64,000 bases of DNA. Source: Mycobacterium paragordonae (GTDB lineage: Bacteria > Actinomycetota > Actinomycetes > Mycobacteriales > Mycobacteriaceae). Location: positions 1,860,001 to 1,924,000 of the forward strand of contig NZ_CP025546.1 of assembly GCF_003614435.1 (NCBI RefSeq), given 5' to 3'. Below are positions 1-64,000 of the stretch, in pieces (the first letter of the stretch is position 1; every line of letters starts with the position of its first letter). The notes below the pieces were generated by a model. That model was not told where the DNA came from, made no database searches, and saw nothing but the letters and a program-made list of their open reading frames with translations. The translations under genes were made by a program, and so were the position numbers.

Positions 1-311
1 ATCTTCGCGTCCGAATGGCGGTACTGAGCGGGATGCGTGGCGTCGGCGAAGGTTTGGTTGGTGCCGGGTGGTGCGTCCGCGGGCACCGCGTCACACCCGA
101 CCGGACCGCCGTTGGGCGCGAGGCCGCATGACCGCCCATCGGGCGTGGTGAAGTAGACCCAGGACCGGTACGAGGTCGTGTAGGTGCCCGAGGCAAGCGG
201 GTAGCCGTCGAGGTCATCCACCGGAGGATCACCGGGTGCGGCGACTGCCGGTGCGACGGAGATCGTCATCGCACCCAGCGTGGCCAGCACCCAGAATCGC
301 CATAGCTGCAT
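1..311 (-). CDS. secreted mycobacterial hypothetical protein, C-terminus off window
   Basis: An open frame starts at the ATG at 311 and runs off the left edge with no stop (103 codons visible). The N-terminus reads MQLWRFWVLATLGAMTIS and ends in an Ala-rich AVAA-type cleavage region, a Sec signal peptide. The mature part has a TYTTSYRSWVYFTTPDG stretch and two cysteines (SCGLAPNGG, GCDAVP), a pattern I associate with small conserved exported mycobacterial proteins of unknown function. It is divergent from the lipoprotein gene at 422. Function unknown; the signal peptide is the firm part. Confidence 0.7.
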   Translation of the reverse strand, partial: MQLWRFWVLATLGAMTISVAPAVAAPGDPPVDDLDGYPLASGTYTTSYRSWVYFTTPDGRSCGLAPNGGPVGCDAVPADAPPGTNQTFADATHPAQYRHSDAK

Positions 312-353
312 CCGCTGACCCTATTCGGTCCGGCCGGGATGTGTGGCGGACTT

Positions 354-375
354 AGGACCCGAAGACCAGGGTCCT
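354..375. promoter_or_regulatory. inverted repeat between divergent genes
   Basis: AGGACCC (354-360) and GGGTCCT (369-375) form a perfect 7-bp inverted repeat with an 8-bp spacer, in the 110-bp region between the divergent genes at 311 (-) and 422 (+). It could be an operator or a hairpin in a leader. No cognate regulator is adjacent. Confidence 0.4.
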
Positions 376-421
376 TAGTCTCTAATCGCATTGTGCGCGG
401 GCGCCGATACTGGCGAACCTG

Positions 422-988
422 ATGTGGGCAAACTTCTTCCGGGCCGTTGGGGCCACGTTGGCGACACTCGCGCTCGCGGGCTGCGGCTCGACGCCGAGTA
501 AGCCTACGGTCGCGCCGTTCACCATCATCACTGGACCATCAAGCACCACCACCACCACCACCACCACGCGGGACCAGACGGGCGCAGGCCTGCCGCCGAT
601 GAAGCACTTCCGGATCGGTGGTGACAGCTACGGGCCGGTGCAGGACTGCCACGTCGCCGACACCGCGGTCACCTGCACAGCGAGTTGGGACCGGCCATAT
701 CAAGCGGATACCTACAGCGGAAGCTTCACCGGCACCCTGTCGGGGTTCACGATGACGGGGACGTGGACGACTCATCAGACCGGTCATGACGCGAACGACC
801 CGCGCTGCCTGTGGCAGACGGACACGTCGGTGCCGACGACCTTTCAGTTCAGCCTGGACGGAACCGTCGTCGACCATTCCGGTCCGGGGCAATGGCGGAC
901 AACTCGCAGCGGTAGTTGTTCGGGGGAAGAGTCCGGCACCAGCTCGGCCGCGGAGGGCGGCCCCACCGCCTGGAAAGTGCTCGACTAG
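422..988 (+). CDS. putative lipoprotein with poly-Thr linker
   Basis: This 188-residue protein starts with a short positive N-terminus, a hydrophobic stretch and a lipobox LAGC (Cys about 21), so it is predicted to be a lipid-anchored envelope protein. A run of eight Thr (residues 42-49), encoded by an ACC/CAC-rich tract near 545-565, links the anchor to a beta-rich domain with several cysteines. No enzymatic motif is visible. It has no clear operon partner, and the next gene at 1043 is convergent. I do not recognise a family. Confidence 0.75.
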   Translation: MWANFFRAVGATLATLALAGCGSTPSKPTVAPFTIITGPSSTTTTTTTTRDQTGAGLPPMKHFRIGGDSYGPVQDCHVADTAVTCTASWDRPYQADTYSGSFTGTLSGFTMTGTWTTHQTGHDANDPRCLWQTDTSVPTTFQFSLDGTVVDHSGPGQWRTTRSGSCSGEESGTSSAAEGGPTAWKVLD

Positions 989-1042
989 CTACCCAATTCC
1001 GTTGCAGCACAAGGATCATGGGCCATAGTGCAGGCCCGGGCG

Positions 1043-1498
1043 CTACGCGTTGCCCAGGACGATCTTGCTGAACAGCATCGCCGCCCAATAGGTGGCCAGC
1101 AGAGTCGACGCGAAGCCCAGCAAAGCAACGAAAATGGGCGGCGTCAAAACCAGGGCTCCCAGCTGCACGAGGAAAGTCCACGGATTGTCGTCCGCCGCGG
1201 GCGCGACCGACGACAACACCGAGGCATTCGCAGCCTCCGCACTCGCGTAGACATTCGCGCCGTTGGTCAGCGCCTGGGTGAATTGGTCATGGAAGTTCGC
1301 CGCCTGCGCCGAGGCTTTCTGAAAATCCTCGGCGTGCAAGCCGAACAGGCCGGCGATCGCCGTCGACACCTCATCGCCGGCGGCGCTGGCGATGTTGGTT
1401 GTTGGCACCGCAGCCCTCAGATGGGCGCAATCCAATTCCGATCCGATGGCTGCCAAATGGCGTGACGCGGCGATGAGACTTTCCGGCGCAACCTGCAT
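1043..1498 (-). CDS. PE-family protein with C-terminal membrane segment
   Basis: The start was chosen at MQVAPESLIAA because PE proteins begin M-x-V-x-P-E; an upstream ATG at 1510 is possible. Residues 1-95 form the two-helix PE domain and end in YASAEAAN, which fits the YxxxD/E secretion signal of ESX (type VII) substrates. A hydrophobic C-terminal segment (FLVQLGALVLTPPIFVALLG and following) suggests membrane association rather than a PGRS or enzyme domain. Residue identity is looser than in canonical PE proteins. It is divergent from the PE-lipase gene at 1618, with about 120 bp between. PE proteins usually pair with a PPE partner; none is visible here. Confidence 0.7.
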   Translation of the reverse strand: MQVAPESLIAASRHLAAIGSELDCAHLRAAVPTTNIASAAGDEVSTAIAGLFGLHAEDFQKASAQAANFHDQFTQALTNGANVYASAEAANASVLSSVAPAADDNPWTFLVQLGALVLTPPIFVALLGFASTLLATYWAAMLFSKIVLGNA

Positions 1499-1617
1499 CT
1501 TCGGCAGCATATCCACGACGCCGCAGGCCGACATCGGTTTCCGGCAAACCGCTCCCTGAACTCTCGACGGCGGCATAAGCTCCCGGCAATCGGGCGATCG
1601 AAGGGTGGAGCGGCGCT

Positions 1618-2778
1618 GTGTCGTATGTTGTTGCGTTTCCCGAACTGATGTCTGCCGCGGCCACCGACGTGTCTTCGATCGGTTCGGTGGTCGCTACCGC
1701 AAACGAGAGCGTCGCAGGCGCCACCACTGCGGTACTGGCCGCGGCCGAGGACGAGGTGTCGGCGGCGGTCGCCGCGCTATTTTCCGCCCACGGCGAGGGC
1801 TATCAAGTACTGAGCGCCCAGGTGGCCGTGTTTCAGCAGCGGTTCACGCAGGCCCTGGCCGGCGCGGCCGGAGCGTATGCCTCCGCTGAGGCGGCTGGCG
1901 CCGCGCCGCTGGCGGCGTTCGAGCAGGTGGCGCTTGGCATTCAGCGGATCCCTAGCACTCTGGCTGCCGGGTTCGCATCGCTGACCTCTGTGCAGGGTTC
2001 TCCGCTGCTGGCGCTGCTCGCCAGCGACGCTCCGCCCCTGTCGTGGTTCCTGGGCAACTCTCCGCCACCGTTGCTGAACGCCCTGCTGGGGCAGACGGTC
2101 CAGTTCACGTCATATGACGGGATGAAGGTCGTACAGATCACGCCGGCCCACCCCACCGGCGAATACGTCGTCGCCCTGCACGGCGGTGCGTTCATCTTCC
2201 CGGCATCGTTCTTCCACTGGATCAACTACTCGGTGACCGCCTACCAGACCGGCGCGACCTTCGAGGTGCCGATCTACCCGCTGTTGCAGGAGGGCGGTAC
2301 CGCCGGCTGGGTTGTGCCCCGAACGGCAGGCCTGATCTCTTCAATGATCACCCAGCACGGGGCGCAGAACGTCAGCGTGGTCGGTGACTCCGCGGGCGGC
2401 AACCTCGCGCTGTCGTCCGTTCAGTACCTGGTCGGCCAGGGTCAGCCCGTTCCGTCCTCCATGGTGCTGTTGTCGCCGTGGCTGGACGTGGGGGCCGGCG
2501 GCCTCGGCGCGGTGTGGGCAGGCGGCCTCTCCACGACCAACCCGATGGTGAGCCCGCTGTACGGATCGCTGGCCGGGCTGCCGCCGACATATGTTTACTC
2601 CGGCGCGTTGGATGGACTTTCCCAACAGGCGGCCGTACTGCAACAAGCAGCCATCGCTCAACACGCGCCGATCAGCTTCATCCTGAATCAGACCGGCATT
2701 CACGACTTCATCCTGCTCACCCCGAGCGGTTGGCCGTACTGGCCGGGAATCAACCAGCAACTCGGCATCGTCGCCTGA
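1618..2778 (+). CDS. PE-domain lipase/esterase (LipY-like architecture)
   Basis: The protein has 386 residues and a GTG start (MSYVVAFPEL) behind a GGTGGAG-like ribosome-binding site. Residues 1-95 are a PE domain ending in YASAEAAG (YxxxE secretion signal). Residues 160-386 are an alpha/beta hydrolase of the hormone-sensitive-lipase type: oxyanion HGG at 188-190, nucleophile elbow GDSAGG at 256-261 (Ser258), acid near Asp332 and His362 (GIHDF). By analogy with LipY it should be exported through a type VII system and hydrolyse acylglycerols or short esters at the cell surface. It is divergent from the other PE gene. PE-hydrolase fusions are typical of slow-growing mycobacteria. Substrate unknown. 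Confidence 0.88.
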   Translation: MSYVVAFPELMSAAATDVSSIGSVVATANESVAGATTAVLAAAEDEVSAAVAALFSAHGEGYQVLSAQVAVFQQRFTQALAGAAGAYASAEAAGAAPLAAFEQVALGIQRIPSTLAAGFASLTSVQGSPLLALLASDAPPLSWFLGNSPPPLLNALLGQTVQFTSYDGMKVVQITPAHPTGEYVVALHGGAFIFPASFFHWINYSVTAYQTGATFEVPIYPLLQEGGTAGWVVPRTAGLISSMITQHGAQNVSVVGDSAGGNLALSSVQYLVGQGQPVPSSMVLLSPWLDVGAGGLGAVWAGGLSTTNPMVSPLYGSLAGLPPTYVYSGALDGLSQQAAVLQQAAIAQHAPISFILNQTGIHDFILLTPSGWPYWPGINQQLGIVA

Positions 2779-2789
2779 CCCTCGGCTGT

Positions 2790-3695
2790 CTAGGCGGTCG
2801 CGGGGCTCTTCGCGTCGGACCGGGCCGACTCCGGCTCGCCCGATGGGATTTGATCGGGTACCGGGTCGAACGCGGCGGGATCAGCGAGATACTCCCGGAA
2901 GATGCGGGCCATCGTCGCCGCCTGGTAGCCGTCGACGAACCGGTGGTCCAGATTGATCGTCAGAGGCAACACCGGACGAACGACGGGTTGGCCATCGCGA
3001 GCCAGCACCTTGTCGGTCACGGCGCCCAGCAGGATCGTGATGGGGACGTGGCAGAAGTTCGGCACCGGAGCGGCGGCCGAATCGAGGCCGTAGGTCCCCA
3101 CGTTGCTGACGAGTATGGACCCGTACGGGCGGGCCTCGAGGCCGGTGAAGGGGAGGGGCAGCTGCAGGCTCTCGGTGACGAATCCGACGCCGGCCATCAA
3201 AGGGCGGAGCAGCAGCGGCGGCAACCCTTTGACCATCGCCTTCATCTTCTTGAACTGCGGATCGTTGTCGTGGCGGATGCGACCGGCACGATCGGCCAGC
3301 TCCTGGGCGATCGCCCAGGGCGGCTTCTCATTGATGCGACGCACCACGGTCCCCGATAGATCTGTCCTGGCGGCCTCAACACCGGACACCGGATCGGTCC
3401 GAAGCGATACGACGAAGAAGCAGTCGACCGTGGGTGACGGCAGGAAGCTCCCGAACACCACCCGCCCATTGAGCCCCGGCAGGGCTTCGACGACCTTGCC
3501 CGCAGCCCGGCCGACGAGATCGACCGGCGTGATGTGCTGGCCAGTCGCTTGCCGAACCTGCTCGATGTAATCGAGAAATTGCCCGGCCTCGACGTCGATC
3601 GTGGCCGAAATCGTGGGATCTGTCCTCGGACGCCACGTCGCCATGGCGATCTTGCGCCAGACGGAGAACGGGATGGCTGACGTGGTCTCGGTCAT
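2790..3695 (-). CDS. 2-oxoacid dehydrogenase E2-type acyltransferase domain protein
   Basis: This 301-residue protein starts at MTETTSAIPF. It resembles the catalytic (CAT-fold) domain of dihydrolipoyl acyltransferases: the C-terminal DHRFVDGYQA at residues 250-259 carries the catalytic His251 and Asp255 of the HxxxDG signature. No lipoyl or E1/E3-binding domain is present, so it is a stand-alone CAT domain rather than a working E2 subunit. Such free-standing homologues in mycobacteria may acylate small molecules or wax/polyketide intermediates; the substrate cannot be inferred. It lies downstream of the kinase gene on the same strand with a 105-bp gap containing short AGCCGCCTTA repeats. Confidence 0.75.
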   Translation of the reverse strand: MTETTSAIPFSVWRKIAMATWRPRTDPTISATIDVEAGQFLDYIEQVRQATGQHITPVDLVGRAAGKVVEALPGLNGRVVFGSFLPSPTVDCFFVVSLRTDPVSGVEAARTDLSGTVVRRINEKPPWAIAQELADRAGRIRHDNDPQFKKMKAMVKGLPPLLLRPLMAGVGFVTESLQLPLPFTGLEARPYGSILVSNVGTYGLDSAAAPVPNFCHVPITILLGAVTDKVLARDGQPVVRPVLPLTINLDHRFVDGYQAATMARIFREYLADPAAFDPVPDQIPSGEPESARSDAKSPATA

Positions 3696-3800
3696 GGTTT
3701 CAGAATCTGTGACCGGCGCCACGCGCGGCCAGAGGAGAAGGTCACCGGCCGGCAGGTCTTTCGGACGAAAGCTCCTCGTGAGCCGCCTTAACCAGCCGCC

Positions 3801-5591
3801 TTAGCCGGCCGCCTGCAGGGTGATGTCGGAGAGTTCCGTCCGGCTCTGGCCGTTGGTGGTGCCGAGCCTGGAGATCCACACCAGCACATTCGAGGTCTTG
3901 GTCTTGTTCGTCACCGTGATGCGGTTGCGTCCCGGTTCCAGCGACGTGGTCGGCGCGATTTCGGTGGTGTCGGCCAGCTTCGCGGGCTTCTCACTGGGGG
4001 ACGAGCGGATCTGCACCTGGGTTCCGGTACTGGGCACGTCGAGCGTCACAACGCTCAGCGCGGTCGGTTCGGACAGGTGCAGCATCAGACCCATCCCCTG
4101 GATGAACTTCGGGAACGGCACGGCGTCGGTGTAAGTCACGGTGGACCAACCCGTGTTGGGGTTGCCGTCGATCGCCAGTTTGGCGTCCTGCGGGTTGTCC
4201 GGAGTGCCGTCGGGCGAGAACACCGTCGCGCTCACCGGCTTGACGACGGGTCCCGGGCGCGTCTCCGGACTGAACGCGTGGGTGAAATACAGCACACCGC
4301 CGGCGGTCAGCACGAGGACGGCGACGACGGCAAGGGCGGCCAGGACCCAGACTTTCCTGCCCTTCGGCGACTTGTCGCTCGGCACGGTCGGCGTGGTAGG
4401 AGCGGTAGGAGCTGTCGGCGTGGGCGCAGGGACCTCCGGACGGGCACGCTTCGGGCGCGCGCCGGCGGACAGGTTGACGATCTTGTCGGCGTCGAGGATC
4501 TCGCCGTCCCACATGCCGGTGACCTCGACGTCGTCCCCATCGGACAGCTGACCCGGAACGAGATCGGTTTGTATCTCGACCGCAAGAAGCGCCGGCAGGT
4601 CCTCGAGCGGCTCGTGTGGCACCACGTGCAGCGACAGGGTTCCGATGTCGTCCACCCCGGCCGGGCTTGATTGCACGGCGCGGGCGGTGCCGCTGACGAT
4701 GAGACGTTCGAGACGCTGGGTCGTCGGACGTTCGGCCGAGCCCGGGCGCTCGGTGTGACCGGCCTGCGCAAGGGCCCGGGCGAAGTCCGCGCACGTCGGG
4801 TATCGCTTGTTCGGGTCCTTGGCCAGCGCCTTGGCCAGCACGGCGTCCAGGTGCGCGAGCTCGGGCCGACGCTGCGATATCCGCGGCGGCGGCGAGTTGA
4901 GGTGGTGACTGAGCACCACAGCGCGATTGGTGTCCTGAAATGGCGGGGCGCCGGTCAGCAGGAAGAACGTGGTGGCAGCCAGCGCATACTGGTCCGCCCG
5001 GCCGTCCAGCGCCTTGCCCAGGAGTTGCTCGGGGGCGACGTAACTGATGGTCCCGACGGCGACATTGGCCTCGGTGAGGTTGCTGACGTCGTCGATCTTC
5101 CGTGCGATGCCGAAGTCGGTCAGTAACACCCTGCGGCGGTGACCATCGGCAGCAGCCACCAGGATGTTCTCCGGCTTGACGTCACGATGGAGCAGCCGGC
5201 GATCGTGACCGAAATCCAGCGCCTCGGCCACCGCGGTCACGATTTCTGCGACATCGTCCTCGGGCATGCCGTCCGGGTAGCGGTCGCGCACCAACTCGCC
5301 CGCATCCATGCCGTCCACGTACTCCATCGAGATCCAGAGCCGGCCGTTGAACTCACCGCGGTCCAGGACACCGACGATGTGCGGGTGCCACAGCGTCGCC
5401 GCCAGTTCGGCCTCACGCTTGAACCTGGCCTGGAACTCCTGGTCGGCGGTCGCCGCCAGGGACAAGACCTTGAGCGCGTCGTGACGGGGCAGACGGGGGT
5501 GCTGTGCGAGGTAGACCTCGCCCATTCCGCCAGTGCCGAGCAGACGCTCGATCACATAGCCAGCGAAGACCTCGCCGTTTTTGAACGGCAT
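3801..5591 (-). CDS. transmembrane Ser/Thr protein kinase, Pkn family
   Basis: The protein has 596 residues, starting at [12 protein letters not shown]. An N-terminal Hanks kinase occupies about 10-280: P-loop GTGGMG at 19-24, ATP lysine at 41, catalytic loop HRDVKPEN at 135-142, DFG at 160-162, APEQ at 186-189. Residues 295-380 hold a domain with the OB-like phrase [17 protein letters not shown]; then a Pro/Thr linker, one transmembrane helix (about 414-437), and an extracellular C-terminus with [10 protein letters not shown] and a beta-rich tail resembling discoidin/galactose-binding folds. It is a membrane receptor kinase probably sensing an extracellular ligand. No PASTA repeats are present, so it is not PknB. 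Confidence 0.9.
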
Positions 5592-5664
5592 GCCCGAAAG
5601 CCTACAAACCGGCACGGCGGGGGAGCCAATTTCGCCCCTGGGTGGCCGAGCCGATCAGCGGCGA

Positions 5665-5997
5665 TCACTCAGTGGGCGGCTTGGCGTCGGCCTGCTTGTG
5701 CAGGGTCTCGTTTGCGCTGCTCACGACGCTGCGAATGAACTCGTACTGGGTCTTGACCAGCTTGTCCGCCATGTCCAGGGCGGCGTCCACGATCGTGTTG
5801 CGACGTGAGGGGTGGTCATCGCCGTGCCCGGGTATCGAGTCTTCGACGGTGCCGACGAACTTGCGTACGGCGTCGATCGCCGCCCGTTGTCCGGATTCGA
5901 CCGATTTGAGGACTTCGTCAGACAGGCCGGCCGCTCGGTCGGTCAGGTCTGCGGCGAGTTCCGCAACGGTCTTCTTGTCGGTGTCTGTGTCAGCCAT
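5665..5997 (-). CDS. small helical phasin-like protein
   Basis: The start at MADTDTDKKT is set by a strong GGGAGGA ribosome-binding site directly upstream; the longer open frame reads through the promoter. The 110 residues are almost entirely amphipathic helix (AADLTDRAAGLSDEVLKSVE, DMADKLVKTQYEFIRSV), with charged ends and no membrane segment or cysteine. The pattern recalls phasins and other lipid-granule or nucleoid-coating small proteins, but no specific family is certain. It is divergent from the alcohol dehydrogenase, and a DosR-like box lies 62-77 bp upstream. Confidence 0.75.
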   Translation of the reverse strand: MADTDTDKKTVAELAADLTDRAAGLSDEVLKSVESGQRAAIDAVRKFVGTVEDSIPGHGDDHPSRRNTIVDAALDMADKLVKTQYEFIRSVVSSANETLHKQADAKPPTE

Positions 5998-6058
5998 GGT
6001 GGCGCTCCTCCCGAATTTGTGCAGACACCAGAGTGCGCTTCCGACCGAACCCTCCTGT

Positions 6059-6074
6059 AGGGCCAATGGTCCCT
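6059..6074. promoter_or_regulatory. candidate DosR (dormancy) box
   Basis: The sequence reads AGGGACCATTGGCCCT on the minus strand. It resembles the known DosR consensus TTSGGGACTWWAGTCCCSAA: GGGAC is intact and the GGCCCT half is a common natural variant. It sits between the divergent small helical protein (start 5997) and the alcohol dehydrogenase (start 6165), so hypoxia/NO control of either is plausible. Single-site match by eye only. Confidence 0.4.
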
Positions 6075-6164
6075 GTCCGTAGGGCTCATCGGCCGCAATG
6101 GGATGCTCGGCCGCAGCGATTGGTGTCGGCATGGACGGGATGCAGCAATGGGCACGGTTGTCGG

Positions 6165-7328
6165 ATGAAGTGTCGGGGCGCGGTGCTGCTGGGCGCGGGC
6201 CGCAGTTGGGAGATCCGCGAGATCGAACTGGACCCGCCACGGGCCGGTGAGGTGCTGGTGGAAATCGCGGTCGCCGGTATCTGCCACTCCGATGACCACT
6301 ACGCGACCGGCGACGGTGTGGCGGGCGAGCGCCTGGCGGCGATCATGCAGACACACGGAATTCCACTGCCCGACTTGTACCCGATGCTGGGCGGGCACGA
6401 GGGTGCCGGCGTCGTGGTCGAGGTCGGCGCGGGTGTGCAATCAGTCCGGCCCGATGACCGGGTGGCGACGTCGTTCATCCCGGCCTGCGGGGTATGCCGG
6501 TGGTGCTCCTCCGGGCTGAGTTATCTCTGCGATCTCGGAGCGGGCACGGTGGCGAAGGAGATGACGACCGACGGCACCCCGCGCCGGCACCTGGGCCGGG
6601 AGCCCCTGACGGCGATGACGCAGTTGGGCACCTTCGCCGAGTACGTGGTGGCCGCGGAGTCGTCGGTGATCAAGATCGACGACGACATCCCTTTCCACGC
6701 AGGATCATTGGTGTCTTGCGGAGTCATGACCGGCTGGGGTTCGGCGACCGTCGGCGCCGGCACCGAGCCCGGCGACACCGTCGTGGTGATCGGCGTCGGC
6801 GGCGTCGGCATGAACGCGGTGCAGGGCGCGCGAGCGGTCGGTGCCAAGTATGTGGTGGCGGTGGATCCCGTTGCGTTCAAACGTGATTCGGCGCTGGACT
6901 TCGGGGCTACCCATGTCGCGGCGTCCGTGGACGAGGCGGCGCCGCTGGTCCGGCATCTGACGCGCGCTGTGATGGCCGACCGGGTGGTGCTGACTCCGGG
7001 CGTGATGCCGACCGAATTGCTTTCGCCGGCAATGATGTTGACGCGCAAGGGCGGCACCTGCGTGCTCACCGGTCTCAGCCGCTACGACGAGTTGCCGGTG
7101 CCGCTCGTGCTCAACGACATGGTGTTGTCGGCCAAGCAGCTCAAGGGTGTGCTGGGCGGCGGAATGAATCCGCGCGCGTGCTTGCCGATGCTGTTGTCGA
7201 TGTATCGCGAGGGCAGGTTGAAGCTCGACGAACTGGTCACCCGCCGCTACCGGCTCGAGCAGATCAACGAGGCGGTCGACGATATGCGGGAAGGGCGAAA
7301 CATCCGCGGCCTCATCGATTTTCAGTGA
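6165..7328 (+). CDS. zinc-dependent alcohol dehydrogenase, NDMA/mycofactocin type
   Basis: This 387-residue MDR-family protein starts at MKCRGAVLLGAG; the open frame upstream covers promoter DNA. Catalytic zinc ligands are visible in GICHSDDH and GGHEGAG, the structural zinc site in CGVCRWCSSGLSYLC (four Cys), and the Rossmann motif VVIGVGGVGMNA near 210. The N-terminal wording (RGAVLL..GRSWEIREIELDPPR) is characteristic of the actinobacterial NDMA-dependent alcohol dehydrogenases, which hold NAD tightly and are reoxidised by mycofactocin in vivo. It probably oxidises primary alcohols. Possible dormancy control comes from the box upstream. Confidence 0.88.
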   Translation: MKCRGAVLLGAGRSWEIREIELDPPRAGEVLVEIAVAGICHSDDHYATGDGVAGERLAAIMQTHGIPLPDLYPMLGGHEGAGVVVEVGAGVQSVRPDDRVATSFIPACGVCRWCSSGLSYLCDLGAGTVAKEMTTDGTPRRHLGREPLTAMTQLGTFAEYVVAAESSVIKIDDDIPFHAGSLVSCGVMTGWGSATVGAGTEPGDTVVVIGVGGVGMNAVQGARAVGAKYVVAVDPVAFKRDSALDFGATHVAASVDEAAPLVRHLTRAVMADRVVLTPGVMPTELLSPAMMLTRKGGTCVLTGLSRYDELPVPLVLNDMVLSAKQLKGVLGGGMNPRACLPMLLSMYREGRLKLDELVTRRYRLEQINEAVDDMREGRNIRGLIDFQ

Positions 7329-7345
7329 CCATTCAGGACGATGAA

Positions 7346-9370
7346 TCAGGACGCTTCCACAGGCTTGGGACGTCGCTTGTCCCGGTACATGGCGGCGTCG
7401 GCCCGGCTCAACAGATGATGTAGTTCTTCGGGCGCTGCGGCCAGCGCCACCCCGATGGAAGCGCCGATGGTCAGCCGGAGGTCCGGGGTTATCGCAATCG
7501 GCTCGCGCAGCGACTGACGGATGCGCTCAGCCACCAGAGCGGCGCCCGCGGCGTCGGCCCCGGGCAGCAGCACGAGGAACTCGTCGCCACCCAGCCTGAC
7601 CGCGGGCGGGCTGTCCGCACCGGCCCGAATCACGACGTCGGCCCCGGCGCGGGTGACATCGGCGATGCGCCGTGCCGCCTCGCGCAGCACGCAGTCGCCC
7701 GCCTCGTGGCCGTACTTGTCGTTGACCGCCTTGAAGCGGTCGAGGTCGATGAAGATGGCGGCCACCGGAGCCGAGGACGACGCTCCCGCGAGCATGGCGG
7801 CCATCACGCTGCTCAGGTGGTGGCGGTTCGGTAACCCGGTCAGCGGGTCGTGCATGCCGAGGTGTGCGAGTTGGGCCTGGGCCCGGCTGAGCTGAGCCGA
7901 CTCGACGTCGTATGCGAGCAGTCGCGCCGCCCGCAGGTCGGCGTCGGTCCAGGGCACGCTGGAGCCGGTGACCTGTTCCAGCCAGGTGTCGAATGACTTT
8001 CGCGGATTCAGCAATCCAACGGAGTGCGCGCGCGGATCCCCGAGCCAGCGGAGTTGCCGCAAACGGTCGCGCCGGAACCAGATCACGAAGTCGTCGGGTG
8101 CGCTGAGCGCGACGAACAGACAGCCGGCCGCACCGAGATCGTGCGCCGTCTGTTTTTCCAAGCGGTCGGTGGCCCAGGGCGAGCCGGGCGATCTGGACGC
8201 GCGGATCTCGCTCGCGATTCGTCGCACGGCATCCTCTGACGGTGCTGTGCCGATCGAACGGTACTGCCCGTCAACACATGTGGCCGCGCTTTCCGCCTGG
8301 CAGAGTTCCAGCAGGTCTCCGGACGCCGATGTGAGGCCTTCGGCGATGTCAGGGGCCGTCTGCATCGCTGAGCGGAGGCGGTTGCGGATTGATTCACGCC
8401 GGGCCGCGTCGTTCAACCTCGAGATCTGTTCAGCCGCAGAGACCTGAAGCTTTGCCTGCAGGACCAACAGTTCGCACGCACGGCGCGTGGAACGCGAAAG
8501 CCATTGCGGTTTCTCGGATGTGCACGAGACCAGCCTGGTCAGCCGTCCTGCGTCGGCCATCGAGAACGACACGCTGGCCGCGGTGTCCATGTTGCGCATG
8601 AATTCGAGGTGGAACGGCGAAACACTGCGCAGCGCAGCGTGACTCAGGTCGAGACCGGTGCCGGCCAGCCGGGGTGACGCGACCACGGCGACGTCGCCCT
8701 CGTCGACGTCGGGGATGTAGCGCGACGCTTTGCGGGTATAGATGTGGCGGGCTTGGAGCGGGATGTCGCTCGCCGGGAAGTGATGTCCGAGATAGCGGAC
8801 CAGGCCGGGGAGACGATCCTCGGCGACGATCTCTCCGTGCTCGTCGTCATGGAACCGGTAGACCATCACCCGGTCGAAGCCGGTCAGGGACCGTACGGCG
8901 CGCGCGACGGCCGTCTCGATCTCGGGCACGCTGGTCGCTTCACCGATCTCCTGCGAGGAATAAAGCACCGGAACAAGATTGGCTTGATCGTCGCCGTGCG
9001 ACCGCTCGATCTCGATGACGATCTGGCCGGCCACCTGATGCAGAATCACATCGACCTTGCCGTGCACGTCGGCCGCCAGACGAACGCCGTACAGATCAGG
9101 GGACGACGGCTGGTAGCCGCTCTGCTCGATCGCCTGCTCGAGCCGTGGGTGCTCATCGGGGGAGAAGATGCTCGTCACCGGTGCATCGAAAAGCTGATCC
9201 GGCGCCGCGCCGATCCGGTCAGCGGTATTCGCGCTCGCATAGGTGATGCGCCGGTCTTGTAGGTCGGCGGCGATGAGCGCCCCGTGGGCCTGGATACGAC
9301 CGGAGAGGTGCAGCTGCTCGCTGGCGCAGTCGGGCAGCGCCTGCCCGCTGGGATTCGCTCCAGCAGTCAT
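7346..9370 (-). CDS. bacteriophytochrome-diguanylate cyclase (PAS-GAF-PHY-GGDEF)
   Basis: The 674 residues hold four modules. The N-terminal PAS carries a Cys near residue 15 followed by LHLSGRIQAHGALI, the usual bilin-attachment neighbourhood. The GAF domain contains FPASDIPLQAR (PASDIP motif) about 215-230. A PHY domain includes WFRRDRLRQLRWLGDP. The C-terminal GGDEF domain is intact at 594-598 (RLGGDEF) with RADAAMYRDKR at the end. It should be a red/far-red photoreceptor that makes cyclic di-GMP in the cytoplasm. No RxxD inhibitory site is seen at the usual distance before GGDEF, and there is no EAL domain. No heme oxygenase for bilin synthesis lies nearby, so chromophore supply must be encoded elsewhere. 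Confidence 0.9.
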   Translation of the reverse strand: MTAGANPSGQALPDCASEQLHLSGRIQAHGALIAADLQDRRITYASANTADRIGAAPDQLFDAPVTSIFSPDEHPRLEQAIEQSGYQPSSPDLYGVRLAADVHGKVDVILHQVAGQIVIEIERSHGDDQANLVPVLYSSQEIGEATSVPEIETAVARAVRSLTGFDRVMVYRFHDDEHGEIVAEDRLPGLVRYLGHHFPASDIPLQARHIYTRKASRYIPDVDEGDVAVVASPRLAGTGLDLSHAALRSVSPFHLEFMRNMDTAASVSFSMADAGRLTRLVSCTSEKPQWLSRSTRRACELLVLQAKLQVSAAEQISRLNDAARRESIRNRLRSAMQTAPDIAEGLTSASGDLLELCQAESAATCVDGQYRSIGTAPSEDAVRRIASEIRASRSPGSPWATDRLEKQTAHDLGAAGCLFVALSAPDDFVIWFRRDRLRQLRWLGDPRAHSVGLLNPRKSFDTWLEQVTGSSVPWTDADLRAARLLAYDVESAQLSRAQAQLAHLGMHDPLTGLPNRHHLSSVMAAMLAGASSSAPVAAIFIDLDRFKAVNDKYGHEAGDCVLREAARRIADVTRAGADVVIRAGADSPPAVRLGGDEFLVLLPGADAAGAALVAERIRQSLREPIAITPDLRLTIGASIGVALAAAPEELHHLLSRADAAMYRDKRRPKPVEAS

Positions 9371-9472
9371 CAGGTCACTCTAGGCGAGACCCCCTGGGGC
9401 TCGGTACCACTTGACCGGCCGAAGGGTTGTCGGCGGGGCCGGGAACGGCGGCGTGACCAAGTCCCGCCGGCG

Positions 9473-10180
9473 TCAGTTGCCGGCTTCGATGGCCGCGACC
9501 TTCGCGGCGCCGTCGGCTCCGCACAACGGCTGGAGCTCGACTCCGCCGACAGCCCGGAAACCGTCGATGCGGCGCCTGAGTTCACCCGAAGAAAGATAGG
9601 CATAAAGGTTCTTGCCCGGGCACGACGTCTGTGCGAAATCTCGGTGGCCCGCCAGGGTGTCGGTGGAGAGCTTGTAAGTGCTTGCGGCCCAGGCGAATAT
9701 GCGTGCAGCCCCGTCGACTTGGGCGTCCGGCACGGCTTCCCGATCGAAGTCGCCTTCACAGATGACCAGGAAGTGGCCGGTGGTGTTGTAGTCGGTAGCG
9801 GTGTCGCCCGCAATCTCGGGCTTGCGCAGTTGGTAGATGTTGCCATTGCCGTCGACGCCGAAGTGATAGGCGATGTCGATCCAGCCCAGCGTGTCCTGGT
9901 GGTAACGCTGATCCGCGCGGAACCGCGCCGGAGCGTTGCGGTTGTCGCCCAGGAGCACCGCGGCGTGGTGCAGGGTCATGCGGGTGATCGTCTGGGGCGT
10001 GCCACCGGGACGGGCGGGACGGGCGCCCCAGGCGTCGCGGCAGATCACGGGCACCGAAGTGACCCGCCCAGGATCCGCAGCGGTCCGGCCGGCGCAGGCG
10101 CCGACCGTGGCCGTCAAGCCCAGTCCACCGGCCAGGGACAGCAGCCGGCGGCGGCTGACGCGATCCTCCTCAGCGTCCAT
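9473..10180 (-). CDS. Tat-exported peptidoglycan amidase (PGRP/Amidase_2)
   Basis: The 235 residues start with a twin-arginine signal (SRRRLLSLAGGLGLT) followed by TVGAC, a lipobox-like Cys, so it may be a Tat-exported lipoprotein. The mature domain has the PGRP/N-acetylmuramoyl-L-alanine amidase features: CRDAWGARPA entry motif, zinc ligands in LHHAA, GHRDF and SCPG, and AYHFGVDGNGNIYQ. It should cleave the amide bond between MurNAc and the stem peptide. It lies upstream of the phytochrome gene on the same strand with about 100 bp between, so co-transcription is possible but unproven. Confidence 0.88.
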   Translation of the reverse strand: MDAEEDRVSRRRLLSLAGGLGLTATVGACAGRTAADPGRVTSVPVICRDAWGARPARPGGTPQTITRMTLHHAAVLLGDNRNAPARFRADQRYHQDTLGWIDIAYHFGVDGNGNIYQLRKPEIAGDTATDYNTTGHFLVICEGDFDREAVPDAQVDGAARIFAWAASTYKLSTDTLAGHRDFAQTSCPGKNLYAYLSSGELRRRIDGFRAVGGVELQPLCGADGAAKVAAIEAGN

Positions 10181-10266
10181 GCGCTAAACAATAGATTCGG
10201 GCGAAGTGCCTCACCCTCGACGGCCCGCGGTACTGGCAGCAGATGAACGGGAACTCGGCATCGCGG

Positions 10267-11139
10267 CTAGTCCTGTTCGGCGTCCTGTTCGGCTCCCAGC
10301 AGCCGCAACGGGTGCAGTCCGTCGACCGCGCCGACGAACGGCGGGTGAATGCTGTAGCCGAGCATCCGTTGGATGTCTTCGGAGACGTTTCGGGCGATGT
10401 CGCGCGACACCGACAGGGTGAAGGCCTCCATCGGTCGCAGCCACGGCTGGCAGTACTGGGCGGTGACGGCCAGCCGGTCGTGGGCGGACGTGTTCGCGCC
10501 CCCGCCGTGCCACAGCGTGCCGACGAAGAAGACGCAGGAGCCGGCGGGCATCACGACCGGCAGTGCACGATCGCCGGGGCCCGGACGGCTCTTCCCCCAC
10601 CGGTGGCTGCCCGGAACCACCACGGTCGCGCCATTGTCGGCGGTGAAGTCGTCGATCGCCCAGATCGTCGCAGCCGCAAGAGGCTCGCGCGGGCGCGGAA
10701 TCGGGTAGAAACCATCGTCGTGGTGCGCCATCTGGGCGGACTCGCCGGGCTGAATGTTGATGGCCTGCAACGCCGAAAGCAGATAGTTGGGCATCAGCAA
10801 CCGGTCCAGCACCGCCAGCACCCGCGGATTGTCGACGAGGCGGTCGCACACCCGCGTCCGGCTCAGCACGCTGTAGACGCGCTGGGTGCGCCGGCCCTCG
10901 AAGGAATTGCGGCCGGTATGCCCCAGCCACGGGCGCACCACCTCACGGATCTCCCGGCACTGCTCGGCGTCGAGCAGGTTCTCCCAGACGACATAGCCGT
11001 CGCGGGCCAGGGCCGTCATATCGGCGTCGACGACCGCGCTGTCCACCACGCTTCCGCCGCTGGGCGTCCACTTGTATCGCTGCGCCAGATCACCCCGGAG
11101 GTCCTCCAGCGTGGTGACGGACTCTTCATCTGTGTTCAT
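10267..11139 (-). CDS. PhyH-family Fe(II)/2-oxoglutarate dioxygenase
   Basis: The 290-residue protein has the PhyH fold signature: an iron-binding HHDDGF segment at 139-144 and the distal His211 in LWHGGGANTS, followed by a conserved Arg (DRLAVTAQY) that would bind 2-oxoglutarate. The family hydroxylates phytanoyl-CoA and many small metabolites; the substrate here is unknown. It is divergent from the beta-lactamase-like lipoprotein gene 58 bp away. Confidence 0.85.
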   Translation of the reverse strand: MNTDEESVTTLEDLRGDLAQRYKWTPSGGSVVDSAVVDADMTALARDGYVVWENLLDAEQCREIREVVRPWLGHTGRNSFEGRRTQRVYSVLSRTRVCDRLVDNPRVLAVLDRLLMPNYLLSALQAINIQPGESAQMAHHDDGFYPIPRPREPLAAATIWAIDDFTADNGATVVVPGSHRWGKSRPGPGDRALPVVMPAGSCVFFVGTLWHGGGANTSAHDRLAVTAQYCQPWLRPMEAFTLSVSRDIARNVSEDIQRMLGYSIHPPFVGAVDGLHPLRLLGAEQDAEQD

Positions 11140-11197
11140 CTGGTCCGTGTCCTTCGGCTAGTGCTTCTGACCACACTAAGCTGAAACTGCTCGATCC

Positions 11198-12724
11198 ATG
11201 TCCGTGAACGCGGGGAATCACTTGAAGCGAAAGGCCATCGCACTCGCAGCGTCTTTGGTTGCGTTTGTCGCGGGGTGCTCGCACGGACCGGCGGCGCAGA
11301 ATGCGGTGAGCAACGGCCCGCAAACCCAGGCCCCGGGCCGCTTCCACGCAGCGCCGCCGCAACTGCCCGAAATGGCCGGCGCACCAGCCTTCGCCACGGT
11401 CTCGACGTTGATCAACGACGCGATCGCCGCTGACAAGTTGCCCGGCGCCGTGCTCGAGATCGGGCACGGGGGCGCGATCGCATTCCACCGGGCCTATGGC
11501 TCGCGCAAGCACGCCGGCGAACCCGGCCTGGACGGCCAGCCGGCGCCCGCCGAGCCGATGACCGAGGACACCGTCTTCGATCTGGCGTCACTGACGAAGA
11601 ACCTGGTCACCGCCACCGGCGTCATGCAGCTGTATGAACAGGGCAAGGTGCGGTTCGACGATCCCGCCCAGCAGTATCTGCCGGACTTCAACCCGGCGAA
11701 CGATCCGCGCCGGGCCAAGGTGACGCTGCGGATGTTGCTCACGCACACCTCGGGCGAACCGGGCGACGTCGAACTCAAAGATCCCTGGGGACTCAACGGG
11801 CCCGACCGAGCAGAAGGCCTTCATCGTGCGCTGAGCACGCCGCTGCAGTCGGGTCCCGGCGAAGGCTTCCGCTACTCCGACATCAACTTCATCGTGCTGG
11901 GCGCGCTGCTGGAATCGGTCTCCGGCGAGGCTCTCGATGCGTATGCGCAGCAACACATCTTCGACCCACTGGGAATGGACGACACCCGTTTCCTTCCCCT
12001 GGCCAAAGCCTGTGGACCGCACGCGACGTACGGGTCGGCGATTGCCTGGGCGCCCGGCCAGCCGCCGACCACCTGCCCCGCCGGCACCTGGAACACCGGC
12101 CTGCTACCGCGCATCGCACCGACCGCACGCGACGAAGAGGGCCGAGCCGATCCGGGCAAGAACCCCGACCTCGATCACCTGCTTCGGGGCACGGTGCACG
12201 ACACGACGGCGCGGCGGATGGGCGGGGTGGCCGGCCATGCCGGCGTGTTCTCCACGGCACACGACGTCAGCATCTTCGCCCAGGCCCTGCTCGACCGGCT
12301 CGCCGGCCGTCCGAGCCAATTCCCGCTGCAGCAGGCAACTTTGGCGATGATGACCTCTCCGCAGCAGCCGGGCCACACGCCCCAGCAGGTCGATGCGGCC
12401 AATCAGGCGGCCCGAAAGGCCCTCGCGCAGCGGCCGAATGGCAACCGTTCGCTGCTCGCCGCGCGCTATCCGGCGATTCCGGGCCAGAACCTGCGTGGTT
12501 TCGGCTGGGACATCGACACGGGCCAGTCGGCGCCGCGGGGCGCGGTCTTTCCGGTCGGCAGCTTCGGCCACACCGGATTCACCGGAACCTCGCTGTGGAT
12601 GGACCCGGGCTCCGACACGTACATCGTGCTGCTCTCCAACTCGATCCATACCCGGGGCAGTCCACCGATGTCGAATCTGCGGGGCGAGGTGGCGACGACG
12701 GCGGCCCGGGACCTGGGCCTCTGA
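11198..12724 (+). CDS. beta-lactamase-fold serine hydrolase lipoprotein
   Basis: The 508-residue protein begins with a signal sequence ending in lipobox VAGC (Cys27). The class C beta-lactamase/esterase fold is shown by S131-L-T-K134 (SxxK nucleophile), Y226-SDIN (Tyr general base region) and FGHTGFTG near 450. An insertion of about 80 residues rich in Gly, Pro and Cys lies between the second and third motifs. It is likely a surface esterase or D-aminopeptidase/transpeptidase-like hydrolase; true beta-lactamase activity is not implied. ATG 11198 is used, with an alternative TTG at 11222. Confidence 0.85.
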   Translation: MSVNAGNHLKRKAIALAASLVAFVAGCSHGPAAQNAVSNGPQTQAPGRFHAAPPQLPEMAGAPAFATVSTLINDAIAADKLPGAVLEIGHGGAIAFHRAYGSRKHAGEPGLDGQPAPAEPMTEDTVFDLASLTKNLVTATGVMQLYEQGKVRFDDPAQQYLPDFNPANDPRRAKVTLRMLLTHTSGEPGDVELKDPWGLNGPDRAEGLHRALSTPLQSGPGEGFRYSDINFIVLGALLESVSGEALDAYAQQHIFDPLGMDDTRFLPLAKACGPHATYGSAIAWAPGQPPTTCPAGTWNTGLLPRIAPTARDEEGRADPGKNPDLDHLLRGTVHDTTARRMGGVAGHAGVFSTAHDVSIFAQALLDRLAGRPSQFPLQQATLAMMTSPQQPGHTPQQVDAANQAARKALAQRPNGNRSLLAARYPAIPGQNLRGFGWDIDTGQSAPRGAVFPVGSFGHTGFTGTSLWMDPGSDTYIVLLSNSIHTRGSPPMSNLRGEVATTAARDLGL

Positions 12725-12726
12725 AT

Positions 12727-13428
12727 TCAGGGCCGCTCGAAGTGCTGGTAGTCAACCGGTGTGCTCCAGTCGCCACCCCAGTGCCAGCCGCGGTCGGTAA
12801 AGGTCCGGACCGTCGGGTCGCCGTGGTGCAGGATCCCGGCGTCGGTGCGGTCGCGAGCCAAATATGTTGCCGCGTTGTGTGGTTCGAAGGTGCCGTCGGC
12901 ATAGCGGCACGGGTTGAGGCGCGGGTTGAGGTCGATGGCCCGGCCGTAGGCGTGTTGAGCCCACCGGCCGGTGCCGGGGATGGCCCGGCAGTTGAATCCG
13001 GAAGTGTTGTTGTCCTCCATCGACAGTTCGTCGTCGGCACTCGGGTAATAGTCGACAGTCTGCATCCGCTCGATGGGGTAGCCCAGTCGGTAGAGCTGCT
13101 CGAAGACTTCGGTGACGTCCGCGACCAGGTCTTGGTGCACGATCAGCTCACCCTGGTGCGTCTGGCCGTCAAAACCCATGTAGCGGAGCCGGATTCGTCG
13201 TAGCTGCGCGGGCTCGACGGGGCAGCCCGGTCGCCAGCTCGCCCCGAGATCGGCGACTGTGACCGGCTCGGTGACCGGCTCTGTGGCCGCAGTGACAGGT
13301 GGCGCACTGGCCGACGACGCCGGGGGAGATGTCGCCGGTGGGACCGGGTGCGGCGGCGCCGGCCGGGAGCACTGAAGCAGTACGGGAAGCAGTGTGAGCA
13401 GGGTGGCCGCCGCCAGCACGGGCCTCAA
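12727..13428 (-). CDS. M15-family D-Ala-D-Ala carboxypeptidase-like lipoprotein
   Basis: The 233 residues start at a TTG overlapping the upstream VOC gene's stop (TTGA), implying translational coupling. The signal peptide ends in LLPVLLQC, a lipobox, followed by a Pro/Ser/Thr/Val linker with two TEPVT repeats. The peptidase domain carries QHAYGRAIDLNPR (His and Asp zinc ligands) and HWGGDWSTPVDYQHFE (catalytic and third ligand region), fitting peptidase family M15. It probably trims peptidoglycan stem peptides at the cell surface. The family is firm; its exact specificity is not. Confidence 0.82.
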   Translation of the reverse strand: MRPVLAAATLLTLLPVLLQCSRPAPPHPVPPATSPPASSASAPPVTAATEPVTEPVTVADLGASWRPGCPVEPAQLRRIRLRYMGFDGQTHQGELIVHQDLVADVTEVFEQLYRLGYPIERMQTVDYYPSADDELSMEDNNTSGFNCRAIPGTGRWAQHAYGRAIDLNPRLNPCRYADGTFEPHNAATYLARDRTDAGILHHGDPTVRTFTDRGWHWGGDWSTPVDYQHFERP

Positions 13429-14294
13429 CCGGGCTCGATCAACAGCGTCGGTACCCCGCAGGTGCCGTCCTTCACGCTGACGACACGCGTGCCGGGCTTG
13501 CGACCGGGCCGAACCTCGGAAACATCGACGCCCGCTGCCGCGAGCCGCGCCCGCGCCGCGTCGGCGTCCGGAACGCGCCAGGACAGACCCCAGAGCTGAT
13601 CGGTGTGCGGCGGCAGCGGCGCGTCACGCAGCGGCTGCGCGATCTCGACGGTGACTCCGCCGACCCGTAGGAAGACCAGTCGCATGCCCCAGTCCGGGAA
13701 ACTGCGGTCCAGCGCGAGGCGCAGGCCCAGCCCGTCGCGGTACAGCGCGATGGCGGCGTCCGCGTCCGAGGTCTGCACGACCGCGTGGTCGATTCCGGTG
13801 ATGACGCTGTCCGCGGAGCCGACTGGTGCCGCCTCGGGCAGGCGATCCGGTGCTTCGTGCTCGATCGCGATGATCAGCACGCCACGCGTGCGGGTCAGCG
13901 GCAGGAGCGTGCTGCGCCAGTTTCGGACCATTCCGGTGCCGGTGTCGATCCCGCGGCCCGGTGAGACAGGTGGCGGCTCAAGGCCGTTGGCGACGAGCCG
14001 GGCGTGCACGTCGTCGAGATCGGTGTCGAGATCAGTGCTGGCGAACGCGAGCCCGATCGGGCCGTCGCCCCGTTGGTCCAATTGCGCCGCGACAGTGCGC
14101 CCGAGCGGCCCGTCGCCGTGCGGCGAGATCAGTTCGAGGTAGGTGTTGTCGAGTCTGAACAGGGCGTTGGCCGTGCCCCAGCCGGGATGTTCGCCGCGCC
14201 ACGAAGGGCTCCTCGACAGCAGCGTGGCGTAGCGGCGCGTGGCGTCGCTGAGGTCGCGGACGGCGACAATGACGTGGTCGAGCGCGTCGAACAC
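13425..14294 (-). CDS. tandem VOC (glyoxalase-fold) protein
   Basis: The start was placed at the GTG of VFDALDHVIVAVRD; the open frame upstream lies opposite small plus-strand genes. The 289 residues contain two VOC units: residues 3-150 (FDALDHVIVAVRD...NTYLELISP) and 155-285 (ITGIDHAVVQTSD...VEIAQPL). This double-domain layout resembles the glyoxalase-like Rv0577-type and DUF-class VOC proteins. The reaction is unknown. The stop overlaps the start of the M15 lipoprotein gene. Confidence 0.75.
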   Translation of the reverse strand: MFDALDHVIVAVRDLSDATRRYATLLSRSPSWRGEHPGWGTANALFRLDNTYLELISPHGDGPLGRTVAAQLDQRGDGPIGLAFASTDLDTDLDDVHARLVANGLEPPPVSPGRGIDTGTGMVRNWRSTLLPLTRTRGVLIIAIEHEAPDRLPEAAPVGSADSVITGIDHAVVQTSDADAAIALYRDGLGLRLALDRSFPDWGMRLVFLRVGGVTVEIAQPLRDAPLPPHTDQLWGLSWRVPDADAARARLAAAGVDVSEVRPGRKPGTRVVSVKDGTCGVPTLLIEPG

Positions 14295-14363
14295 GAAACC
14301 AGCATGCCTGACCGGGTTGCGCGGATCTGTTTGGGTGGCGGTTGCCTGGCTATCCCTGACGGC

Positions 14364-14570
14364 ATGCCGGACACAGCACGAGAACGCGCGGCCGAGGGTG
14401 ATCGCGCGGCGCAACTGGATGAGCAGATAGCCGAGGGCCACGAATGGGCCACGAAAGCCAGGCCCAACAGCACCGGTGACCTGCACAGCGACGCCGCGAA
14501 CGAGCATCGGCGGGCCGCGGGCCGGAATCGCTCCAAGGCTGAATGCGCCAGGAATGAGGGCCATGACTGA
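14364..14570 (+). CDS. small charged protein, hypothetical
   Basis: The 68 codons start at MPDTARERAAEGDRAAQLDE and lie in the gap left of the next plus-strand gene, which they overlap by 8 bp. Third-position GC is high, as in its neighbours, and the product is hydrophilic and helical with one cysteine. No family is recognised. Its overlap with the following conserved small gene is the main support. Confidence 0.45.
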   Translation: MPDTARERAAEGDRAAQLDEQIAEGHEWATKARPNSTGDLHSDAANEHRRAAGRNRSKAECARNEGHD

Positions 14571-14787
14571 GCGGTCCTGGAGCGTGGAGGTCGGTGAAGC
14601 GGCAGCACCGGACAATCCCGGCGTGCCGCCGGTGCCGACCACCGTGTACGAAGGCGACGAGGCGGGTGCCCGGGACGCGTATGCGGAGTCGACGTCGAAA
14701 GCCGCCGTGCAGGATTATCGCTATGTGCTGCTGCGGAATATCGCCGAGGTCGTCGAATGCTGGGGAACGCCGCCGGCGGTCGGCTAG
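14563..14787 (+). CDS. conserved small mycobacterial protein
   Basis: The 74-residue protein starts MTERSWSVEVGEAAAPDNPG. It contains an acidic YEGDEAGARDAYAE segment and ends in DYRYVLLRNIAEVVECWG. There is no membrane segment. It looks like the short conserved actinobacterial proteins of unknown function often seen beside cell-wall or stress genes. Its stop overlaps the convergent DUF4345 gene by 4 bp. Confidence 0.6.
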   Translation: MTERSWSVEVGEAAAPDNPGVPPVPTTVYEGDEAGARDAYAESTSKAAVQDYRYVLLRNIAEVVECWGTPPAVG

Positions 14788-15155
14788 CCCTGGGCGGTCA
14801 CCAGCAATGCCCCGGCGATGACCGCCTCCACGACGAAGTAGAACCAGTTGGGATAGAACGGCGTCCGGCCCTCGATGACCGCCGAGACGAGGCGACCAAA
14901 GGCCATGCCGGCCAGCGCCAGTCCGACGGTGACCACGATTCCGGTTCGCATCGGGCCTGTGCTGATCGCCGCAAACGCCAGCGCGCCCGCGATCGCCAGA
15001 CCGAATCCGCCGTAGACGGCTCGCACCTCCGAGCGGGATTCGCGTTCTGGCAACTGGATGCCGAACACCTGGATCATTTTGGCTGGAGCGGCCAGCGCGT
15101 AGACGCCCATACCGAGGAAGAACACCGCGGCCAGCGCGATCATGGCCGCTGTCAC
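14784..15155 (-). CDS. DUF4345-like four-helix membrane protein
   Basis: The product is about 123 residues. A GTG start at 15155 is preferred because AGGAG sits six bases upstream; ATG 15161 is the alternative. Four hydrophobic helices with PAKMIQVFGIQLPE after the first and EVRAVYGGFGLAIAG in the second match the DUF4345 pattern as I know it. Function unknown; it is an integral membrane protein. It lies downstream of the DUF2855 gene on the same strand with a short gap. Confidence 0.7.
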   Translation of the reverse strand: MTAAMIALAAVFFLGMGVYALAAPAKMIQVFGIQLPERESRSEVRAVYGGFGLAIAGALAFAAISTGPMRTGIVVTVGLALAGMAFGRLVSAVIEGRTPFYPNWFYFVVEAVIAGALLVTAQG

Positions 15156-15198
15156 TGGCATCTCCTGACACCCGGGCTGGCGATCACAGGTCGACTGA

Positions 15199-16266
15199 TC
15201 ACAGGTCGACGATGGTGCCGGCCGCAGGGTCGACCTTGCCGTCGAGCAGCTCGAGATAGGCCCGCTGAATCTCGTCCTCGCTCGAGATTCGTTCGACGCG
15301 AAGCCAATTCGAAGCCCAGTCGGCGAACGGCGCCCACGACTCGGCGACATGCTGGTCGAGTTTCGCGGTGCCCCAGTCAGCGCCGCGCTTCTTGATGCGG
15401 TCCGGCGCGAAGAAAAAGACGGGTTTCGGGCCGGCGAGATCGCCGCTGCCCTGGGCCATCTGGGTCCAGTGGGTCATGCCGACAGCGGAACTGTGGGCGA
15501 GGCGATCGCCGTAGCGGGCGTGGACGTCGGCGCGGACGGCGCCGTCACCGGAGATGTCCACGTATACGGCACGATCGCCGGGCAACTCAGAGATGTTGTC
15601 GTACAGGTGAACTGAATCGTAGACCCGGAGTCCTTCGACAAACGCCTGGTTGCCCGCCGAGGTCAGGCCGATCACCTGGGCGCCGTCACGTTTGGCGAGC
15701 AGGTACGCGGCGATGATCGCGGTCTTCGACGAGGCGCTGGAGATCACGATGGTGTCCGCGCCGAAAAAGCCTTCGTCGGCTATGAAGTCGTCAATCAGGA
15801 ACGACGTGAAGAACAGCGGAAAGAACAGGATGTGCTCGGCCTCCCGGTCGGCCGCATAGACGGGGTCGGTCGTGACGTCGCGGTAGCCCTGGTAGGCCGA
15901 GGGCAGCGGCAGCCGATGCGGCGCGGCGTCGATGAACCCCTTCTCGTTGATGCGGTCCGGGACGATCAGCAGGTGGCTCGCGCACGGCAGGTATCCGTAG
16001 ACGCGCATGCCCGGCGCCAGGTCGGGGTGCCGCGATTGCTCGACGTGTGCGTATCCCCAGACATTGAGCTTCCCCCAGTCCTGGTCCGAGGCCGGGAAGA
16101 AATCCCAGTAGCGCATCGCCTCGCCGAAGACGGCGTAGGTGATGTTGTTCGACGTCAGCCCGAAGGACTCGACCCGCAACAGGGCTTCACCGTCTGCCGG
16201 CGTCGGAGCATCGGAGGATGCGAACCGGGTCTGATGCAGATCCTTGCGGAGAATTTCGAAGTCCAT
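15199..16266 (-). CDS. DUF2855 family protein
   Basis: The 355-residue cytosolic protein contains FGLTSNNITYAVFGEAM near the N-terminus and a Rossmann-like middle (IVISSASSKTAIIAAYLLA), the features of DUF2855, a divergent relative of medium-chain dehydrogenases lacking the zinc sites. The enzymatic role is unknown. The ATG lies only a few bases from the 20-bp tandem repeats, so these fall in its leader or promoter. There is no recognisable ribosome-binding site just upstream. Confidence 0.75.
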   Translation of the reverse strand: MDFEILRKDLHQTRFASSDAPTPADGEALLRVESFGLTSNNITYAVFGEAMRYWDFFPASDQDWGKLNVWGYAHVEQSRHPDLAPGMRVYGYLPCASHLLIVPDRINEKGFIDAAPHRLPLPSAYQGYRDVTTDPVYAADREAEHILFFPLFFTSFLIDDFIADEGFFGADTIVISSASSKTAIIAAYLLAKRDGAQVIGLTSAGNQAFVEGLRVYDSVHLYDNISELPGDRAVYVDISGDGAVRADVHARYGDRLAHSSAVGMTHWTQMAQGSGDLAGPKPVFFFAPDRIKKRGADWGTAKLDQHVAESWAPFADWASNWLRVERISSEDEIQRAYLELLDGKVDPAAGTIVDL

Positions 16267-16270
16267 GCCA

Positions 16271-16350
16271 AGACACTATGGCCGACGTCAAGACACTATG
16301 GCCGACGTCAAGACACGGTCGCCGACGTCAAGAAGCGGTGGCCGACGTCA
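16271..16350. repeat. four tandem 20-bp repeats
   Basis: Four consecutive 20-bp units occupy 16271-16290, 16291-16310, 16311-16330 and 16331-16350. The first two are identical (AGACACTATGGCCGACGTCA); the third and fourth vary only within the first half, and all end in GCCGACGTCA. The period is not a multiple of three, so this is not a coding repeat. The array sits immediately upstream of the DUF2855 start and resembles a mycobacterial VNTR or an operator array. Confidence 0.85.
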
Positions 16351-16357
16351 ACGCCAC

Positions 16358-16373
16358 GGCACCGCGCGGTGCC
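16358..16373. terminator. perfect 16-bp palindrome, possible hairpin terminator
   Basis: GGCACCGCGCGGTGCC is a perfect palindrome just after the stop of the minus-strand gene at 16377 and next to the 20-bp repeats. There is no U-tract, which is usual for mycobacterial terminators. It could also be a protein-binding palindrome. Confidence 0.45.
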
Positions 16374-16376
16374 GCG

Positions 16377-16601
16377 TCAGGCCACCGGGTGGCTCAGGGA
16401 CGCCTCGGCGAGTTCCTGCCGCACGCGCTTCTCGACCAGCAGTGGGATGAAGTCCCGAATGGGGCTGGCCTGGAATCGGGAATGGTGTTCGCGGACGGCG
16501 GCGTCGAGCACCTCGATGCTGATTCCGGGGAACTGCTCCATCAGGCGGCGCTCGATCTCAGCGATCCGGGTCTGCTCACTGATCCCTGCGCGCGGCGGCA
16601 T
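16377..16601 (-). CDS. three-helix-bundle dimerisation-domain protein
   Basis: The 74-residue product reads RIAEIERRLMEQFPG...IRDFIPLLVEKRVRQEL. This matches the small actinobacterial three-helix-bundle proteins in which a helix ends with a Phe-Pro turn and the last helix carries the IRDF-x-P-x-L-V-E signature. Known members are short, cytosolic and of unknown function. It stands alone, divergent from the SRPBCC gene. Confidence 0.75.
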   Translation of the reverse strand: MPPRAGISEQTRIAEIERRLMEQFPGISIEVLDAAVREHHSRFQASPIRDFIPLLVEKRVRQELAEASLSHPVA

Positions 16602-16687
16602 GGTGAAAAGGATTGCCCGGGCGATGACGGTTCGTCAAACCGAAGGTTAACGATTGTCCGCGAGGTCTGTTCGGCCGGCACAGATGC

Positions 16688-16705
16688 ATGTACCATTTGG
16701 TACAT
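16688..16705. promoter_or_regulatory. operator-like palindrome overlapping a start codon
   Basis: ATGTACCA-TT-TGGTACAT is a perfect 8-bp inverted repeat with a 2-bp spacer. Its right arm includes the first two bases of the ATG (16704) of the SRPBCC gene. This size is typical of TetR operators, and a TetR gene follows in the same operon. Confidence 0.65.
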
Positions 16706-17150
16706 GATTACTGAGAGCGGCGTCGAGATCGACGCACCCACGTCCCTGGTGTGGGACGTGTTCAGCGACGTCGAGCGCTGGCCGGAATGGACCGCATCGG
16801 TCACCGAACTGGTCGCCCTGGACGGGTCCGGTCTTGCCGTGGGAAAGCGCTTCCAGATCAAGCAACCCAAGTTGCCCAAGCTCGTGTGGGAAGTGACGGA
16901 TGTCGCACCCGGCGTGTCGTGGACCTGGGTGCAACGCTCGCCGGGCGGCGCCACGTCCGCTCTGCATTCGCTGACCCCGATCGTCGGGGACCGGACGCTG
17001 GTGCGTCAGGTACTCGATCAACGGGGGCCGGTAGGCGCGCTCATTGCCAGGTTCATGATCCGCACTACCCGCCGTTATCTGGAGATGGAGGCTCAGGGCC
17101 TCAAGGCCCGCAGCGAGCAACTGCGGCATTCACTTGGCCCGCACTCCTGA
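16704..17150 (+). CDS. SRPBCC (START-like) ligand-binding protein
   Basis: The 148-residue protein has the polyketide-cyclase/START pattern: an N-terminal beta strand (ESGVEIDAPTSLVWDVFSD), WPEWTASV, and the long C-terminal helix (RRYLEMEAQGLKARSE). The family binds hydrophobic ligands in a cavity, and some members catalyse cyclisation or dehydration. The start codon is inside an operator-like palindrome. A TetR gene overlaps its 3' end, so the pair likely forms a self-regulated ligand-responsive unit. Confidence 0.8.
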   Translation: MITESGVEIDAPTSLVWDVFSDVERWPEWTASVTELVALDGSGLAVGKRFQIKQPKLPKLVWEVTDVAPGVSWTWVQRSPGGATSALHSLTPIVGDRTLVRQVLDQRGPVGALIARFMIRTTRRYLEMEAQGLKARSEQLRHSLGPHS

Positions 17151-17685
17151 CGCCGCGCGGCGTCGGGCACTGCTCGACGCCCTGATCGACGAATTCGCTT
17201 CCGGCGGCATCGGGGACCGGTCACTGCGTGACGTGGCGGCAGCGGTCGGTACCAGTCACCGAATGCTGTTGCATCACTTCGTATCCCGCGACGAGATGCT
17301 GCTGGCGATCGTCGAGGAGGTTGAGCGCCGGCAGATGACGGTGCTCGCCGAGTTGCCCACTGACCCGGCCGAGAGTTTCGCCGCGATGTGGGCCACCCTG
17401 TGCAGTCCTGAATTGCGTCCCTTCGAGCGCCTGTTCTTCGAGTGCTACGCCCGCGGCGCGCAGGGCGAGCAGCCGTTCGCCCGGATGGTGCCCGGTGCTG
17501 TCGACGACTGGCTGGCCGAGGCGGCGAAGGTCGCCGGCTCCGCGTACGACCCGGCCCTGGTGCGGCTGGGCCTTGCCGTCACCCGCGGACTGCTGCTGGA
17601 CCTGGTGGCAACCGACGACGACGCGGGCGTCAGCACCGCCGTGCAGGCGTTCGCCGATCTGCTGCGGGATTCGGGATTCAAATAG
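17134..17685 (+). CDS. TetR-family transcriptional regulator
   Basis: The 183-residue protein uses a TTG start inside the end of the SRPBCC gene (17-bp overlap). The N-terminal helix-turn-helix (IGDRSLRDVAAAVGTSHRML LHHF region, residues 28-50) is typical of TetR, followed by an all-helical ligand domain. Overlap and the palindrome at 16688 suggest it represses its own operon. Confidence 0.8.
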   Translation: MARTPDAARRRALLDALIDEFASGGIGDRSLRDVAAAVGTSHRMLLHHFVSRDEMLLAIVEEVERRQMTVLAELPTDPAESFAAMWATLCSPELRPFERLFFECYARGAQGEQPFARMVPGAVDDWLAEAAKVAGSAYDPALVRLGLAVTRGLLLDLVATDDDAGVSTAVQAFADLLRDSGFK

Positions 17686-17709
17686 CGGACGCGCCGCGTT
17701 GCTCATCTT

Positions 17710-18591
17710 GTGAAGATTCGATTCGGGGTTGGACTGGGCTCGGACACCTCGCCTGATCAGCTTGCCGGGATTATCGATCGGCTGGAGTCCAGTGGGGTGG
17801 ACTCGCTGTGGTTCTCCGAGCTGGTGTACTCGCCGGCGGTCGATCCCATGGTCGGCATGGCCTACGCGTTGGCGCGCACCCGGCGGTTGAAGGTAGGCAC
17901 GTCGGTGGCGGTGCTGCCCGGGCGGCACCCGGTGCTGGTGGCCAAGCAACTGGCCTCGCTGGCGGCGCTGGCGCCCAAGCGGGTCCTTCCAGTGTTCGGT
18001 CTGCGCTCGGCGATCGCGGCCGAGCGCGAAGTGTTCGTGGTCCCCGACGGGGAGCGGGCGGCGGTGTTCGACGAGTCGCTGCGGATCCTGCGCGCCGCGC
18101 TGGTCGAGGACGCCGCCAGTTACCGGGGCCGGTTCTTCACGTTCACCGACGCGGCTGTCGCGCCCCGGCCGTCTCCGCCGTTGGACATCTGGCTGGGCGG
18201 CTCGTCGCAAGCGGGGTTCCGCCGCATCGGGGCGTTGGCCGACGGGTGGCTCGGCAGTTTTCTCACCCCGGCCGAAGCGCGGCAGGGCCGCGAGGCCATC
18301 GAACATGCGGCGGCGCAGGCAGGACGGCGCATCGAAGCCGACCACTTCGGCATCTCGCTCGCGGTCGCCGACGGCGAACTACCTGCGGAACTGGCCGCGG
18401 CCGTGCGCCGGCGCCGTGCCGATCTTGATCCCGAGGAGCTGGTCGCCGCGGGCTGGGACCAGCTGCATCGGCAACTCGACGGCTATCTGGAGGCGGGGTT
18501 GACGAAGTTCGTCATCAGGCCGGTCGGCGCGGCGGCCGTGGACGGCTTCATCGACCGCTTCGTCGCAGAGCTGCTGCCGCGCCAGAACTGA
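17710..18591 (+). CDS. LLM-class (F420-type) oxidoreductase
   Basis: The 293-residue product has a GTG start (MKIRFGVGLGSD). The luciferase-like TIM-barrel pattern is clear: DSLWFSELVYSPAVDPMVG, RLKVGTSVAVLPGRHPVLVAKQLASL and PLDIWLGGSS. Actinobacterial members of this group mostly use coenzyme F420. The substrate is unknown. It follows the TetR gene by 24 bp and could be its third operon member. Confidence 0.82.
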   Translation: MKIRFGVGLGSDTSPDQLAGIIDRLESSGVDSLWFSELVYSPAVDPMVGMAYALARTRRLKVGTSVAVLPGRHPVLVAKQLASLAALAPKRVLPVFGLRSAIAAEREVFVVPDGERAAVFDESLRILRAALVEDAASYRGRFFTFTDAAVAPRPSPPLDIWLGGSSQAGFRRIGALADGWLGSFLTPAEARQGREAIEHAAAQAGRRIEADHFGISLAVADGELPAELAAAVRRRRADLDPEELVAAGWDQLHRQLDGYLEAGLTKFVIRPVGAAAVDGFIDRFVAELLPRQN

Positions 18592-18639
18592 GCACACTCC
18601 CGTGATTGACTCCGGACTCTTTGTGGGTACAGCATCCGC

Positions 18640-20748
18640 ATGGACCGCCCTGACACGATCATCGAAATCCATCGTGAACGCGTGCAGGACCAGACGGCCG
18701 AAATGTTCAGTGGCGACAAGCGCAGCGAGTCGGTGGATGGCACCGGCTACTCGGCGACTGCCACCCTGGACCTCACGCTCGACCGGGTCTGGTTCATCGT
18801 CGACTCGCACCAACGAGCGTGGCAGGAACAGCACGGCGATGAAACACGCGATCCGCTAAGGCATTTCGCGATCGACCTGGTGGTCTTCGATTCGAGGATC
18901 GTCATCGATTCGGTGACCTGCATCCCCCTGGTCGAGCTTCCCCCGGCGACAATCACCATCCCGGACGGCCCGCGGTCGGGGGAGTCACGGGAGATCCCCT
19001 ACAACGAGATCCCACTGTTCGGGCGACTGATCATTCACGACCAGCTCGAGCGGCACGAGATCGAGCCCGGTCAGCAGACCATCGCGCTGAACTTCACCGC
19101 CCAGGACGCTCCGGTGCTGCTGGCCGGCGCGCTGTCCGACCGGTACGCGCCCCGACTGTTCGGGCCGAACGTCGAACGCCGCGCCGACGGCACCACCGCG
19201 CTCACCGGACAAGACCCGCGGATCAGCTGGGAACTCGACTACGCCGAAGCGCACTGGATCACCCACAGCATCGCGGGCCAACTGCTGGTGAACATGGAAA
19301 AGCTGCAGCATCCCGGCCTCTCGGACGACGAGGCCACAACCAGGGTGCTCGACTCGCTCGCCACGCAGATCGCCGATGCGATCCGCCCTCAGCTGGCCGA
19401 CATGGGCGACAACGGGATTCAGAGTCTGTTGCCGACGCCCCTGGACGTGGATCCGGACGCGGCCGACGACAGCACGGTCAAGGCTCTCGATGCCATCGTG
19501 CACCGCTTCGAAGTCGGCGACACCACCCAGGAATCGATGGTGGTTCAACTGCAGACGCTGCGCGAACTGCCCGCCGGTGAGCAGCTGCCACCATCGATTC
19601 TGGCCGAAAACCCGCATGAGAAAACTGGATTGGCTGCCACCGGGTGGGGCATTCTGCGCCAGGTGCGCGACACCGTGATGAACAGTTTCGACCTGGACGA
19701 GACCGACTTCGACCCCGACGTGCCGTGCCTGTTGCGCGGGCCCAAGACTGTCAGCATCGGTGGCGACGACCGCAGCCTCGACGCGCTCGACGCCGACATC
19801 CTGCCGCGCACCGGAGACGGCCGGTTGGTGATCGACGGGACCGTCAGCGCCGAAACCAAGCTGTACGACTTCAAGGCCAACTTCAAAGTCACCTACGAGA
19901 TGGGCCTCGACGAAATACCGCGCGACCCGAAGGTGGAGGAGACCCGGCGCGCCAATCTGAAGACCGTGGAAAGCCTGGAACAGGCGCTGCAGGAAGCGGG
20001 CGAGAAGAAACGCGCGGGCGAGCTCAGCGGCGAGGACTACGAGGCGGAAGTCAAGCGGGTCAGTGAGCTCTTCGACGAGCTGCCACGCACCGTCGGGGTC
20101 CGGCCGGCGCAGAATCCGCCGGAGCCCGAGGTGAACCCGGACTTCAGCCTCACCGCTGCCGGAAAGGTGGCCACGGCGGCCGGCGCCGTGGCCGTCGCCG
20201 GCCTGGTCGCGCTCCCGGTGACCGCCGCGGCGGGGGCCGCGGGAGTCGGCGTGGCCGGGGCGGGTGGCCTGTTGACACTCGCGATCGCGCAGTACCTCAC
20301 CACGGTGCTGACGATCGACTGGTTCGGCACCGGGATCGGGTCGCGTCAGGTCAAGAAGTCGCTGAACGACCAACCCGAGGGCACCTCCCTGCCGCCCATC
20401 GGCATTCCGGTCGACGTGAACCTCAACCGCCAGCGACTTGCGGTGTACTTCCGCCCGCTGCCCGGCAAGTTGTGGGTCAGCTGCCTGCAGGCGGAGGAAT
20501 CCGAAGACCTTGAGCACCTTGATATTCGGACCGTCGGCGGCGAGTGGCCCACCGACGGCCGACCGTGGAGACTGTCCAACGACGACGCCCTGCTCTACGT
20601 CGCTTCCGAGGAGCTGGAACTCCTCGTCGAGCCCGACACCGACGGGGCCAACGAACTACCCATCAGCGTCGCCACGGCAGCCGACGGACACCCTTACCTG
20701 TGTGTGGAGGGAGATCCCGACCGGCTGCGCCGGCTGCCACGCGGATAG
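18640..20748 (+). CDS. unrecognised 702-residue protein with Ala/Gly hydrophobic segment
   Basis: The protein has 702 residues, starting MDRPDTIIEIHRERVQ. I recognise no family. It has a beta-rich N-terminal third (strand-like VVFDSRIVIDSVTCIPLVEL, TIALNFTAQDAPVLLAGALS), a middle with long acidic helices, a charged coiled stretch near 440-480 (LEQALQEAGEKKRAGEL), then an Ala/Gly-rich hydrophobic segment (about 507-555) that could cross the membrane once or twice, and a beta-rich C-terminus. There is no signal peptide and no catalytic signature. A 510-codon open frame on the opposite strand is a GC-driven shadow. It stands alone between an LLM gene and a convergent SDR. Confidence 0.8.
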   Translation: MDRPDTIIEIHRERVQDQTAEMFSGDKRSESVDGTGYSATATLDLTLDRVWFIVDSHQRAWQEQHGDETRDPLRHFAIDLVVFDSRIVIDSVTCIPLVELPPATITIPDGPRSGESREIPYNEIPLFGRLIIHDQLERHEIEPGQQTIALNFTAQDAPVLLAGALSDRYAPRLFGPNVERRADGTTALTGQDPRISWELDYAEAHWITHSIAGQLLVNMEKLQHPGLSDDEATTRVLDSLATQIADAIRPQLADMGDNGIQSLLPTPLDVDPDAADDSTVKALDAIVHRFEVGDTTQESMVVQLQTLRELPAGEQLPPSILAENPHEKTGLAATGWGILRQVRDTVMNSFDLDETDFDPDVPCLLRGPKTVSIGGDDRSLDALDADILPRTGDGRLVIDGTVSAETKLYDFKANFKVTYEMGLDEIPRDPKVEETRRANLKTVESLEQALQEAGEKKRAGELSGEDYEAEVKRVSELFDELPRTVGVRPAQNPPEPEVNPDFSLTAAGKVATAAGAVAVAGLVALPVTAAAGAAGVGVAGAGGLLTLAIAQYLTTVLTIDWFGTGIGSRQVKKSLNDQPEGTSLPPIGIPVDVNLNRQRLAVYFRPLPGKLWVSCLQAEESEDLEHLDIRTVGGEWPTDGRPWRLSNDDALLYVASEELELLVEPDTDGANELPISVATAADGHPYLCVEGDPDRLRRLPRG

Positions 20749-20753
20749 GTTCG

Positions 20754-21599
20754 TCAGAACTTCGCGACGGCGCCCGCATCGACCGGCAGCGCCGCCCCGG
20801 TGATGTACTGCGACTCGTCGGAGGCAAGGAAGAGCACGGCGTTGCTGACGGCGCGTGCCTCGATCAGCGGCTTGGGCAACAGGTGAAACTGTCCGATGAT
20901 CTCGCCGGCATCCTGCACGGTGGGGTTGGGCAGGTCCGGCCGCAGCGTCCGGACGAACCAGTCGTTGTCCAGCATCGGCGTCAAAATGTTGCCCGGATGA
21001 ATCGAGTTCACCCGGATCCATTGCGGCGCAAGCTCATTGGCCAGCGAGTTCATCAGGCCGACGACGGCGTGCTTGGCCGAGGCGTAGTGGGCCATGTAAC
21101 CACCGCCGCGAATGCCCAACATCGAGCTGACCAGGATGATCGAACCGCCGCCGTTGGTCATATGCGGCAGCGCCACTTTGACGGTGTGCCACACGCCGGT
21201 CAGGTTGATGTCCATCATCGTCTGCCACGCGGATTCTTCGATCATCGCCGCGGGTGCGGGAACCCCGCTGATGCCGGCGTTCGCCACCACGATGTCGAGT
21301 GGACCCAACGCGTCCACTCCCTGCGCGACCGCGGCCCGCAACGCCTCCACGTCCCGCACGTCGGCTTTCGCGGTGACGATGCGGCGGCCCGACTTCTCCA
21401 CCAGGTCCGCGGTGTCGGCGAGGTCGCTGTCGGTCGCTCCCGGGTAAGCGACGCCGTCGATGTCCGCACAGACGTCGACCGCGACGATGTCGGCGCCCTC
21501 TTCGGCCAATCGGATCGCGTGTTCGCGCCCTTGGCCGCGTGCCGCGCCGGTGATCAATGCGACCTTGCCGGCGACTCTGCCGACCCTGTTCTCTGCCAT
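20754..21599 (-). CDS. mycofactocin-coupled short-chain dehydrogenase
   Basis: The 281-residue product starts MAENRVGRVAGK. The opening GKVALITGAARGQGREHAIRLAEEGADI and the VDVCADIDGV segment are the hallmark of the actinobacterial SDRs whose NAD is not exchangeable and is reoxidised through mycofactocin. Active-site Ser and YASAKHA (Tyr-x3-Lys) are present. It is the last of three co-directional genes (SDR, carboxymuconolactone-decarboxylase-like, SDR) and probably oxidises an alcohol intermediate of that catabolic set. Confidence 0.88.
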   Translation of the reverse strand: MAENRVGRVAGKVALITGAARGQGREHAIRLAEEGADIVAVDVCADIDGVAYPGATDSDLADTADLVEKSGRRIVTAKADVRDVEALRAAVAQGVDALGPLDIVVANAGISGVPAPAAMIEESAWQTMMDINLTGVWHTVKVALPHMTNGGGSIILVSSMLGIRGGGYMAHYASAKHAVVGLMNSLANELAPQWIRVNSIHPGNILTPMLDNDWFVRTLRPDLPNPTVQDAGEIIGQFHLLPKPLIEARAVSNAVLFLASDESQYITGAALPVDAGAVAKF

Positions 21600-21633
21600 A
21601 GCGATAGATCTTCCCATGGCGGTGCGAAGCGTT

Positions 21634-22425
21634 TCAGGCGTCGTCGACACCGCCTGCAACCGCCACCAATAGATCGTCGAGGCGCCGCGCCAGATTCCAG
21701 CCCAGGTACACGGCGAAATGCACGACGAGTTCTTCGAGTTCGGTCCGGGTCATGTCACCCAGGGTCAGGGCGGCACGGAGGTGTTCGGCCACCTCTTCGT
21801 CGATCGCGGTCGACGCGGCGCCGCAAATGCTGATGATGCGCCGATCGCGACGGGTGAGATACTTTGTGCGACTCCATATCTCGCCATACAGGTAGTCCAG
21901 GCGGGCACGCCCCTGAAACGCGGTCATGGCGGGCGGCGGCGCCACACCGTGGATCTGCTGGTATGCCGACAGGCCGCGCTCGCGGCGGACACTGTCGTCC
22001 ACCGGTTCCGACCACAACTCGAAATCCGGCGCCTCGGGTTGCGCGCCGGACTCCTGCGCGATCTTGTAGGCGCTCATCATGCCGTACACCTGCATGACCG
22101 ACGCCTTGGGCCAACCGGCCTGCGTGCCGAAGTGCAGCACGAACTCGTCGAACTCCGGGTAGCTGATGTCCCCGCTTTTCAGGGCCGCGTAGACGTGGGT
22201 CTCGATCGGGGTGATCGCGCCGGCCGCGCCCACGCACGTCAGCGTGATCCAGCGGCGGTCGCGCGGGGTGAGCACGCCGCGGCGCCACATCTCCCCGAAG
22301 ACATAGCCGATCACGCCCGCCTCGAGGTAGGCCCCGGCCGGGTCCGGGCTTGCGGTGGTCATGACGCGCTCGTACTCGGCGCGCGCAGCGGCCCGCCGCT
22401 CTTCGCGAGATGTCCACTCGCTCAT
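21634..22425 (-). CDS. duplicated carboxymuconolactone decarboxylase-like protein
   Basis: The 263-residue product starts MSEWTSREERRAA; the ATG overlaps the upstream SDR stop (ATGA). It contains two CMD/AhpD-like helical units: residues about 30-120 (TPRDRRWITLTCVGAAG) and about 165-260 (TRRDRRIISICGAAS). Neither unit shows the AhpD CxxC pair, so a peroxidase role is unlikely. It is more likely a decarboxylase-like or structural relative in a catabolic operon. The exact reaction is unknown. Confidence 0.8.
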   Translation of the reverse strand: MSEWTSREERRAAARAEYERVMTTASPDPAGAYLEAGVIGYVFGEMWRRGVLTPRDRRWITLTCVGAAGAITPIETHVYAALKSGDISYPEFDEFVLHFGTQAGWPKASVMQVYGMMSAYKIAQESGAQPEAPDFELWSEPVDDSVRRERGLSAYQQIHGVAPPPAMTAFQGRARLDYLYGEIWSRTKYLTRRDRRIISICGAASTAIDEEVAEHLRAALTLGDMTRTELEELVVHFAVYLGWNLARRLDDLLVAVAGGVDDA

Positions 22426-23198
22426 CAGAATCGCATGATCCAGCCGCCGTCGACCGAGATGGTCTGGCCGTTGATCCACTCCCCGGCGGGTGAGCACAGC
22501 AGCAGCATCGTGCCGACCAGATCGGCCGGCGGCCCCGAGGTCTTGCCCGGAATCTGCGCGCCGAGGATCTCGCGGATCGGCGAATCTTTCGGCAGGCTCA
22601 CGTACGCGCTGTCGTTGTCGACCAGCCCGGGCGCGATCCCGTTGACGTTGATGCCGCGTGATCCGAGCTCGCTGGCCAGGTTGCAGGTCAGTCCGTGCAG
22701 AGCGTATTTCGAGACCCCGTAGATCCCGCCGGCCATGAACGCACCGGCGGACAGGCCGTTGACGACACGCCCGCCACCGCGCGACGACATCGACTCAACC
22801 ACCGCCTGGGTACACAACAACGGACCGCGCAGGTTCACGTTGAGCACCCGATCCCAGTCCGGCACGGGCATATTCGACAACCCGTAAGGCGGCAGGTCGG
22901 TCATTACGGCCGCGTTGTTGATCAGGATGTCGATGCCGCCGAACGCGGCGACCGTCGCCGACGCCATCTCGGCGGCCGACTCCGCAGAGGTGACGTCCAG
23001 ACGGACCGCCAGAGCCTGAAAACCCTTGTCTGTCAACGCCTTGGCGGTGAGTCGCGCCGCATCGAGGTTGATGTCGGCGATGACGACCGCGGCGCCGACG
23101 CCGCACAGTGCCTCGGCGTACACCTCACCGATGCCGCCGGCCCCACCGGTGACCACGGCGACCTTGCCGGTGAGGTCGAAGAGTTGCTTCAAGTCCAT
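22425..23198 (-). CDS. short-chain dehydrogenase/reductase
   Basis: The 257-residue product starts MDLKQLFDLTGK. It has the classical SDR order: nucleotide-binding TGGAGGIG, NNAAV, catalytic Ser in NGLSAGAF and YGVSKYA (Tyr-x3-Lys), and C-terminal INGQTISVDGGW. It is the first gene of a three-gene minus-strand operon and divergent from the ALDH operon at 23284. Substrate unknown. Confidence 0.87.
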   Translation of the reverse strand: MDLKQLFDLTGKVAVVTGGAGGIGEVYAEALCGVGAAVVIADINLDAARLTAKALTDKGFQALAVRLDVTSAESAAEMASATVAAFGGIDILINNAAVMTDLPPYGLSNMPVPDWDRVLNVNLRGPLLCTQAVVESMSSRGGGRVVNGLSAGAFMAGGIYGVSKYALHGLTCNLASELGSRGINVNGIAPGLVDNDSAYVSLPKDSPIREILGAQIPGKTSGPPADLVGTMLLLCSPAGEWINGQTISVDGGWIMRF

Positions 23199-23205
23199 TC
23201 GAGCA

Positions 23206-23263
23206 TTAGGCACCACTTGCTTAATGAAGTCAAGTGCCTTAAAACTAAGTAATACGTCTTAAT
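23206..23263. promoter_or_regulatory. divergent promoter region with inverted repeats
   Basis: In the 85-bp region between the SDR (start 23198) and ALDH (start 23284), TTAGGCAC...ACTTG (23206-23219) faces CAAGTGCCTTAA (23231-23242). A second AT-rich motif, TAAG-N8-CTTA, lies at 23246-23261. These are plausible binding sites for the TetR encoded at the end of the ALDH operon. A GGAGG-type ribosome-binding site follows at 23272-23277. Confidence 0.5.
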
Positions 23264-23283
23264 CGCGGAGCTGGAGGATTGCG

Positions 23284-24750
23284 ATGACCGTCGACCTGAG
23301 CGTTCCCGTCGTGCATCTGCACATCGGGGGAGAGGCGCGCACCGGCGGCTCGGGCGGGGTGCACCAGCACGTCTATCCCGCGACCGGTGAGGTGCAGGGT
23401 CCGGTGCCGTTGGCCGGCCCGGACGACGTGGACGCCGCCGTCGGAGCGGCGCACCAAGCGTATGCCCAGTGGCGGGCCTGGCGGCCGTCGGAGCGGGCCC
23501 GGGTGCTGCGCCGGCTGGGAGAGCTGATGGAGCGCGACGCCGCCGAGATCGCCCGGCTTTCGGTGCTGGACAACGGAATGTCGGCCGGCATGAGCCAGCC
23601 TTTGGTCGCCATCATGGCCAATTGGACGTCGTACTACGCCGGTTGGGCCGACAAGGTGGAAGGACGGGTTACGTCGTTCCCGGCGAACCAGCGCGAGCTC
23701 GGCTACTCGATGCCGGAACCCTATGGCGTCGTGGGAATCATCCTCACCTGGAACGGGCCGGTCGTTTCCGTCGGCATGAAACTGATCCCGGCGCTGGCGG
23801 CCGGAAACACCGTCGTCATGAAACCTTCCGAGCTGACCCCGTATGCGACGGAACACCTGATGGGTCTCGTCAAAGAAGCCGGAATCCCGGACGGGATCGT
23901 GAATCTCGTGCTGGGCGGACCCGAGACGGGGGACGCCCTGGTGCGTCACCCGCTGGTCAACAAGGTCAGCTTCACCGGCGGTCCGGCCACCGCGCGCAAG
24001 ATCCTGACGCGCTGCGCCGAGTCCCTCAAACCGGCCGTGCTGGAACTCGGCGGCAAGTCCGCCAACGTGCTCTTCCCCGATGCCGACCTGGATACGGCGG
24101 TCGCCGTCAACGCATTCAGCGTATTGGGCACCCTGGCCGGACAGGGATGCGCAATCCCGTCGCGCATGATCGTGCACAACGACATCTACGACGACGTCGC
24201 TGATCGCGTGCTGGCGATCGTGTCCGGCATGCGATGCGGTGACCCGTTCGACCCCGCGACACTCATCAGTCCGGTGGTGACTCGTGAAGCGCGGCAACGG
24301 ATCCTGGCCATGATCGACCGGGCGCAGACCGACGGAGCGAAGCTGCTGGCCGGTGGCCGAGTCCCCGATTACCTGTCCCGGGAGTGCTCCGACGGCTTCT
24401 TCGTGGAGCCGACCGTCTTCGGCGACGTGGAGCCCGATTCCGAACTCGGCCAGATCGAGGTGTTCGGGCCGGTGCTGTCCCTGATGCGGTTCGAGACGGA
24501 GGAGCAGGCGATCGCGATCGCGAACTCGACCGAATACGGCTTGGCCGCTTACGTTTACACCAAAGACATCGACCGGGTGCAGCGGCTGGTGTCCGCGCTC
24601 GACGCGGGCGGTGTTTACGTCAATGGAGCCAGCCCCGTCACCGGTTGCGAGCTTGCCTTCGGCGGCGTCGGCATCTCCGGCTACGGCCGCGAAGGTGGCG
24701 AGGAGGGATTGTTCGAGTTCCTGCGCACCAAGGCGGTGGGGATCGCATGA
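23284..24750 (+). CDS. aldehyde dehydrogenase
   Basis: The 488-residue product carries all ALDH catalytic features: oxyanion Asn157 (TWNGP), general base Glu254 (LELGGKSAN) and nucleophile Cys289 (GQGCAIPSR). FTGGPATARK supplies NAD-binding contacts. It oxidises an aldehyde to an acid with NAD(P). It is the first gene of a four-gene unit (ALDH, SDR, 6PGDH-like, TetR) with 4-bp overlaps throughout, suggesting a compact alcohol/aldehyde catabolic pathway. Confidence 0.9.
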   Translation: MTVDLSVPVVHLHIGGEARTGGSGGVHQHVYPATGEVQGPVPLAGPDDVDAAVGAAHQAYAQWRAWRPSERARVLRRLGELMERDAAEIARLSVLDNGMSAGMSQPLVAIMANWTSYYAGWADKVEGRVTSFPANQRELGYSMPEPYGVVGIILTWNGPVVSVGMKLIPALAAGNTVVMKPSELTPYATEHLMGLVKEAGIPDGIVNLVLGGPETGDALVRHPLVNKVSFTGGPATARKILTRCAESLKPAVLELGGKSANVLFPDADLDTAVAVNAFSVLGTLAGQGCAIPSRMIVHNDIYDDVADRVLAIVSGMRCGDPFDPATLISPVVTREARQRILAMIDRAQTDGAKLLAGGRVPDYLSRECSDGFFVEPTVFGDVEPDSELGQIEVFGPVLSLMRFETEEQAIAIANSTEYGLAAYVYTKDIDRVQRLVSALDAGGVYVNGASPVTGCELAFGGVGISGYGREGGEEGLFEFLRTKAVGIA

Positions 24751-25550
24751 GCAAGCCCCTGAAGTTGAACGGAGCGGTCGCGGTGCTGACCGGGGCGGGC
24801 AGCGGCATCGGTCGGGCCACTGCGGTCGAATTCGCGCAGCGCGGCGCCCGGGTGGTGGTGAGCGATCTGTCAGCGGACCGCGTCACCGAGGTCGTCGAGG
24901 AGATCACCGCCTTGGGCAGGCCGGCGATCGGGCTGCCCGTGGACGTGACCGTCGAACGCGATCTCGAGAATTTGCGTGACGCCGCCCTGCAAAGGTTCAG
25001 CCGGATCGACGTGGTGATGAACAATGTCGGCGTGCTGGCCGTCGGCGCGCCAGAAACGTTGCCCGACGAGGCGTGGACCCGCACCATCGACGTCAACCTG
25101 TTCAGCATCGCGCGCAGCAACCGGGTGTTCCTTCCCGGTCTGATCGCGCAGGGCAGCGGCCATGTGATCAACACCGCGTCGGCCTCCGGGTTGCTGGCGT
25201 ACGGTTTCGACCGGCTGCCCTACGTGGCGTCCAAGCACGCGATCGTCGGGCTGTCCGAGGCGCTGGCCGCCTACCTGGGCCCCAAAGGCGTTGGGGTGAC
25301 CTGCCTTTGCCCGTCCGGAGTGATCACGAACATCCTGGAAGGCATCACGGTGTACGGCGACGCGGCTCCGACCCCGCTGGCGCCGGCGCACCAGATCGTA
25401 GCCGCAGAGGATGTCGGGAACCTCACCGCCGACGCGGTGGAGACGGGGCGCTTCCTGGTGGTGACGGCCCCGGAGGTGCACGATGCACTCATGCGTCGCG
25501 CCACCGACATCGAGGCCTACATCCAGGCAAGCATCGAGGCACAGGGATGA
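24747..25550 (+). CDS. short-chain dehydrogenase/reductase
   Basis: The ATG overlaps the ALDH stop (ATGA). The 267 residues show TGAGSGIG, NNVGV, the catalytic Ser (NTASASGLL) and YVASKHA. It is a classical SDR whose oxidised product could feed the adjacent aldehyde dehydrogenase. It is cotranscribed with its neighbours by overlap. Confidence 0.87.
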   Translation: MSKPLKLNGAVAVLTGAGSGIGRATAVEFAQRGARVVVSDLSADRVTEVVEEITALGRPAIGLPVDVTVERDLENLRDAALQRFSRIDVVMNNVGVLAVGAPETLPDEAWTRTIDVNLFSIARSNRVFLPGLIAQGSGHVINTASASGLLAYGFDRLPYVASKHAIVGLSEALAAYLGPKGVGVTCLCPSGVITNILEGITVYGDAAPTPLAPAHQIVAAEDVGNLTADAVETGRFLVVTAPEVHDALMRRATDIEAYIQASIEAQG

Positions 25551-26362
25551 CCGGCCTGCGGGTCGGATTCGTCGGTCTGGGGTCACAGGGCGGTCCGATG
25601 GCGCGCCGGATCGTCGAGGACGGGTTCCCAACGACTTTGTGGGCGCGCCGCCCCGAGTCCCTCGAACCGTTCGCCGACACCGGCGCCGCCGTGGCCGCCG
25701 ATCGTCGTGCGCTCGGAGCCGCATCGGACGTTTTGTGCCTCTGCGTAATTGGTGACTCGGACGTCGACGAGGTGTTACGCGGCGACGACGGTGCGCTGGC
25801 CGGGATGGCGGCCGAGGGGATCGTGGTGATTCACAGCACCGTCCATCCCGACACGTGCCGGCGGCTGCAGGCCGACTTCCCGCACCTGCACGTCGTCGAC
25901 GCCCCGGTGTCGGGCGGGGGGCATCTGGCCGCGGCGAAGGCTCTGCTGGTGATGGTCGGCGGCGACGACGGCGCGGTCGACCGTTGCCGGCCCGTGCTGG
26001 AGACGTTCGCGAATCCCCTTGTCCACCTTGGTGGTCTGGGCGCCGGGCAGGCGGCGAAGCTGTTGAACAACGCTCTGTTCAGTGCCCAGCTGGGACTGGC
26101 CGCCAGCGTCTTCGCCGTCGCCGACCGACTCGGGGTGGACAAAGACGCCCTGAACACGGTGCTGTCGAAGGGCAGCGGCCGCAGCTACGCAGCGGAAGTG
26201 ATCGGCAATTCCGGGCACAGCCTTGCGGTGATGGCGCAACTGGCGGGCTCCCTGCTGGCCAAGGACGTCGACCTGCTCGCCGACCTGGTCGGCCGTGATT
26301 CCGCTGAGGTGGTCCGGGTGGCGGCCAATACCATCGACGCCATGGATCTCGGCGCCCGGTGA
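25547..26362 (+). CDS. beta-hydroxyacid dehydrogenase-type NAD-binding protein
   Basis: The 271 residues have the 6-phosphogluconate/3-hydroxyisobutyrate dehydrogenase layout: FVGLGSQGGPMARR (N-terminal Rossmann), VDAPVSGGGHLAAAKALLVMVGG (substrate loop) and GAGQAAKLLNN, whose lysine is the catalytic residue of the family. It likely reduces or oxidises a beta-hydroxyacid or imine. The start overlaps the SDR stop (ATGA). Confidence 0.85.
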   Translation: MTGLRVGFVGLGSQGGPMARRIVEDGFPTTLWARRPESLEPFADTGAAVAADRRALGAASDVLCLCVIGDSDVDEVLRGDDGALAGMAAEGIVVIHSTVHPDTCRRLQADFPHLHVVDAPVSGGGHLAAAKALLVMVGGDDGAVDRCRPVLETFANPLVHLGGLGAGQAAKLLNNALFSAQLGLAASVFAVADRLGVDKDALNTVLSKGSGRSYAAEVIGNSGHSLAVMAQLAGSLLAKDVDLLADLVGRDSAEVVRVAANTIDAMDLGAR

Positions 26363-26994
26363 TGCCCAGCCCGCTTCCGGCGACCGCCCTGCAATTGTTG
26401 TTGGCGGCCGAGCGGCTGTTCGCCGAACACGGCCTGGCCGGGGTCTCGTTGCGGCAGATCTCGGTCGAAGCCGGATCGTCGAACAACTCGGCCATCCGCT
26501 ATCACTTCGGCTCGAAAGAAGACCTGCTGCGCGCGATCTTCACCTACCGCCTCGGGGATCTGATGCAACGCCGCGCGTTGCTGCGGGCCCGGGCGCGGCC
26601 CGATGATCTGCGGGCGCAGTTGGAAGCGCACGTCGTGCCGCTGATCGAATTGGCGGAATCGCCGGACAGTTCCTACGTGTCGTTCATCGACCAACTGCAG
26701 CGCACCGGCCAGGTCGAGGTGTTCCTCCGGCAGGCCGACGCGATGAAGTCCCAGGACGAATTCGTTTCCGGGATGCAGCGGCTGCTGCCGCACATCCCGG
26801 AACCGGCGCGCTCGCTGCGCATTCAGCAGGCCCAGGATCTCGCGGTCCACCTCGCCGCCGAACGGGAACGCGCCGTTCGGCGCAACGACGCCGTCGTACC
26901 CTTCGCGCTTTTCGTCGCCGGGGTAGTGGACGGCCTTTCCGGATTCCTTGCCGCGCCTGCCTCCGCGGAGACGCAGCAGCTGCTCACGCGGTAA
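26362..26994 (+). CDS. TetR-family regulator
   Basis: The 210 residues start at ATG 26362, one base after the upstream reading frame ends (a GTG codon at 26359 is an alternative). The HTH spans residues 22-48 (VSLRQISVEAGSSNNSAIRYHFGSK). The ligand domain is all-helical. As last gene of the ALDH operon it probably regulates the divergent 23.2-kb promoter. Confidence 0.82.
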   Translation: MPSPLPATALQLLLAAERLFAEHGLAGVSLRQISVEAGSSNNSAIRYHFGSKEDLLRAIFTYRLGDLMQRRALLRARARPDDLRAQLEAHVVPLIELAESPDSSYVSFIDQLQRTGQVEVFLRQADAMKSQDEFVSGMQRLLPHIPEPARSLRIQQAQDLAVHLAAERERAVRRNDAVVPFALFVAGVVDGLSGFLAAPASAETQQLLTR

Positions 26995-27003
26995 GGCCGC
27001 GGT

Positions 27004-27654
27004 TCAATTGCGCCGGTGCAGGAATCCGTGCAGGCTCGCCTGCACCAGTTCGTCGACGATCGCGTCGCGCGAGGGTTGCTGGTCGCCGAAGAACGCCGAA
27101 CGCAGCGCCACCATGCCGACGATCATCGCCACCGTGGAGTGCGCCGGCAGCTCCGGGCGGGCAGAACGCAGACCGCGTAACTGCATGCCTTCGCTGCTGA
27201 TTCGACCGAGCACCGCGATGGCCGCCCGGATGTCGCCGATGCCGGCTTCGGCGATCTCTTCCTCGCTGAAGGCCTCCGATGCGGCCAGGGTCAGCAGCAA
27301 GCCCCGATGTTCGACGATCACGTCGTAGAGCTGTCCGACGAAATGACGCGCCAGTTCGTCTTCGTCGGTTTCCTCGGGCACCACCTGCTGCCAGGTCCGG
27401 CCGAATTCGTCGACGAAACTCGTGAAGGGAGCGACCAGGGCTTCGCGGAAAAGGCCGGCCTTGGAGCCGAAGTTGCGGAACAGCAGGTACTCGGTGACCC
27501 CGGCGGCCGCGGCGATCTCGCGCGTGGTGGTGCTGCGATAGTCCTTGCGCGCGAACAGCTCCCGGGCGGCGTCGAGCAGGAGCCGGCGCGGCTCGCCGCG
27601 GGCTCGGCGGACCGCGGCCGGCTTCGGCTCGGTGGGGCGCTGGGGCACGATCAT
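27004..27654 (-). CDS. TetR-family regulator
   Basis: The 216 residues contain an HTH at about 42-66 (TTTREIAAAAGVTEYLLFRNFGSK) and a helical C-terminus. It is convergent with the ALDH-operon TetR and divergent from the 30-residue/AveC-like pair. The palindrome at 27682-27703 lies between its start and theirs, so it is the likely repressor of that pair and of itself. Confidence 0.82.
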   Translation of the reverse strand: MIVPQRPTEPKPAAVRRARGEPRRLLLDAARELFARKDYRSTTTREIAAAAGVTEYLLFRNFGSKAGLFREALVAPFTSFVDEFGRTWQQVVPEETDEDELARHFVGQLYDVIVEHRGLLLTLAASEAFSEEEIAEAGIGDIRAAIAVLGRISSEGMQLRGLRSARPELPAHSTVAMIVGMVALRSAFFGDQQPSRDAIVDELVQASLHGFLHRRN

Positions 27655-27681
27655 CGACGATAGTCGCGCTTGACCACGCTC

Positions 27682-27703
27682 TTAAGATAGTGTCCACTAT
27701 TAA
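27682..27703. promoter_or_regulatory. operator-like palindrome for the divergent TetR
   Basis: ATAGTG-TC-CACTAT (27687-27700) is a perfect 6-bp inverted repeat flanked by TTAAG and TAA, giving near-symmetry over 22 bp. It ends two bases before the start codon of the 30-residue gene and lies 28 bp from the TetR start. Confidence 0.65.
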
Positions 27704-27705
27704 TT

Positions 27706-27798
27706 GTGGGCGCAGTCATCATGCTCGGCTCGCTGTTCGGGCTGATCTTTCTGATCTACGGCGTGGTCATCTACCTCGATCCCGAAGCCCGGCGATGA
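27706..27798 (+). CDS. 30-residue single-helix membrane microprotein
   Basis: The GTG-initiated frame encodes a single hydrophobic helix (LGSLFGLIFLIYGVVIYL) followed by DPEARR. Its stop overlaps the ATG of the AveC-like gene (ATGA), so the two are translationally coupled. The Asp-Pro-Glu-Ala-Arg-Arg tail would sit in the cytoplasm by the positive-inside rule. A role as a small subunit or stabiliser of the large membrane protein is inference. Confidence 0.6.
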   Translation: MGAVIMLGSLFGLIFLIYGVVIYLDPEARR

Positions 27799-28583
27799 GC
27801 GCCGGGCTGTCCCCGTTGCTGACGGGCGCGGTCATCTTCGGCTGGGGCAGCGGCATCGTTTTCACCGCGGTCGGCGTGTATCTGAGCATCCGTCGCCGCC
27901 GCCTGCATCCACTGCTGTTGCTCTGCATCTCGGCGATCTCGTTCTCCTGGATCGAAGCGCCGTACGACTGGGCTATGTACGCACAGTTCCCGCCCGCGCT
28001 GCCGCGGATGCCGTCGTGGTGGCCGCTGAACATGACCTGGGGTGGGCTGCCGTCGTCGGTGCCGGTCGGCTACATCGGCTATTTCGTATTGCCGGCCACC
28101 ATCGGGGCCGCGCTCGGGCAACGGTTGAGCGCGCGGTTCGGAACGCGCAGACCGACCACCCTTCTCACGGTCGGCCTCGTCGTCGGCTTCTGCTGGGCGT
28201 TCGTCTTCAACGCGTTCATCGGCGCCCGGCTCGGAGTCTTCCATTACGGCTATGTGATCCCCGGACTCGCCGTCTTCGAGGGGACCACGCACCAGTATCC
28301 GATCTACGACTCGCTGGCGATGGGCGTGCAGATGATGGTCTTCACCTACCTGCTCGGGCGCACCGATTCGGAAGGCCGCAATGTCATCGAGGCGTGGGCC
28401 GACAGAAAGACGAGGGGTTCGCTGCACTCTGCGCTGCTGTCCATCGCCGCGGTCGTGATCGTCGGAAACGTGATGTACGGCGCCGTCTTCGCACCTCATC
28501 TCGCGACCAAACTGGGCGGGTGGGTGACGTCGGGCCCGACCGGGCAGCTGTACCCGGGCGTGCCCAACCAGCCCGCGCCCTAA
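27795..28583 (+). CDS. AveC-family spirocyclase-like membrane protein
   Basis: The 262-residue protein has about seven hydrophobic segments. The phrases IEAPYDWAMYAQ, FEGTTHQYPIYDSLAMG and GQLYPGVPNQP are those I associate with actinobacterial AveC-family proteins; the founding member AveC acts in avermectin spiroketal formation. In mycobacteria the family has no assigned reaction and no polyketide synthase lies near. It is coupled to the upstream 30-residue gene and likely TetR-controlled. Confidence 0.72.
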   Translation: MSAGLSPLLTGAVIFGWGSGIVFTAVGVYLSIRRRRLHPLLLLCISAISFSWIEAPYDWAMYAQFPPALPRMPSWWPLNMTWGGLPSSVPVGYIGYFVLPATIGAALGQRLSARFGTRRPTTLLTVGLVVGFCWAFVFNAFIGARLGVFHYGYVIPGLAVFEGTTHQYPIYDSLAMGVQMMVFTYLLGRTDSEGRNVIEAWADRKTRGSLHSALLSIAAVVIVGNVMYGAVFAPHLATKLGGWVTSGPTGQLYPGVPNQPAP

Positions 28584-28688
28584 CCCGCCGCGTTGGTCAC
28601 TTCTTCGACACAATCTCATCGCGGTCCTACCAGCTGGGATGCAATCAGCGCGACGATTGAATGCATCCGACGAGGAGGCAGTGTTTCG

Positions 28689-29183
28689 ATGCGAGCAGTT
28701 GTCCTGAGCGCGCTTATCGCCGTGCTCTGCGTGTTGAACCCGCTGGCATCGACCGCCCGAGCCGACCCGACCACGACGTGCGGGGTGAACCTGAACGCGC
28801 CCCAGATCGAATCGGCGCTCGGCTCGTTGCCGGCGCTGCCGCAAGGCTCGGCTTGGGATCACAACGTGAAGAGTTTCGATCCGAGCAGCAACTACAACCC
28901 GTGCGCGACGCTGTCGACGGTCATCATCACCGTCGTCGGGGCCACCGGCAGCTCGCCCGACCTGGCGTTGTTGTTCCACAAAGGCAGCTACGCCGGCGTG
29001 GCCACGTTGAAGGCGTACGCGTTCACCTCTCTGAATGCGGCCAAGACAACGGATGACACCGTTGCCCTGGACTACAAGGACGGCAGGGAGGTGTGCACGG
29101 CGTGCCCGGGACCGACCACCACGGTGCGCTACCAGTGGCAGAACGATCACGTCGCGATGCTGGACCCGGCGCCCGCGTGGTGA
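28689..29183 (+). CDS. secreted LppP/LprE-like protein
   Basis: The 164 residues start with a Sec signal peptide ending at STARA-DP, after a GAGGAGG-type ribosome-binding site. The mature part has two Cys pairs and the LSTVIITVVGATGSSPDLALLFHKG segment typical of the LppP/LprE group of exported mycobacterial proteins. No lipobox Cys is present at the cleavage site, so it is probably secreted rather than lipidated. Function unknown. Confidence 0.75.
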   Translation: MRAVVLSALIAVLCVLNPLASTARADPTTTCGVNLNAPQIESALGSLPALPQGSAWDHNVKSFDPSSNYNPCATLSTVIITVVGATGSSPDLALLFHKGSYAGVATLKAYAFTSLNAAKTTDDTVALDYKDGREVCTACPGPTTTVRYQWQNDHVAMLDPAPAW

Positions 29184-29284
29184 CCCCGGTTCGGGTGCGC
29201 GGACTCTCGAACGTAAAGATGTAGAGCGGAACACTCGCGCGGGCCGCTGACGCCGACCCGCACATCTGCGTTGAGGTCGACATC

Positions 29285-30175
29285 ATGGACGTTCGCCGCC
29301 GGTACTCGCACAGTTATGTAATGCGCTGTAGCGCAGCCCTTTTGGTTACGCTGGCCGTGTTCGTATCACCCGGGCACGCGGCGGCGGCCCCGCTGCCCAC
29401 GCAGCCGGCACTGGCCGCCGAACCGGCGCTGCTGGCCCGCGACCTCGTAGCAGACGAGCAGGCCCTGCGCGACCCGTCGTCGTCGGACGCCGTGTTGCAG
29501 GCGGCCGCGCTTCGTCAGCAAGCCGCCTACCGCGCCATCGGGCGCCACCCCGAGTGGGAGCCGATCGTGCGGCCCGTCATTCCCGCATCGCTGGTCGGGA
29601 TCTACGACCTCAACGTCGACGCGCGGCATCACCTGATGGCCCTGAACGCCGGAGAAGCCAAACCCACCCTGCCCGCATGGCGCATTGACGCCCCGGCACC
29701 GCTGGGCGAACTGGTCGGCGACTACCAGGCCGCGGCGGCAGCCACCGGAGTCGACTGGACCTACCTCGCCGCGATCAACATGGTCGAAACCGACTTCGGC
29801 CGCATCAACGGTGTCAGCACCGCCGGAGCCCAAGGCCCCATGCAGTTCCTGCCGTCGACCTTTGCCGCGTACGCCGAGGGCGGCGACATTCACTCTCCGC
29901 GCGACAGCATCATGGCGGCGGGCCGGATGCTCGCGGCCAACGGCTTCGCCGGCAATCACGACGGCGCCGTCTACAGCTACAACCACTCCAGCAACTACGT
30001 CGGTGCCGTCAAGGACTACGCGGCCGCGATCGGCGCCGACCCGGCGGTCCTGCCCGGCTACCACCGCTGGGACGTCTACTACCTGACCACCTCCGGTGAC
30101 GTGCTGCTGCCCGTCGGGTACCTGGCATCCGAGCGGATTCCCGTCGGCGACTACCTGGCCGGTCACCCGCAGTGA
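29285..30175 (+). CDS. secreted lytic transglycosylase-like protein
   Basis: The 296 residues carry a signal peptide ending near HAAAAP and a C-terminal SLT-type domain: NMVETDFGRIN places the catalytic glutamate at about 168, followed by GAQGPMQFLPSTF and YNHSSNYVGAVKDYA. This is the lysozyme-like fold that cleaves glycan strands of peptidoglycan with anhydro product formation. Its stop overlaps the VOC gene start (GTGA). Confidence 0.85.
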   Translation: MDVRRRYSHSYVMRCSAALLVTLAVFVSPGHAAAAPLPTQPALAAEPALLARDLVADEQALRDPSSSDAVLQAAALRQQAAYRAIGRHPEWEPIVRPVIPASLVGIYDLNVDARHHLMALNAGEAKPTLPAWRIDAPAPLGELVGDYQAAAAATGVDWTYLAAINMVETDFGRINGVSTAGAQGPMQFLPSTFAAYAEGGDIHSPRDSIMAAGRMLAANGFAGNHDGAVYSYNHSSNYVGAVKDYAAAIGADPAVLPGYHRWDVYYLTTSGDVLLPVGYLASERIPVGDYLAGHPQ

Positions 30176-30561
30176 GGATCAATCTGACCAGCATCCTCGT
30201 CGACGACCAGGACAAGGCGCTGCGGTTCTACACCGAAATCCTCGGTTTCACGACGAAGGCCGACATCCCGATGGGCGGGGCCCGCTGGATCACCGTGGTG
30301 TCACCGCAAGACCCGGACGGCACCGAACTCGTCCTGGAGCCCGACAGCCATCCGGCGGTCAAACCGTTCAAGGAGGCGCTGGTCGCCGACGGCATCCCCT
30401 TCACGTCCTTCGCCGTCGACGACACCCAGGCCGAATACGAGCGATTGACCGGTCTCGGCGTGCGCTTCACCCAGGAACCCGTTGCCATGGGCCCGGTTAT
30501 CACCGCGGTGCTCGACGACACCTGCGGAAACCTGATCCAGATCGCGCAACTGACCGGATGA
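30172..30561 (+). CDS. VOC-family (glyoxalase-fold) protein
   Basis: The 129-residue single VOC unit uses a GTG start overlapping the upstream stop. INLTSILVDDQDKALRFYTEILGF, the DGTELVLEP strand and the terminal GNLIQIAQL match the fold of antibiotic-resistance and dioxygenase-type VOC proteins. The specific reaction is unknown. Confidence 0.82.
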   Translation: MRINLTSILVDDQDKALRFYTEILGFTTKADIPMGGARWITVVSPQDPDGTELVLEPDSHPAVKPFKEALVADGIPFTSFAVDDTQAEYERLTGLGVRFTQEPVAMGPVITAVLDDTCGNLIQIAQLTG

Positions 30562-30571
30562 GCCGCTCGGC

Positions 30572-30796
30572 TCAGGTCATGCACACGTTGGAGAACAGCA
30601 GGACCGGCCAGGACACGATCGATCCGAGGTAGGACACGACCAGGTCGGCGCCCTGCATGTGCTGCAGGTGCGCCGTGTGCGTCGACGACCACACCACTCC
30701 CACAACCAGATACGGCACGCCGAGCATGACCGCCAGCCCCAGCAGTTCGGCGACGGTCAACTTGTAGTCGAGCAGGTTGCGAAGTCTGGTCAGCAT
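30572..30796 (-). CDS. small two-helix membrane protein, paralogue of 31792
   Basis: The 74 residues have an N-terminal basic amphipathic RLRNLLDYKLTVAELLGL, a first membrane helix MLGVPYLVVGVVW and a second near the C-terminus. The N-terminal half matches the plus-strand protein at 31792 (RLRRVLGHQVSVGALIEL...AIPYLVVGFGWAF). The two bracket the MpaB-family oxygenase gene. It is divergent from that gene with a 73-bp promoter gap. Confidence 0.68.
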   Translation of the reverse strand: MLTRLRNLLDYKLTVAELLGLAVMLGVPYLVVGVVWSSTHTAHLQHMQGADLVVSYLGSIVSWPVLLFSNVCMT

Positions 30797-30869
30797 CGGT
30801 GCCCCCTCTGCGCAATGCGCCCTGACGGTTACGGCTCGGTGATATGTTAATGCTGATTCCTGGTCGGGG

Positions 30870-31778
30870 GTGACTGAAATGCGTGCTTCGCATCACGAGA
30901 CTGAACCGCCCGTGCTTTCGCTGGCCGACACGCGGATCCATGCGACTCGGCAAGCCGCCCGGTGGAGCGGCGGCTCGGTGGACATCGGCGAAGCGATGGA
31001 CTTCTGGGCCTTTGCCGCGGGGGCGGCGAACGTGATCATGCAACTGTCCTGGCCCGAGGTGGGCCACGGCGTGGTGGAATCGAAGGTCGACTCCGGCAAC
31101 CTGCTCAAGCACCCGTGGAAGCGGGCACGCACCACGTTTCAATACCTGGCCGTCGCGGTCTTCGGGTCACAGCGCGACCGCGACGCGTTTCGCGAGGCCG
31201 TCGACGGCGCGCATCGGCACGTCCGGTCCGCGCCAGAAAGTCCGGTGCGCTACAACGCCTTTGACCGCAACCTGCAGATGTGGGTGGCGGCCTGCCTGTT
31301 CGTCGGGCTGGAAGACACCTACCAACTGCTGCGCGGACCGATGACCGAGGAACAGGCCGAGCAGTTCTACCGCTCGGCCGCGACGCTGGGCACCACCTTG
31401 CAGGTTCGCGACGATCAGTGGCCGGCGACCCGAAAAGCGTTCGACGCGTACTGGATTGACGCATGCCGGCGCGTCCGGATCGATGATGTCGTCGGCGACT
31501 ATCTGCACGACCTGATTGACCTGCGGATGATCAACCCGTTGCTGCGGTTGCCGTTTCACCGACTGCTGAAGTTTCTGACCACCGGCTTTCTCGCGCCGGT
31601 CTTTCGCGACGCGCTCGGTGTCTCCTGGAGAGACGCCCAGCAGCGCCGGTTCGAGCGGCTCTTTCTCCTGGTGTCCTTCGTCAACCGTTTTCTGCCGCCG
31701 TTCATCCGACAAGGCGGTAGCCACCTGCTGCTCGCCGACGTGCGCCGCAGGGTGCGGCGGCAACGTCCGCTGATCTGA
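30870..31778 (+). CDS. MpaB-family (DUF2236) oxygenase
   Basis: The 302-residue protein starts with GTG. It carries phrases characteristic of mycobacterial MpaB-family proteins: NVIMQLSWPEVGHGVVESKVDSGNLLKHP, RARTTFQYLAVAVFG and YNAFDRNLQMWVAACLF. The family includes latex-clearing oxygenases that bind b-type heme through conserved histidines. A hydrophobic C-terminal segment suggests membrane contact. The substrate is unknown. It sits between two paralogous small membrane proteins; the downstream one follows by 13 bp. Confidence 0.82.
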   Translation: MTEMRASHHETEPPVLSLADTRIHATRQAARWSGGSVDIGEAMDFWAFAAGAANVIMQLSWPEVGHGVVESKVDSGNLLKHPWKRARTTFQYLAVAVFGSQRDRDAFREAVDGAHRHVRSAPESPVRYNAFDRNLQMWVAACLFVGLEDTYQLLRGPMTEEQAEQFYRSAATLGTTLQVRDDQWPATRKAFDAYWIDACRRVRIDDVVGDYLHDLIDLRMINPLLRLPFHRLLKFLTTGFLAPVFRDALGVSWRDAQQRRFERLFLLVSFVNRFLPPFIRQGGSHLLLADVRRRVRRQRPLI

Positions 31779-31791
31779 GCGAGGGGCTGAC

Positions 31792-32037
31792 ATGGAGCGA
31801 CTCCGGCGGGTGCTCGGCCATCAGGTCAGCGTCGGGGCACTCATCGAGCTCGCGATCTGGATGGCGATCCCTTACCTGGTCGTCGGCTTCGGGTGGGCGT
31901 TTGTGCATCCCGGGCAGGTCGAGCAGATCGAGATGCGTATCGCGAAGGTGATGCCGGTGGGCGCCGACCTCGCGGCGTTCGGAGCGACGGCGTTGCTATG
32001 GCCGGCGTCGCTGGAACTCGCCGAAGCGTGTCACTAG
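31792..32037 (+). CDS. small two-helix membrane protein, paralogue of 30572
   Basis: The 81 residues begin with a basic amphipathic start (MERLRRVLGHQVSVGALIEL), then helix AIWMAIPYLVVGFGWAFVHP and a second helix FGATALLWPASLEL. It follows the MpaB gene by 13 bp, so it is almost certainly cotranscribed. Shared sequence with the divergent 74-residue protein suggests both arose by duplication. A role as membrane partner of the oxygenase is inference. Confidence 0.68.
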   Translation: MERLRRVLGHQVSVGALIELAIWMAIPYLVVGFGWAFVHPGQVEQIEMRIAKVMPVGADLAAFGATALLWPASLELAEACH

Positions 32038-32474
32038 AACGATTTCACGTTGTCGATGCTGACGAACATGCCGTGGCCGGTGCCGTCATTGGTGAAGCGG
32101 GTGCCGTCGCTGGTGGGAACGATCGTCCAGCCCAGGACGTGGTAGGTCTGGCCATAGTTCAGCACCATGTCGTTCTGCGGCGTCCCACCACCGCCGAGGT
32201 TGGCGTTGTTCCAGCTGAAAGCGCCTGACGCGCGGATTACGGCCTCGTCGAAGTGCTCGCCGTACGGACCGACCGGTGCCTGCGCGAAGCCCGGTCCGTG
32301 TTCGCAGGTGACCATCGAGTCGCCATCGTTCAGTTCGGCGGAGATGACGATGCAGCGCACCGCGCCGGACTGCGTTCGCACGTACTGGCGGCCGGCACCA
32401 GGATCGGCGGATGCCGACGGCGCGATCCCGACGAGCAACGTGAAGGCCCCCAGAATTGCTGCCACGCGGACCAT
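32034..32474 (-). CDS. secreted mycobacterial hypothetical protein
   Basis: The 146 residues start with a Sec signal peptide ending in SASA-DP. The mature domain has two cysteines (RCIVISAE, MVTCEHGPGF) likely disulfide-bonded and a Gly/Asn-rich beta region. It fits a common exported-protein family of mycobacteria of unknown function. Its stop overlaps the convergent small membrane-protein gene. Confidence 0.72.
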   Translation of the reverse strand: MVRVAAILGAFTLLVGIAPSASADPGAGRQYVRTQSGAVRCIVISAELNDGDSMVTCEHGPGFAQAPVGPYGEHFDEAVIRASGAFSWNNANLGGGGTPQNDMVLNYGQTYHVLGWTIVPTSDGTRFTNDGTGHGMFVSIDNVKSF

Positions 32475-32535
32475 GTCGCCTCCTCGGCGCCGACCCTACT
32501 CTGCTATCGCAGGCGCTATCACGTTTTGGACGGCA

Positions 32536-33036
32536 TCATGCCCGGCCTTCCGGGTGCTCAAGTGACGGATGTGAATCACCGGAGAATCCCGGTCCCGCCT
32601 CGGGCGTCACGTTGCGCGCGGTGATCTCCTCGCCGCAGTGCGCGCAGATCAGCCGCGGTTCGGCCACCTCGCCACAAGTATGGTGCCGCAGCACAATTGG
32701 CGGTCCGTCCGGATTCGGGAGGTGCTCGTCACCCCACCGCATCAACACGACGACCACGCCGAACAGATCGTGTCCCACCTCGGTGAGGCGATACTCGTAA
32801 CGTTCCGGATCCTGCGAATAGCGCACCCGCTCAAGCAGTCCCGCATCGACGAGCATCCGCAGTCGCGACGACAAGGTCGGCCGCGGAATGCTGAGGTTGC
32901 GGGCGAGCTGACCGAAGCGCTGCACACCGAAGAACGCCTCACGCAGGATCAGCAGTGTCCAGCGCTCGCCCACCAACTCCAGCGCGCGGCCGACCGATTC
33001 GCCCTGGAAGCGGTGGGACAAATCGGCGGCCGTCAT
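32536..33036 (-). CDS. HxlR-family regulator with C-terminal zinc-ribbon-like tail
   Basis: The 166 residues carry the HxlR winged helix: ELVGERWTLLILREAFFGV, FGQLARNLSIPRPTLSSRLRMLVDAGLL and the wing YRLTEVGHDL. After residue 115 a Cys-rich tail (HHTCGEVAEPRLICAHCGEEI) adds a zinc-ribbon-like element. It is divergent from the acyl-CoA-dehydrogenase-like operon, with a matching inverted repeat in the 81-bp gap. Confidence 0.85.
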   Translation of the reverse strand: MTAADLSHRFQGESVGRALELVGERWTLLILREAFFGVQRFGQLARNLSIPRPTLSSRLRMLVDAGLLERVRYSQDPERYEYRLTEVGHDLFGVVVVLMRWGDEHLPNPDGPPIVLRHHTCGEVAEPRLICAHCGEEITARNVTPEAGPGFSGDSHPSLEHPEGRA

Positions 33037-33038
33037 AG

Positions 33039-33071
33039 TTCAGTCACTGTACCGGTTCAATAACTGAACCG
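33039..33071. promoter_or_regulatory. HxlR operator candidate
   Basis: CGGTTCA-ATAAC-TGAACCG (33053-33071) is a perfect 7-bp inverted repeat. A further GTTCAGT half-site lies at 33039-33045. The sites fill the divergent promoter between the HxlR gene and the flavin oxygenase operon. Confidence 0.65.
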
Positions 33072-33117
33072 CACGTGGTAACTTGACTGCACCGTCACCA
33101 TCACCCGGGAGCCGCCG

Positions 33118-34245
33118 ATGAAGAACGCAGACACCCCCGAGGTCCTCGCGGAGAAGATCGCACTGTCGGCCCGCGACTTGGCGCCCGAAATCGACCGAGA
33201 GCGCAGGCTTCCGCCCGAACTCGTGGCCCGTCTCAACGAGGCCGGCATGCTGCGCGCCACCATGCCGCGCGAGGTCGACGCGCTCGAACTGTCGCCGCCG
33301 ACGGCCCTGCGGTGCGCCGAGGCGATCGCACGCGGAGATGCGGCGACGGGTTGGTGTGTGTCGATCGCGATCACCAGCGCGTTGCTGGTGGCCTACCTTC
33401 CGGACGGCGCCCGAGACGAAATGTTCGGCGGCGGACGGGGTGTCGCCGCCGGGGTGTGGGCGCCGCGCGGCAAGGCGAAGTCGGTCGACGGCGGCGTGGT
33501 CGTGTCGGGGCGCTGGCCGTTCTGTAGCGGAATCACGCACGCGGACATGCTTTTTGCGGGCTGTTTCGTCGACGACAGCCGGGTGCCGTCGGTCGTCGCG
33601 CTGCCCAAAGCTGACTTGCGGGTCCTCGACAACTGGCACACCCTGGGTCTGCGCGGCACCGGCAGCCACGACACCGTCGCCGAGGAGGTCTTCGTGCCCG
33701 CCGACAAAGTGTTCTCGGTGTTCGACGGCCCGGCCGTCGACCGGCCCCTGTATCGCTTCCCGGTGTTCGGGTTCTTTGCGTTGTCGGTCGCCGCGGCCGC
33801 GCTGGGCAATGCCCGTGCCGCGATCGACGACCTCGTCGAGTTGGCCGGCGGCAAAAAGGGACTGGGGTCGACGCGCACCCTGGCGGAGCGATCGGCGACC
33901 CAGGCCGCGGTGGCGACGGCAGAGTCGGCACTGGGTGCGGCCCGCGCGCTGTACTACGAGGCGACCGAAACCGCCTGGCAGGCCAGCCAGCAACCCGACC
34001 CCGTACCTGTCGCCCTGCGCAACCGCCTGCGGCTGGCGGCCACCCACGCCGCCCGCACCTCCGCCGACGTGGTGCGCAGCATGTACGACCTGGCGGGCGG
34101 CACCGCGATCTACGACACTTCGCCCCTGCAACGCCGGTTCCGCGACGCGTTCACCGCGACCGCCCACTTCCAGGTCAACGAAGCATCCCGCGAACTGCCC
34201 GGCCGCCTGCTGCTCGACCAGCACGCCGACACCTCGATGCTGTGA
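33118..34245 (+). CDS. acyl-CoA dehydrogenase-fold flavin monooxygenase (HsaA-like group)
   Basis: The 375 residues have the acyl-CoA dehydrogenase fold (MLRATMPREVDALELSP, GDAATGWCVSIAI, WPFCSGITHADML, LRGTGSHD). The lack of a clear catalytic Glu and the C-terminal ALRNRLRLAATHAARTSADVV resemble the two-component flavin-dependent hydroxylases of the HsaA/DszC class. It would hydroxylate a ring or hydrophobic compound with reduced flavin supplied by a reductase. It is first of a three-gene operon with 4-bp overlaps, controlled by HxlR. Confidence 0.75.
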   Translation: MKNADTPEVLAEKIALSARDLAPEIDRERRLPPELVARLNEAGMLRATMPREVDALELSPPTALRCAEAIARGDAATGWCVSIAITSALLVAYLPDGARDEMFGGGRGVAAGVWAPRGKAKSVDGGVVVSGRWPFCSGITHADMLFAGCFVDDSRVPSVVALPKADLRVLDNWHTLGLRGTGSHDTVAEEVFVPADKVFSVFDGPAVDRPLYRFPVFGFFALSVAAAALGNARAAIDDLVELAGGKKGLGSTRTLAERSATQAAVATAESALGAARALYYEATETAWQASQQPDPVPVALRNRLRLAATHAARTSADVVRSMYDLAGGTAIYDTSPLQRRFRDAFTATAHFQVNEASRELPGRLLLDQHADTSML

Positions 34246-35216
34246 CGAAACTCGAAGTCGTCCTGCCGTTTTGGCTGGACCGGCCGGACCGTGAAGCATT
34301 GGAGATCGCGCGGACGGTGGCGGAATCCGGTTCCTCTGGTTTCGAGGCCCTCTGGATCGGAGAGATGGCCACCTACGACGCGTTCGCGCTGGCGACCGCG
34401 ATCGGGCTGCGCGCATCGGAGCTGCCCCTGAAGATCGGACCGCTGGCCGTCGGCGTCCGCGGCCCGGTCACCCTGGCGCTGGGCGTGAGCACCGTCGCCT
34501 CGCTGACCGGCAACCGCGTCGACCTCGCCCTCGGAGCCTCCAGCCCGGCGATCGTGACCGGCTGGCACAACCGCAGCTGGTCTGACCACGTCCCGGTGAT
34601 GCGGGAAACCATCGAATGCCTGCGGCCGATGCTTGCCGGCGAGCGCGTCGAGTACGACGGCCGGCACGTCAGCAGCCACGGTTTCCGGCTGCGCAATCCC
34701 GTCCCGGAGGCGCGAATCGCGTTGGGCGCGTTCGGCCCCGGCATGATCGCGCTGGCGGCGCGGCAGGCCGATGAGGTGGTGCTCAACCTGGCCTCGCCCG
34801 CGCGGGTGGCCCAGGTGCGTCAAGCCATCGACCACGCCGCGGCCGGCCGGCCCGCCCCTCGCCTCACGGTGTGGGTGCCGGTCGCGCTCGACCCCGGCCC
34901 CGGCGCGCACGCGCAACTCGCCGGTCAACTCGGCGTCTATCTGGCGCCGCCCGGATACGGGGAGATGTTCAGCGCGTTGGGTTTCGGCGATCTGGTGCAA
35001 CGGGCCCGGGCCGGCGCCTCCCGCCGCGAACTGGCCGCCGCCATTCCCGTCGAGCTGCTCGACACGGTGTGCGCGCTGGGTTCCGCGAGCCGGATCGCGC
35101 AGCGGCTGCGCGCGTACCGGGAGGCCGGGGCCGACTGTGTCGCGGCGGTGCCGGGCACCGCCGAAGATCCCGGCGGCCGTAGGGTTCTCACCGCATTGAG
35201 TCAGGAGATGCCATGA
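34242..35216 (+). CDS. LLM-class oxidoreductase
   Basis: The 324 residues are translated from a GTG overlapping the upstream stop (GTGA). Luciferase-like features: FEALWIGEMATYDAFALAT, LKIGPLAVGVRGPVTLALGVSTVASL and RIALGAFGPGMIALAARQADEVV. It is likely flavin- or F420-dependent. Operon partners (flavin hydroxylase, MDR reductase) suggest a degradation pathway for a hydrophobic or cyclic compound. Confidence 0.8.
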   Translation: MTKLEVVLPFWLDRPDREALEIARTVAESGSSGFEALWIGEMATYDAFALATAIGLRASELPLKIGPLAVGVRGPVTLALGVSTVASLTGNRVDLALGASSPAIVTGWHNRSWSDHVPVMRETIECLRPMLAGERVEYDGRHVSSHGFRLRNPVPEARIALGAFGPGMIALAARQADEVVLNLASPARVAQVRQAIDHAAAGRPAPRLTVWVPVALDPGPGAHAQLAGQLGVYLAPPGYGEMFSALGFGDLVQRARAGASRRELAAAIPVELLDTVCALGSASRIAQRLRAYREAGADCVAAVPGTAEDPGGRRVLTALSQEMP

Positions 35217-36223
35217 CGCTGACGAACACCGTGTGCCGGCTGGCCGCCCGTCCGGTCGGCCTGCCGAAACTCTCCGATTGGCAGATCGACGAGGTACCCG
35301 CCGCGGCGCCCGCGGATGGCGAATTTCTGGTGCAGGTCGAGTACCTGTCCGTCGATCCGGCGATGCGAACCTGGATGAACGCCGGACGGTCCTACGTGCC
35401 GGCGGTGGAGATCGGCGAGGTGATGCGGGCCGGCGGCATCGGGCGCGTCGTCGAGTCGCGGCACCCGGATTTCGCGACCGGCGACGAGGTGTTCGGCACC
35501 TTCGGGGTACAGCGCTACGCGGTCTCCGACGGGCGCGACGTGACCCCGGTCGACACCACCCTGGCGCCCGCTCCGGTGCATCTCGGCGCGCTGGGTATCA
35601 GCGGGTTGACCGCCTATTTCGGGCTGCTCGACGTGGGCCGGCCGCAGCCCGGCCAGACCGTGGTCGTTTCGGGTGCCGCCGGGTCGGTCGGTAGCATCGC
35701 CGGCCAGATCGCCCGCATCAAGGGGTGCCGCGTGGTCGGCATCGCGGGCGGCGCAGACAAGTGCCGCTGGCTGGTCGAGGAACTCGGCTTCGACGCCGCG
35801 ATCGACTACAAGGCGGGCGACCTGCGCAAGCAGCTGAGAACGCACGCCCCGGACGGCATCGACGTCTTCTTCGACAACGTCGGGGGAGCGACCCTGGAAG
35901 CCGCGCTGTCCCGGCTGGCCCGCGGCGCCCGCGTCGTCATCTGCGGCGCCATCTCGCAGTACAACGCCGACGACGAACTGCGCGGACCGGCGAACTACAT
36001 GCAGCTGTTGGTCGCCCGCGCGTCGATGACCGGCTTCGTCATCTTCGACTACGCCGACCGGTACCGCGAAGGCGTTGTGCAACTGGCGGATTGGCTGCGC
36101 AGCGGTGAGCTGCGTTCGCGTGAGCAGGTCATCGAAGGCAGCGTCGGCGATTTTCCCGAGGTGCTGCTCGCCCTGTTCCGCGGCGACAACACCGGCAAAC
36201 TGATTCTCGCGCTCGATTCCTGA
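35213..36223 (+). CDS. NADP-dependent MDR oxidoreductase (PTGR/curcumin-reductase type)
   Basis: The 336 residues start in an ATGA overlap. There is no zinc site; it has the leukotriene-dehydrogenase-type pattern: YLSVDPAMRTWMN, VVSGAAGSVGSIAGQIA, FFDNVGG and NYMQLLVARASMTGF. Such enzymes reduce the double bond of alpha,beta-unsaturated ketones with NADPH. It is last gene of the HxlR-controlled operon. Confidence 0.87.
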   Translation: MTLTNTVCRLAARPVGLPKLSDWQIDEVPAAAPADGEFLVQVEYLSVDPAMRTWMNAGRSYVPAVEIGEVMRAGGIGRVVESRHPDFATGDEVFGTFGVQRYAVSDGRDVTPVDTTLAPAPVHLGALGISGLTAYFGLLDVGRPQPGQTVVVSGAAGSVGSIAGQIARIKGCRVVGIAGGADKCRWLVEELGFDAAIDYKAGDLRKQLRTHAPDGIDVFFDNVGGATLEAALSRLARGARVVICGAISQYNADDELRGPANYMQLLVARASMTGFVIFDYADRYREGVVQLADWLRSGELRSREQVIEGSVGDFPEVLLALFRGDNTGKLILALDS

Positions 36224-36267
36224 AGCCGAGGGGTTTGATTTGGGCCGATGACGGCTAGATACCTGGT

Positions 36268-36720
36268 ATGGGCAAATATCAGGTCGTGGTAGTCGGCACT
36301 GACGGGTCGGACACGTCGTTTCGCGCTGTCGATCGCGCCGCGGCGATCGCAGCGGAAGAAGGGGCGAAGCTGATCGTGGCTTCGGCGTTCCTCGACGAGG
36401 ACGGTGACCGCGGCGGGACCGATCCGGATCAACTGCGCACCGTGGAATACCGAACCCAGGGCAACGCGCCCGTCTACGACATGCTGCGCGCCGCCGCCGA
36501 CCGCGCCAAGGAGGCCGGCGCCTCCGACGTCGAGGAGCGCGCGGTGGCAGGTGCGCCGGTGGACGCGCTGGTGCAGCTGGCCGAAGATGTCGACGCCGAC
36601 CTGTTGGTGGTGGGCAATGTCGGCGCCAATTCGATCGTCGGGAAGGTCATCGGGTCGGTTTCGAAGGCAGTCGAACGCAAGGCGAAGACCGAGGTGCTAG
36701 TTGTCGAGACCGACAGCTGA
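36268..36720 (+). CDS. universal stress protein (UspA fold, single domain)
   Basis: The 150 residues start VVVVGTDGSDTSFRAVDRA and end with the ATP-binding GNVGANSIVGKVIGSVS (G-2x-G-9x-G-S). It is a single USP domain rather than the tandem form common in the DosR regulon. It likely responds to stress by binding ATP. Its 3' end overlaps the convergent dehydrogenase gene by 24 bp. Confidence 0.88.
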   Translation: MGKYQVVVVGTDGSDTSFRAVDRAAAIAAEEGAKLIVASAFLDEDGDRGGTDPDQLRTVEYRTQGNAPVYDMLRAAADRAKEAGASDVEERAVAGAPVDALVQLAEDVDADLLVVGNVGANSIVGKVIGSVSKAVERKAKTEVLVVETDS

Positions 36721-37779
36721 ACAGCCAAACCCGGTGTAAGAGCTGATAAGTGGCAGCCGGGCCGTAGTCGCAAACCCGGCCGGGGCGGCGCAGACCGCCG
36801 GCACCGCATTGAGCACCTGCATGGCCGTGGCGACGCTGGCCGAGCGGACGTGCTCCGCCATCGAGGCGGTGCGGGCGAAGCTGGCCAGCGCGAAGAAGTG
36901 GGCGCGCATGGACGGGTCGCCTTCGATCGTCAGCGTCCAGCCGTGCTCGGGTTTGGGCCAGTGCGGCGGATATTCGCCGCCGACCGTCCACAACGTCTCA
37001 ATCTCGATCAAGGTCTTGCCGCCGCGTCGGCCGGACCATGTCCACCGCTGGCCGGCGGTGGTGCCGGCGCGCAGTAGGTGCTCGAAGACCTGATGGTCCT
37101 CCCGGGCCGGCACAGCTTCCACGTCCGCGACCACTTCGTCGATGCCGGCGCGCAACTCATCGGCGAGAAACCAGACCTGCTCCTCAAAGATCGAGCTGTT
37201 GAAGGCCAGGAATTCGCTTGCGGTGGGACTGATCTGATCGACCGGCTGACCAAAAGCCATGTTGTCGAACGTGATTGACGTGCTTTCGTACACCGACCAG
37301 TCCGCGCGCTCCTGCAGGGTGATCTTGTCGATGGTGCGGCTCATGCCCGACAGGGCCAGGGGCAAGACGCCCGACAGGTTGCCGGGATTGAGACCGCTGC
37401 CGTGTATCGAGGCATTGCCGGTCCGGCAGGCCGCTGCCAGCCGGTCCCGGTCGCCGGGCGGGATGCGCCGCGGATGAAACAGAAACGCGGTCGTGACAAC
37501 GTTTTTGCCGCCGGCCAGTAGGGCACACACCTCGTCGAGTCGGGCGATGCGCGGCGTGTACAGCACGCAGTCGGCGTCGAGAGCCAGCACCTCGTCGACG
37601 TCGGTGGTGGCCAGGACACCGATGGGATCGCGTCCGGCCAGGGTGCCGACGTCGACGCCGTTCTTGTCCGCGGAGTAGACCCGGGCACCGACGATCCGCA
37701 TGCCGTGGCCGTGGTCGAGAATCGCGGTGAGCATCTCGCGGCCCACCGCGCCGGTGCCCCAGGCGATGACGCGGAGCAT
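36697..37779 (-). CDS. DapB-like NAD(P)-binding dehydrogenase
   Basis: The 360-residue product starts MLRVIAWGTGAVGREML, with a Rossmann domain and a dihydrodipicolinate-reductase-like layout (GLNPGNLSGVLPLALSG). It is a paralogue of the next gene upstream (37780), which it abuts with no gap. These proteins are common in mycobacterial lipid and steroid catabolic clusters, but no reaction is proven. It is last gene of the Rieske operon. Confidence 0.75.
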   Translation of the reverse strand: MLRVIAWGTGAVGREMLTAILDHGHGMRIVGARVYSADKNGVDVGTLAGRDPIGVLATTDVDEVLALDADCVLYTPRIARLDEVCALLAGGKNVVTTAFLFHPRRIPPGDRDRLAAACRTGNASIHGSGLNPGNLSGVLPLALSGMSRTIDKITLQERADWSVYESTSITFDNMAFGQPVDQISPTASEFLAFNSSIFEEQVWFLADELRAGIDEVVADVEAVPAREDHQVFEHLLRAGTTAGQRWTWSGRRGGKTLIEIETLWTVGGEYPPHWPKPEHGWTLTIEGDPSMRAHFFALASFARTASMAEHVRSASVATAMQVLNAVPAVCAAPAGFATTARLPLISSYTGFGCSAVGLDN

Positions 37780-38859
37780 CTAGATGTTGAACCGGCCGGC
37801 GAATGCGCGCAGCGGCAGGTCGGCGCTGGTGAGCAGTCCCGGGGGAGCGGCGACCACCGACTTGATCGAATTCAGCGCCGGCAACCCGGTGACCGTCATA
37901 CCGATGGACGCGAAGTTGTCAGGGTTGGACAGATCGACGCCGGGCTTGGGAAAGATCATGTGTTTGTTGTAGATGCACGGGTCGCCCTTGATCTGAGTGA
38001 TGTAGCAGCCCTTGATATCCCAGTTGGGATCGGTGTGCGGGGTCATCTGCCACTCCAGATGCGTCTCGACCCGCGGCACTCCGTCCACCATGCCCTGGTA
38101 CTTGATGTAGTTACCGCCGAGCGAACCTTTCGGCAGCGTGTACCAGCCCAGGTCAACATCCTTGGTGCAGGCGCCGAGTTCGTAGTCGAACTTCACCTCG
38201 TCGAGGCGCAGGTCGAAGCAGTCGGCCATCATCAGCACGCTGTCGGCGAACACGCGCGTGTACTTCTCCAGCTTGCCCGGAATGGACGGATCATCCACGG
38301 GCAAGCCGTAACCCACCTCGATCCAGGTGTCCTTGGAGTGATGGCACGACACGTCGACCGACTCGATGGTGGTGACATTCTCGATCTCGGCCACATCGGC
38401 CGAACACACCACGCCGAGGATCTGGTTGACGCCGGGGTTCATGCCCGTCCCGTAGAACGTCGAGCCGCCCTTCGCGCAGGCCTCGGCCAGTAGCTGGGTG
38501 ACCGGTTTGCCGGAGTGGTGCGGATGGTTGCGGTCGCGGTGCCAGCCGGTGATCCAGTCCGCGGTGGTGACGATATTGATCCCGGCCTCAAGCACTTTGA
38601 CGTAGAGGTCCTCGTCGGGGAACACGCCGTGAAATGTCAGCACATCGGGCTTCGCGGCGATGATCTCCTCGACGCTGCCGGTCGCCGTGACGCCGTTGGG
38701 CGCCAGTCCGACCAGCTCGCCGACGTCGCGGCCGACCTTCTCCGGTGAGTAACAGTGCACCCCAACGAGTTCCAGGTCGGGGTGGGTGGCGATGCGCTTG
38801 ATCATCTCGGAACCGACATTGCCGGTGGCGACCTGGAAGACCTTGATCGGGGGCGTCAT
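37780..38859 (-). CDS. DapB-like NAD(P)-binding dehydrogenase
   Basis: The 359-residue product starts MTPPIKVFQVATGNVGSEMIKR. FYGTGMNPGVNQILGVV parallels GSGLNPGNLSGVL in its neighbour, so the two are paralogues. It is translationally coupled to the Rieske oxygenase (ATGA overlap). Its role could be to process an oxygenated intermediate; this is inference from context. Confidence 0.77.
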   Translation of the reverse strand: MTPPIKVFQVATGNVGSEMIKRIATHPDLELVGVHCYSPEKVGRDVGELVGLAPNGVTATGSVEEIIAAKPDVLTFHGVFPDEDLYVKVLEAGINIVTTADWITGWHRDRNHPHHSGKPVTQLLAEACAKGGSTFYGTGMNPGVNQILGVVCSADVAEIENVTTIESVDVSCHHSKDTWIEVGYGLPVDDPSIPGKLEKYTRVFADSVLMMADCFDLRLDEVKFDYELGACTKDVDLGWYTLPKGSLGGNYIKYQGMVDGVPRVETHLEWQMTPHTDPNWDIKGCYITQIKGDPCIYNKHMIFPKPGVDLSNPDNFASIGMTVTGLPALNSIKSVVAAPPGLLTSADLPLRAFAGRFNI

Positions 38860-39884
38860 GGCTGTGCCTTTCCGGAGCGGCTGAGTTCGGCGGCGGTGCC
38901 GCCCTTTCCATCGGGGTAGAACTTCTTGGCCCAGTTGCGGATGGCGGTGAAGCCCGCGTACTCCGCGTTCGCTAGTGCCGGCGGGTCGGAATACCGCTGG
39001 TGCGCCCAGATGTGCACGTCCTGGCTGAACTGCCGGATTACTTCCTCACCGAACATGCGGGCCTTGTCTTGAGCCCTTTCGTCGTCACGGCCCGGGACGC
39101 GGCCGATGTAGACCATGAACCGGACGTCGGACGTGCGCTCGTCGACCGGCGTGATCGCCGAGATGGTGCGGTTGTCGACCATGCCCCAACTGCGGGTGAC
39201 GGCCACCCCGAGTCCGCCGTTGATCGCCTCGACGCCGCTGCGGACATCCTCGATGCTCTGTTGGTCGTCGCCCTCGAAGGTGATGGTGAAGTCGACGTAG
39301 GACACCGGGTCGTCGAAATCGTGCCGGGTGAAGATCGGCACGATGGGCGTGTTGTGGACGTACTTGAAGTGGGCGAAGTCCACTCCGTTCTCCAGCACGT
39401 ACTGCGGGTGCAACTCCAGGCCCTGCCGGAACAGCCGCTGCTGCGGGTAGTAGTCGGCCGGCTCACGACCGTCGGTGAAGTCGGCGAAGATGTCGGGCGC
39501 GTCGAAAAACGGTGCGCGGCCTTCGATGTCGTGCCAGATGTAGACCGACTCATTGCGCTCAACCACCGGATAGGTGCGAATGCGGCGGCCCTTGTTGGGG
39601 CGGTCCTGATACGGGATGCAGACGTTGCGGCCCTCCCGGCTCCACTGCCAGCCGTGGAACGGGCACTGCAATACCTCGCCGACCACCTTGCCGCCGTAGC
39701 CCAGATGAGCGCCCAGATGCTCGCAGTACGCGTTCATCACGGTGATCTGTCCCGAGTCGGCGCGCCAGGCGACCATCTCCTGGTCGAAGTACTTCATCGT
39801 GTGGACGTCGCCGATGCCGATCTCGTCGGACCACGCCACCTGGAACCAGCCGGTGGGTTTCATCGACAACGGCGGCTTCGCCAT
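38856..39884 (-). CDS. Rieske-type ring-hydroxylating oxygenase (KshA-like)
   Basis: The 342-residue product starts MAKPPLSMKPTGWFQVAW. The Rieske [2Fe-2S] site is C-E-H...C-P-F-H-G-W, and the mononuclear iron site lies in NGVDFAHFKYVHN. Sequence style matches the KshA-like oxygenases of actinobacteria that hydroxylate steroids and related polycyclic substrates. A ferredoxin reductase is not in the window. It is the first gene of a three-gene operon divergent from a TetR, with a palindrome between. Confidence 0.85.
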   Translation of the reverse strand: MAKPPLSMKPTGWFQVAWSDEIGIGDVHTMKYFDQEMVAWRADSGQITVMNAYCEHLGAHLGYGGKVVGEVLQCPFHGWQWSREGRNVCIPYQDRPNKGRRIRTYPVVERNESVYIWHDIEGRAPFFDAPDIFADFTDGREPADYYPQQRLFRQGLELHPQYVLENGVDFAHFKYVHNTPIVPIFTRHDFDDPVSYVDFTITFEGDDQQSIEDVRSGVEAINGGLGVAVTRSWGMVDNRTISAITPVDERTSDVRFMVYIGRVPGRDDERAQDKARMFGEEVIRQFSQDVHIWAHQRYSDPPALANAEYAGFTAIRNWAKKFYPDGKGGTAAELSRSGKAQP

Positions 39885-39918
39885 ACACACGGTCCTCTCG
39901 ATCCGATCATCAAGCACT

Positions 39919-39935
39919 CTATGAAAAAGTCATAG
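39919..39935. promoter_or_regulatory. TetR operator candidate
   Basis: CTATGA-AAAAG-TCATAG is a perfect 6-bp inverted repeat in the 84-bp gap between the Rieske oxygenase (start 39884) and the TetR gene (start 39969). Confidence 0.62.
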
Positions 39936-39968
39936 ATGAGTCAACGAAACCGTGTTTGCCGCGTTACG

Positions 39969-40685
39969 ATGCGGGATGTGGCAGTGGCGGACAGCGCGAA
40001 TCGCAGGGCCAACAAGCGTGGGTTGGCTACGCGGGAGGCGATGCTGCAGGCCGCGGTGACCGCCCTGGCGTCCGGTGATCCCGGAGCGGTGTCGGCGAAC
40101 CGGATCGCCAAGCAGATCGGCGTTACCTGGGGCACCGTGCAGTACCAGTTCGGCGACGCCGACGGGTTCTGGGCGGCGGTGCTGCACCATACGGCGCAGC
40201 GGCGGGCCAACGTGTTCGCCAACCCCGACACCGGGGCGTCATTGCAGGAGCGGGTCGCCGACATCATCGACACCCTGTACGACGGGCTGACCGCCCCGGA
40301 CTCGCGGGCGATCGAGAATCTGCGCGCCGCGTTGCCGCGGGAGCCCAGCGAGCTGGACCGGCTCTACCCACACACCGCCGCGGAGCTGCGGTCGTGGGGG
40401 CAGGGCTGGCATGCGACGTGTCAGAAGGCGTTCGCCGATCTGCAGGTCGATCCGCAGCGGGTCCGGGAGATCGCGACGCTGATCCCCGGGGCGATGCGCG
40501 GCCTGGTGTCGGAGCGGCAGCTGGGCAGTTACGCCGATCTCGACGAGGCGCGGCGGGGGTTGACCAACGCCATCGTCGCCTACCTGGCCGAGTCGGCCGG
40601 GTCGGTTCGTCGAACGTGTCGACAGGGCGAGAATCCAGCGGTGGTCTCAAGCGGTGGATGCAACAGTGGGTGGGTTGGACAGTAG
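39969..40685 (+). CDS. TetR-family regulator with IS-derived C-terminal tail
   Basis: The start was chosen at MRDVAVADSANRRANKRG because upstream codons overlap the operator. The HTH is at about 45-70 (VSANRIAKQIGVTWGTVQYQFG). The frame enters the IS30-family element at 40647, so the last 12 codons (SSGGCNSGWVGQ) are insertion-derived. On the far side of the element the same frame would reach TAG after one codon, so essentially the whole regulator survives. It likely represses the divergent Rieske operon. Confidence 0.8.
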   Translation: MRDVAVADSANRRANKRGLATREAMLQAAVTALASGDPGAVSANRIAKQIGVTWGTVQYQFGDADGFWAAVLHHTAQRRANVFANPDTGASLQERVADIIDTLYDGLTAPDSRAIENLRAALPREPSELDRLYPHTAAELRSWGQGWHATCQKAFADLQVDPQRVREIATLIPGAMRGLVSERQLGSYADLDEARRGLTNAIVAYLAESAGSVRRTCRQGENPAVVSSGGCNSGWVGQ

Positions 40686-41906
40686 TTCGTCGAGGGCTTC
40701 GGCGGGGGTTTTCCAGTCGAGGGTTTGTCGTGGTCGGTTGTTGAGTTTGGCGGCGACGTAGTCGAGGTAGTCGGCGGGAAACACAGACAGGTCGGTGCCT
40801 TTGGCAAACCACTGGCGCAGCAGTCCATTGGTGTTTTCGTTGGTTCCGCGCTGCCATGGTGAATGGGGGTCGCAGAAGTAGATGTCGAGCTCGGTGGCCG
40901 CGGCGATCGCCAGATGGTTGGCCATCTCCTTGCCCTGGTCCCAAGTCAGCGTGCGGCGCAGGATGGCTGGCAGTTGGGCCATCTTGGCGATGATGGCTTC
41001 TTGGACGGCCAGCGCCGAGTGGTTGCCGGGAAGGTGCAGCAGCAGGGTGTAGCGAGTGGCGCGTTCGACCAAAGTACCGATCGCTGAGCCCGATTCGGTG
41101 CTGCCGATGATCAAATCGCCTTCCCAGTGGCCAGGTACTGCGCGGTCAGCCACCTCGGGTGGGCGCTCGCTGATATTGATCATGTTCGGGATGCGCCCAC
41201 GGCGCTGCCCGGGACTGCTGCGGGGTTTACGCACCGCGCGTCCCGTGCGTAGGCAGCGGTGGATGTCGCGGCGCAGATGGCCGCGTCCTTGTATATAAAT
41301 CGCCTGGTAGATCGCTTCGTGAGACACATGCATCTCCGGATCGTCAGGAAAATCGCGTCGCAGCATTGTCGCGATCTGGCCAGGACTATGAAAGTCGTCT
41401 AACCGAGTCTGCACCTCATCGCGTAACCGTTGACTGGCGGCCAGCTTGCTGCGCTTGGGGCGACGCACACGCTGATCGGCACGTGCCTGCGCCACCAACG
41501 CCCGATACGGGACCTGGGAGGTCTTGCCGCTCTGCCGCGCTCCAAAGGCTTCTTTGCGCCGGTAACCCGATTTACGTCCGTCATAGAGATTTCGCGTGCC
41601 GTTGAGATCGATCTCCCGCTTGATCGTCGATGCTGGGCGCCCTAACCGCTTGCCCATCGACTGCAACGACTCGTTCGTTCTGACACCGATTTCGATCTCC
41701 ACCCGCTCCACAAACGTCATTCGAGGTCGCGGACCAGAGGTCTTCGGTTCACACAGCCGTGGTTTCACCCCACCAGCATCAGCAAACCAGGTCAACCCGC
41801 AGCGCTCCGACATGCCAACAGCCACCCCAGCTTCCGCCGGCGTACAACCAGCACCGATATGACCCCAGAACTGGCGGACAGAAGACCGCAATGGCAGAAG
41901 GTTCAC
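40647..41906 (-). CDS. IS30-family DDE transposase
   Basis: The 419-residue transposase has an N-terminal HTH region and a C-terminal catalytic core: HWEGDLIIG (first Asp), TWDQGKEM (second Asp) and WQRGTNENTNGLLRQW (Glu). The YDGRKSGYRRK and HVSHEAIYQAIY segments are typical of IS30. The stop codon is formed by the first three bases of the inverted repeat. No frameshift or internal stop, so it should be functional. Confidence 0.93.
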   Translation of the reverse strand: MNLLPLRSSVRQFWGHIGAGCTPAEAGVAVGMSERCGLTWFADAGGVKPRLCEPKTSGPRPRMTFVERVEIEIGVRTNESLQSMGKRLGRPASTIKREIDLNGTRNLYDGRKSGYRRKEAFGARQSGKTSQVPYRALVAQARADQRVRRPKRSKLAASQRLRDEVQTRLDDFHSPGQIATMLRRDFPDDPEMHVSHEAIYQAIYIQGRGHLRRDIHRCLRTGRAVRKPRSSPGQRRGRIPNMINISERPPEVADRAVPGHWEGDLIIGSTESGSAIGTLVERATRYTLLLHLPGNHSALAVQEAIIAKMAQLPAILRRTLTWDQGKEMANHLAIAAATELDIYFCDPHSPWQRGTNENTNGLLRQWFAKGTDLSVFPADYLDYVAAKLNNRPRQTLDWKTPAEALDELLSNPPTVASTA

Positions 41907-41947
41907 AGCAACACTCCTAATCAGATGTGTTGCATCGATCCCTTGAA
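40647..41947 (-). mobile_element. IS30-family insertion sequence
   Basis: Terminal inverted repeats at 40647-40665 (TCAAGCGGTGGATGCAACA) and 41929-41947 match at 16 of 19 positions. The element is about 1.30 kb and holds one transposase gene covering nearly its full length. No direct target duplication is evident at the edges by eye (left GTC, right ACC), so either the true tips differ by a base or two or the duplication is lost. Confidence 0.82.
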
Positions 41948-42029
41948 CCTAGGACCCGATTCTTGACCGTGGGAGCACGCTCGGTGACTCGGGGAGCCGG
42001 CCGGGGCCTCCGCGGGTTCAATAGGCAGG

Positions 42030-43052
42030 GTGTGGGGTACCAAAGTTGGTGTGAATGTCGTGGGTTCTGCAGCACGCACCGGGATCGGACTGGTCCCAGG
42101 TCTCGTGTCGCTCTATCGGCGGACGGGCGCCGACGTGCCGTTCGGGGATCCGGTCCCGTCGCACGGCACCGAAATGGAAGGCTGGTTCTGGCGGCTCTCC
42201 CACCAGGACGAGGGACGGGTCGTGGTCGCCCTGTGCAGCGCCAACCGGCAATCTGACGGCGACTGGTCGACGGCCGCGATCGCGCTGCACCCCGGCGGGG
42301 TGGTGCGCTCGGCAGCGGTCGAGGGCGTCACGGCCAGTCAAGCGCGGTTCAGTGTGCAAGCGGAATCGGGCGGGAATCTGATCGACGCCGGCGGCGAGCG
42401 GCTCCGGATGGTTCTCGGCGACACCGCGGTCGACCTGAAATTTCACGATGCGTTCCTGTGGCCCAAGCCATTCGGTGGTGGCGGAGTTTTCTCCTCGGTG
42501 CCGTTCCTCAACCAGTACTGGCACCCGTACCGGCTGGGCGGCAAGGCGTCCGGCACCGTGACCCATCAAGACCAGCGCTGGGAATTCACCGACGCCAAGT
42601 TGTACTGCGAACGAAACTGGGGAGCCGGCTTTCCGCTGCGATGGTGGTGGGGGCAGGCCCACGACTTCGGCGACGCCGACGTGTCGGTGGCGTTCTCCGG
42701 CGGCCTGCTCGAGTTGGGACCGCTCAACCGCGATGTCACCGGAGTCGTTGTGCGACTGGGTGATCGGGTCATACGCATCACCCCACCGGCGCTGGTGTCG
42801 TCCAGTTGTGACGTGCAGCGGTGGCACATCGACGCCCGCACCCTGCGTTACCGCGTCGAACTCGAGGGGCGCGGCACGCCGGACGGACCGCACGTGCTGC
42901 CCGTACCCCTGCCGGCCGAGCGCCGCAACATCGACACCGACTACGAATATCTGGCCGGCACGCTGCACTGCCGGGTGCGGGAATGGGGGCGCGTGATCTT
43001 CGAGGGCACTTCGACATTGGCCGGCCTCGAGGTCGGCAGCCGGCCTTCCTGA
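42030..43052 (+). CDS. tocopherol-cyclase-like protein
   Basis: The 340-residue product starts with GTG. HPYRLGGKASGTV, FTDAKLYCERNWGAGFPLRWWWGQAHDF and the Trp-rich core match the tocopherol cyclase family as found in actinobacteria. In plants and cyanobacteria this fold closes the chromanol ring; the mycobacterial role is unknown. The N-terminus before residue 15 is uncertain. It lies just past the IS element. Confidence 0.78.
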   Translation: MWGTKVGVNVVGSAARTGIGLVPGLVSLYRRTGADVPFGDPVPSHGTEMEGWFWRLSHQDEGRVVVALCSANRQSDGDWSTAAIALHPGGVVRSAAVEGVTASQARFSVQAESGGNLIDAGGERLRMVLGDTAVDLKFHDAFLWPKPFGGGGVFSSVPFLNQYWHPYRLGGKASGTVTHQDQRWEFTDAKLYCERNWGAGFPLRWWWGQAHDFGDADVSVAFSGGLLELGPLNRDVTGVVVRLGDRVIRITPPALVSSSCDVQRWHIDARTLRYRVELEGRGTPDGPHVLPVPLPAERRNIDTDYEYLAGTLHCRVREWGRVIFEGTSTLAGLEVGSRPS

Positions 43053-43116
43053 TGGACGCGGTGATGAGCCGAACCACGGCCGGCCCGGTACGCTGCAACG
43101 CCATGAGGCAGACGCG

Positions 43117-44046
43117 ATGAGCGCGGGTCTGTTCGGCCTTCTCGACGATGTGGCGACGCTCGCGCGACTGACCGCCGGCTCGCTCAACGGCGTCGGGCCG
43201 GCCGCGGGCCGGGCAACCGCGAAGGCCGCCGGCGTCGTCATCGACGACACAGCGGTGACGCCGCAGTTCGTCGACGGAATCTCGGCCGAGCGCGAGTTGC
43301 CGATCATCAAGCGCATAGCGCTGGGATCGCTGCGCAACAAGATCCTGTTCATCCTGCCGGGTGCGATGCTGCTCAGCCAGTTCGCGCCGTGGCTGCTCAG
43401 CCCGATCCTGATGCTGGGGGCCACCTACCTGTGTTACGAAGGCGCCGAAAAGGTTTGGAGCAGTCTGCGCGGTCACGGCGACGGCGACGAGCAACCGGAG
43501 AACGAGCGCCACGTGGTGGCCGGCGCGATCCGCACCGACTTCATCCTGTCCGCCGAGATCATGGTGATCGCGCTCAACGAGGTGGCCGATCTGGCGTTCG
43601 TGCCCCGGCTGGTGATCCTGCTCATCGTTGCGCTGGTGATCACCGTCGCGGTGTACGGCGTGGTCGGCGGCATCGTGAAGATGGACGACGTCGGCCTGCA
43701 TCTCGCCCAGACGTCGTCCCGGGTCGGCAGGGCGGTGGGCCGCGCCCTGGTGGCCGGGATGCCGAAACTGCTGTCGGTGCTGTCGGTGGTCGGGACGGTG
43801 GCGATGCTCTGGGTGGGCGGTCACATACTGTTGGTGGGGGCAGATCAGCTGGGCTGGCACACGCCGTACGGGCTGGTGCACCACGCCGAGCAATGGGCTC
43901 ACCATGCGGCGGCGGCGCTGGGCGGCGTACTGGGTTGGTTGGTCAATACGGCGGCGTCCGCGGTGGTCGGATCCGTGGTCGGAGCGGTCGTCCTGGCTGT
44001 CGTGGCGGTATTCCAACGCGTGCGGCGCGCACGCTCCAAGGCTTAG
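43117..44046 (+). CDS. DUF808 family membrane protein (YedI-like)
   Basis: The 309 residues start MSAGLFGLLDDVATLARLTAGS. The N-terminal cytosolic part, the LGSLRNKILFILPGAMLLSQFAP helix and four or more later membrane helices match DUF808. Function unknown in all members. It follows the tocopherol-cyclase-like gene by 64 bp. Confidence 0.85.
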   Translation: MSAGLFGLLDDVATLARLTAGSLNGVGPAAGRATAKAAGVVIDDTAVTPQFVDGISAERELPIIKRIALGSLRNKILFILPGAMLLSQFAPWLLSPILMLGATYLCYEGAEKVWSSLRGHGDGDEQPENERHVVAGAIRTDFILSAEIMVIALNEVADLAFVPRLVILLIVALVITVAVYGVVGGIVKMDDVGLHLAQTSSRVGRAVGRALVAGMPKLLSVLSVVGTVAMLWVGGHILLVGADQLGWHTPYGLVHHAEQWAHHAAAALGGVLGWLVNTAASAVVGSVVGAVVLAVVAVFQRVRRARSKA

Positions 44047-44492
44047 CGCTCCGGCCGCCGCCCGTCCCAGATCTGTTGTGTCTCCTGGCTGACCGACGGG
44101 TGATGAGTCTGCTGGAAGTTGCGGCCACCGCGCCGGAACGTTGCTGTCACCGCGGCCGGCACCTCCGGCTCCAGCAGCGGCTCGGCCAGCCAGGTACAGG
44201 GCCGCACATGCACCAGGTCGGCGGCCACCGCCTCGTCGTCATCGTCCCGGAGGTACGGCCCGTCGAGCCGGCCGAGCCAGAACAATCCGTCCTGGTCGCG
44301 GGTCCAGACGAAGGAGCCGTCGGCCGCGGCGGCGAAGCGGTCGACCCGGCGGGCCAGACGTTCCGCTTCGGCCGGGGTGCCCGTCGGCTCCCCGAAGCCG
44401 CACAGGCCCATCCGGCGGGCGCGCTCAAGAGTGGCTGCCGGGTCGATGACGTCGCTGCGGGATCGCATCGGAGCGCGGTAGACGTCGGCCAT
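44043..44492 (-). CDS. conserved hypothetical protein
   Basis: The 149 residues start at MADVYRAPMRSR. A compact globular protein with FVWTRDQDGLFWLGRLDGPY and a DDDDEAVAADLVHVRPCTWL segment. No membrane helix or catalytic motif is evident. I do not recognise a family with confidence. It is divergent from a small membrane-protein gene at 44512. Confidence 0.65.
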   Translation of the reverse strand: MADVYRAPMRSRSDVIDPAATLERARRMGLCGFGEPTGTPAEAERLARRVDRFAAAADGSFVWTRDQDGLFWLGRLDGPYLRDDDDEAVAADLVHVRPCTWLAEPLLEPEVPAAVTATFRRGGRNFQQTHHPSVSQETQQIWDGRRPER

Positions 44493-44511
44493 GCTGCCCA
44501 TTGTGCGCGAT

Positions 44512-44751
44512 ATGCTTCCGACGGTGTCCACCTTCAAGCGCTACCTCGTCATCCAGGCGATGGTGTTCGTGTGCGGCATCGTCGGCCCGATCTTCCTGAT
44601 CATCTTCTTCTCTGCCCCAACGGATCCGCAGATGAAGTGGGCCTACTGGTGGGGCCTTGTCATCACGTACATCGACATCATGATCGCGATCGGGATCACG
44701 GCATCCACCGAGGAGAACACCCGCGCTCAGGTGCCACAGAAGGTTCGGTAG
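44512..44751 (+). CDS. small two-helix membrane protein
   Basis: The 79 residues start [17 protein letters not shown] and have two membrane segments ([33 protein letters not shown]), with a charged C-terminus. Function unknown. The last 25 bp overlap the convergent selO gene. Confidence 0.65.
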
Positions 44752-46181
44752 ACGCCGAAGTCGGTGGGCGCCGGCGATGCATACCGCTGCAGCCCGGGCC
44801 GCTCGGTGTACGGCGCGCTGACCGCCTCCAGAAGTTGAGCGAGCGGGCCGAGGTCACCATCGGTCGCGGCGGTCAGCGCCTCCTCGACGAGATGGTTACG
44901 CGGGATGTAGATCGGATTGACGCGGTCCATCGCGTCGGCGTCCGGTCCCAGGGCCCGCCAGCGCCGCGCCCAGTCGTCGAACCGGGCGGGATCGACGAAC
45001 TGTCCCCGGGCCGGTTCGTCGTCGCCTCGGGCGGCCGTGGCCAAATGCCGGAAGAACGAGGTGAAGTCGACGTGGCTCTCCTGCAGCATGGGCAGCAATT
45101 CGTCGAGCAACGGCAGGACGGCGTCCACGTCGGTGGCCACGCCGAGCTTGGCGTGCATACCCGCAAGCCACGCGGAGTGGTAAGCGTGGAATCCGTCGAA
45201 GGCGTGCTCTATCAACGCAATTGACTCGTTGACGTCGTCGCCCAGCAACGGCAGCAGCGTCTCGGCGAACCGGGCCAGATTCCAGGCGGCGATCGTCGGC
45301 TGATTGCCGTAGGCGTAGCGGCCCCAGGCGTCGATCGAGCTGAAGACGGTGTCCGGGTCGTAGGCCTCCATGAACGCGCACGGCCCGTAGTCGATGCTCT
45401 CGCCGGAGATCGTCATGTTGTCGGTGTTCATCACCCCGTGGATGAACCCGACCAGCATCCAGCGGGCCACCAGCGACGCCTGCGCCGCGACGACGGCTTC
45501 GAACAGCGCGAGGTAGGGGTTCTCGGCGTGCGCCGCCTCCGGATGGTGGCGGGCGATGGCATGGTCGGCCAGTCGGCGCAGCAGGTCGAGATCACCTGTG
45601 GCAGAGGCATATTGGAAGCTACCCACCCGAAGGTGGCTGCTGGCGACGCGGACCAGCAACGCGCCCGGCAGCATCGTCTCGCGGGCCACCGGTCGCCCGG
45701 TGGCCACCACGGCCAGCGACCGGGTCGTCGGAACCCCGAGCGCGTGCATCGCCTCGCTGATGATGTACTCGCGCAACATCGGCCCGATGGCCGCCAGGCC
45801 GTCACCGCCACGGGCGAACGGTGTGCGCCCGGAACCCTTCAGGTGCAGATCGCGCAACCGCCCGTCGGCATCGGTGAGCTCGCCGAGCAGCAGGGCGCGC
45901 CCGTCTCCCAACCGCGGCACGTAGCCACCGAACTGATGCCCGGCGTAGGCCTGGGCCACCGGCGCGGCGCCGGTCGGCACCAGGTTGCCCACCAGGAACC
46001 GCAGGCCGTCAGGGCTGCCCAGCCAACTCGAGTCCAGACCGAGCTCATCGGCCAACGGCTCATTGAGCACCAGCAGCCGTGCCTCGGGCGGCACTTCCGC
46101 CTGCCACGGAACCGCCATCTCGGGTAGTTCGCTGGCAAAGCGGTTCTGCAGGGTGATGGTGATGTCGGGGGTAACGCTCAC
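44727..46181 (-). CDS. selO: SelO/YdiU pseudokinase AMP-transferase
   Basis: The 484 residues show SelO signatures: [59 protein letters not shown] and [20 protein letters not shown] (metal and catalytic loop). SelO binds ATP upside down and transfers AMP to protein Ser/Thr/Tyr residues, linked to redox stress. It ends in FCGT, with a cysteine at the site where animal SelO has selenocysteine. Confidence 0.93.
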
Positions 46182-46201
46182 TTGTCACACACTACGGAGA
46201 A

Positions 46202-46345
46202 TCACCCGTCCTCGTTGATGGCCAAACCTTCCGGCGGAGGCGTGGAGTACGCGGGGTAGGCAGGCGGCGACACGATGCTGTCGTCGCCGTTCTCGCTGTC
46301 CTGGTCCTGAGTTTGCGGGTCGTTCGGTTCCTCGGGGTGGCTCAT
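46202..46345 (-). CDS. 47-residue acidic Pro-rich protein
   Basis: The frame begins ATG at 46345 (MSHPEEPNDPQTQDQDSE) and ends at TGA 46202. It lies 7 bp downstream of the hemerythrin gene on the same strand, so cotranscription is likely. Low complexity, strongly acidic and disordered (Asp/Glu/Gln, then Pro/Tyr). Coding support comes from position and codon bias only. Confidence 0.5.
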   Translation of the reverse strand: MSHPEEPNDPQTQDQDSENGDDSIVSPPAYPAYSTPPPEGLAINEDG

Positions 46346-46352
46346 GGGTCTC

Positions 46353-46919
46353 CTAGCTGACGGCTTGCTTGATCAGGTCACGCGCGCGGTCGAGCATCGA
46401 CGCGAACGGGCCGACGGCAAAGTTCAACTTGGCCGATTCCACGCCGGCGTGCGGCCGGGTCGGTGCGATGGCTTCGGCAAGTTTCACCGCGGTTCCCATC
46501 CGCTTGAGTTCTTCGGGGCCCATGTCGGCCTGCAACTGCTCGAACTCTTCGAGTTCCTCATGCTCAGCGTGGGCCAGCACGGCTTCCCGCAGCTTCGTCA
46601 ACTCGTCGATGAACTCCTGCGAGGTGATGTCGAGCCCTTCGATCTTCGACAGCTGCTCTTTAGCGGAGTGCTCCTCGGCCAGCAGGCTGTCGACGATCGC
46701 GTCGCCCGAGTCGACTTCGCGCCGCGCGCGCGGGTGCACAAACATCTCCTCGGCGGTCTCGTGCACTGCCAGCAGTTGACGCAACTCGATGAACGGCTTC
46801 TCGCGGGCTTGCGGATCCGTCGCGAGCAGCACCTGGTCGAACATGTCCTCGATCAGGTCGTGCTGGGCTTTGAGGAAGGCGATGACCTCTTCGGGCGTTT
46901 CAACAATCATTTCGGACAT
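46353..46919 (-). CDS. hemerythrin HHE-domain protein
   Basis: The 188-residue helical protein carries diiron ligands His in AQHDLIED (about 20), AVHETAEEMFVHP (two His and Glu), AEEHSAKE and AHAEHEELEE. Hemerythrin-like HHE proteins of mycobacteria sense or bind oxygen or NO, and some modulate SigF-type stress responses. Cytosolic. The acidic 47-residue gene follows directly. Confidence 0.87.
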   Translation of the reverse strand: MSEMIVETPEEVIAFLKAQHDLIEDMFDQVLLATDPQAREKPFIELRQLLAVHETAEEMFVHPRARREVDSGDAIVDSLLAEEHSAKEQLSKIEGLDITSQEFIDELTKLREAVLAHAEHEELEEFEQLQADMGPEELKRMGTAVKLAEAIAPTRPHAGVESAKLNFAVGPFASMLDRARDLIKQAVS

Positions 46920-47006
46920 AACAAATAAACCTCCGGTGAGGGGGCTCGGAAAGGGCGGGCGGGGGGCTGTGCACCGCTTTTCGGCGCATACCCGGGCAAC
47001 TGGGTG

Positions 47007-47786
47007 CTAAAACTCCGGGCGGTGTGCAACCGGGCGTAGTTCAACCAGGCGTTTCACGTCGTCCAGGTCGTACGGTGCGCGCAGGCCGAGGATCAGGTGC
47101 TCGGCGCCGGCTCCGACCAGTGACTCCATCAGGGCGGGGTCGGGGCGCTCGATCCACACGGTGCGTTCGATCTCGCGCGGGTCGCGCCCGACCTCGTCGC
47201 ACCACCGGTCGATGACCAGGTTCTTGGCCCGGATCGTGGCGGCGTCGCCGTAGCCGTTCCACATGTCGGCGTGCTGCGCAACCAGACGCAGCGTGCGCCG
47301 TTCCCCGTTGCCGCCGATCAGGATCGGCAACGGGCCGAGTGGTCCCGGCTGCAACAGGGCCAGGCGCCGGCGAATGCGAGGGAGCGCCTCGGCGAGCAGG
47401 TCGAGTCGTTGCGCGGGCGTGCGCACCGGGTAGCCGTATTCGATTTCGTCCTTGTCCATCCAGCCCGACCCGATGCCCAATACCGCTCGGCCCCCGGACA
47501 GGTGGTCGAGGGTGCGGGCCATGTCGGCCAGCAGGTCGGGGTTGCGGTATCCGCACCCGGTGACCAGCATCCCGATCTGGGACACGTTCGACGCGGTGAC
47601 CGCCATCGCGGCCAGGATCTGCCAGCCCTCGAAATGCGCCTCGTCCGCGGCTCCGTACAGCGGCGGGAAGAAGTGATCCCACGTCCACAGGCTGTCCACG
47701 CCGAGTTCGTCGACCGCCTGCCACGCCGCCCGCAGGTCGGCCATGGTCGTGTTCTGCGGATGTATCTGAACGCCGATCTTCACCAT
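47007..47786 (-). CDS. LLM-class F420-type oxidoreductase, last gene of the NorQD operon
   Basis: The 259 residues start MVKIGVQIHPQN. Luciferase-like barrel: DSLWTWDHFFPPLYG, VTGCGYRNPDLLADMARTLDHLSGGRAVLGIGSGW and PILIGGNGERRTL, typical of F420-dependent enzymes. It begins 11 bp after the stop of the 134-residue membrane-anchored gene on the same strand, so it is the likely distal member of the TetR-controlled NorQD operon. It may supply or use redox equivalents for the system; this is inference. Confidence 0.82.
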   Translation of the reverse strand: MVKIGVQIHPQNTTMADLRAAWQAVDELGVDSLWTWDHFFPPLYGAADEAHFEGWQILAAMAVTASNVSQIGMLVTGCGYRNPDLLADMARTLDHLSGGRAVLGIGSGWMDKDEIEYGYPVRTPAQRLDLLAEALPRIRRRLALLQPGPLGPLPILIGGNGERRTLRLVAQHADMWNGYGDAATIRAKNLVIDRWCDEVGRDPREIERTVWIERPDPALMESLVGAGAEHLILGLRAPYDLDDVKRLVELRPVAHRPEF

Positions 47787-47797
47787 CGGCTCGAAAT

Positions 47798-48202
47798 CTA
47801 CCGGTGCTGCTGAGCCTGCCGGGCAATCCGTTCGTCGTGGATCCGGACGAGTTCCCGGAACCCGAGCCGGTGGTATTTCGGTACCGGCTGGATTCCCCAC
47901 ACGTCGCGTGCGGTGTCCTTGCCGGCGACGCCCTCCGGCGGTCCGAGCGGTGGGTAGGGATACTTGCACTCCAAAGTGTCATCGGAGTAGCGCACTTTCA
48001 GCAGTTCGCTGCAGATCTCGGTGAGACTCAGGGTCGGGTATCCGTAGTAGACGGCCATGAAAGGCAATGTGAACGCGCCCTCGATGACCAGCGCCACCAG
48101 GCACACCAACACCGCACGCTTGATCCACTTGTGCATGCGCGCGTAATAGGCGGTGGTGCCCGGGGGCAGGTCTTCGGTTCGGTCTTCAGCTGGTGTCGTC
48201 AT
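47798..48202 (-). CDS. membrane-anchored 134-residue protein in NorQD operon
   Basis: The product has a cytosolic N-terminus, one membrane helix ([23 protein letters not shown], about 27-49) and an extracytoplasmic domain of about 80 residues with two cysteines ([22 protein letters not shown]) probably forming a disulfide. [25 protein letters not shown] follows. No family is recognised. It lies 12 bp after membrane protein 1 on the same strand. By layout it could be an anchored subunit facing the outside, like the small subunit of a membrane oxidase. Confidence 0.72.
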
Positions 48203-48214
48203 CGTCCGGTCCTG

Positions 48215-48925
48215 TCAGTCGGTGAAGATTTCGCGGTTGACGGTGTGGAGGTAGGGGATCGCCAGAAAGGGTGTGATGTAGAAGATGTCGTACAGCCACC
48301 AGCCGATGACCGGGAACACGACACCGGCGTACCGCACATCGGCGTACATGGTCATGTTGAAGACGTAGGCCGTCCAGATCACCACGCCCATCCAGCAGGT
48401 GACCACCATCCACTGGTGTCCCCAGCGCTTCATCTGCAGGAAGCCGATGGCCGCCGCCACCCGCATCGAGAAGACGGTGAGGATAAGCCCTGCCACATAA
48501 GCCTTTTCGCCAGGGCCGGCGGCACCACCGACCCACAGCTCGTTGTAGTGCCAGAAGTAGCCGGCGTCGAACATGTTGCCCCAGCCGACCATCAGCACCC
48601 GGTTGATCAGAGTGTGGTTGGCGACCAGGTCCAGCGCCCAGCCGAGGCTGTTGAGGCAGCCGTCGATCAGGACCAGGTAACCGATCAAGGTGACGATCAT
48701 GGGCCGCACCGCAAGGCCGGCGCGTAATGCCTGGCGCTGCAACCAGACTCCACGCATGAAGATAGGAAAGCCGATGACGCCCGGCGCCCACATTCCCATC
48801 AGCGCGGCTCCGGCAATCATCCACTTGTCAGCCCGCCGCTGCGCGTCGCGGGACGCCTCCTCGTGGTCGGTGGGATCGGCGGCGGGTGAATTGCTCTGCA
48901 GCGATGGTTGATTCACAACTCCCAC
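48215..48925 (-). CDS. polytopic membrane protein 1 (MP1), duplicated, unknown
   Basis: The 236 residues have about six hydrophobic segments. Conserved between MP1 and MP2 are LIGYLV, GWALDLV-NHTL, GWGNMFDAGYFWHYNELWVGG (acidic and His residues inside a membrane segment), MKRWGHQW, FNMTMYADVR and PYLHTVNREIF. Four His plus Asp/Glu recur in both copies, which would suit metal binding. GTG start; a second GTG three codons on overlaps the 42-residue gene stop. I do not recognise the family: it is not NorB, PmoA/PmoC, AlkB or AveC by the motifs I know. Confidence 0.78.
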   Translation of the reverse strand: MGVVNQPSLQSNSPAADPTDHEEASRDAQRRADKWMIAGAALMGMWAPGVIGFPIFMRGVWLQRQALRAGLAVRPMIVTLIGYLVLIDGCLNSLGWALDLVANHTLINRVLMVGWGNMFDAGYFWHYNELWVGGAAGPGEKAYVAGLILTVFSMRVAAAIGFLQMKRWGHQWMVVTCWMGVVIWTAYVFNMTMYADVRYAGVVFPVIGWWLYDIFYITPFLAIPYLHTVNREIFTD

Positions 48926-49041
48926 CAGCCACGCGCAACGGACATATACAGCTGAATGGCGAACATCACCAGCAGGTAGCCGTAAATGAACAGCTGAAAG
49001 ACGATCAGCGCCCTCTTGCGTTTACGCTCCTGTTCGTTCAT
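48913..49041 (-). CDS. 42-residue single-helix microprotein in NorQD operon
   Basis: The frame from ATG 49041 follows GAGAGGAG. It encodes a basic cytosolic tip (MNEQERKRKRA), one membrane helix (LIVFQLFIYGYLLVMFAIQL) and a tail ending RGWWEL. It sits between the NorQ-like and MP1 genes and overlaps MP1. With the 32-residue protein it shares a Trp-Trp-Glu-Leu signature (WWEL), here at the C-terminus and there at the N-terminus. Confidence 0.68.
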   Translation of the reverse strand: MNEQERKRKRALIVFQLFIYGYLLVMFAIQLYMSVARGWWEL

Positions 49042-49053
49042 GTCTCGCTCCTC

Positions 49054-49827
49054 TCAGTGCAGGCTGGCGGCCGCGATTTCACGCAGTCCCTCGGCGATGG
49101 CGCCGTCGGTGCTCAGCGGCGCGAGAATGCAGGCGTGCGCCGCGTCCGTCTCGGAAGCTCCCGATGCGATCAACTTCGCCGCGGTGACCAGAACCCGGGT
49201 GGACGGTGGCTCGAAATGGAAGATGTCGTCGGCTTGGCGGATAGCTATGGCACAGTGCACAAGTCGTTGTGCGACAGCCGCGTCGACACCCGATTCTGCG
49301 ACGATGACGGCCGCTTCGCGGTCGGCCGGCAGATAGGACATGGGCAGCGTGGCGAAGCGTTGCCGAAACGACGGTTTGAGATCTTTGAGCGAGCTGCGGT
49401 AGGCGGGGTTGTAGGAGCAGACGAGCATGAATGAATCCGGCGCTTGGACGACTTCACCCGCGCGGTCCAGATAGAGAGCGCGGCGGTGATCGGTCAGAGA
49501 GTGCAGAATCGCCAGTGAATCGTGGCGGGCTTCCACGACCTCGTCGAGATAGCAGAGGGCGCCGTCTTTGACGGCTCTGGTCAGTGGACCGTCCGTCCAC
49601 ACCACATCGCCTCCGGTCACCATGAACCTGCCGACCAGATCCGAACTCGTCAGATCGTCGTGGCAGCTGATGGTGACGACCGGCCGGCCGAGGAGTGCCG
49701 CCATGTGCTCCACCAACCGCGTTTTCCCGCAACCGGTAGGTCCGGTGAGCATGAGCGGGATCATCTGCCGGTACGCCTGCTCGAACAGCCGCACTTCGTT
49801 GCCGCTGGGCACGTAGCCGTCGGTCAT
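49054..49827 (-). CDS. NorQ/CbbQ-type MoxR-family AAA+ ATPase
   Basis: The 257 residues have Walker A GPTGCGKT at 29-36, Walker B LCYLDE at 91-96, CHDDLTSSDLVGR at 55-67 (the NorQ/CbbQ signature) and KPSFRQRFATL (arginine finger region). NorQ/CbbQ hexamers work with a VWA partner (NorD/CbbO) to open a client and insert or activate its metal centre. The ATG overlaps the VWA stop (ATGA). The usual clients are absent, so this pair probably serves the membrane proteins beside it. Confidence 0.92.
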   Translation of the reverse strand: MTDGYVPSGNEVRLFEQAYRQMIPLMLTGPTGCGKTRLVEHMAALLGRPVVTISCHDDLTSSDLVGRFMVTGGDVVWTDGPLTRAVKDGALCYLDEVVEARHDSLAILHSLTDHRRALYLDRAGEVVQAPDSFMLVCSYNPAYRSSLKDLKPSFRQRFATLPMSYLPADREAAVIVAESGVDAAVAQRLVHCAIAIRQADDIFHFEPPSTRVLVTAAKLIASGASETDAAHACILAPLSTDGAIAEGLREIAAASLH

Positions 49828-51341
49828 GCGGCAACCAACTCACGATGAACATGGGCCAGCACGCGCGGAAGTTCCTCGACGCGCCGGATACGTTGCGAGC
49901 GAAGCGGTCCGAACACCTCCGGCAGAGGGTCGACCCGGGTCGGCCCGACGCCCACGTAGTACACGGACACGCCCGCGTCGCCGGCCTCGTCGACCGCGTG
50001 CGCGACGTCGGCCCACGCGTAGCTGCCCTCGTAGCCCTCATCGGACATCAGACCGTCACCGAGCACGATGAGCAGGCGTCGTTCAGCGGGTTGCTCGAGC
50101 AGCCGACTGGTCAGGTGACGTATGGGCGCGCCCAGCCTGGTGTAGCCGCCGGTCGTCAGGCCGGCGCCTCCCGGTGCAATGAACCGCCGCTCCGGAAAGT
50201 CCTTCAGACAGCGCACTTCCACGTAATGACGGCCGTTTCCGGTGAACACGAAGATCCCGTGCCGTTCGCGCGCGTCGGTCATCGCCCGCGACAGTGCGTC
50301 GGCGCAGTCCAGCTCCAGCCGGAATGTGCGGCCGCCGTGCACGCCCAGGGACATACTCCCGTCCAGGAGCAGCGCGGTGGCAACATCGCGACCGGCGGGT
50401 GCCAGCTCTCGAAAGATGCGGGGCGGGAATGCTTCTCCGGCCTTGGTGTCGACGTGATAGCGGACGTACGCGTCGACGTCGATGTCGGATCCGTCTTCAC
50501 GGCCGTTGGCCATGGCGCGATGGGTTTGTTCCTCGAACCACTTGCGAAGGTCGGCCGGGACGGGGTTGGGCCGGCGAACGGGCACCCCGTGCCTGCGCTC
50601 GACAACCGCCACATGGTCGGACAGAAAGCTCTTCGTCCAACAGTTCCACTCGGGGTAGGGAATGCCCTGTCTGCGTTCGGGACTGACATCGAGATCGTTG
50701 TCGTCGGGTCTGCTGGGCGGCGGCAGATTGGGATTGCGTACGCCGCCCTCGCCACCGACCGGCACCGAGTAGGGACGGGGACGGCGCTTTTGCGTTGTGG
50801 TCCAGGGCATTCGGCCACGCCGGCGGATGGCGGAGGTCCACCCGCGCTGCTCGAGGCGGGCAGCCGGCAGACTCCCGAGCAATGGGTGCTCGGGCAGATC
50901 TGTCCGGGCACGCGCTAATTCGATGGCGCGGTCGAGCATGACGGCCGCGGCCGTGTCGGCCGCGATGATGTCCACATCGGGAATCGCACGCCTTGTGTCA
51001 CACAACAGTCCGGGCCACCGAGAGGCGATCCATCCGAGTGCGACGCCCGCCTCGACGAGGGTCAGCGCGCGTCGTTCCCGCGGCGACAACTCATGCAGAC
51101 GGTACGCGGCGATGCGTTCCTTCGACGGCGAACATTGCAGTGCCACTCCGCATGTCAACGTTCGACGGGTCCAGTGCGGGTCGGCCGCGGGGTAGGGCAC
51201 GTGCACAACGCGCAGGCCGGCGTCCAGTCCGAAGCCGCGCTTGGCACCGGTGGTCAACCGCGCGTCTGCTCGGCGCCGTTCGCTCAAGGCGACAGCGGTC
51301 AGTGCGCAGCTGCGTTCGATCGAACCTGCGGTGGTCTCCAC
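49824..51341 (-). CDS. NorD/CbbO-type VWA-domain protein
   Basis: The 505 residues start with GTG, 4 bp after the 32-residue gene; no strong ribosome-binding site, so coupling is likely. The N-terminal half is helical. GIPYPEWNCWTKSFLSDHVAVVERR near 226-250 is the NorD-type YPEW signature. The C-terminal VWA domain has an intact MIDAS DGSMS at 327-331, TTGGYTRLGAPIRH and LIVLGDG. NorD binds the client and links it to the NorQ ring. Confidence 0.9.
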   Translation of the reverse strand: METTAGSIERSCALTAVALSERRRADARLTTGAKRGFGLDAGLRVVHVPYPAADPHWTRRTLTCGVALQCSPSKERIAAYRLHELSPRERRALTLVEAGVALGWIASRWPGLLCDTRRAIPDVDIIAADTAAAVMLDRAIELARARTDLPEHPLLGSLPAARLEQRGWTSAIRRRGRMPWTTTQKRRPRPYSVPVGGEGGVRNPNLPPPSRPDDNDLDVSPERRQGIPYPEWNCWTKSFLSDHVAVVERRHGVPVRRPNPVPADLRKWFEEQTHRAMANGREDGSDIDVDAYVRYHVDTKAGEAFPPRIFRELAPAGRDVATALLLDGSMSLGVHGGRTFRLELDCADALSRAMTDARERHGIFVFTGNGRHYVEVRCLKDFPERRFIAPGGAGLTTGGYTRLGAPIRHLTSRLLEQPAERRLLIVLGDGLMSDEGYEGSYAWADVAHAVDEAGDAGVSVYYVGVGPTRVDPLPEVFGPLRSQRIRRVEELPRVLAHVHRELVAA

Positions 51342-51345
51342 TTTT

Positions 51346-51444
51346 TCAGAAGGTGCCGATGTTGGAGAACATCCAGTACCAGAACCAGATGATCAGGCCG
51401 GTGCCGCCCCACGCGGCGACATACCGGAGAAGTTCCCACCACAT
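51346..51444 (-). CDS. 32-residue single-helix microprotein in NorQD operon
   Basis: ATG 51444 follows GGAGG with seven-base spacing, a strong translation signal. The product is MWWELLRYVAAWGGTGL followed by IIWFWYWMFSNIGTF, a Trp-rich single membrane helix. It lies 11 bp after MP2 and 4 bp before the VWA gene. Too short for standard gene calling, but the signal and operon position make it credible. Confidence 0.72.
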   Translation of the reverse strand: MWWELLRYVAAWGGTGLIIWFWYWMFSNIGTF

Positions 51445-51455
51445 GAATGACCTCC

Positions 51456-52193
51456 CTAGTCGGAGAAAATCTCCCGATTCACGGTGTGCAGATAAGGAAT
51501 CGCCAGAAACGGCGTGATGTAGAAGATGTCGTAGAGCCACCACCCGATGACGGGGAGTACGACACCGGCGAAGCGCACGTCGGCGTACATGGTCATGTTG
51601 AAGACGTAGCCGATCCAGATCACCACACCCATCCAGCAGGTGACGATCAGCCACTGATGGCCCCAGCGCTTCATTTGGAGAAACCCGATCCCGGCGGCGA
51701 TACGCATGGTGAACACCGTCAGGATCAGCCCGACTTCCCAGCCCTTTTCGCCCGGGCCGGCTGCACCGCCCACCCACAGTTCGTTGTAGTGCCAGAAGTA
51801 GCCGGCGTCGAACATGTTGCCCCAGCCGACCAGCAGTACCCGACCTAGCAGGGTGTGGTTGCCGACCAGATCCAGCGCCCAGCCCACCGTGTTGATGGCA
51901 GCGTCGATGATCACGAGGTAGCCGATCAACGTGATGATGACGGGTCTAACCGACAGTCCCTGCCGTGCGGCGCGTCGTTGCAACCAGACTCCGCGCAGGA
52001 ACAGCGGAAGGCCGAAAACGCCCAGTGCCGCAGTGCCTATCAGCAGGCTGCCGCAAATGAGCCACCGGTCGGCCTGACGCTGCGCGACGCTGGACCGCTC
52101 GGCATGCTCGTCGAGGCTGAGTGCGCGATCGCTGCCGGCGCCGGAGCGCCCAGGCGCGCGCAGCTTCGGAATCCGATTCGAGGTCAGATTCAA
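51456..52193 (-). CDS. polytopic membrane protein 2 (MP2), paralogue of MP1
   Basis: A TTG start at 52193 is favoured since GGGAGGGA lies just upstream; a GTG at 52259 is the longer alternative (267 residues). From RQADRWL onward it matches MP1 closely, and GWGNMFDAGYFWHYNELWVGGAAGPGEK is identical. Cytosolic N-terminal tails differ. It is first gene of the operon, behind an operator-like repeat at 52267. Paralogues flanking the NorQD genes suggest a heteromeric complex or two substrate variants. Confidence 0.76.
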   Translation of the reverse strand: MNLTSNRIPKLRAPGRSGAGSDRALSLDEHAERSSVAQRQADRWLICGSLLIGTAALGVFGLPLFLRGVWLQRRAARQGLSVRPVIITLIGYLVIIDAAINTVGWALDLVGNHTLLGRVLLVGWGNMFDAGYFWHYNELWVGGAAGPGEKGWEVGLILTVFTMRIAAGIGFLQMKRWGHQWLIVTCWMGVVIWIGYVFNMTMYADVRFAGVVLPVIGWWLYDIFYITPFLAIPYLHTVNREIFSD

Positions 52194-52266
52194 AGGTCCC
52201 TCCCGAGATGCGCCCGGAACGTCGGCTCCGACGGTCGCGTGGCGTGTCGAGCTTGGCACGCTTCAC

Positions 52267-52278
52267 TGACTTGAGTCA
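52267..52278. promoter_or_regulatory. operator-like repeat upstream of MP2
   Basis: TGACT-TG-AGTCA is a perfect 5-bp inverted repeat 74 bp before the preferred TTG start (8 bp before the GTG alternative) of MP2. A related repeat lies upstream of the TetR gene at 52965, suggesting one regulator for both. Confidence 0.55.
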
Positions 52279-52320
52279 ATAACCGAGGGCACGCCGCGGT
52301 GGCCGGACCCCACGTCGAAA

Positions 52321-52935
52321 TCAGGCTGAGGGTCCCGGAGCGACCAAGCTCCACATCGTCCTTTTCACGTAGTCCTCGACCATGGCGTCGCGCACCGGCC
52401 AACCGGTCGTGGTGGTCAGTAACGCATACAGTCCGAGTAGGAAGAACACGGCACTGTTGATGGGGTTGACATCGGGATCGACTTCGCCGCGTTGTTGAGC
52501 GGCTTCGATTTCGTGTGCGACAGCAACGATGATCGGGTGGTCCCGGCCGACTTCGGCGGGCGGGCGGGTCTGTGAAAAATGCAGTGCCAGAAAGTTTTTG
52601 AACAGTGCGACGCCCAGACGACGCTCGAGCCCGACTATCAGGCGGACGGACTCGCGTAGGGCGCCGGCAAGATCATGCTCCGATTCCAGGAAGCGGGCGA
52701 ACCTGTCGGCGATGCGCTGCTCTTCACGCTGTTCGAGTTCCAGCAGCACATGTTCTTTGGTGGGGAAGTGAAAGAAGAACGTGCCGTGTGCGACGCCGGC
52801 GGCGTCCACGATGGCGCCGACGTCCGCGTCGGCCATGCCCGTCCGCTTGAACTCGGCCACGGCGGCACCCAGCAGCCGCTCTCTGGTCTGCAGGCGCTTG
52901 GACTCGCGCGCTGAAAGGCCCTTGACCGCTGTCAT
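52321..52935 (-). CDS. TetR-family regulator of the NorQD operon
   Basis: The 204 residues contain the HTH at about 38-64 (ADVGAIVDAAGVAHGTFFFHFPTKEHVL) and a long helical ligand domain. Same strand as MP2, about 60-130 bp upstream of it. An ACTGA-TT-TCAGT repeat sits in its own promoter and a related one before MP2. It is the likely repressor of the unit; the inducer is unknown. Confidence 0.82.
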   Translation of the reverse strand: MTAVKGLSARESKRLQTRERLLGAAVAEFKRTGMADADVGAIVDAAGVAHGTFFFHFPTKEHVLLELEQREEQRIADRFARFLESEHDLAGALRESVRLIVGLERRLGVALFKNFLALHFSQTRPPAEVGRDHPIIVAVAHEIEAAQQRGEVDPDVNPINSAVFFLLGLYALLTTTTGWPVRDAMVEDYVKRTMWSLVAPGPSA

Positions 52936-52964
52936 GTTCGCTCTTCCCGTCGCGGGATACTATC

Positions 52965-52976
52965 ACTGATTTCAGT
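52965..52976. promoter_or_regulatory. operator-like repeat upstream of the TetR gene
   Basis: ACTGA-TT-TCAGT is a perfect 5-bp inverted repeat 30 bp before the TetR start, followed by CAGTCA. It resembles the MP2 upstream site TGACT-TG-AGTCA. It abuts the stop codon of the arsenite transporter gene. Confidence 0.5.
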
Positions 52977-54073
52977 CAGTCAACGATACCTGCGTCGGGG
53001 TCCCGCAGCGGGAAGCGCCGACGCAGCGCCAGCGACACGAAGACCAAGGCCACCAGCACGGGCACTTCGATCAGAGGTCCGACGACACCGGCGAGGGCTT
53101 GCCCGGAGGTGGCGCCGTAGGTGGCGATCGCGACCGCGATGGCCAGTTCGAAGTTGTTGCCGGCGGCGGTGAAGGCGAGTGTGGTGGTGCGTTCATAGCC
53201 CAAAGCCAGGGCCGCGCCGAGAAGGTAGCCGCCGCCCCACATGATGGCGAAGTAGGCCAGCAGCGGCAGGGCGATGCGTGCGACGTCCAGAGGTCGGTTG
53301 GTTATCTGTTCGCCTTGCAGCGCAAAGAGAATGACGATGGTGAACAGCAGGCCGTACAGGGCCCACGGGCCGATGGCCGGCAGGAACCGGGTCTCGTACC
53401 AGTCGCGCCCCTTCGCGCGTTCGCCGAAGCGGCGGGAGAGGTAGCCGGCCAGCAAGGGAATGCCGAGAAAGATGACTACGGACTTCGCGATCTGCCACGG
53501 TGAGGTTGAGATCGATGTCTGGGGCAGGCCCAGCCAGCCCGGCAGGACCGACAGGTAGAACCAGCCGAGGACGGCGAACATCAGAACCTGAAAGATCGAG
53601 TTCAGGGCGACGAGCACGGCGGCGGCCTCGCGGTCGCCGCAGGCGAGATCATTCCAGATGATGACCATGGCAATGCAGCGCGCCAGTCCGACGATGATCA
53701 GACCGGTGCGGTATTCGGGCAGGTCCGGCAGCAGCAACCAGGCGAGGGTGAACATCAGCGCAGGACCGAGGACCCAGTTGAGCAGCAGGGAGCTGACCAG
53801 CATCCGGCGGTCGGCGGTGACGGTGTCGAGGCGGTCATAGCGCACTTTGGCCAGCACCGGGTACATCATGACGAGCAGCCCAAGCGCTATCGGAAGCGAA
53901 ATACCGTCGATCTGAACCTTTTCCAGCGTGGTGTTCAGCCGCGGAATCCAGCGGCCGAGCAATAGGCCGGCGGCCATGGCGATCCCGATCCACACCGGGA
54001 GGAATCGGTCGAGGGTGGATAGTTTGGCGACGACTGTCGTGTCGGACTCGGACGGTGCGGTCGCATCGCTCAC
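52976..54073 (-). CDS. acr3: ACR3-type arsenite efflux transporter
   Basis: The 365 residues have about ten membrane helices. The conserved Cys133 in VGLARCIAMVIIWNDLACGD is the As(III)-binding residue of Acr3 family carriers. It exports arsenite using the membrane potential. A GTG start overlaps the arsR stop (GTGA). Unlike M. tuberculosis Rv2643, the reductase is not fused; arsC is separate at 56351. Confidence 0.93.
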   Translation of the reverse strand: MSDATAPSESDTTVVAKLSTLDRFLPVWIGIAMAAGLLLGRWIPRLNTTLEKVQIDGISLPIALGLLVMMYPVLAKVRYDRLDTVTADRRMLVSSLLLNWVLGPALMFTLAWLLLPDLPEYRTGLIIVGLARCIAMVIIWNDLACGDREAAAVLVALNSIFQVLMFAVLGWFYLSVLPGWLGLPQTSISTSPWQIAKSVVIFLGIPLLAGYLSRRFGERAKGRDWYETRFLPAIGPWALYGLLFTIVILFALQGEQITNRPLDVARIALPLLAYFAIMWGGGYLLGAALALGYERTTTLAFTAAGNNFELAIAVAIATYGATSGQALAGVVGPLIEVPVLVALVFVSLALRRRFPLRDPDAGIVD

Positions 54074-54444
54074 GCTGGTGCTCCTGAATATGTGTTGTCG
54101 TGGACAGCGAGGGCTGCCGACAAGACGCGAACCGCCTCAGGTACCACTGCGTAATACACCCAGGATCCGCGGCGCTCCGATGTCAGCAATCCGGCGTCGC
54201 GCAGCACCTTGAGGTGGTGCGAGATGGTCGGCTGCGAGACGGTGACACCTGCGGAGATGTCGCAGACGCAGGACTCGCCGCCGGCGCGGCTTGCGATGGC
54301 GCTGAACAACTGGAGCCGCACCGGGTCGGCGAGAGCCTTGAGTTGCACCGCGATTTCGGCCGCCGCCTCGGCCGACAGCGGCTGAGCGAGCAGCGGCGTG
54401 TTCGTGCAGTGACTTTCGGTGGCCGGCGAACGTGATTTCGACAC
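54070..54444 (-). CDS. arsR: ArsR-family arsenic-responsive repressor (Rv2642-like)
   Basis: The 124 residues use GTG 54444; codons further upstream cover the promoter. The winged helix includes the metal site GESCVCDI (CxC at the DNA-recognition-helix front, the classic ELCVCDL position) and VSQPTISHHLKVLRDAGLL. It should release DNA on As(III)/Sb(III). Coupled to acr3. A possible site with TCGATATTGACA lies just before its start. Confidence 0.9.
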   Translation of the reverse strand: MSKSRSPATESHCTNTPLLAQPLSAEAAAEIAVQLKALADPVRLQLFSAIASRAGGESCVCDISAGVTVSQPTISHHLKVLRDAGLLTSERRGSWVYYAVVPEAVRVLSAALAVHDNTYSGAPA

Positions 54445-54497
54445 TGGTCGATATTGACAGGCATCGAATCTCAGGACAAGTCCAGCCCCGCCTTGGC

Positions 54498-55448
54498 TCA
54501 ACGGTTGTTCTGCCGCGGAATTCCGCCGCGCAACAGTTGATGGGTGGTGGCCGTGGCGGTCTTCAGCCACAGCCGCAGCAGGTGCCGTCGGCGCGAGAGA
54601 TCCTCGGCATCGGTGTAGGCCTCCCGCGAGTGCAGCACGACGGCATTGTTCAGTAGCTGAACATCGCCGGGCTCGAATCGCATCTCGATGTGGAAGGCAG
54701 GATCGTTGGCGATGGCCTCAACGAGATCCAAAGCCGCGCATTGATTCTCGGTGAGTCTCGGTGCGCCGGGATGACGCTGCGAGTCCCGGATGTACCAGGC
54801 GATGAAGAACAGTCGCGGCGTCCCGTTCAGGTCCGTGATGGGTGGCAGCTCGAAGAACGGCGGTTCGCCGGCGCCCTGCTCCCCGTTGCGGTCCCACGGC
54901 ATCGACTGGTACATCACGTCGACCAGATGCGGTGCGCGCCGCAACATCTCGTTGTACACGGCGTGTGCGCTGACGATCCTGGACTCCCCACCCGACTGCG
55001 CCGGGTGCAGGCACAACAGCCCGACGAGGTCGGAGCCGTCGCTGTGGAAGTCCTGGCGCAGGTTGGTGCGGTACTTGCGCACGCCCGGGGCGGCGGGTTG
55101 GCGTTCGTCCCGGATATGGGTGAGGACGCTGGCGTCGCGGTCCTGGCCGACCGGCTCACCCAGCAAGCGGCCGAGACCCAGGTAGGCCAGCTCGGTCTCG
55201 GCTTCGGTGAGCAGCTCGATCGGAAACTGGCGCAGTCGCACGAAACCGGGACCGTGGGTCAGCAGTTCCTCCCAGCGCCGCGCGGCCTCGCCGAAATGGC
55301 GGGTGAGATCTGTGAACTCACCTCCGCGCCCGTAGCTAGCCAATGCCCGCCGATCTGCCGGGGAGAGGTCGAACGACCAGAGCGACTCGTCGGGGAAGTC
55401 GCCGGGCGTCCATACCGACGGTGCGTGTACGCCGACCGCCGACCTCAC
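54498..55448 (-). CDS. TauD/TfdA-type Fe(II)/2-oxoglutarate dioxygenase in arsenic operon
   Basis: The 316 residues start at a GTG overlapping the cadI stop (GTGA). The facial triad is H-S-D in QDFHSDGSDLVGLLCL and the distal His in NAVVLHSREAYTD, with a terminal RRRHLLRLWLK Arg for 2-oxoglutarate. It is placed between cadI and arsR/acr3, so it is expressed with arsenic resistance. The substrate is unknown: an organoarsenical is an attractive guess but not shown. Confidence 0.85.
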   Translation of the reverse strand: MRSAVGVHAPSVWTPGDFPDESLWSFDLSPADRRALASYGRGGEFTDLTRHFGEAARRWEELLTHGPGFVRLRQFPIELLTEAETELAYLGLGRLLGEPVGQDRDASVLTHIRDERQPAAPGVRKYRTNLRQDFHSDGSDLVGLLCLHPAQSGGESRIVSAHAVYNEMLRRAPHLVDVMYQSMPWDRNGEQGAGEPPFFELPPITDLNGTPRLFFIAWYIRDSQRHPGAPRLTENQCAALDLVEAIANDPAFHIEMRFEPGDVQLLNNAVVLHSREAYTDAEDLSRRRHLLRLWLKTATATTHQLLRGGIPRQNNR

Positions 55449-55879
55449 TGCACCCCCACCTCGGCACCACAGCAACGGGCTCCTTCGGCAACCGGCTCGG
55501 GTGCGAAGAAGGTTTCTGAATCGGCCAGCTTGGTGTAGATCTCCCAGCGGTGTCCGCCGGGGCCGTTCACCCACACCTTGTCCTGGGTGGCGAAACAACA
55601 GGTGGTGCCCATCTCCTCCTGCGTGAACAAGCCCTCGGCGCTGAGGCGCGCGATCTCGGCGTGCACCTCGTCACTGGAATCCACTTCCATCCCGAGGTGG
55701 TTGAGCGTGCCGCCCTGGCCTGGGTTCTCCAGCAGGACGAGCTTCAGCGGCGGCTCTTCGATGGCGAAGTTGGCGTAGCCCGGTTTGACCTTGGCGGGGG
55801 AGGTGTTGAACAGCTTGGAATAGAACGCGATGGCCTCGTCGAGGTCATCGACGTTGAGGGCCAATTGAACACGGGACAT
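55445..55879 (-). CDS. cadI: CadI/ArsI-type VOC metalloprotein
   Basis: The 144 residues start MSRVQLALNVDDLDEAIAFYS, which closely resembles M. tuberculosis CadI (Rv2641) as I recall it. The vicinal pair Cys94-Cys95 (GTTCCFATQDKVWV) is the thiol site that holds trivalent arsenicals in ArsI C-As lyases; His61 and Glu113 are likely iron ligands. A second CC lies at 136-137. It may cleave methylarsenite or bind Cd/As. Induced by Cd or As in M. tuberculosis. Confidence 0.9.
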   Translation of the reverse strand: MSRVQLALNVDDLDEAIAFYSKLFNTSPAKVKPGYANFAIEEPPLKLVLLENPGQGGTLNHLGMEVDSSDEVHAEIARLSAEGLFTQEEMGTTCCFATQDKVWVNGPGGHRWEIYTKLADSETFFAPEPVAEGARCCGAEVGVQ

Positions 55880-55902
55880 GGAATGCCTCCTGACAACCTT
55901 TG

Positions 55903-55961
55903 CGACATATGTCGAACTAATCGGATAGAGCACAGCATGCCACTTTTTCGATATATGTCAA
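55903..55961. promoter_or_regulatory. two ArsR operators in divergent promoter
   Basis: Site 1 at 55903-55914 is the perfect 12-bp palindrome CGACATATGTCG. Site 2 at 55947-55961 is TTCGATATATGTCAA, a near-palindrome of the same type. They lie between cadI (start 55879) and the divergent arsR (start 55983), fitting control of both by the ArsR repressor encoded there. Confidence 0.75.
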
Positions 55962-55982
55962 ACCTTCTGGCATGATGGAGTC

Positions 55983-56342
55983 ATGCCCAAGGCGCTACCG
56001 GTGATCGACATCTCCGCGCCGGTGTGTTGTGCACCGGTGGCGGCAGGAGTGATGAGCGACGACGACGCGCTGCAAATCGCGCTGCGACTCAAGGCGCTGG
56101 CCGACCCGGCGCGGGTGAAGATCATGTCGCTGCTGTTCGGCGGCGCCGCGGACGGATGCAACAGCGGGGAGCTGGCGGTTGCGATCGGGGTGGGCGAGTC
56201 CACGGTCAGCCATCATCTGAACCAGTTGCGCAATGCGGGTCTGGTCGAGTCCACCAGGCGCGGCACGAGCGTGTACCACCGCCCGCATCGGGCCGCGGTG
56301 GCCGCACTGGTCGGTGTGCTCGACCCGAATTGCTGTTCCTAG
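55983..56342 (+). CDS. arsR: ArsR-family repressor (Rv2640c-like)
   Basis: The 119 residues have winged helix GESTVSHHLNQLRNAGLV. Cysteine pairs lie at the N-terminus (PVCCAP, 15-16) and C-terminus (PNCCS), with one Cys in DGCNSGEL; this arrangement differs from the other ArsR and suits a separate As/Cd sensor. It is divergent from cadI and flanked by the two operators. Confidence 0.9.
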   Translation: MPKALPVIDISAPVCCAPVAAGVMSDDDALQIALRLKALADPARVKIMSLLFGGAADGCNSGELAVAIGVGESTVSHHLNQLRNAGLVESTRRGTSVYHRPHRAAVAALVGVLDPNCCS

Positions 56343-56350
56343 AACAGCTT

Positions 56351-56761
56351 TCAGGTTCCTGCGGGCAGCAGCTCGGCGATGAGATCTTTGACGCGGGCCC
56401 GGATCTCATCGCGGATGGGCCGTACCGCTTCCACGCCTTTGCCGGCCGGATCCTCGAGCACCCAGTCGCGGTAGCTCTTTCCCGGAAAGAACGGGCAGGT
56501 GTCACCGCACCCCATGGTGATGACCACATCTGAGGCCTGCACCGCGTCGGCGGTCAGGATCTTGGGGTTTTCGGCGGAGATGTCGATGCCGACCTCAGCC
56601 ATGGCCCGCACCGCGGCGGGATTGACCGCATCGGCCGGCGCACTGCCCGCCGAACGCACCTCGATGGCGTCACCGGCCACCGCCGCGAGGAACCCCGCGG
56701 CCATCTGGGAGCGGCCGGCGTTGTGGATGCAGACGAACAACACGGAAGGTTTGGCGCTCAT
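56351..56761 (-). CDS. arsC: arsenate reductase, LMW-phosphatase type
   Basis: The 136 residues start MSAKPSVLFV. The phosphatase loop is CIHNAGRS (Cys11, Arg17), with further Cys85 and Cys89 in TMGCGDTCPFF and the catalytic Asp in LEDPAGK. It reduces As(V) to As(III), in actinobacteria with mycothiol/mycoredoxin or thioredoxin, feeding Acr3. It is convergent with the second arsR, 8 bp apart. Confidence 0.9.
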   Translation of the reverse strand: MSAKPSVLFVCIHNAGRSQMAAGFLAAVAGDAIEVRSAGSAPADAVNPAAVRAMAEVGIDISAENPKILTADAVQASDVVITMGCGDTCPFFPGKSYRDWVLEDPAGKGVEAVRPIRDEIRARVKDLIAELLPAGT

Positions 56762-56847
56762 CGGGGCCACCATATCGGTTGCGCCGCCACCGGCGCGTGC
56801 CGTGCGGCGCGCGTCCGAGATACTCGGTGGGTGACGGGAATCGGCGG

Positions 56848-57783
56848 ATGACGGATCATCCGAAACTCACGCTCTATCTACGCAACTTCAGCGACGGCCC
56901 AGATGCGGACTGGTCGGGGACGCTGGACGCCGCCCGCGCCATGGATGCGGTCGGAGTCGATCGCGTCGTGGTGTCCGACCATGTGGTGTTCGGCGAGAAC
57001 CTGGACGCCTACGCCGATCCGGCGGTGGGCGGAACCACCGGTGGCAGACAACCGACCGGCCCTGACGGCCAGTGGCTGGAACCCCTCATCCTGCTGACCG
57101 CAATCGCCGCAACCACCACGCGGATCAGGCTGGGCACCTCGGTGCTGCTGGCGGCGCTGCGACGGCCGGCCGTGCTGGCCAAGCAGTTGGCCACCATGGA
57201 TGTGCTGTCGGGTGGACGGATCGACCTCGGCGTGGGGATCGGTTGGCAACGCGAGGAGTACCAGGCCGCGGGGTTGCCCTTTGAGCGCCGCGGCCGCCTG
57301 CTCGACCACACATTGGAGGTCTGCCAGACGCTGTGGACGCAGCAGCGGGGCAGCTACAGCTCACCGGAGCTGTCCTTCGACGGCATCCACCAGATGCCGA
57401 AGCCGTTGCAGCCCAATGGCGTTCCCATCTGGGTCAGTGGAACCGTGAACCCGGCCGTCGCGCGGCGTTTGAGTCGTTTCGGCATGCGCTGGATCCCGTG
57501 GGGCCCGGCGATCACCGACCTGGGCGGCGCGATCCCGGCGATGAAACGCGCGATCGCGGACACCGGCGCGGACCCGGACGGTCTCCAGGTGCAGGGTTCG
57601 GCTGGTCTGTTGCGGGGCGCCGATCGCCGGATCGATGTTGCTGCCTCGGTTGCGGGGGTCCCGCGCATGGTGGCAGACGGTGCCACCGACATCCGGTTCT
57701 CGGGGTCGCTGCCGTCGGACCCCGGCCAGGCACAGGACGTGCTGGCGGAGTTGGTCGATGCCTTCCGGAAGATCACCGACTGA
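56848..57783 (+). CDS. LLM-class oxidoreductase
   Basis: The 311 residues start MTDHPKLTLYLRN. Typical luciferase-like F420-type sequence: VDRVVVSDHVVFGENLDAY, RIRLGTSVLLAALRRPAVLAKQLATMDVLSGGRIDLGVGIGW and PIWVSGTVNPAVARR. Substrate unknown. It is divergent from arsC with about 86 bp between. Confidence 0.85.
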   Translation: MTDHPKLTLYLRNFSDGPDADWSGTLDAARAMDAVGVDRVVVSDHVVFGENLDAYADPAVGGTTGGRQPTGPDGQWLEPLILLTAIAATTTRIRLGTSVLLAALRRPAVLAKQLATMDVLSGGRIDLGVGIGWQREEYQAAGLPFERRGRLLDHTLEVCQTLWTQQRGSYSSPELSFDGIHQMPKPLQPNGVPIWVSGTVNPAVARRLSRFGMRWIPWGPAITDLGGAIPAMKRAIADTGADPDGLQVQGSAGLLRGADRRIDVAASVAGVPRMVADGATDIRFSGSLPSDPGQAQDVLAELVDAFRKITD

Positions 57784-58380
57784 TCAGATTGCGGCGACCA
57801 GCTTGCTGTACTGCGGGCAGTAGGCGCGGACCGAGATGGCGACGAAGTCTTCGGCGTGGGCCGCGAAGTCCGGGCTGCTGGAGCGGAACTGCGCGACCAC
57901 CTCCTGCACCGTCATGCCCTGCCCGATGTTCTGGCACACCGTTTTGCCGTTGAAGACGGCGGCTTGCGGGTTGGCGAACTGGATGCCCTTGTCGTTGAGC
58001 GAGGCGATGTAGCGGCTGTCCTGGTCCGCCGTGGAGGAGACGGTGGTGGTGGCCGGCGCGGTGGTGGTGACGGGCGCGGTCGTGGTGCGCGCCGGCTCTG
58101 CGGCATTGCCCGAGGAGTTGTTCTTGTGCATCAACCAGCCCGCGACCACGATCACCACGGCCAGCGCCAGACAGATCAGCAGGACGGCGGCGGCTCGGGT
58201 CCACGCGGTGGTCCAGGACTGGTCCACGTCGTCGGGCGGTGGGGTGGGGACGGCGCGGCTGCCAGGGGCGGCGGGGCTGTCTTGAATGTCCGCGAGTTCG
58301 TTCCCGCTCGACCATGCCAGGTTTTCCGAGGCTGCCGTTTCGCCGGCGTTGTAGTCGGCGCCTCCGACCCGGTCGACCAT
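57784..58380 (-). CDS. membrane-anchored DUF732 protein
   Basis: The 198 residues have a cytosolic acidic N-terminus (about 60), one membrane helix (AAAVLLICLALAVVIVVAGWL), a Thr-rich linker of TTTAPVTTTAPATTT type, and a C-terminal DUF732 domain (YIASLNDKGIQFANPQAAVFNG, two Cys at TVCQN and AYCPQ likely bridged). DUF732 occurs in many exported mycobacterial proteins; function unknown. Confidence 0.85.
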   Translation of the reverse strand: MVDRVGGADYNAGETAASENLAWSSGNELADIQDSPAAPGSRAVPTPPPDDVDQSWTTAWTRAAAVLLICLALAVVIVVAGWLMHKNNSSGNAAEPARTTTAPVTTTAPATTTVSSTADQDSRYIASLNDKGIQFANPQAAVFNGKTVCQNIGQGMTVQEVVAQFRSSSPDFAAHAEDFVAISVRAYCPQYSKLVAAI

Positions 58381-58409
58381 GGGGGTAATCGTAGTCCGCG
58401 GCGGCCGTC

Positions 58410-60149
58410 TCAGGTCAGGTGGCGGTTGCGCCAGCGGGACAGCCGACCGCTCGGCGACTGAATCGCCGCCATCACCGAGCTCATGGACGATGCCACCGAC
58501 TTGGCGTGTTCCTGCGGTTGCGCCGCGGGAACCGGCGGCGCGTCACCCACCCACCAGGTTGGCGACAACAGCGCCGACGTCACCGGGATCGCCCGCTCGA
58601 CGCTGGCTCGACCCCATCGGTAGGCGCGGTCGATCGCGGTGGTCGACGGGGCCAGGTTGATCGGCGACAGGGTGGGTTCGTAGCGGACCAGGTGGTCGGC
58701 ATAGGGCAGGTTGCGCAGCATCTGCAGCTGGATCGCCTGCAGGATCGGGGCCAGCCACAGATGTCGCGAATCCCATTGCGGGTGAAAGCAATCGAACGCG
58801 AGATAGCAGGCATTGCGGGTCCCGAGCTTGCCGTCGCGGACCTGCTTCCACGCCAGCTCGACCGGTACGTTGCTGGCCGCGCCGCCGTCGACGAGTGCCG
58901 CGATCTCCCGCTCGGCGAACAAGTCCTCCAGCAGCGGCAGCATCCGGGCGTCGCTCGTCTCGTGATGCAGCACGCCGGGGATCGCCGAGGAGAACGAAGC
59001 CGCGTCGAGGACGTCGAAATCGAGTGCCGGATCATCGCCGGAGATCACGATCGGCTTGACCACCCGCAGGTCGATGAACGCCGACACCTGCCACATGCGC
59101 GCCGCCACCACCGGGCCGATACCGATGGGGCGGAAGGGAATCGAGCGCCCTTGCAGCGCCGCCAGCTCGGGGCGGCGAAACCGCGAAGGCAGTGCGGCGT
59201 AGGGCTGCCGGCGAACCCCGGCGACCACCACGTCGAACGGAATCGCCAGGTCCGACATCCGCAGCCGCTCACCGTCTTCCCTGCTGAGCAGGGCGTGCGC
59301 GAACTGGTCGAAGCGCAGCGTGAACAGGCCCGCCATGCCGTGGCGGCGACGGACCCGCTCGGGTCCCAGGATGGCGCGGTAAGAAACCGTCTTGGCCCAG
59401 GCCACGTACTCCTCGATCGGCACCGGCAATTCGCGGGCCACCAGGCTGCCGATGATCGACCCGAACGACGAGCCGATCATGTAGTCGGGTAACTGGCCGG
59501 CCTCCAACAGGCGCGCCATGCCGCCGATGTAGACGAAGCCCGCGCCGCCACCGCCGCCGAGGACGGTGACGAGCTTCTTGTAGCCCACTTCGGCGTCGAG
59601 TTCGGCGGCCGAGAAGTCGTTGCGGTGGCGATCGATGAGTACCTGTCGCTGGTCGTCCTGGTCCTGGGTCAGGCCCGCCAACAGCTCGCGTGCCGCCGTC
59701 AGCGCCTTGATCTGGTCGGGTTCCTCGCGCAACGGAGCGAACAACGCATCGACGACCCGGGAGCGCCAGGGCCCGATTTCGGCGCCCACCGAGATGTCCC
59801 CGCGGCCCCGACTGCCGCCCGGCCCCGCGACCCCTGGTTCGAAGTCGGCCAGCCGCGCGAAGTTCAGGATGTAACGCAGTCGGCGCAGTTCCTCGTCGCT
59901 GAGCACATCGGGATTGGCCAGGTGGTTACGAACCAGCCGGTTCTCCATTTTCTGCAGGAGCAGGGCCGGATCGGCCGACGGCAGATCGACGGTGTCCAGG
60001 GCGGCGTCGGTGGCTTTGGTCTCAGGGTCTTCGAGGTCTTCCAGCGCCGGCGTGAGATCGAACTCGGGCACGTGGCGGCCCCTGCGAGGGCCGAAACGGC
60101 CAAGCAGCACGTCGGCGAACGGGATGTCCATGAGGAACCACCCTCTCAT
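58410..60149 (-). CDS. patatin-like phospholipase with DUF3336-like N-terminus
   Basis: The 579 residues start MRGWFLMDIPFADVLL after GGGAG. The patatin domain has the oxyanion GGGGGAGFVYIGG, nucleophile GSSFGS and catalytic DGGAASNVPVE. The N-terminal 150 residues are helical, as in DUF3336-type lipases. It would hydrolyse acyl chains from membrane lipids. It lies 19 bp after the SPFH gene on the same strand, suggesting a membrane-domain-associated lipase. Confidence 0.87.
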   Translation of the reverse strand: MRGWFLMDIPFADVLLGRFGPRRGRHVPEFDLTPALEDLEDPETKATDAALDTVDLPSADPALLLQKMENRLVRNHLANPDVLSDEELRRLRYILNFARLADFEPGVAGPGGSRGRGDISVGAEIGPWRSRVVDALFAPLREEPDQIKALTAARELLAGLTQDQDDQRQVLIDRHRNDFSAAELDAEVGYKKLVTVLGGGGGAGFVYIGGMARLLEAGQLPDYMIGSSFGSIIGSLVARELPVPIEEYVAWAKTVSYRAILGPERVRRRHGMAGLFTLRFDQFAHALLSREDGERLRMSDLAIPFDVVVAGVRRQPYAALPSRFRRPELAALQGRSIPFRPIGIGPVVAARMWQVSAFIDLRVVKPIVISGDDPALDFDVLDAASFSSAIPGVLHHETSDARMLPLLEDLFAEREIAALVDGGAASNVPVELAWKQVRDGKLGTRNACYLAFDCFHPQWDSRHLWLAPILQAIQLQMLRNLPYADHLVRYEPTLSPINLAPSTTAIDRAYRWGRASVERAIPVTSALLSPTWWVGDAPPVPAAQPQEHAKSVASSMSSVMAAIQSPSGRLSRWRNRHLT

Positions 60150-60168
60150 GGGCGGCTCCCGGTCGTGA

Positions 60169-61056
60169 CTACCGTCCGGGGACGGGCACCGTGGGCATCG
60201 CCGTGGTACCCGGCCAGCAACCCAGCGGGCTGATGCCCTTGTTGATCGCCGCCGTGATGCAGTTCTGCACAACCACGTTGGGGTCGTTGCTGATGGAGCG
60301 CGACAGGATCTCGTTCGCCTTGGCCTGAGCCTCGGCCGTGCGCTGCGACTCCACCGCGATCGAGGTCTGGGCGCGCTGCTGGTTGAGCTGGTTGATCTTG
60401 TCCTCGGTGCCCTGGTCGTACTGGATGGTGGGCACGTTGATGTCGAAGATGTCGACCTGCCCGCCCACGTCCTTGCGCATCAGGTCCGCTGCGCGCTTGG
60501 CGAGGTTGGGCAGCGGCGAGACGTCCAGGTTTTGCGGGTCCAGCGGGTTGAATGCGGCGAACACCTCGTTGAGAGCGACCGACAGATTGCGCTCGATCAG
60601 GTTGACGCGCACGTTGTCGAACGTCTTGTACTGCTGGAAGAGTTCGGGAGCCGCGGGTTGTTTGAGCTGCCAGCGGATGCTGACGTCGGCCCAGGCGGTG
60701 GACTGGTTGCCCAGTCGCACCATGATGCGCTCATCGTGGTTGCCGTCCTTGACGTACTTGTCGATCTGCACCGCGCCGTCCATCTGGTGCGTCATCTGCC
60801 AGGGCCACTTGCCGTGGAATCCGTTGTTCAGACTCACCCCGGTGGGGCGTCCGAAGGTGGTGACGATCGCGATCTGGCGGGTCCCGACGATCGTGAAACA
60901 GCCCAGCAGGAAGAACAGCACCGCGGCCGCCAGCGCTCCGATGACCGCCGTCCGGCGCCGGTTGCGGGCCTTGTCTTCGCGGCTGACCAGCCAGCCGAGG
61001 GCCGCAACGCCGGCCGCGATCAGGCTCAAGACGAACATCACGATCTGCCACGTCAT
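60169..61056 (-). CDS. SPFH/band-7 domain membrane protein
   Basis: The 295 residues have two N-terminal helices (MTWQIVMFVLSLIAAGVAAL, AVIGALAAAVLFFLLGCF), then the SPFH domain (IVTTFGRPTGVSLNNGFH, DVSIRWQLKQPAAPELFQQY) and a C-terminal coiled coil (EDKINQLNQQRAQTSIAVE). Band-7 proteins scaffold membrane microdomains and hold proteases or lipases. Operon with the patatin gene. Confidence 0.85.
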   Translation of the reverse strand: MTWQIVMFVLSLIAAGVAALGWLVSREDKARNRRRTAVIGALAAAVLFFLLGCFTIVGTRQIAIVTTFGRPTGVSLNNGFHGKWPWQMTHQMDGAVQIDKYVKDGNHDERIMVRLGNQSTAWADVSIRWQLKQPAAPELFQQYKTFDNVRVNLIERNLSVALNEVFAAFNPLDPQNLDVSPLPNLAKRAADLMRKDVGGQVDIFDINVPTIQYDQGTEDKINQLNQQRAQTSIAVESQRTAEAQAKANEILSRSISNDPNVVVQNCITAAINKGISPLGCWPGTTAMPTVPVPGR

Positions 61057-61102
61057 CCCAGACTCCTTCTCCTGTGGTGTGGGAAGACTCTAAGCTGCCG
61101 CC

Positions 61103-61501
61103 ATGGCCATCGATCGTGCCGCTCTCATCGCGGGCAGTATCCGACTCGCTTCGGGGATCTCGTTCCTCGTCGACCCCATCAAGGCGAACAAACTGTGGGG
61201 GGACCCGGACGATCAGACCGCGACGGCGCAACTGCTGTTGCGGTCGATGGGCTACCGCGACGCGTTGATCGGCGGGCTGCTCGCCACATCGGCGTTGCGC
61301 GGCAAGAACACTCGCGGCTGGTTCCTGGCCTCCGGCGGCGCGGACGCGGCTGACCTGTTGGGCGGGCTGTCCGTGCATGGTCAGCTCAAGCGGTCCCAAC
61401 AGATCATCGGCCTCGGCGGCGCGATTGTCGGTGTGGGCGTGGGGCTTTGGGGTGCGGCCCGGCCGGCCAAGCGGGTTGAGCAAGTGCCCGCCGCCGACTA
61501 G
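61103..61501 (+). CDS. small four-helix membrane protein, DUF4267-like
   Basis: The 132 residues start MAIDRAALIAGSIRLASG. About four hydrophobic segments with LLRSMGYRDALIGGLLAT in the middle suggest the DUF4267 type, but I am not certain. Function unknown. Its stop overlaps the convergent flavoprotein gene by 4 bp. Confidence 0.6.
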   Translation: MAIDRAALIAGSIRLASGISFLVDPIKANKLWGDPDDQTATAQLLLRSMGYRDALIGGLLATSALRGKNTRGWFLASGGADAADLLGGLSVHGQLKRSQQIIGLGGAIVGVGVGLWGAARPAKRVEQVPAAD

Positions 61502-61917
61502 CTCCAGGGACCGATGCCGCCGACCTTGTCGATGCGGATGCGGGTCAGGAATCCCGGTGGCGCATCGGCCGGCGGGAACACGTCCGGGTCCGACAGCGTC
61601 TGCGCGAGTTCCTTCAACAGTTCCGGCGCACCGCCTTCGACGATGCGTGCCGTGCCGTTGATGGCGAGGTACGGGCGCATCTCACCGTGCGGGTCGTCGG
61701 TCGAGACGACGGTGAGGGCGACACGGGGATCGTTACGGACGTTGCGCACCTTCTTGTGTTCGCTTAGGTGTGCGGTGACGATTTCGTCGCCGTCCGGGGT
61801 GGACTGCAGCGCCACCCAGACCAGGCTCACCTGAGGACTGCCGTCGGGATTGAGGGTGATCAGCGTGGCATCTGCGCCCTTGCCGATGAGTTCACGTGCC
61901 GCGTCGTTGAGGTTCAT
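61498..61917 (-). CDS. PPOX/FDOR-B type F420-dependent oxidoreductase
   Basis: The 139 residues start MNLNDAARELIGKG. LITLNPDGSPQVSLVWVAL, VRNVRNDPRVALTVVS and the split-barrel pattern match the actinobacterial F420- or FMN-binding family that includes Rv1155. Such enzymes reduce cofactors or xenobiotics. It is divergent from the LLM gene 97 bp away. Confidence 0.82.
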   Translation of the reverse strand: MNLNDAARELIGKGADATLITLNPDGSPQVSLVWVALQSTPDGDEIVTAHLSEHKKVRNVRNDPRVALTVVSTDDPHGEMRPYLAINGTARIVEGGAPELLKELAQTLSDPDVFPPADAPPGFLTRIRIDKVGGIGPWS

Positions 61918-62013
61918 GCGTTGTTCTACCGCTGCGGTCAGCAATTAATTCCCAACGGTTCATTTTCTTGTCAGCTTTTTCTTGTCAGAGTGGACCCGAC
62001 GAAAGGGACGACC

Positions 62014-62841
62014 ATGCGCTTCGGAATTCTGACGTTCATCACCGACGAGGGCATCGGCCCGATCGAATTGGGACCGGCACTCGAGCAGCGGGGCTTCGAT
62101 TCGCTGTTCCTCGCCGAGCACACGCACATCCCGGTCACCCATGACAGCCCCTATCCCAGCGGCGGTCCGATTCCGCGGAAGTACTACCGCCCTCTCGACC
62201 CGTTCGTGGCACTTAGCGCAGTGGCCGCCACCACTCGAACACTGTTGCTGGGCACCGGAATTGCGCTGCTGCCGGAACGGGATCCGATCGTCACGGCCAA
62301 GGAGGTCGCTTCCCTGGATCTCGTCTCGCAGGGCCGATTTATGTTCGGGGTCGGCGTCGGATGGTTGCGGCAAGAGGTTGCCAATCACGGCGTCGATCCC
62401 GCGGTGCGTGGGCGGGTGTCCGATGAGCGGCTAAGCGCGATGATCGAGATCTGGACGCAGGAGGAGGCCGAATTCCACGGGAAATACGTTGATTTCGACC
62501 CGATCTATTGTTGGCCGAAGCCCGCGACGAAACCGCATCCGCCGTTGTATGTGGGTGGCGGGGGACCGGCCAGCTTCAAGCGCATCGCCCGGTTCAATGC
62601 CGGGTGGATCGCGCTCAGCCCGTCCCCGGAACTGCTGGCGGGTCCGCTGGAGGAGTTGCGTGCGTTCGCCGGCCCCGATGTCCCGGTGACCGTATGCCAG
62701 TGGGGTGAAGCCACGGCGCAGACCCTCGAGGGTTATGCGCCGCTGGGGGTGGAGCGGGTCTTGCTCGATCTGGAGACGGCGCCACGCGATGAGTCGCTGC
62801 GTCGATTGGACGAGTTGGTCGAGCTCGCGCGACTGACGTGA
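62014..62841 (+). CDS. LLM-class oxidoreductase
   Basis: The 275 residues start MRFGILTFITDEGIGP. Luciferase-like barrel: DSLFLAEHTHIPVTHDSPYP, LLLGTGIALLPERDPIVTAKEVASLDLVSQGRFMFGVGVGW and PPLYVGGGGPASFKRI. F420 use is likely. Substrate unknown. It is convergent with the cytochrome P450. Confidence 0.85.
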   Translation: MRFGILTFITDEGIGPIELGPALEQRGFDSLFLAEHTHIPVTHDSPYPSGGPIPRKYYRPLDPFVALSAVAATTRTLLLGTGIALLPERDPIVTAKEVASLDLVSQGRFMFGVGVGWLRQEVANHGVDPAVRGRVSDERLSAMIEIWTQEEAEFHGKYVDFDPIYCWPKPATKPHPPLYVGGGGPASFKRIARFNAGWIALSPSPELLAGPLEELRAFAGPDVPVTVCQWGEATAQTLEGYAPLGVERVLLDLETAPRDESLRRLDELVELARLT

Positions 62842-62844
62842 CGC

Positions 62845-64000
62845 TCAGGGAAAGACGATGCGCAGCCTTTCCCACCCGCGCACCGTAGAGGTCGGCGCCA
62901 GCTTGAGGCTGTCGTAGTCGACGTCCCATTCCGGCCATCGGTTCAGCAGTTCGTCGAGCGCGACCCTGCCTTCCAGACGCGCCAGATTCGCGCCGAGGCA
63001 GTAGTGCACGCCCTTGCCGAAGGTGAGGTGGGAGATGTTGTCCCGGTGCAGGTTGAAAGTGTCAGGGTCTTTGTAGCGCAACGGATCCCGATTAGCGGAT
63101 CCGAAGAGCAGCAGGACCGCGCTACCGGCCTGCACCGTCGTGCCATAGGCCTCGAAGTCGCGGATGGTGTAGCGCGCGACGTGTGGGCCGGTGGGCTCGA
63201 AGCGCAGTGTCTCGTCGACCGCGCGCGTCAGCAGGGAGCGGTCTTGGGCGACTTCCCGACGCTGGTCGGGATGTTCGGCGAGCACCTTGGCCAGCCACCC
63301 GATCAGCCGGCCCGTCGTCTCGTTACCGGCACCGGCGACCACCTGCGTGTAGTGCAGGACTTCCTTTCGGGTGAGCTTTCTCGTCACACCGCTCTCGTCC
63401 TCGAACTCGACGTTGAGCAGCGCCGTCATCAGGTCGTCGGACGGGTTCCTGGCGCGCCAGTCGACGTAGTCGGCGTAGATCCGGCCGTCGGCGATCGAGT
63501 CCGGGTCGGCCACCTTCATCGGGGTGCCGGGTTTGGTGCGCAGGTTGGCATCGTTGGCGTCGCGCACCCCGATCTGGTCGTCTTCGGGGATGCCGAGCAG
63601 CATGCCGATGACGCGCATCGGCATCATGGACGCGAGTTCGGCGATGATGTCGAAACCGTCGGAGCCGACCAGGGGATCGAGGCACCGGACGCAGTAGGCG
63701 CGGATCTGGTCCTCGATCGCGGCCATCCGCCGCGGAGTGAACACCCGGGACATGACCCCGCGCAACATGGTGTGTGTCGGCGGGTCTTCGAACATCATCA
63801 CGCCGGGAGGCATCGGGAACTTGGACTGGATCAGCTCCAGGATGTCACTTCGGCTGTTGGAGAACGTTTCCCAGTCCGACAGGGCCTTCTCGACGTCGGC
63901 GTGCCGGGAGATCGCCCAGAAGTTGTAGCGCTCGTTGTAATACAGCGGCGCCTCGTCGCGCAGGCGGGCGAAGGTGGGGTAGGGGTTGGCGGTGATGTTG
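62845..64000 (-). CDS. cytochrome P450, N-terminus off window
   Basis: The frame is open through 64000, so the N-terminal part is missing and the visible 384 codons begin NITANPYPTFARLRDEAP. P450 signatures are all present: I-helix AGAGNETTG, ExxR in DETLRFEP, heme-binding FGKGVHYCLGANLAR. A soluble mycobacterial P450 of the CYP125/CYP142/CYP123 style; substrate cannot be told. The ATG at 63813 is internal, not the start. Confidence 0.92.
   Translation of the reverse strand, partial: NITANPYPTFARLRDEAPLYYNERYNFWAISRHADVEKALSDWETFSNSRSDILELIQSKFPMPPGVMMFEDPPTHTMLRGVMSRVFTPRRMAAIEDQIRAYCVRCLDPLVGSDGFDIIAELASMMPMRVIGMLLGIPEDDQIGVRDANDANLRTKPGTPMKVADPDSIADGRIYADYVDWRARNPSDDLMTALLNVEFEDESGVTRKLTRKEVLHYTQVVAGAGNETTGRLIGWLAKVLAEHPDQRREVAQDRSLLTRAVDETLRFEPTGPHVARYTIRDFEAYGTTVQAGSAVLLLFGSANRDPLRYKDPDTFNLHRDNISHLTFGKGVHYCLGANLARLEGRVALDELLNRWPEWDVDYDSLKLAPTSTVRGWERLRIVFP

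Follow-up and report, generated by a model that had tools for sequence, protein, structure and literature searches.

A mycobacterial gene set with a NorQ/NorD pair that may mark a new membrane enzyme

Organization of the locus

The window analyzed here is a stretch of 64,000 nucleotides from Mycobacterium paragordonae. All the open reading frames named in an initial annotation of this DNA were recovered on the minus strand, in the order and with the lengths it gave. The first gene encodes a TetR-type regulator (52321..52935; PF00440, E 6.9e-11). It is followed by the membrane subunit MP2 (51456..52193), a 32-residue microprotein, m32 (51346..51444), a NorD-like VWA protein (49824..51341), a NorQ-like MoxR AAA+ ATPase (49054..49827), a 42-residue microprotein, m42 (48913..49041), the MP2 paralog MP1 (48215..48916) and a 134-residue protein, P134 (47798..48202). 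The core gene order is intact in 78 of 80 related loci and the other two are cut; these loci are the best 80 of 343 matches and are mostly close kin. The conservation of the gene set, its order and its small reading frames is beyond chance. A census of neighboring genes relied on mechanical calling of long reading frames in GC-rich DNA; some of these calls are spurious and most of the 80 loci come from close relatives, so its counts were set aside as evidence.

Two starts deserve comment. MP1 had been started at GTG 48925, giving a 13-bp overlap; GTG 48916 is the more probable start because its GTGA shares 4 bp with the m42 stop and homologs mostly begin with MN. For MP2, the sequence favors TTG 52193, which follows GGGAGGG, over GTG 52259 as the probable start.

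An LLM-class F420-type oxidoreductase gene lies at the end of the array (47007..47786, minus strand; TIGR03856, 306 bits). Its start is probably ATG 47786; counted from the listed 47969 it would overlap the P134 gene. The initial annotation placed it in the operon, but only 25-38% matches to it occur, in 9 of the 80 loci, so that it is a local neighbor outside the conserved module and was dropped as a candidate subunit.

A TetR homolog (at least 55% identical, same strand) is found upstream of MP2 in 75 of the 80 loci, and within 400 bp of it in 38 of those 75. A predicted operator, TGACTCAAGTCA, a TGACTnnAGTCA site without assigned strand, precedes MP2 at 52267..52278. In 57 of the 80 loci a palindrome of this type lies close to the first MP gene, as against 2.8% of 2000 random 340-bp windows from the same loci, figures to be read knowing that the pattern was picked after viewing the window and that the loci are kin.

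The NorQ/NorD pair

NorQ is an ATPase of the ring-forming type, paired with the VWA protein NorD; the two form a chaperone pair of the kind known for metal insertion. To our knowledge such pairs are proven for few clients. That the pair at this locus is genuine, as initially claimed, is borne out by several lines of evidence. NorQ has Walker A (GPTGCGKT) and Walker B (LCYLDE) motifs and the CbbQ/NorQ C-terminal domain (CbbQ_C), matches PF07728 and PF08406, and has Paracoccus NorQ as its best solved match (E 1.3e-77; CbbQ, E 1.6e-68). Residues 217-505 of NorD, the VWA part, match solved structures by phmmer (E 5e-31), no solved match being found for residues 1-216; the Pfam VWA score, 22.4 bits, is slightly under the cut-off of 23.8. 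NorD has MIDAS-type residues (DxSxS-T-D): D327, S329 and S331 are present in every row that covers these positions (80 of 81, the remaining one having a gap) and T401 and D429, whose probable assignment to the MIDAS is our own, in 81 of 81.

The pair resembles that of the Paracoccus denitrificans cNOR system, where NorQ matches over nearly its full length, NorD has a VWA domain with MIDAS-type residues, and norQ/norD likewise adjoin a gene for an integral membrane protein. The partners differ, being NorB/NorC in cNOR but MP1/MP2 and small subunits here, as does the unmatched first part of NorD. No norCB client genes were found among the nine locus proteins scanned. CO dehydrogenase and RuBisCO, initially described as not present, are indeed missing from the window but do occur in the genome, at C1:828796 and C1:4297443.

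The membrane proteins and small subunits

In Pfam and NCBIfam, MP2, P134 and m32 gave zero rows at E 1. MP1 had a single NCBIfam row (E 0.1) and m42 had three rows (E at least 0.04), all of them at chance level. With nothing above chance level, assignment to a known mono-oxygenase, transporter or oxidase family was dropped. A PDB profile search with 137 MPs returned a single chance row (E 0.58). MP2 forms a clade with support 98/94 in a tree that sampled every third of the 80 loci and in which the row L068_MP2 is a mislabeled MP1 from a cut contig.

The closest predicted fold of MP1 is that of EBP, and the model has the features of the EXPERA fold. EBP, a human sterol-processing enzyme, is a non-redox sterol isomerase. 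Passages of one study hold that it acts through acidic residues at 80 and 108 (PMC4263179). These map at a constant offset of 12 to MP Asn92 and Asp120; at this offset there are four position matches to EBP catalytic residues, which 5% of random sets also reach. The MPs nevertheless stand apart from the EBP/EXPERA superfamily (EBP, TMEM97, TM6SF): they lack a sequence-profile match to it, they differ at most catalytic positions, Glu80 being replaced by Asn, and they sit in a multi-gene operon with NorQD. PF05241 did not match MP1 or MP2 at E 1. It also had no match at E 0.001 in any of 198 genomes of the phylum, including the window's own, so bacterial PF05241 proteins could not serve as a bridge to EBP.

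Across 137 MP homologs several acidic residues are almost absolutely conserved, and the set Asp88/Asn92/Asp120/Glu140 is near-invariant. The initial annotation had argued for a metal site from histidines, but none is invariant in these homologs: H126 is present in 47, H170 in 32 and H227 in 115 (Tyr in 19). A histidine metal site as a family-wide trait was therefore abandoned.

The microproteins, candidate single-helix subunits, are real genes, as had been supposed. m32 has a pN/pS of 0.11 in 79 loci and m42 of 0.21 in 80 loci, both without internal stops, and the m42 stop codon keeps its position in 80 of 80. P134 has an N-terminal helix, which contains Glu41, and a domain with Cys64 and Cys79; All 81 rows have Cys34, Glu41 and His24, and 80 of them have Cys64 and Cys79. 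By eye, a distant version (L176) has Gln in place of Glu41. In another locus (L126) m32 appears, also by eye, to be fused to the P134 helix (weak HMM matches, E 0.27 and 0.49).

Distribution and genomic context

MP genes are found in 164 of 297 sampled Mycobacterium genomes. The initial annotation made its reading depend on whether MP homologs occur without NorQD, and the answer is divided. The MP-associated NorQ class goes with MP genes in 24 of 25 genomes versus 0 of 16, a count in which 4 of 25 NorQ genes are unjudged, the MP rows of their genomes not being among the matches listed. Distant MP subfamilies, however, have no adjacent NorQD. One Mycobacterium genome on a single contig (G662) carries two distant MPs but gives no match to NorQ. 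A copy on an M. branderi plasmid is not accompanied by NorQD, and NorQ has no match anywhere on that plasmid. Steroid/lipid genes lie near several MP copies, a selected view since the 10 neighbors scanned were hand-chosen from three distant loci (9 had a match, L168:5927-6943 had none). Near the M. branderi copy are genes for a mycofactocin-coupled SDR, a GMC protein and an aldehyde dehydrogenase.

A second mycobacterial NorQ class has an AveC-like (PF17198) membrane protein gene within 5 kb in 46 of 47 cases, a count that omits the second pieces of two frame-split NorQ genes (G420, G426) as well as every row below 90 bits. AveC-like genes, like MP genes, have their own NorQD. A single family is not supported: PF17198 does not match MP1 or MP2, hhalign gives 2.5%, and EBP and TMEM97 are absent among the 50 matches listed for the AveC-like model.

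Functional predictions

The gene set may mark a new membrane enzyme. We tentatively propose, at close to an even chance, an inducible membrane enzyme complex with its own maturation machine, whose substrate would be hydrophobic and would probably resemble a sterol or steroid. MP1 and MP2, of predicted EBP/EXPERA-like fold, would make up the core, probably pairing with each other, and m32, m42 and P134 would each contribute a single transmembrane helix. NorQ and NorD would dock from the cytosol, the NorD MIDAS probably on the MP C-terminal tail, opening the core so that a cofactor could enter, the likeliest being a metal ion bound by Asp88/Asn92/Asp120/Glu140. The complex would modify its substrate within a catabolic pathway, with expression presumably controlled by the TetR repressor. 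A bolder version, possible though doubtful, is a membrane metalloenzyme of a new class, built on the EBP fold. In it MP1 and MP2 would form an obligate heteromer, microprotein helices would complete the active site, a dedicated NorQD pair would grip the MP tail while loading metal, and sterol-like substrates would undergo chemistry unlike that of any known enzyme of this fold.

Alternatively, MP could be an EBP-type enzyme that works by acid-base catalysis without a metal (an isomerase of sterol double bonds, a cyclase or a dehydratase) and that NorQD only remodels or reactivates, as CbbQO does RuBisCO. The predicted EBP fold, the steroid-type neighbors, the lack of an invariant histidine and the offset-based placing of Asn92/Asp120 at EBP residues 80 and 108 (PMC4263179) suit this alternative, as do the AveC-like neighbors of the other NorQ class, AveC being described in passages of one paper as catalyzing spiroketalization and dehydration (PMC13303154). 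We nonetheless think it rather unlikely: the catalytic Glu80 position is Asn in the MPs, PF05241 does not match them, and in the membrane-bound case that has been studied NorQD supplies its client with a metal (PMC13036017). The small subunits and chaperone pair tell in the same direction, for EBP itself, as far as we know, requires neither.

Iron insertion by NorQD (PMC13036017) would accord with a membrane mono-oxygenase or other redox metalloenzyme, in line with the oxidoreductase initially suggested, making an alcohol for neighboring dehydrogenases to oxidize, of which those beside the M. branderi copy are examples. Such enzymes serve many pathways, however, that copy lacks NorQD, and MP1 and MP2 have neither a Pfam or NCBIfam mono-oxygenase match nor an invariant histidine, which makes this improbable. 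Least credible is a non-enzymatic, TMEM97-like protein that binds lipids or sterols as a receptor or helps to import them, given the near-absolute conservation of acidic residues and the dedicated AAA+ maturation pair.

Were the proposed complex confirmed, it would be a second kind of NorQD membrane client, showing what the machine recognizes in general and tying it to sterol-enzyme-fold proteins. Two unannotated microproteins would gain a function, and a membrane step in the breakdown of steroids or lipids by actinobacteria could be identified. With the AveC-like class as a parallel case, a single genus offers two tests of the client question.

Relation to published annotations

No paper joining NorQD with MP-type membrane proteins was found among the leading literature matches. 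EBP-like genes have been noted twice in passages of published work: a genomic island of Mycobacterium UM_CSW with three EBP-like proteins, a TetR gene and a probable cholesterol dehydrogenase (PMC4818103), and an actinobacterial Pfam survey that records PF05241 in Mycobacterium and Nocardia (PMC9903846). Those passages do not mention NorQD, small subunits or a complex. Since UM_CSW carries this operon (locus L044) and three such proteins are named in its island, the 'emopamil-binding protein' genes of UM_CSW, and those of the survey, are probably the MPs described here.

The operon and its conservation

On the minus strand of the window, from 52935 to 47798, lie genes for a TetR regulator, MP2, m32, NorD, NorQ, m42, MP1 and P134, in that order, and an F420-type gene comes next after P134 on the same strand, as the initial annotation had described. 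MP1 and MP2 are paralogous membrane proteins (MP denotes either one or a homolog), m32 and m42 are predicted single-helix proteins of 32 and 42 residues, and P134 is a 134-residue protein with an N-terminal helix and a Cys-bearing domain. We regard this operon as a NorQD module whose client would be of a new type. The literature yielded family-level notes alone, namely a report of EBP-like proteins from UM_CSW (PMC4818103) and a mention of PF05241 for Mycobacterium (PMC9903846), and none of the papers listed combined NorQD with these membrane proteins.

In a domain and motif scan, NorQ matched AAA_5 and CbbQ_C, and its Walker motifs are intact; its nearest solved relative is Paracoccus NorQ (E 1.3e-77; CbbQ, 1.6e-68). 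NorD bears the sequence DGSMS (327-331) in a VWA domain, and T401 and D429 probably complete the MIDAS. Its residues 217-505 align to solved NorD (E 5e-31), and residues 1-216 had no solved-structure match. MP1, MP2, P134, m32 and m42 gave nothing above chance-level rows in Pfam and NCBIfam.

Named genomes gave 343 places that encode an MP, and conservation was analyzed in the best 80 (79 from mycobacteria and one from Aldersonia). The order MP2-m32-NorD-NorQ-m42-MP1-P134 is full in 78 of these loci; the other two, L019 and L068, are truncated at contig ends. The F420-type gene, taken initially for an operon member, has matches of only 25-38% in 9/80 loci and drops out of the set. A same-strand TetR homolog is found upstream in 75 loci (38 at ≤400 bp from MP2, 35 at 400-2500 bp, two beyond) and was absent from the upstream stretch in five. 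Close to the first MP gene, 57/80 loci have a palindrome of the type TGACTnnAGTCA, versus 2.8% of random windows, although the pattern was picked on the window itself and the 80 loci are kin; it is likely an operator. Both small genes lack internal stops, with pN/pS of 0.21 for m42 (80 loci) and 0.11 for m32 (79 loci). In P134, His24, Cys34 and Glu41 are unvarying in 81 rows, and Cys64 and Cys79 in 80; by eye, Gln replaces Glu41 in a distant relative (L176).

SelO and hemerythrin-type genes come after the operon (44727-46919, minus strand), as they do in M. asiaticum locus L005. On its other side is an arsenic-like gene set (52976-56773) with an ACR3-type transporter and ArsR-like regulators, both assigned by eye, LMWPc-type and VOC proteins, and a TauD-type dioxygenase in its midst.

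Two NorQ classes with different membrane partners

Is MP the client of NorQD? In 41 Mycobacterium genomes, 72 NorQ genes were kept at >90 bits, 25 in the window's class and 47 in another. An AveC-like gene (PF17198 membrane protein family) lies within 5 kb of NorQ in 46/47 of the other class versus 0/25 of the window's class. Of the 25 window-class genes, 21 could be judged from the MP matches listed, and all 21 have an MP within 5 kb. The window's class is present in 24/25 MP-positive versus 0/16 MP-negative genomes, the one exception (G397) being a fragmented assembly with a partial MP. Each NorQD class therefore has its own membrane partner family, and these separate partners are the strongest evidence that MP would be a client of NorQD. 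The initial annotation had also noted that no CO dehydrogenase or RuBisCO client is present; both are encoded elsewhere in this genome, outside the window, so their absence from the window is no argument against NorQD service in trans.

The window has an AveC-like gene of its own (27798-28583, plus strand; PF17198, 271 bits), 20 kb from its single NorQ, that of the MP operon. In L005 a second-class NorQD pair takes the place of the F420 gene, between the operon and the SelO/hemerythrin-type genes.

Distribution and duplication of MP

MP matches occur in 164/297 genomes of the genus Mycobacterium (a few of them distant or partial), 24/394 of the class (5/137 genera) and 9/396 of the phylum (3/236 genera). 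Distant MPs, of about 34% identity, come from sources such as Sporichthya and a Mycobacterium branderi plasmid. L118 has m42-, m32- and P134-like genes, MP, NorD and NorQ in a single run, and L176, from a different class, has m32- and P134-like frames with MP, NorD and NorQ. NorQD was not found in the stretch surrounding MP in seven distant loci (L115, L116, L117, L126, L168, L169 and L170). Six of these have m42- and P134-like frames ahead of MP, several with weak E-values; in L169 neither was seen there. The single-contig Mycobacterium genome G662 encodes two distant MPs and gave no NorQ match. NorQD thus goes with the main clade of MPs and with two further lineages, but not with all MPs. 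One protein in L126 seems to combine m32 with the helix of P134 (by eye; HMM E 0.27 and 0.49), which hints that the two may touch directly.

L124 and L125 are additional single-MP operons (m32, m42, MP, P134) that lack NorQD, in genomes that carry it elsewhere; an AveC-like gene lies near L124.

A tree was built from 61 rows, taking every third locus of the 80 together with the window and six single-MP rows. In it, MP1 and MP2 form separate clades (100/99 and 98/94) and single-MP operons fall outside. On this topology, MP1 and MP2 stem from one duplication with both copies retained, which suggests that they may form a heteromer.

Proposed mechanism

We infer each step of what follows: repression, assembly, docking, opening, metal and substrate. 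TetR would hold the operon repressed until freed by a hydrophobic inducer. The MP core would come together with its small helices, and NorQD would dock on the cytosolic tail and open the core to a cofactor through an ATP-driven twist like that put forward for NOR (PMC13036017). The cofactor is probably a metal, held by a set of Asp, Asn and Glu residues, and the finished complex would work on a sterol-like molecule. A serious rival is that MP is an isomerase that works without metal, because the MP fold, predicted for MP1 to be that of the sterol isomerase EBP, and the absence of an invariant His both favor it.

Steroid and lipid genes near MP

Neighbors of distant MP loci were scanned in a hand-picked selection. 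A KshA-type Rieske gene comes after MP in L168. In L176 the genes found less than 7 kb from MP include MlaE, MlaD-Mce4-type and P450 genes, and those of L170, at up to about 7 kb, include genes for a thiolase, a P450 and an acyl-CoA dehydrogenase. Within 10 kb of the M. branderi plasmid MP are annotated a GMC oxidoreductase, an aldehyde dehydrogenase, a mycofactocin-coupled SDR, a thiolase with an OB-fold partner, and AMP-binding and Rieske proteins. In the window, a KshA-type Rieske gene lies 8 kb from the operon. These gene neighborhoods point to a probable role in catabolism of steroids or related lipids.

Two DapB-like reductases adjoin the KshA-type Rieske protein in the window (36697-39917, minus strand), and DapB-like genes often neighbor the MP operon in other mycobacteria too. 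The window also encodes an MPAB/Lcp-type (rubber-oxygenase-like) protein (30870-31778, plus strand; PF09995, 214 bits).
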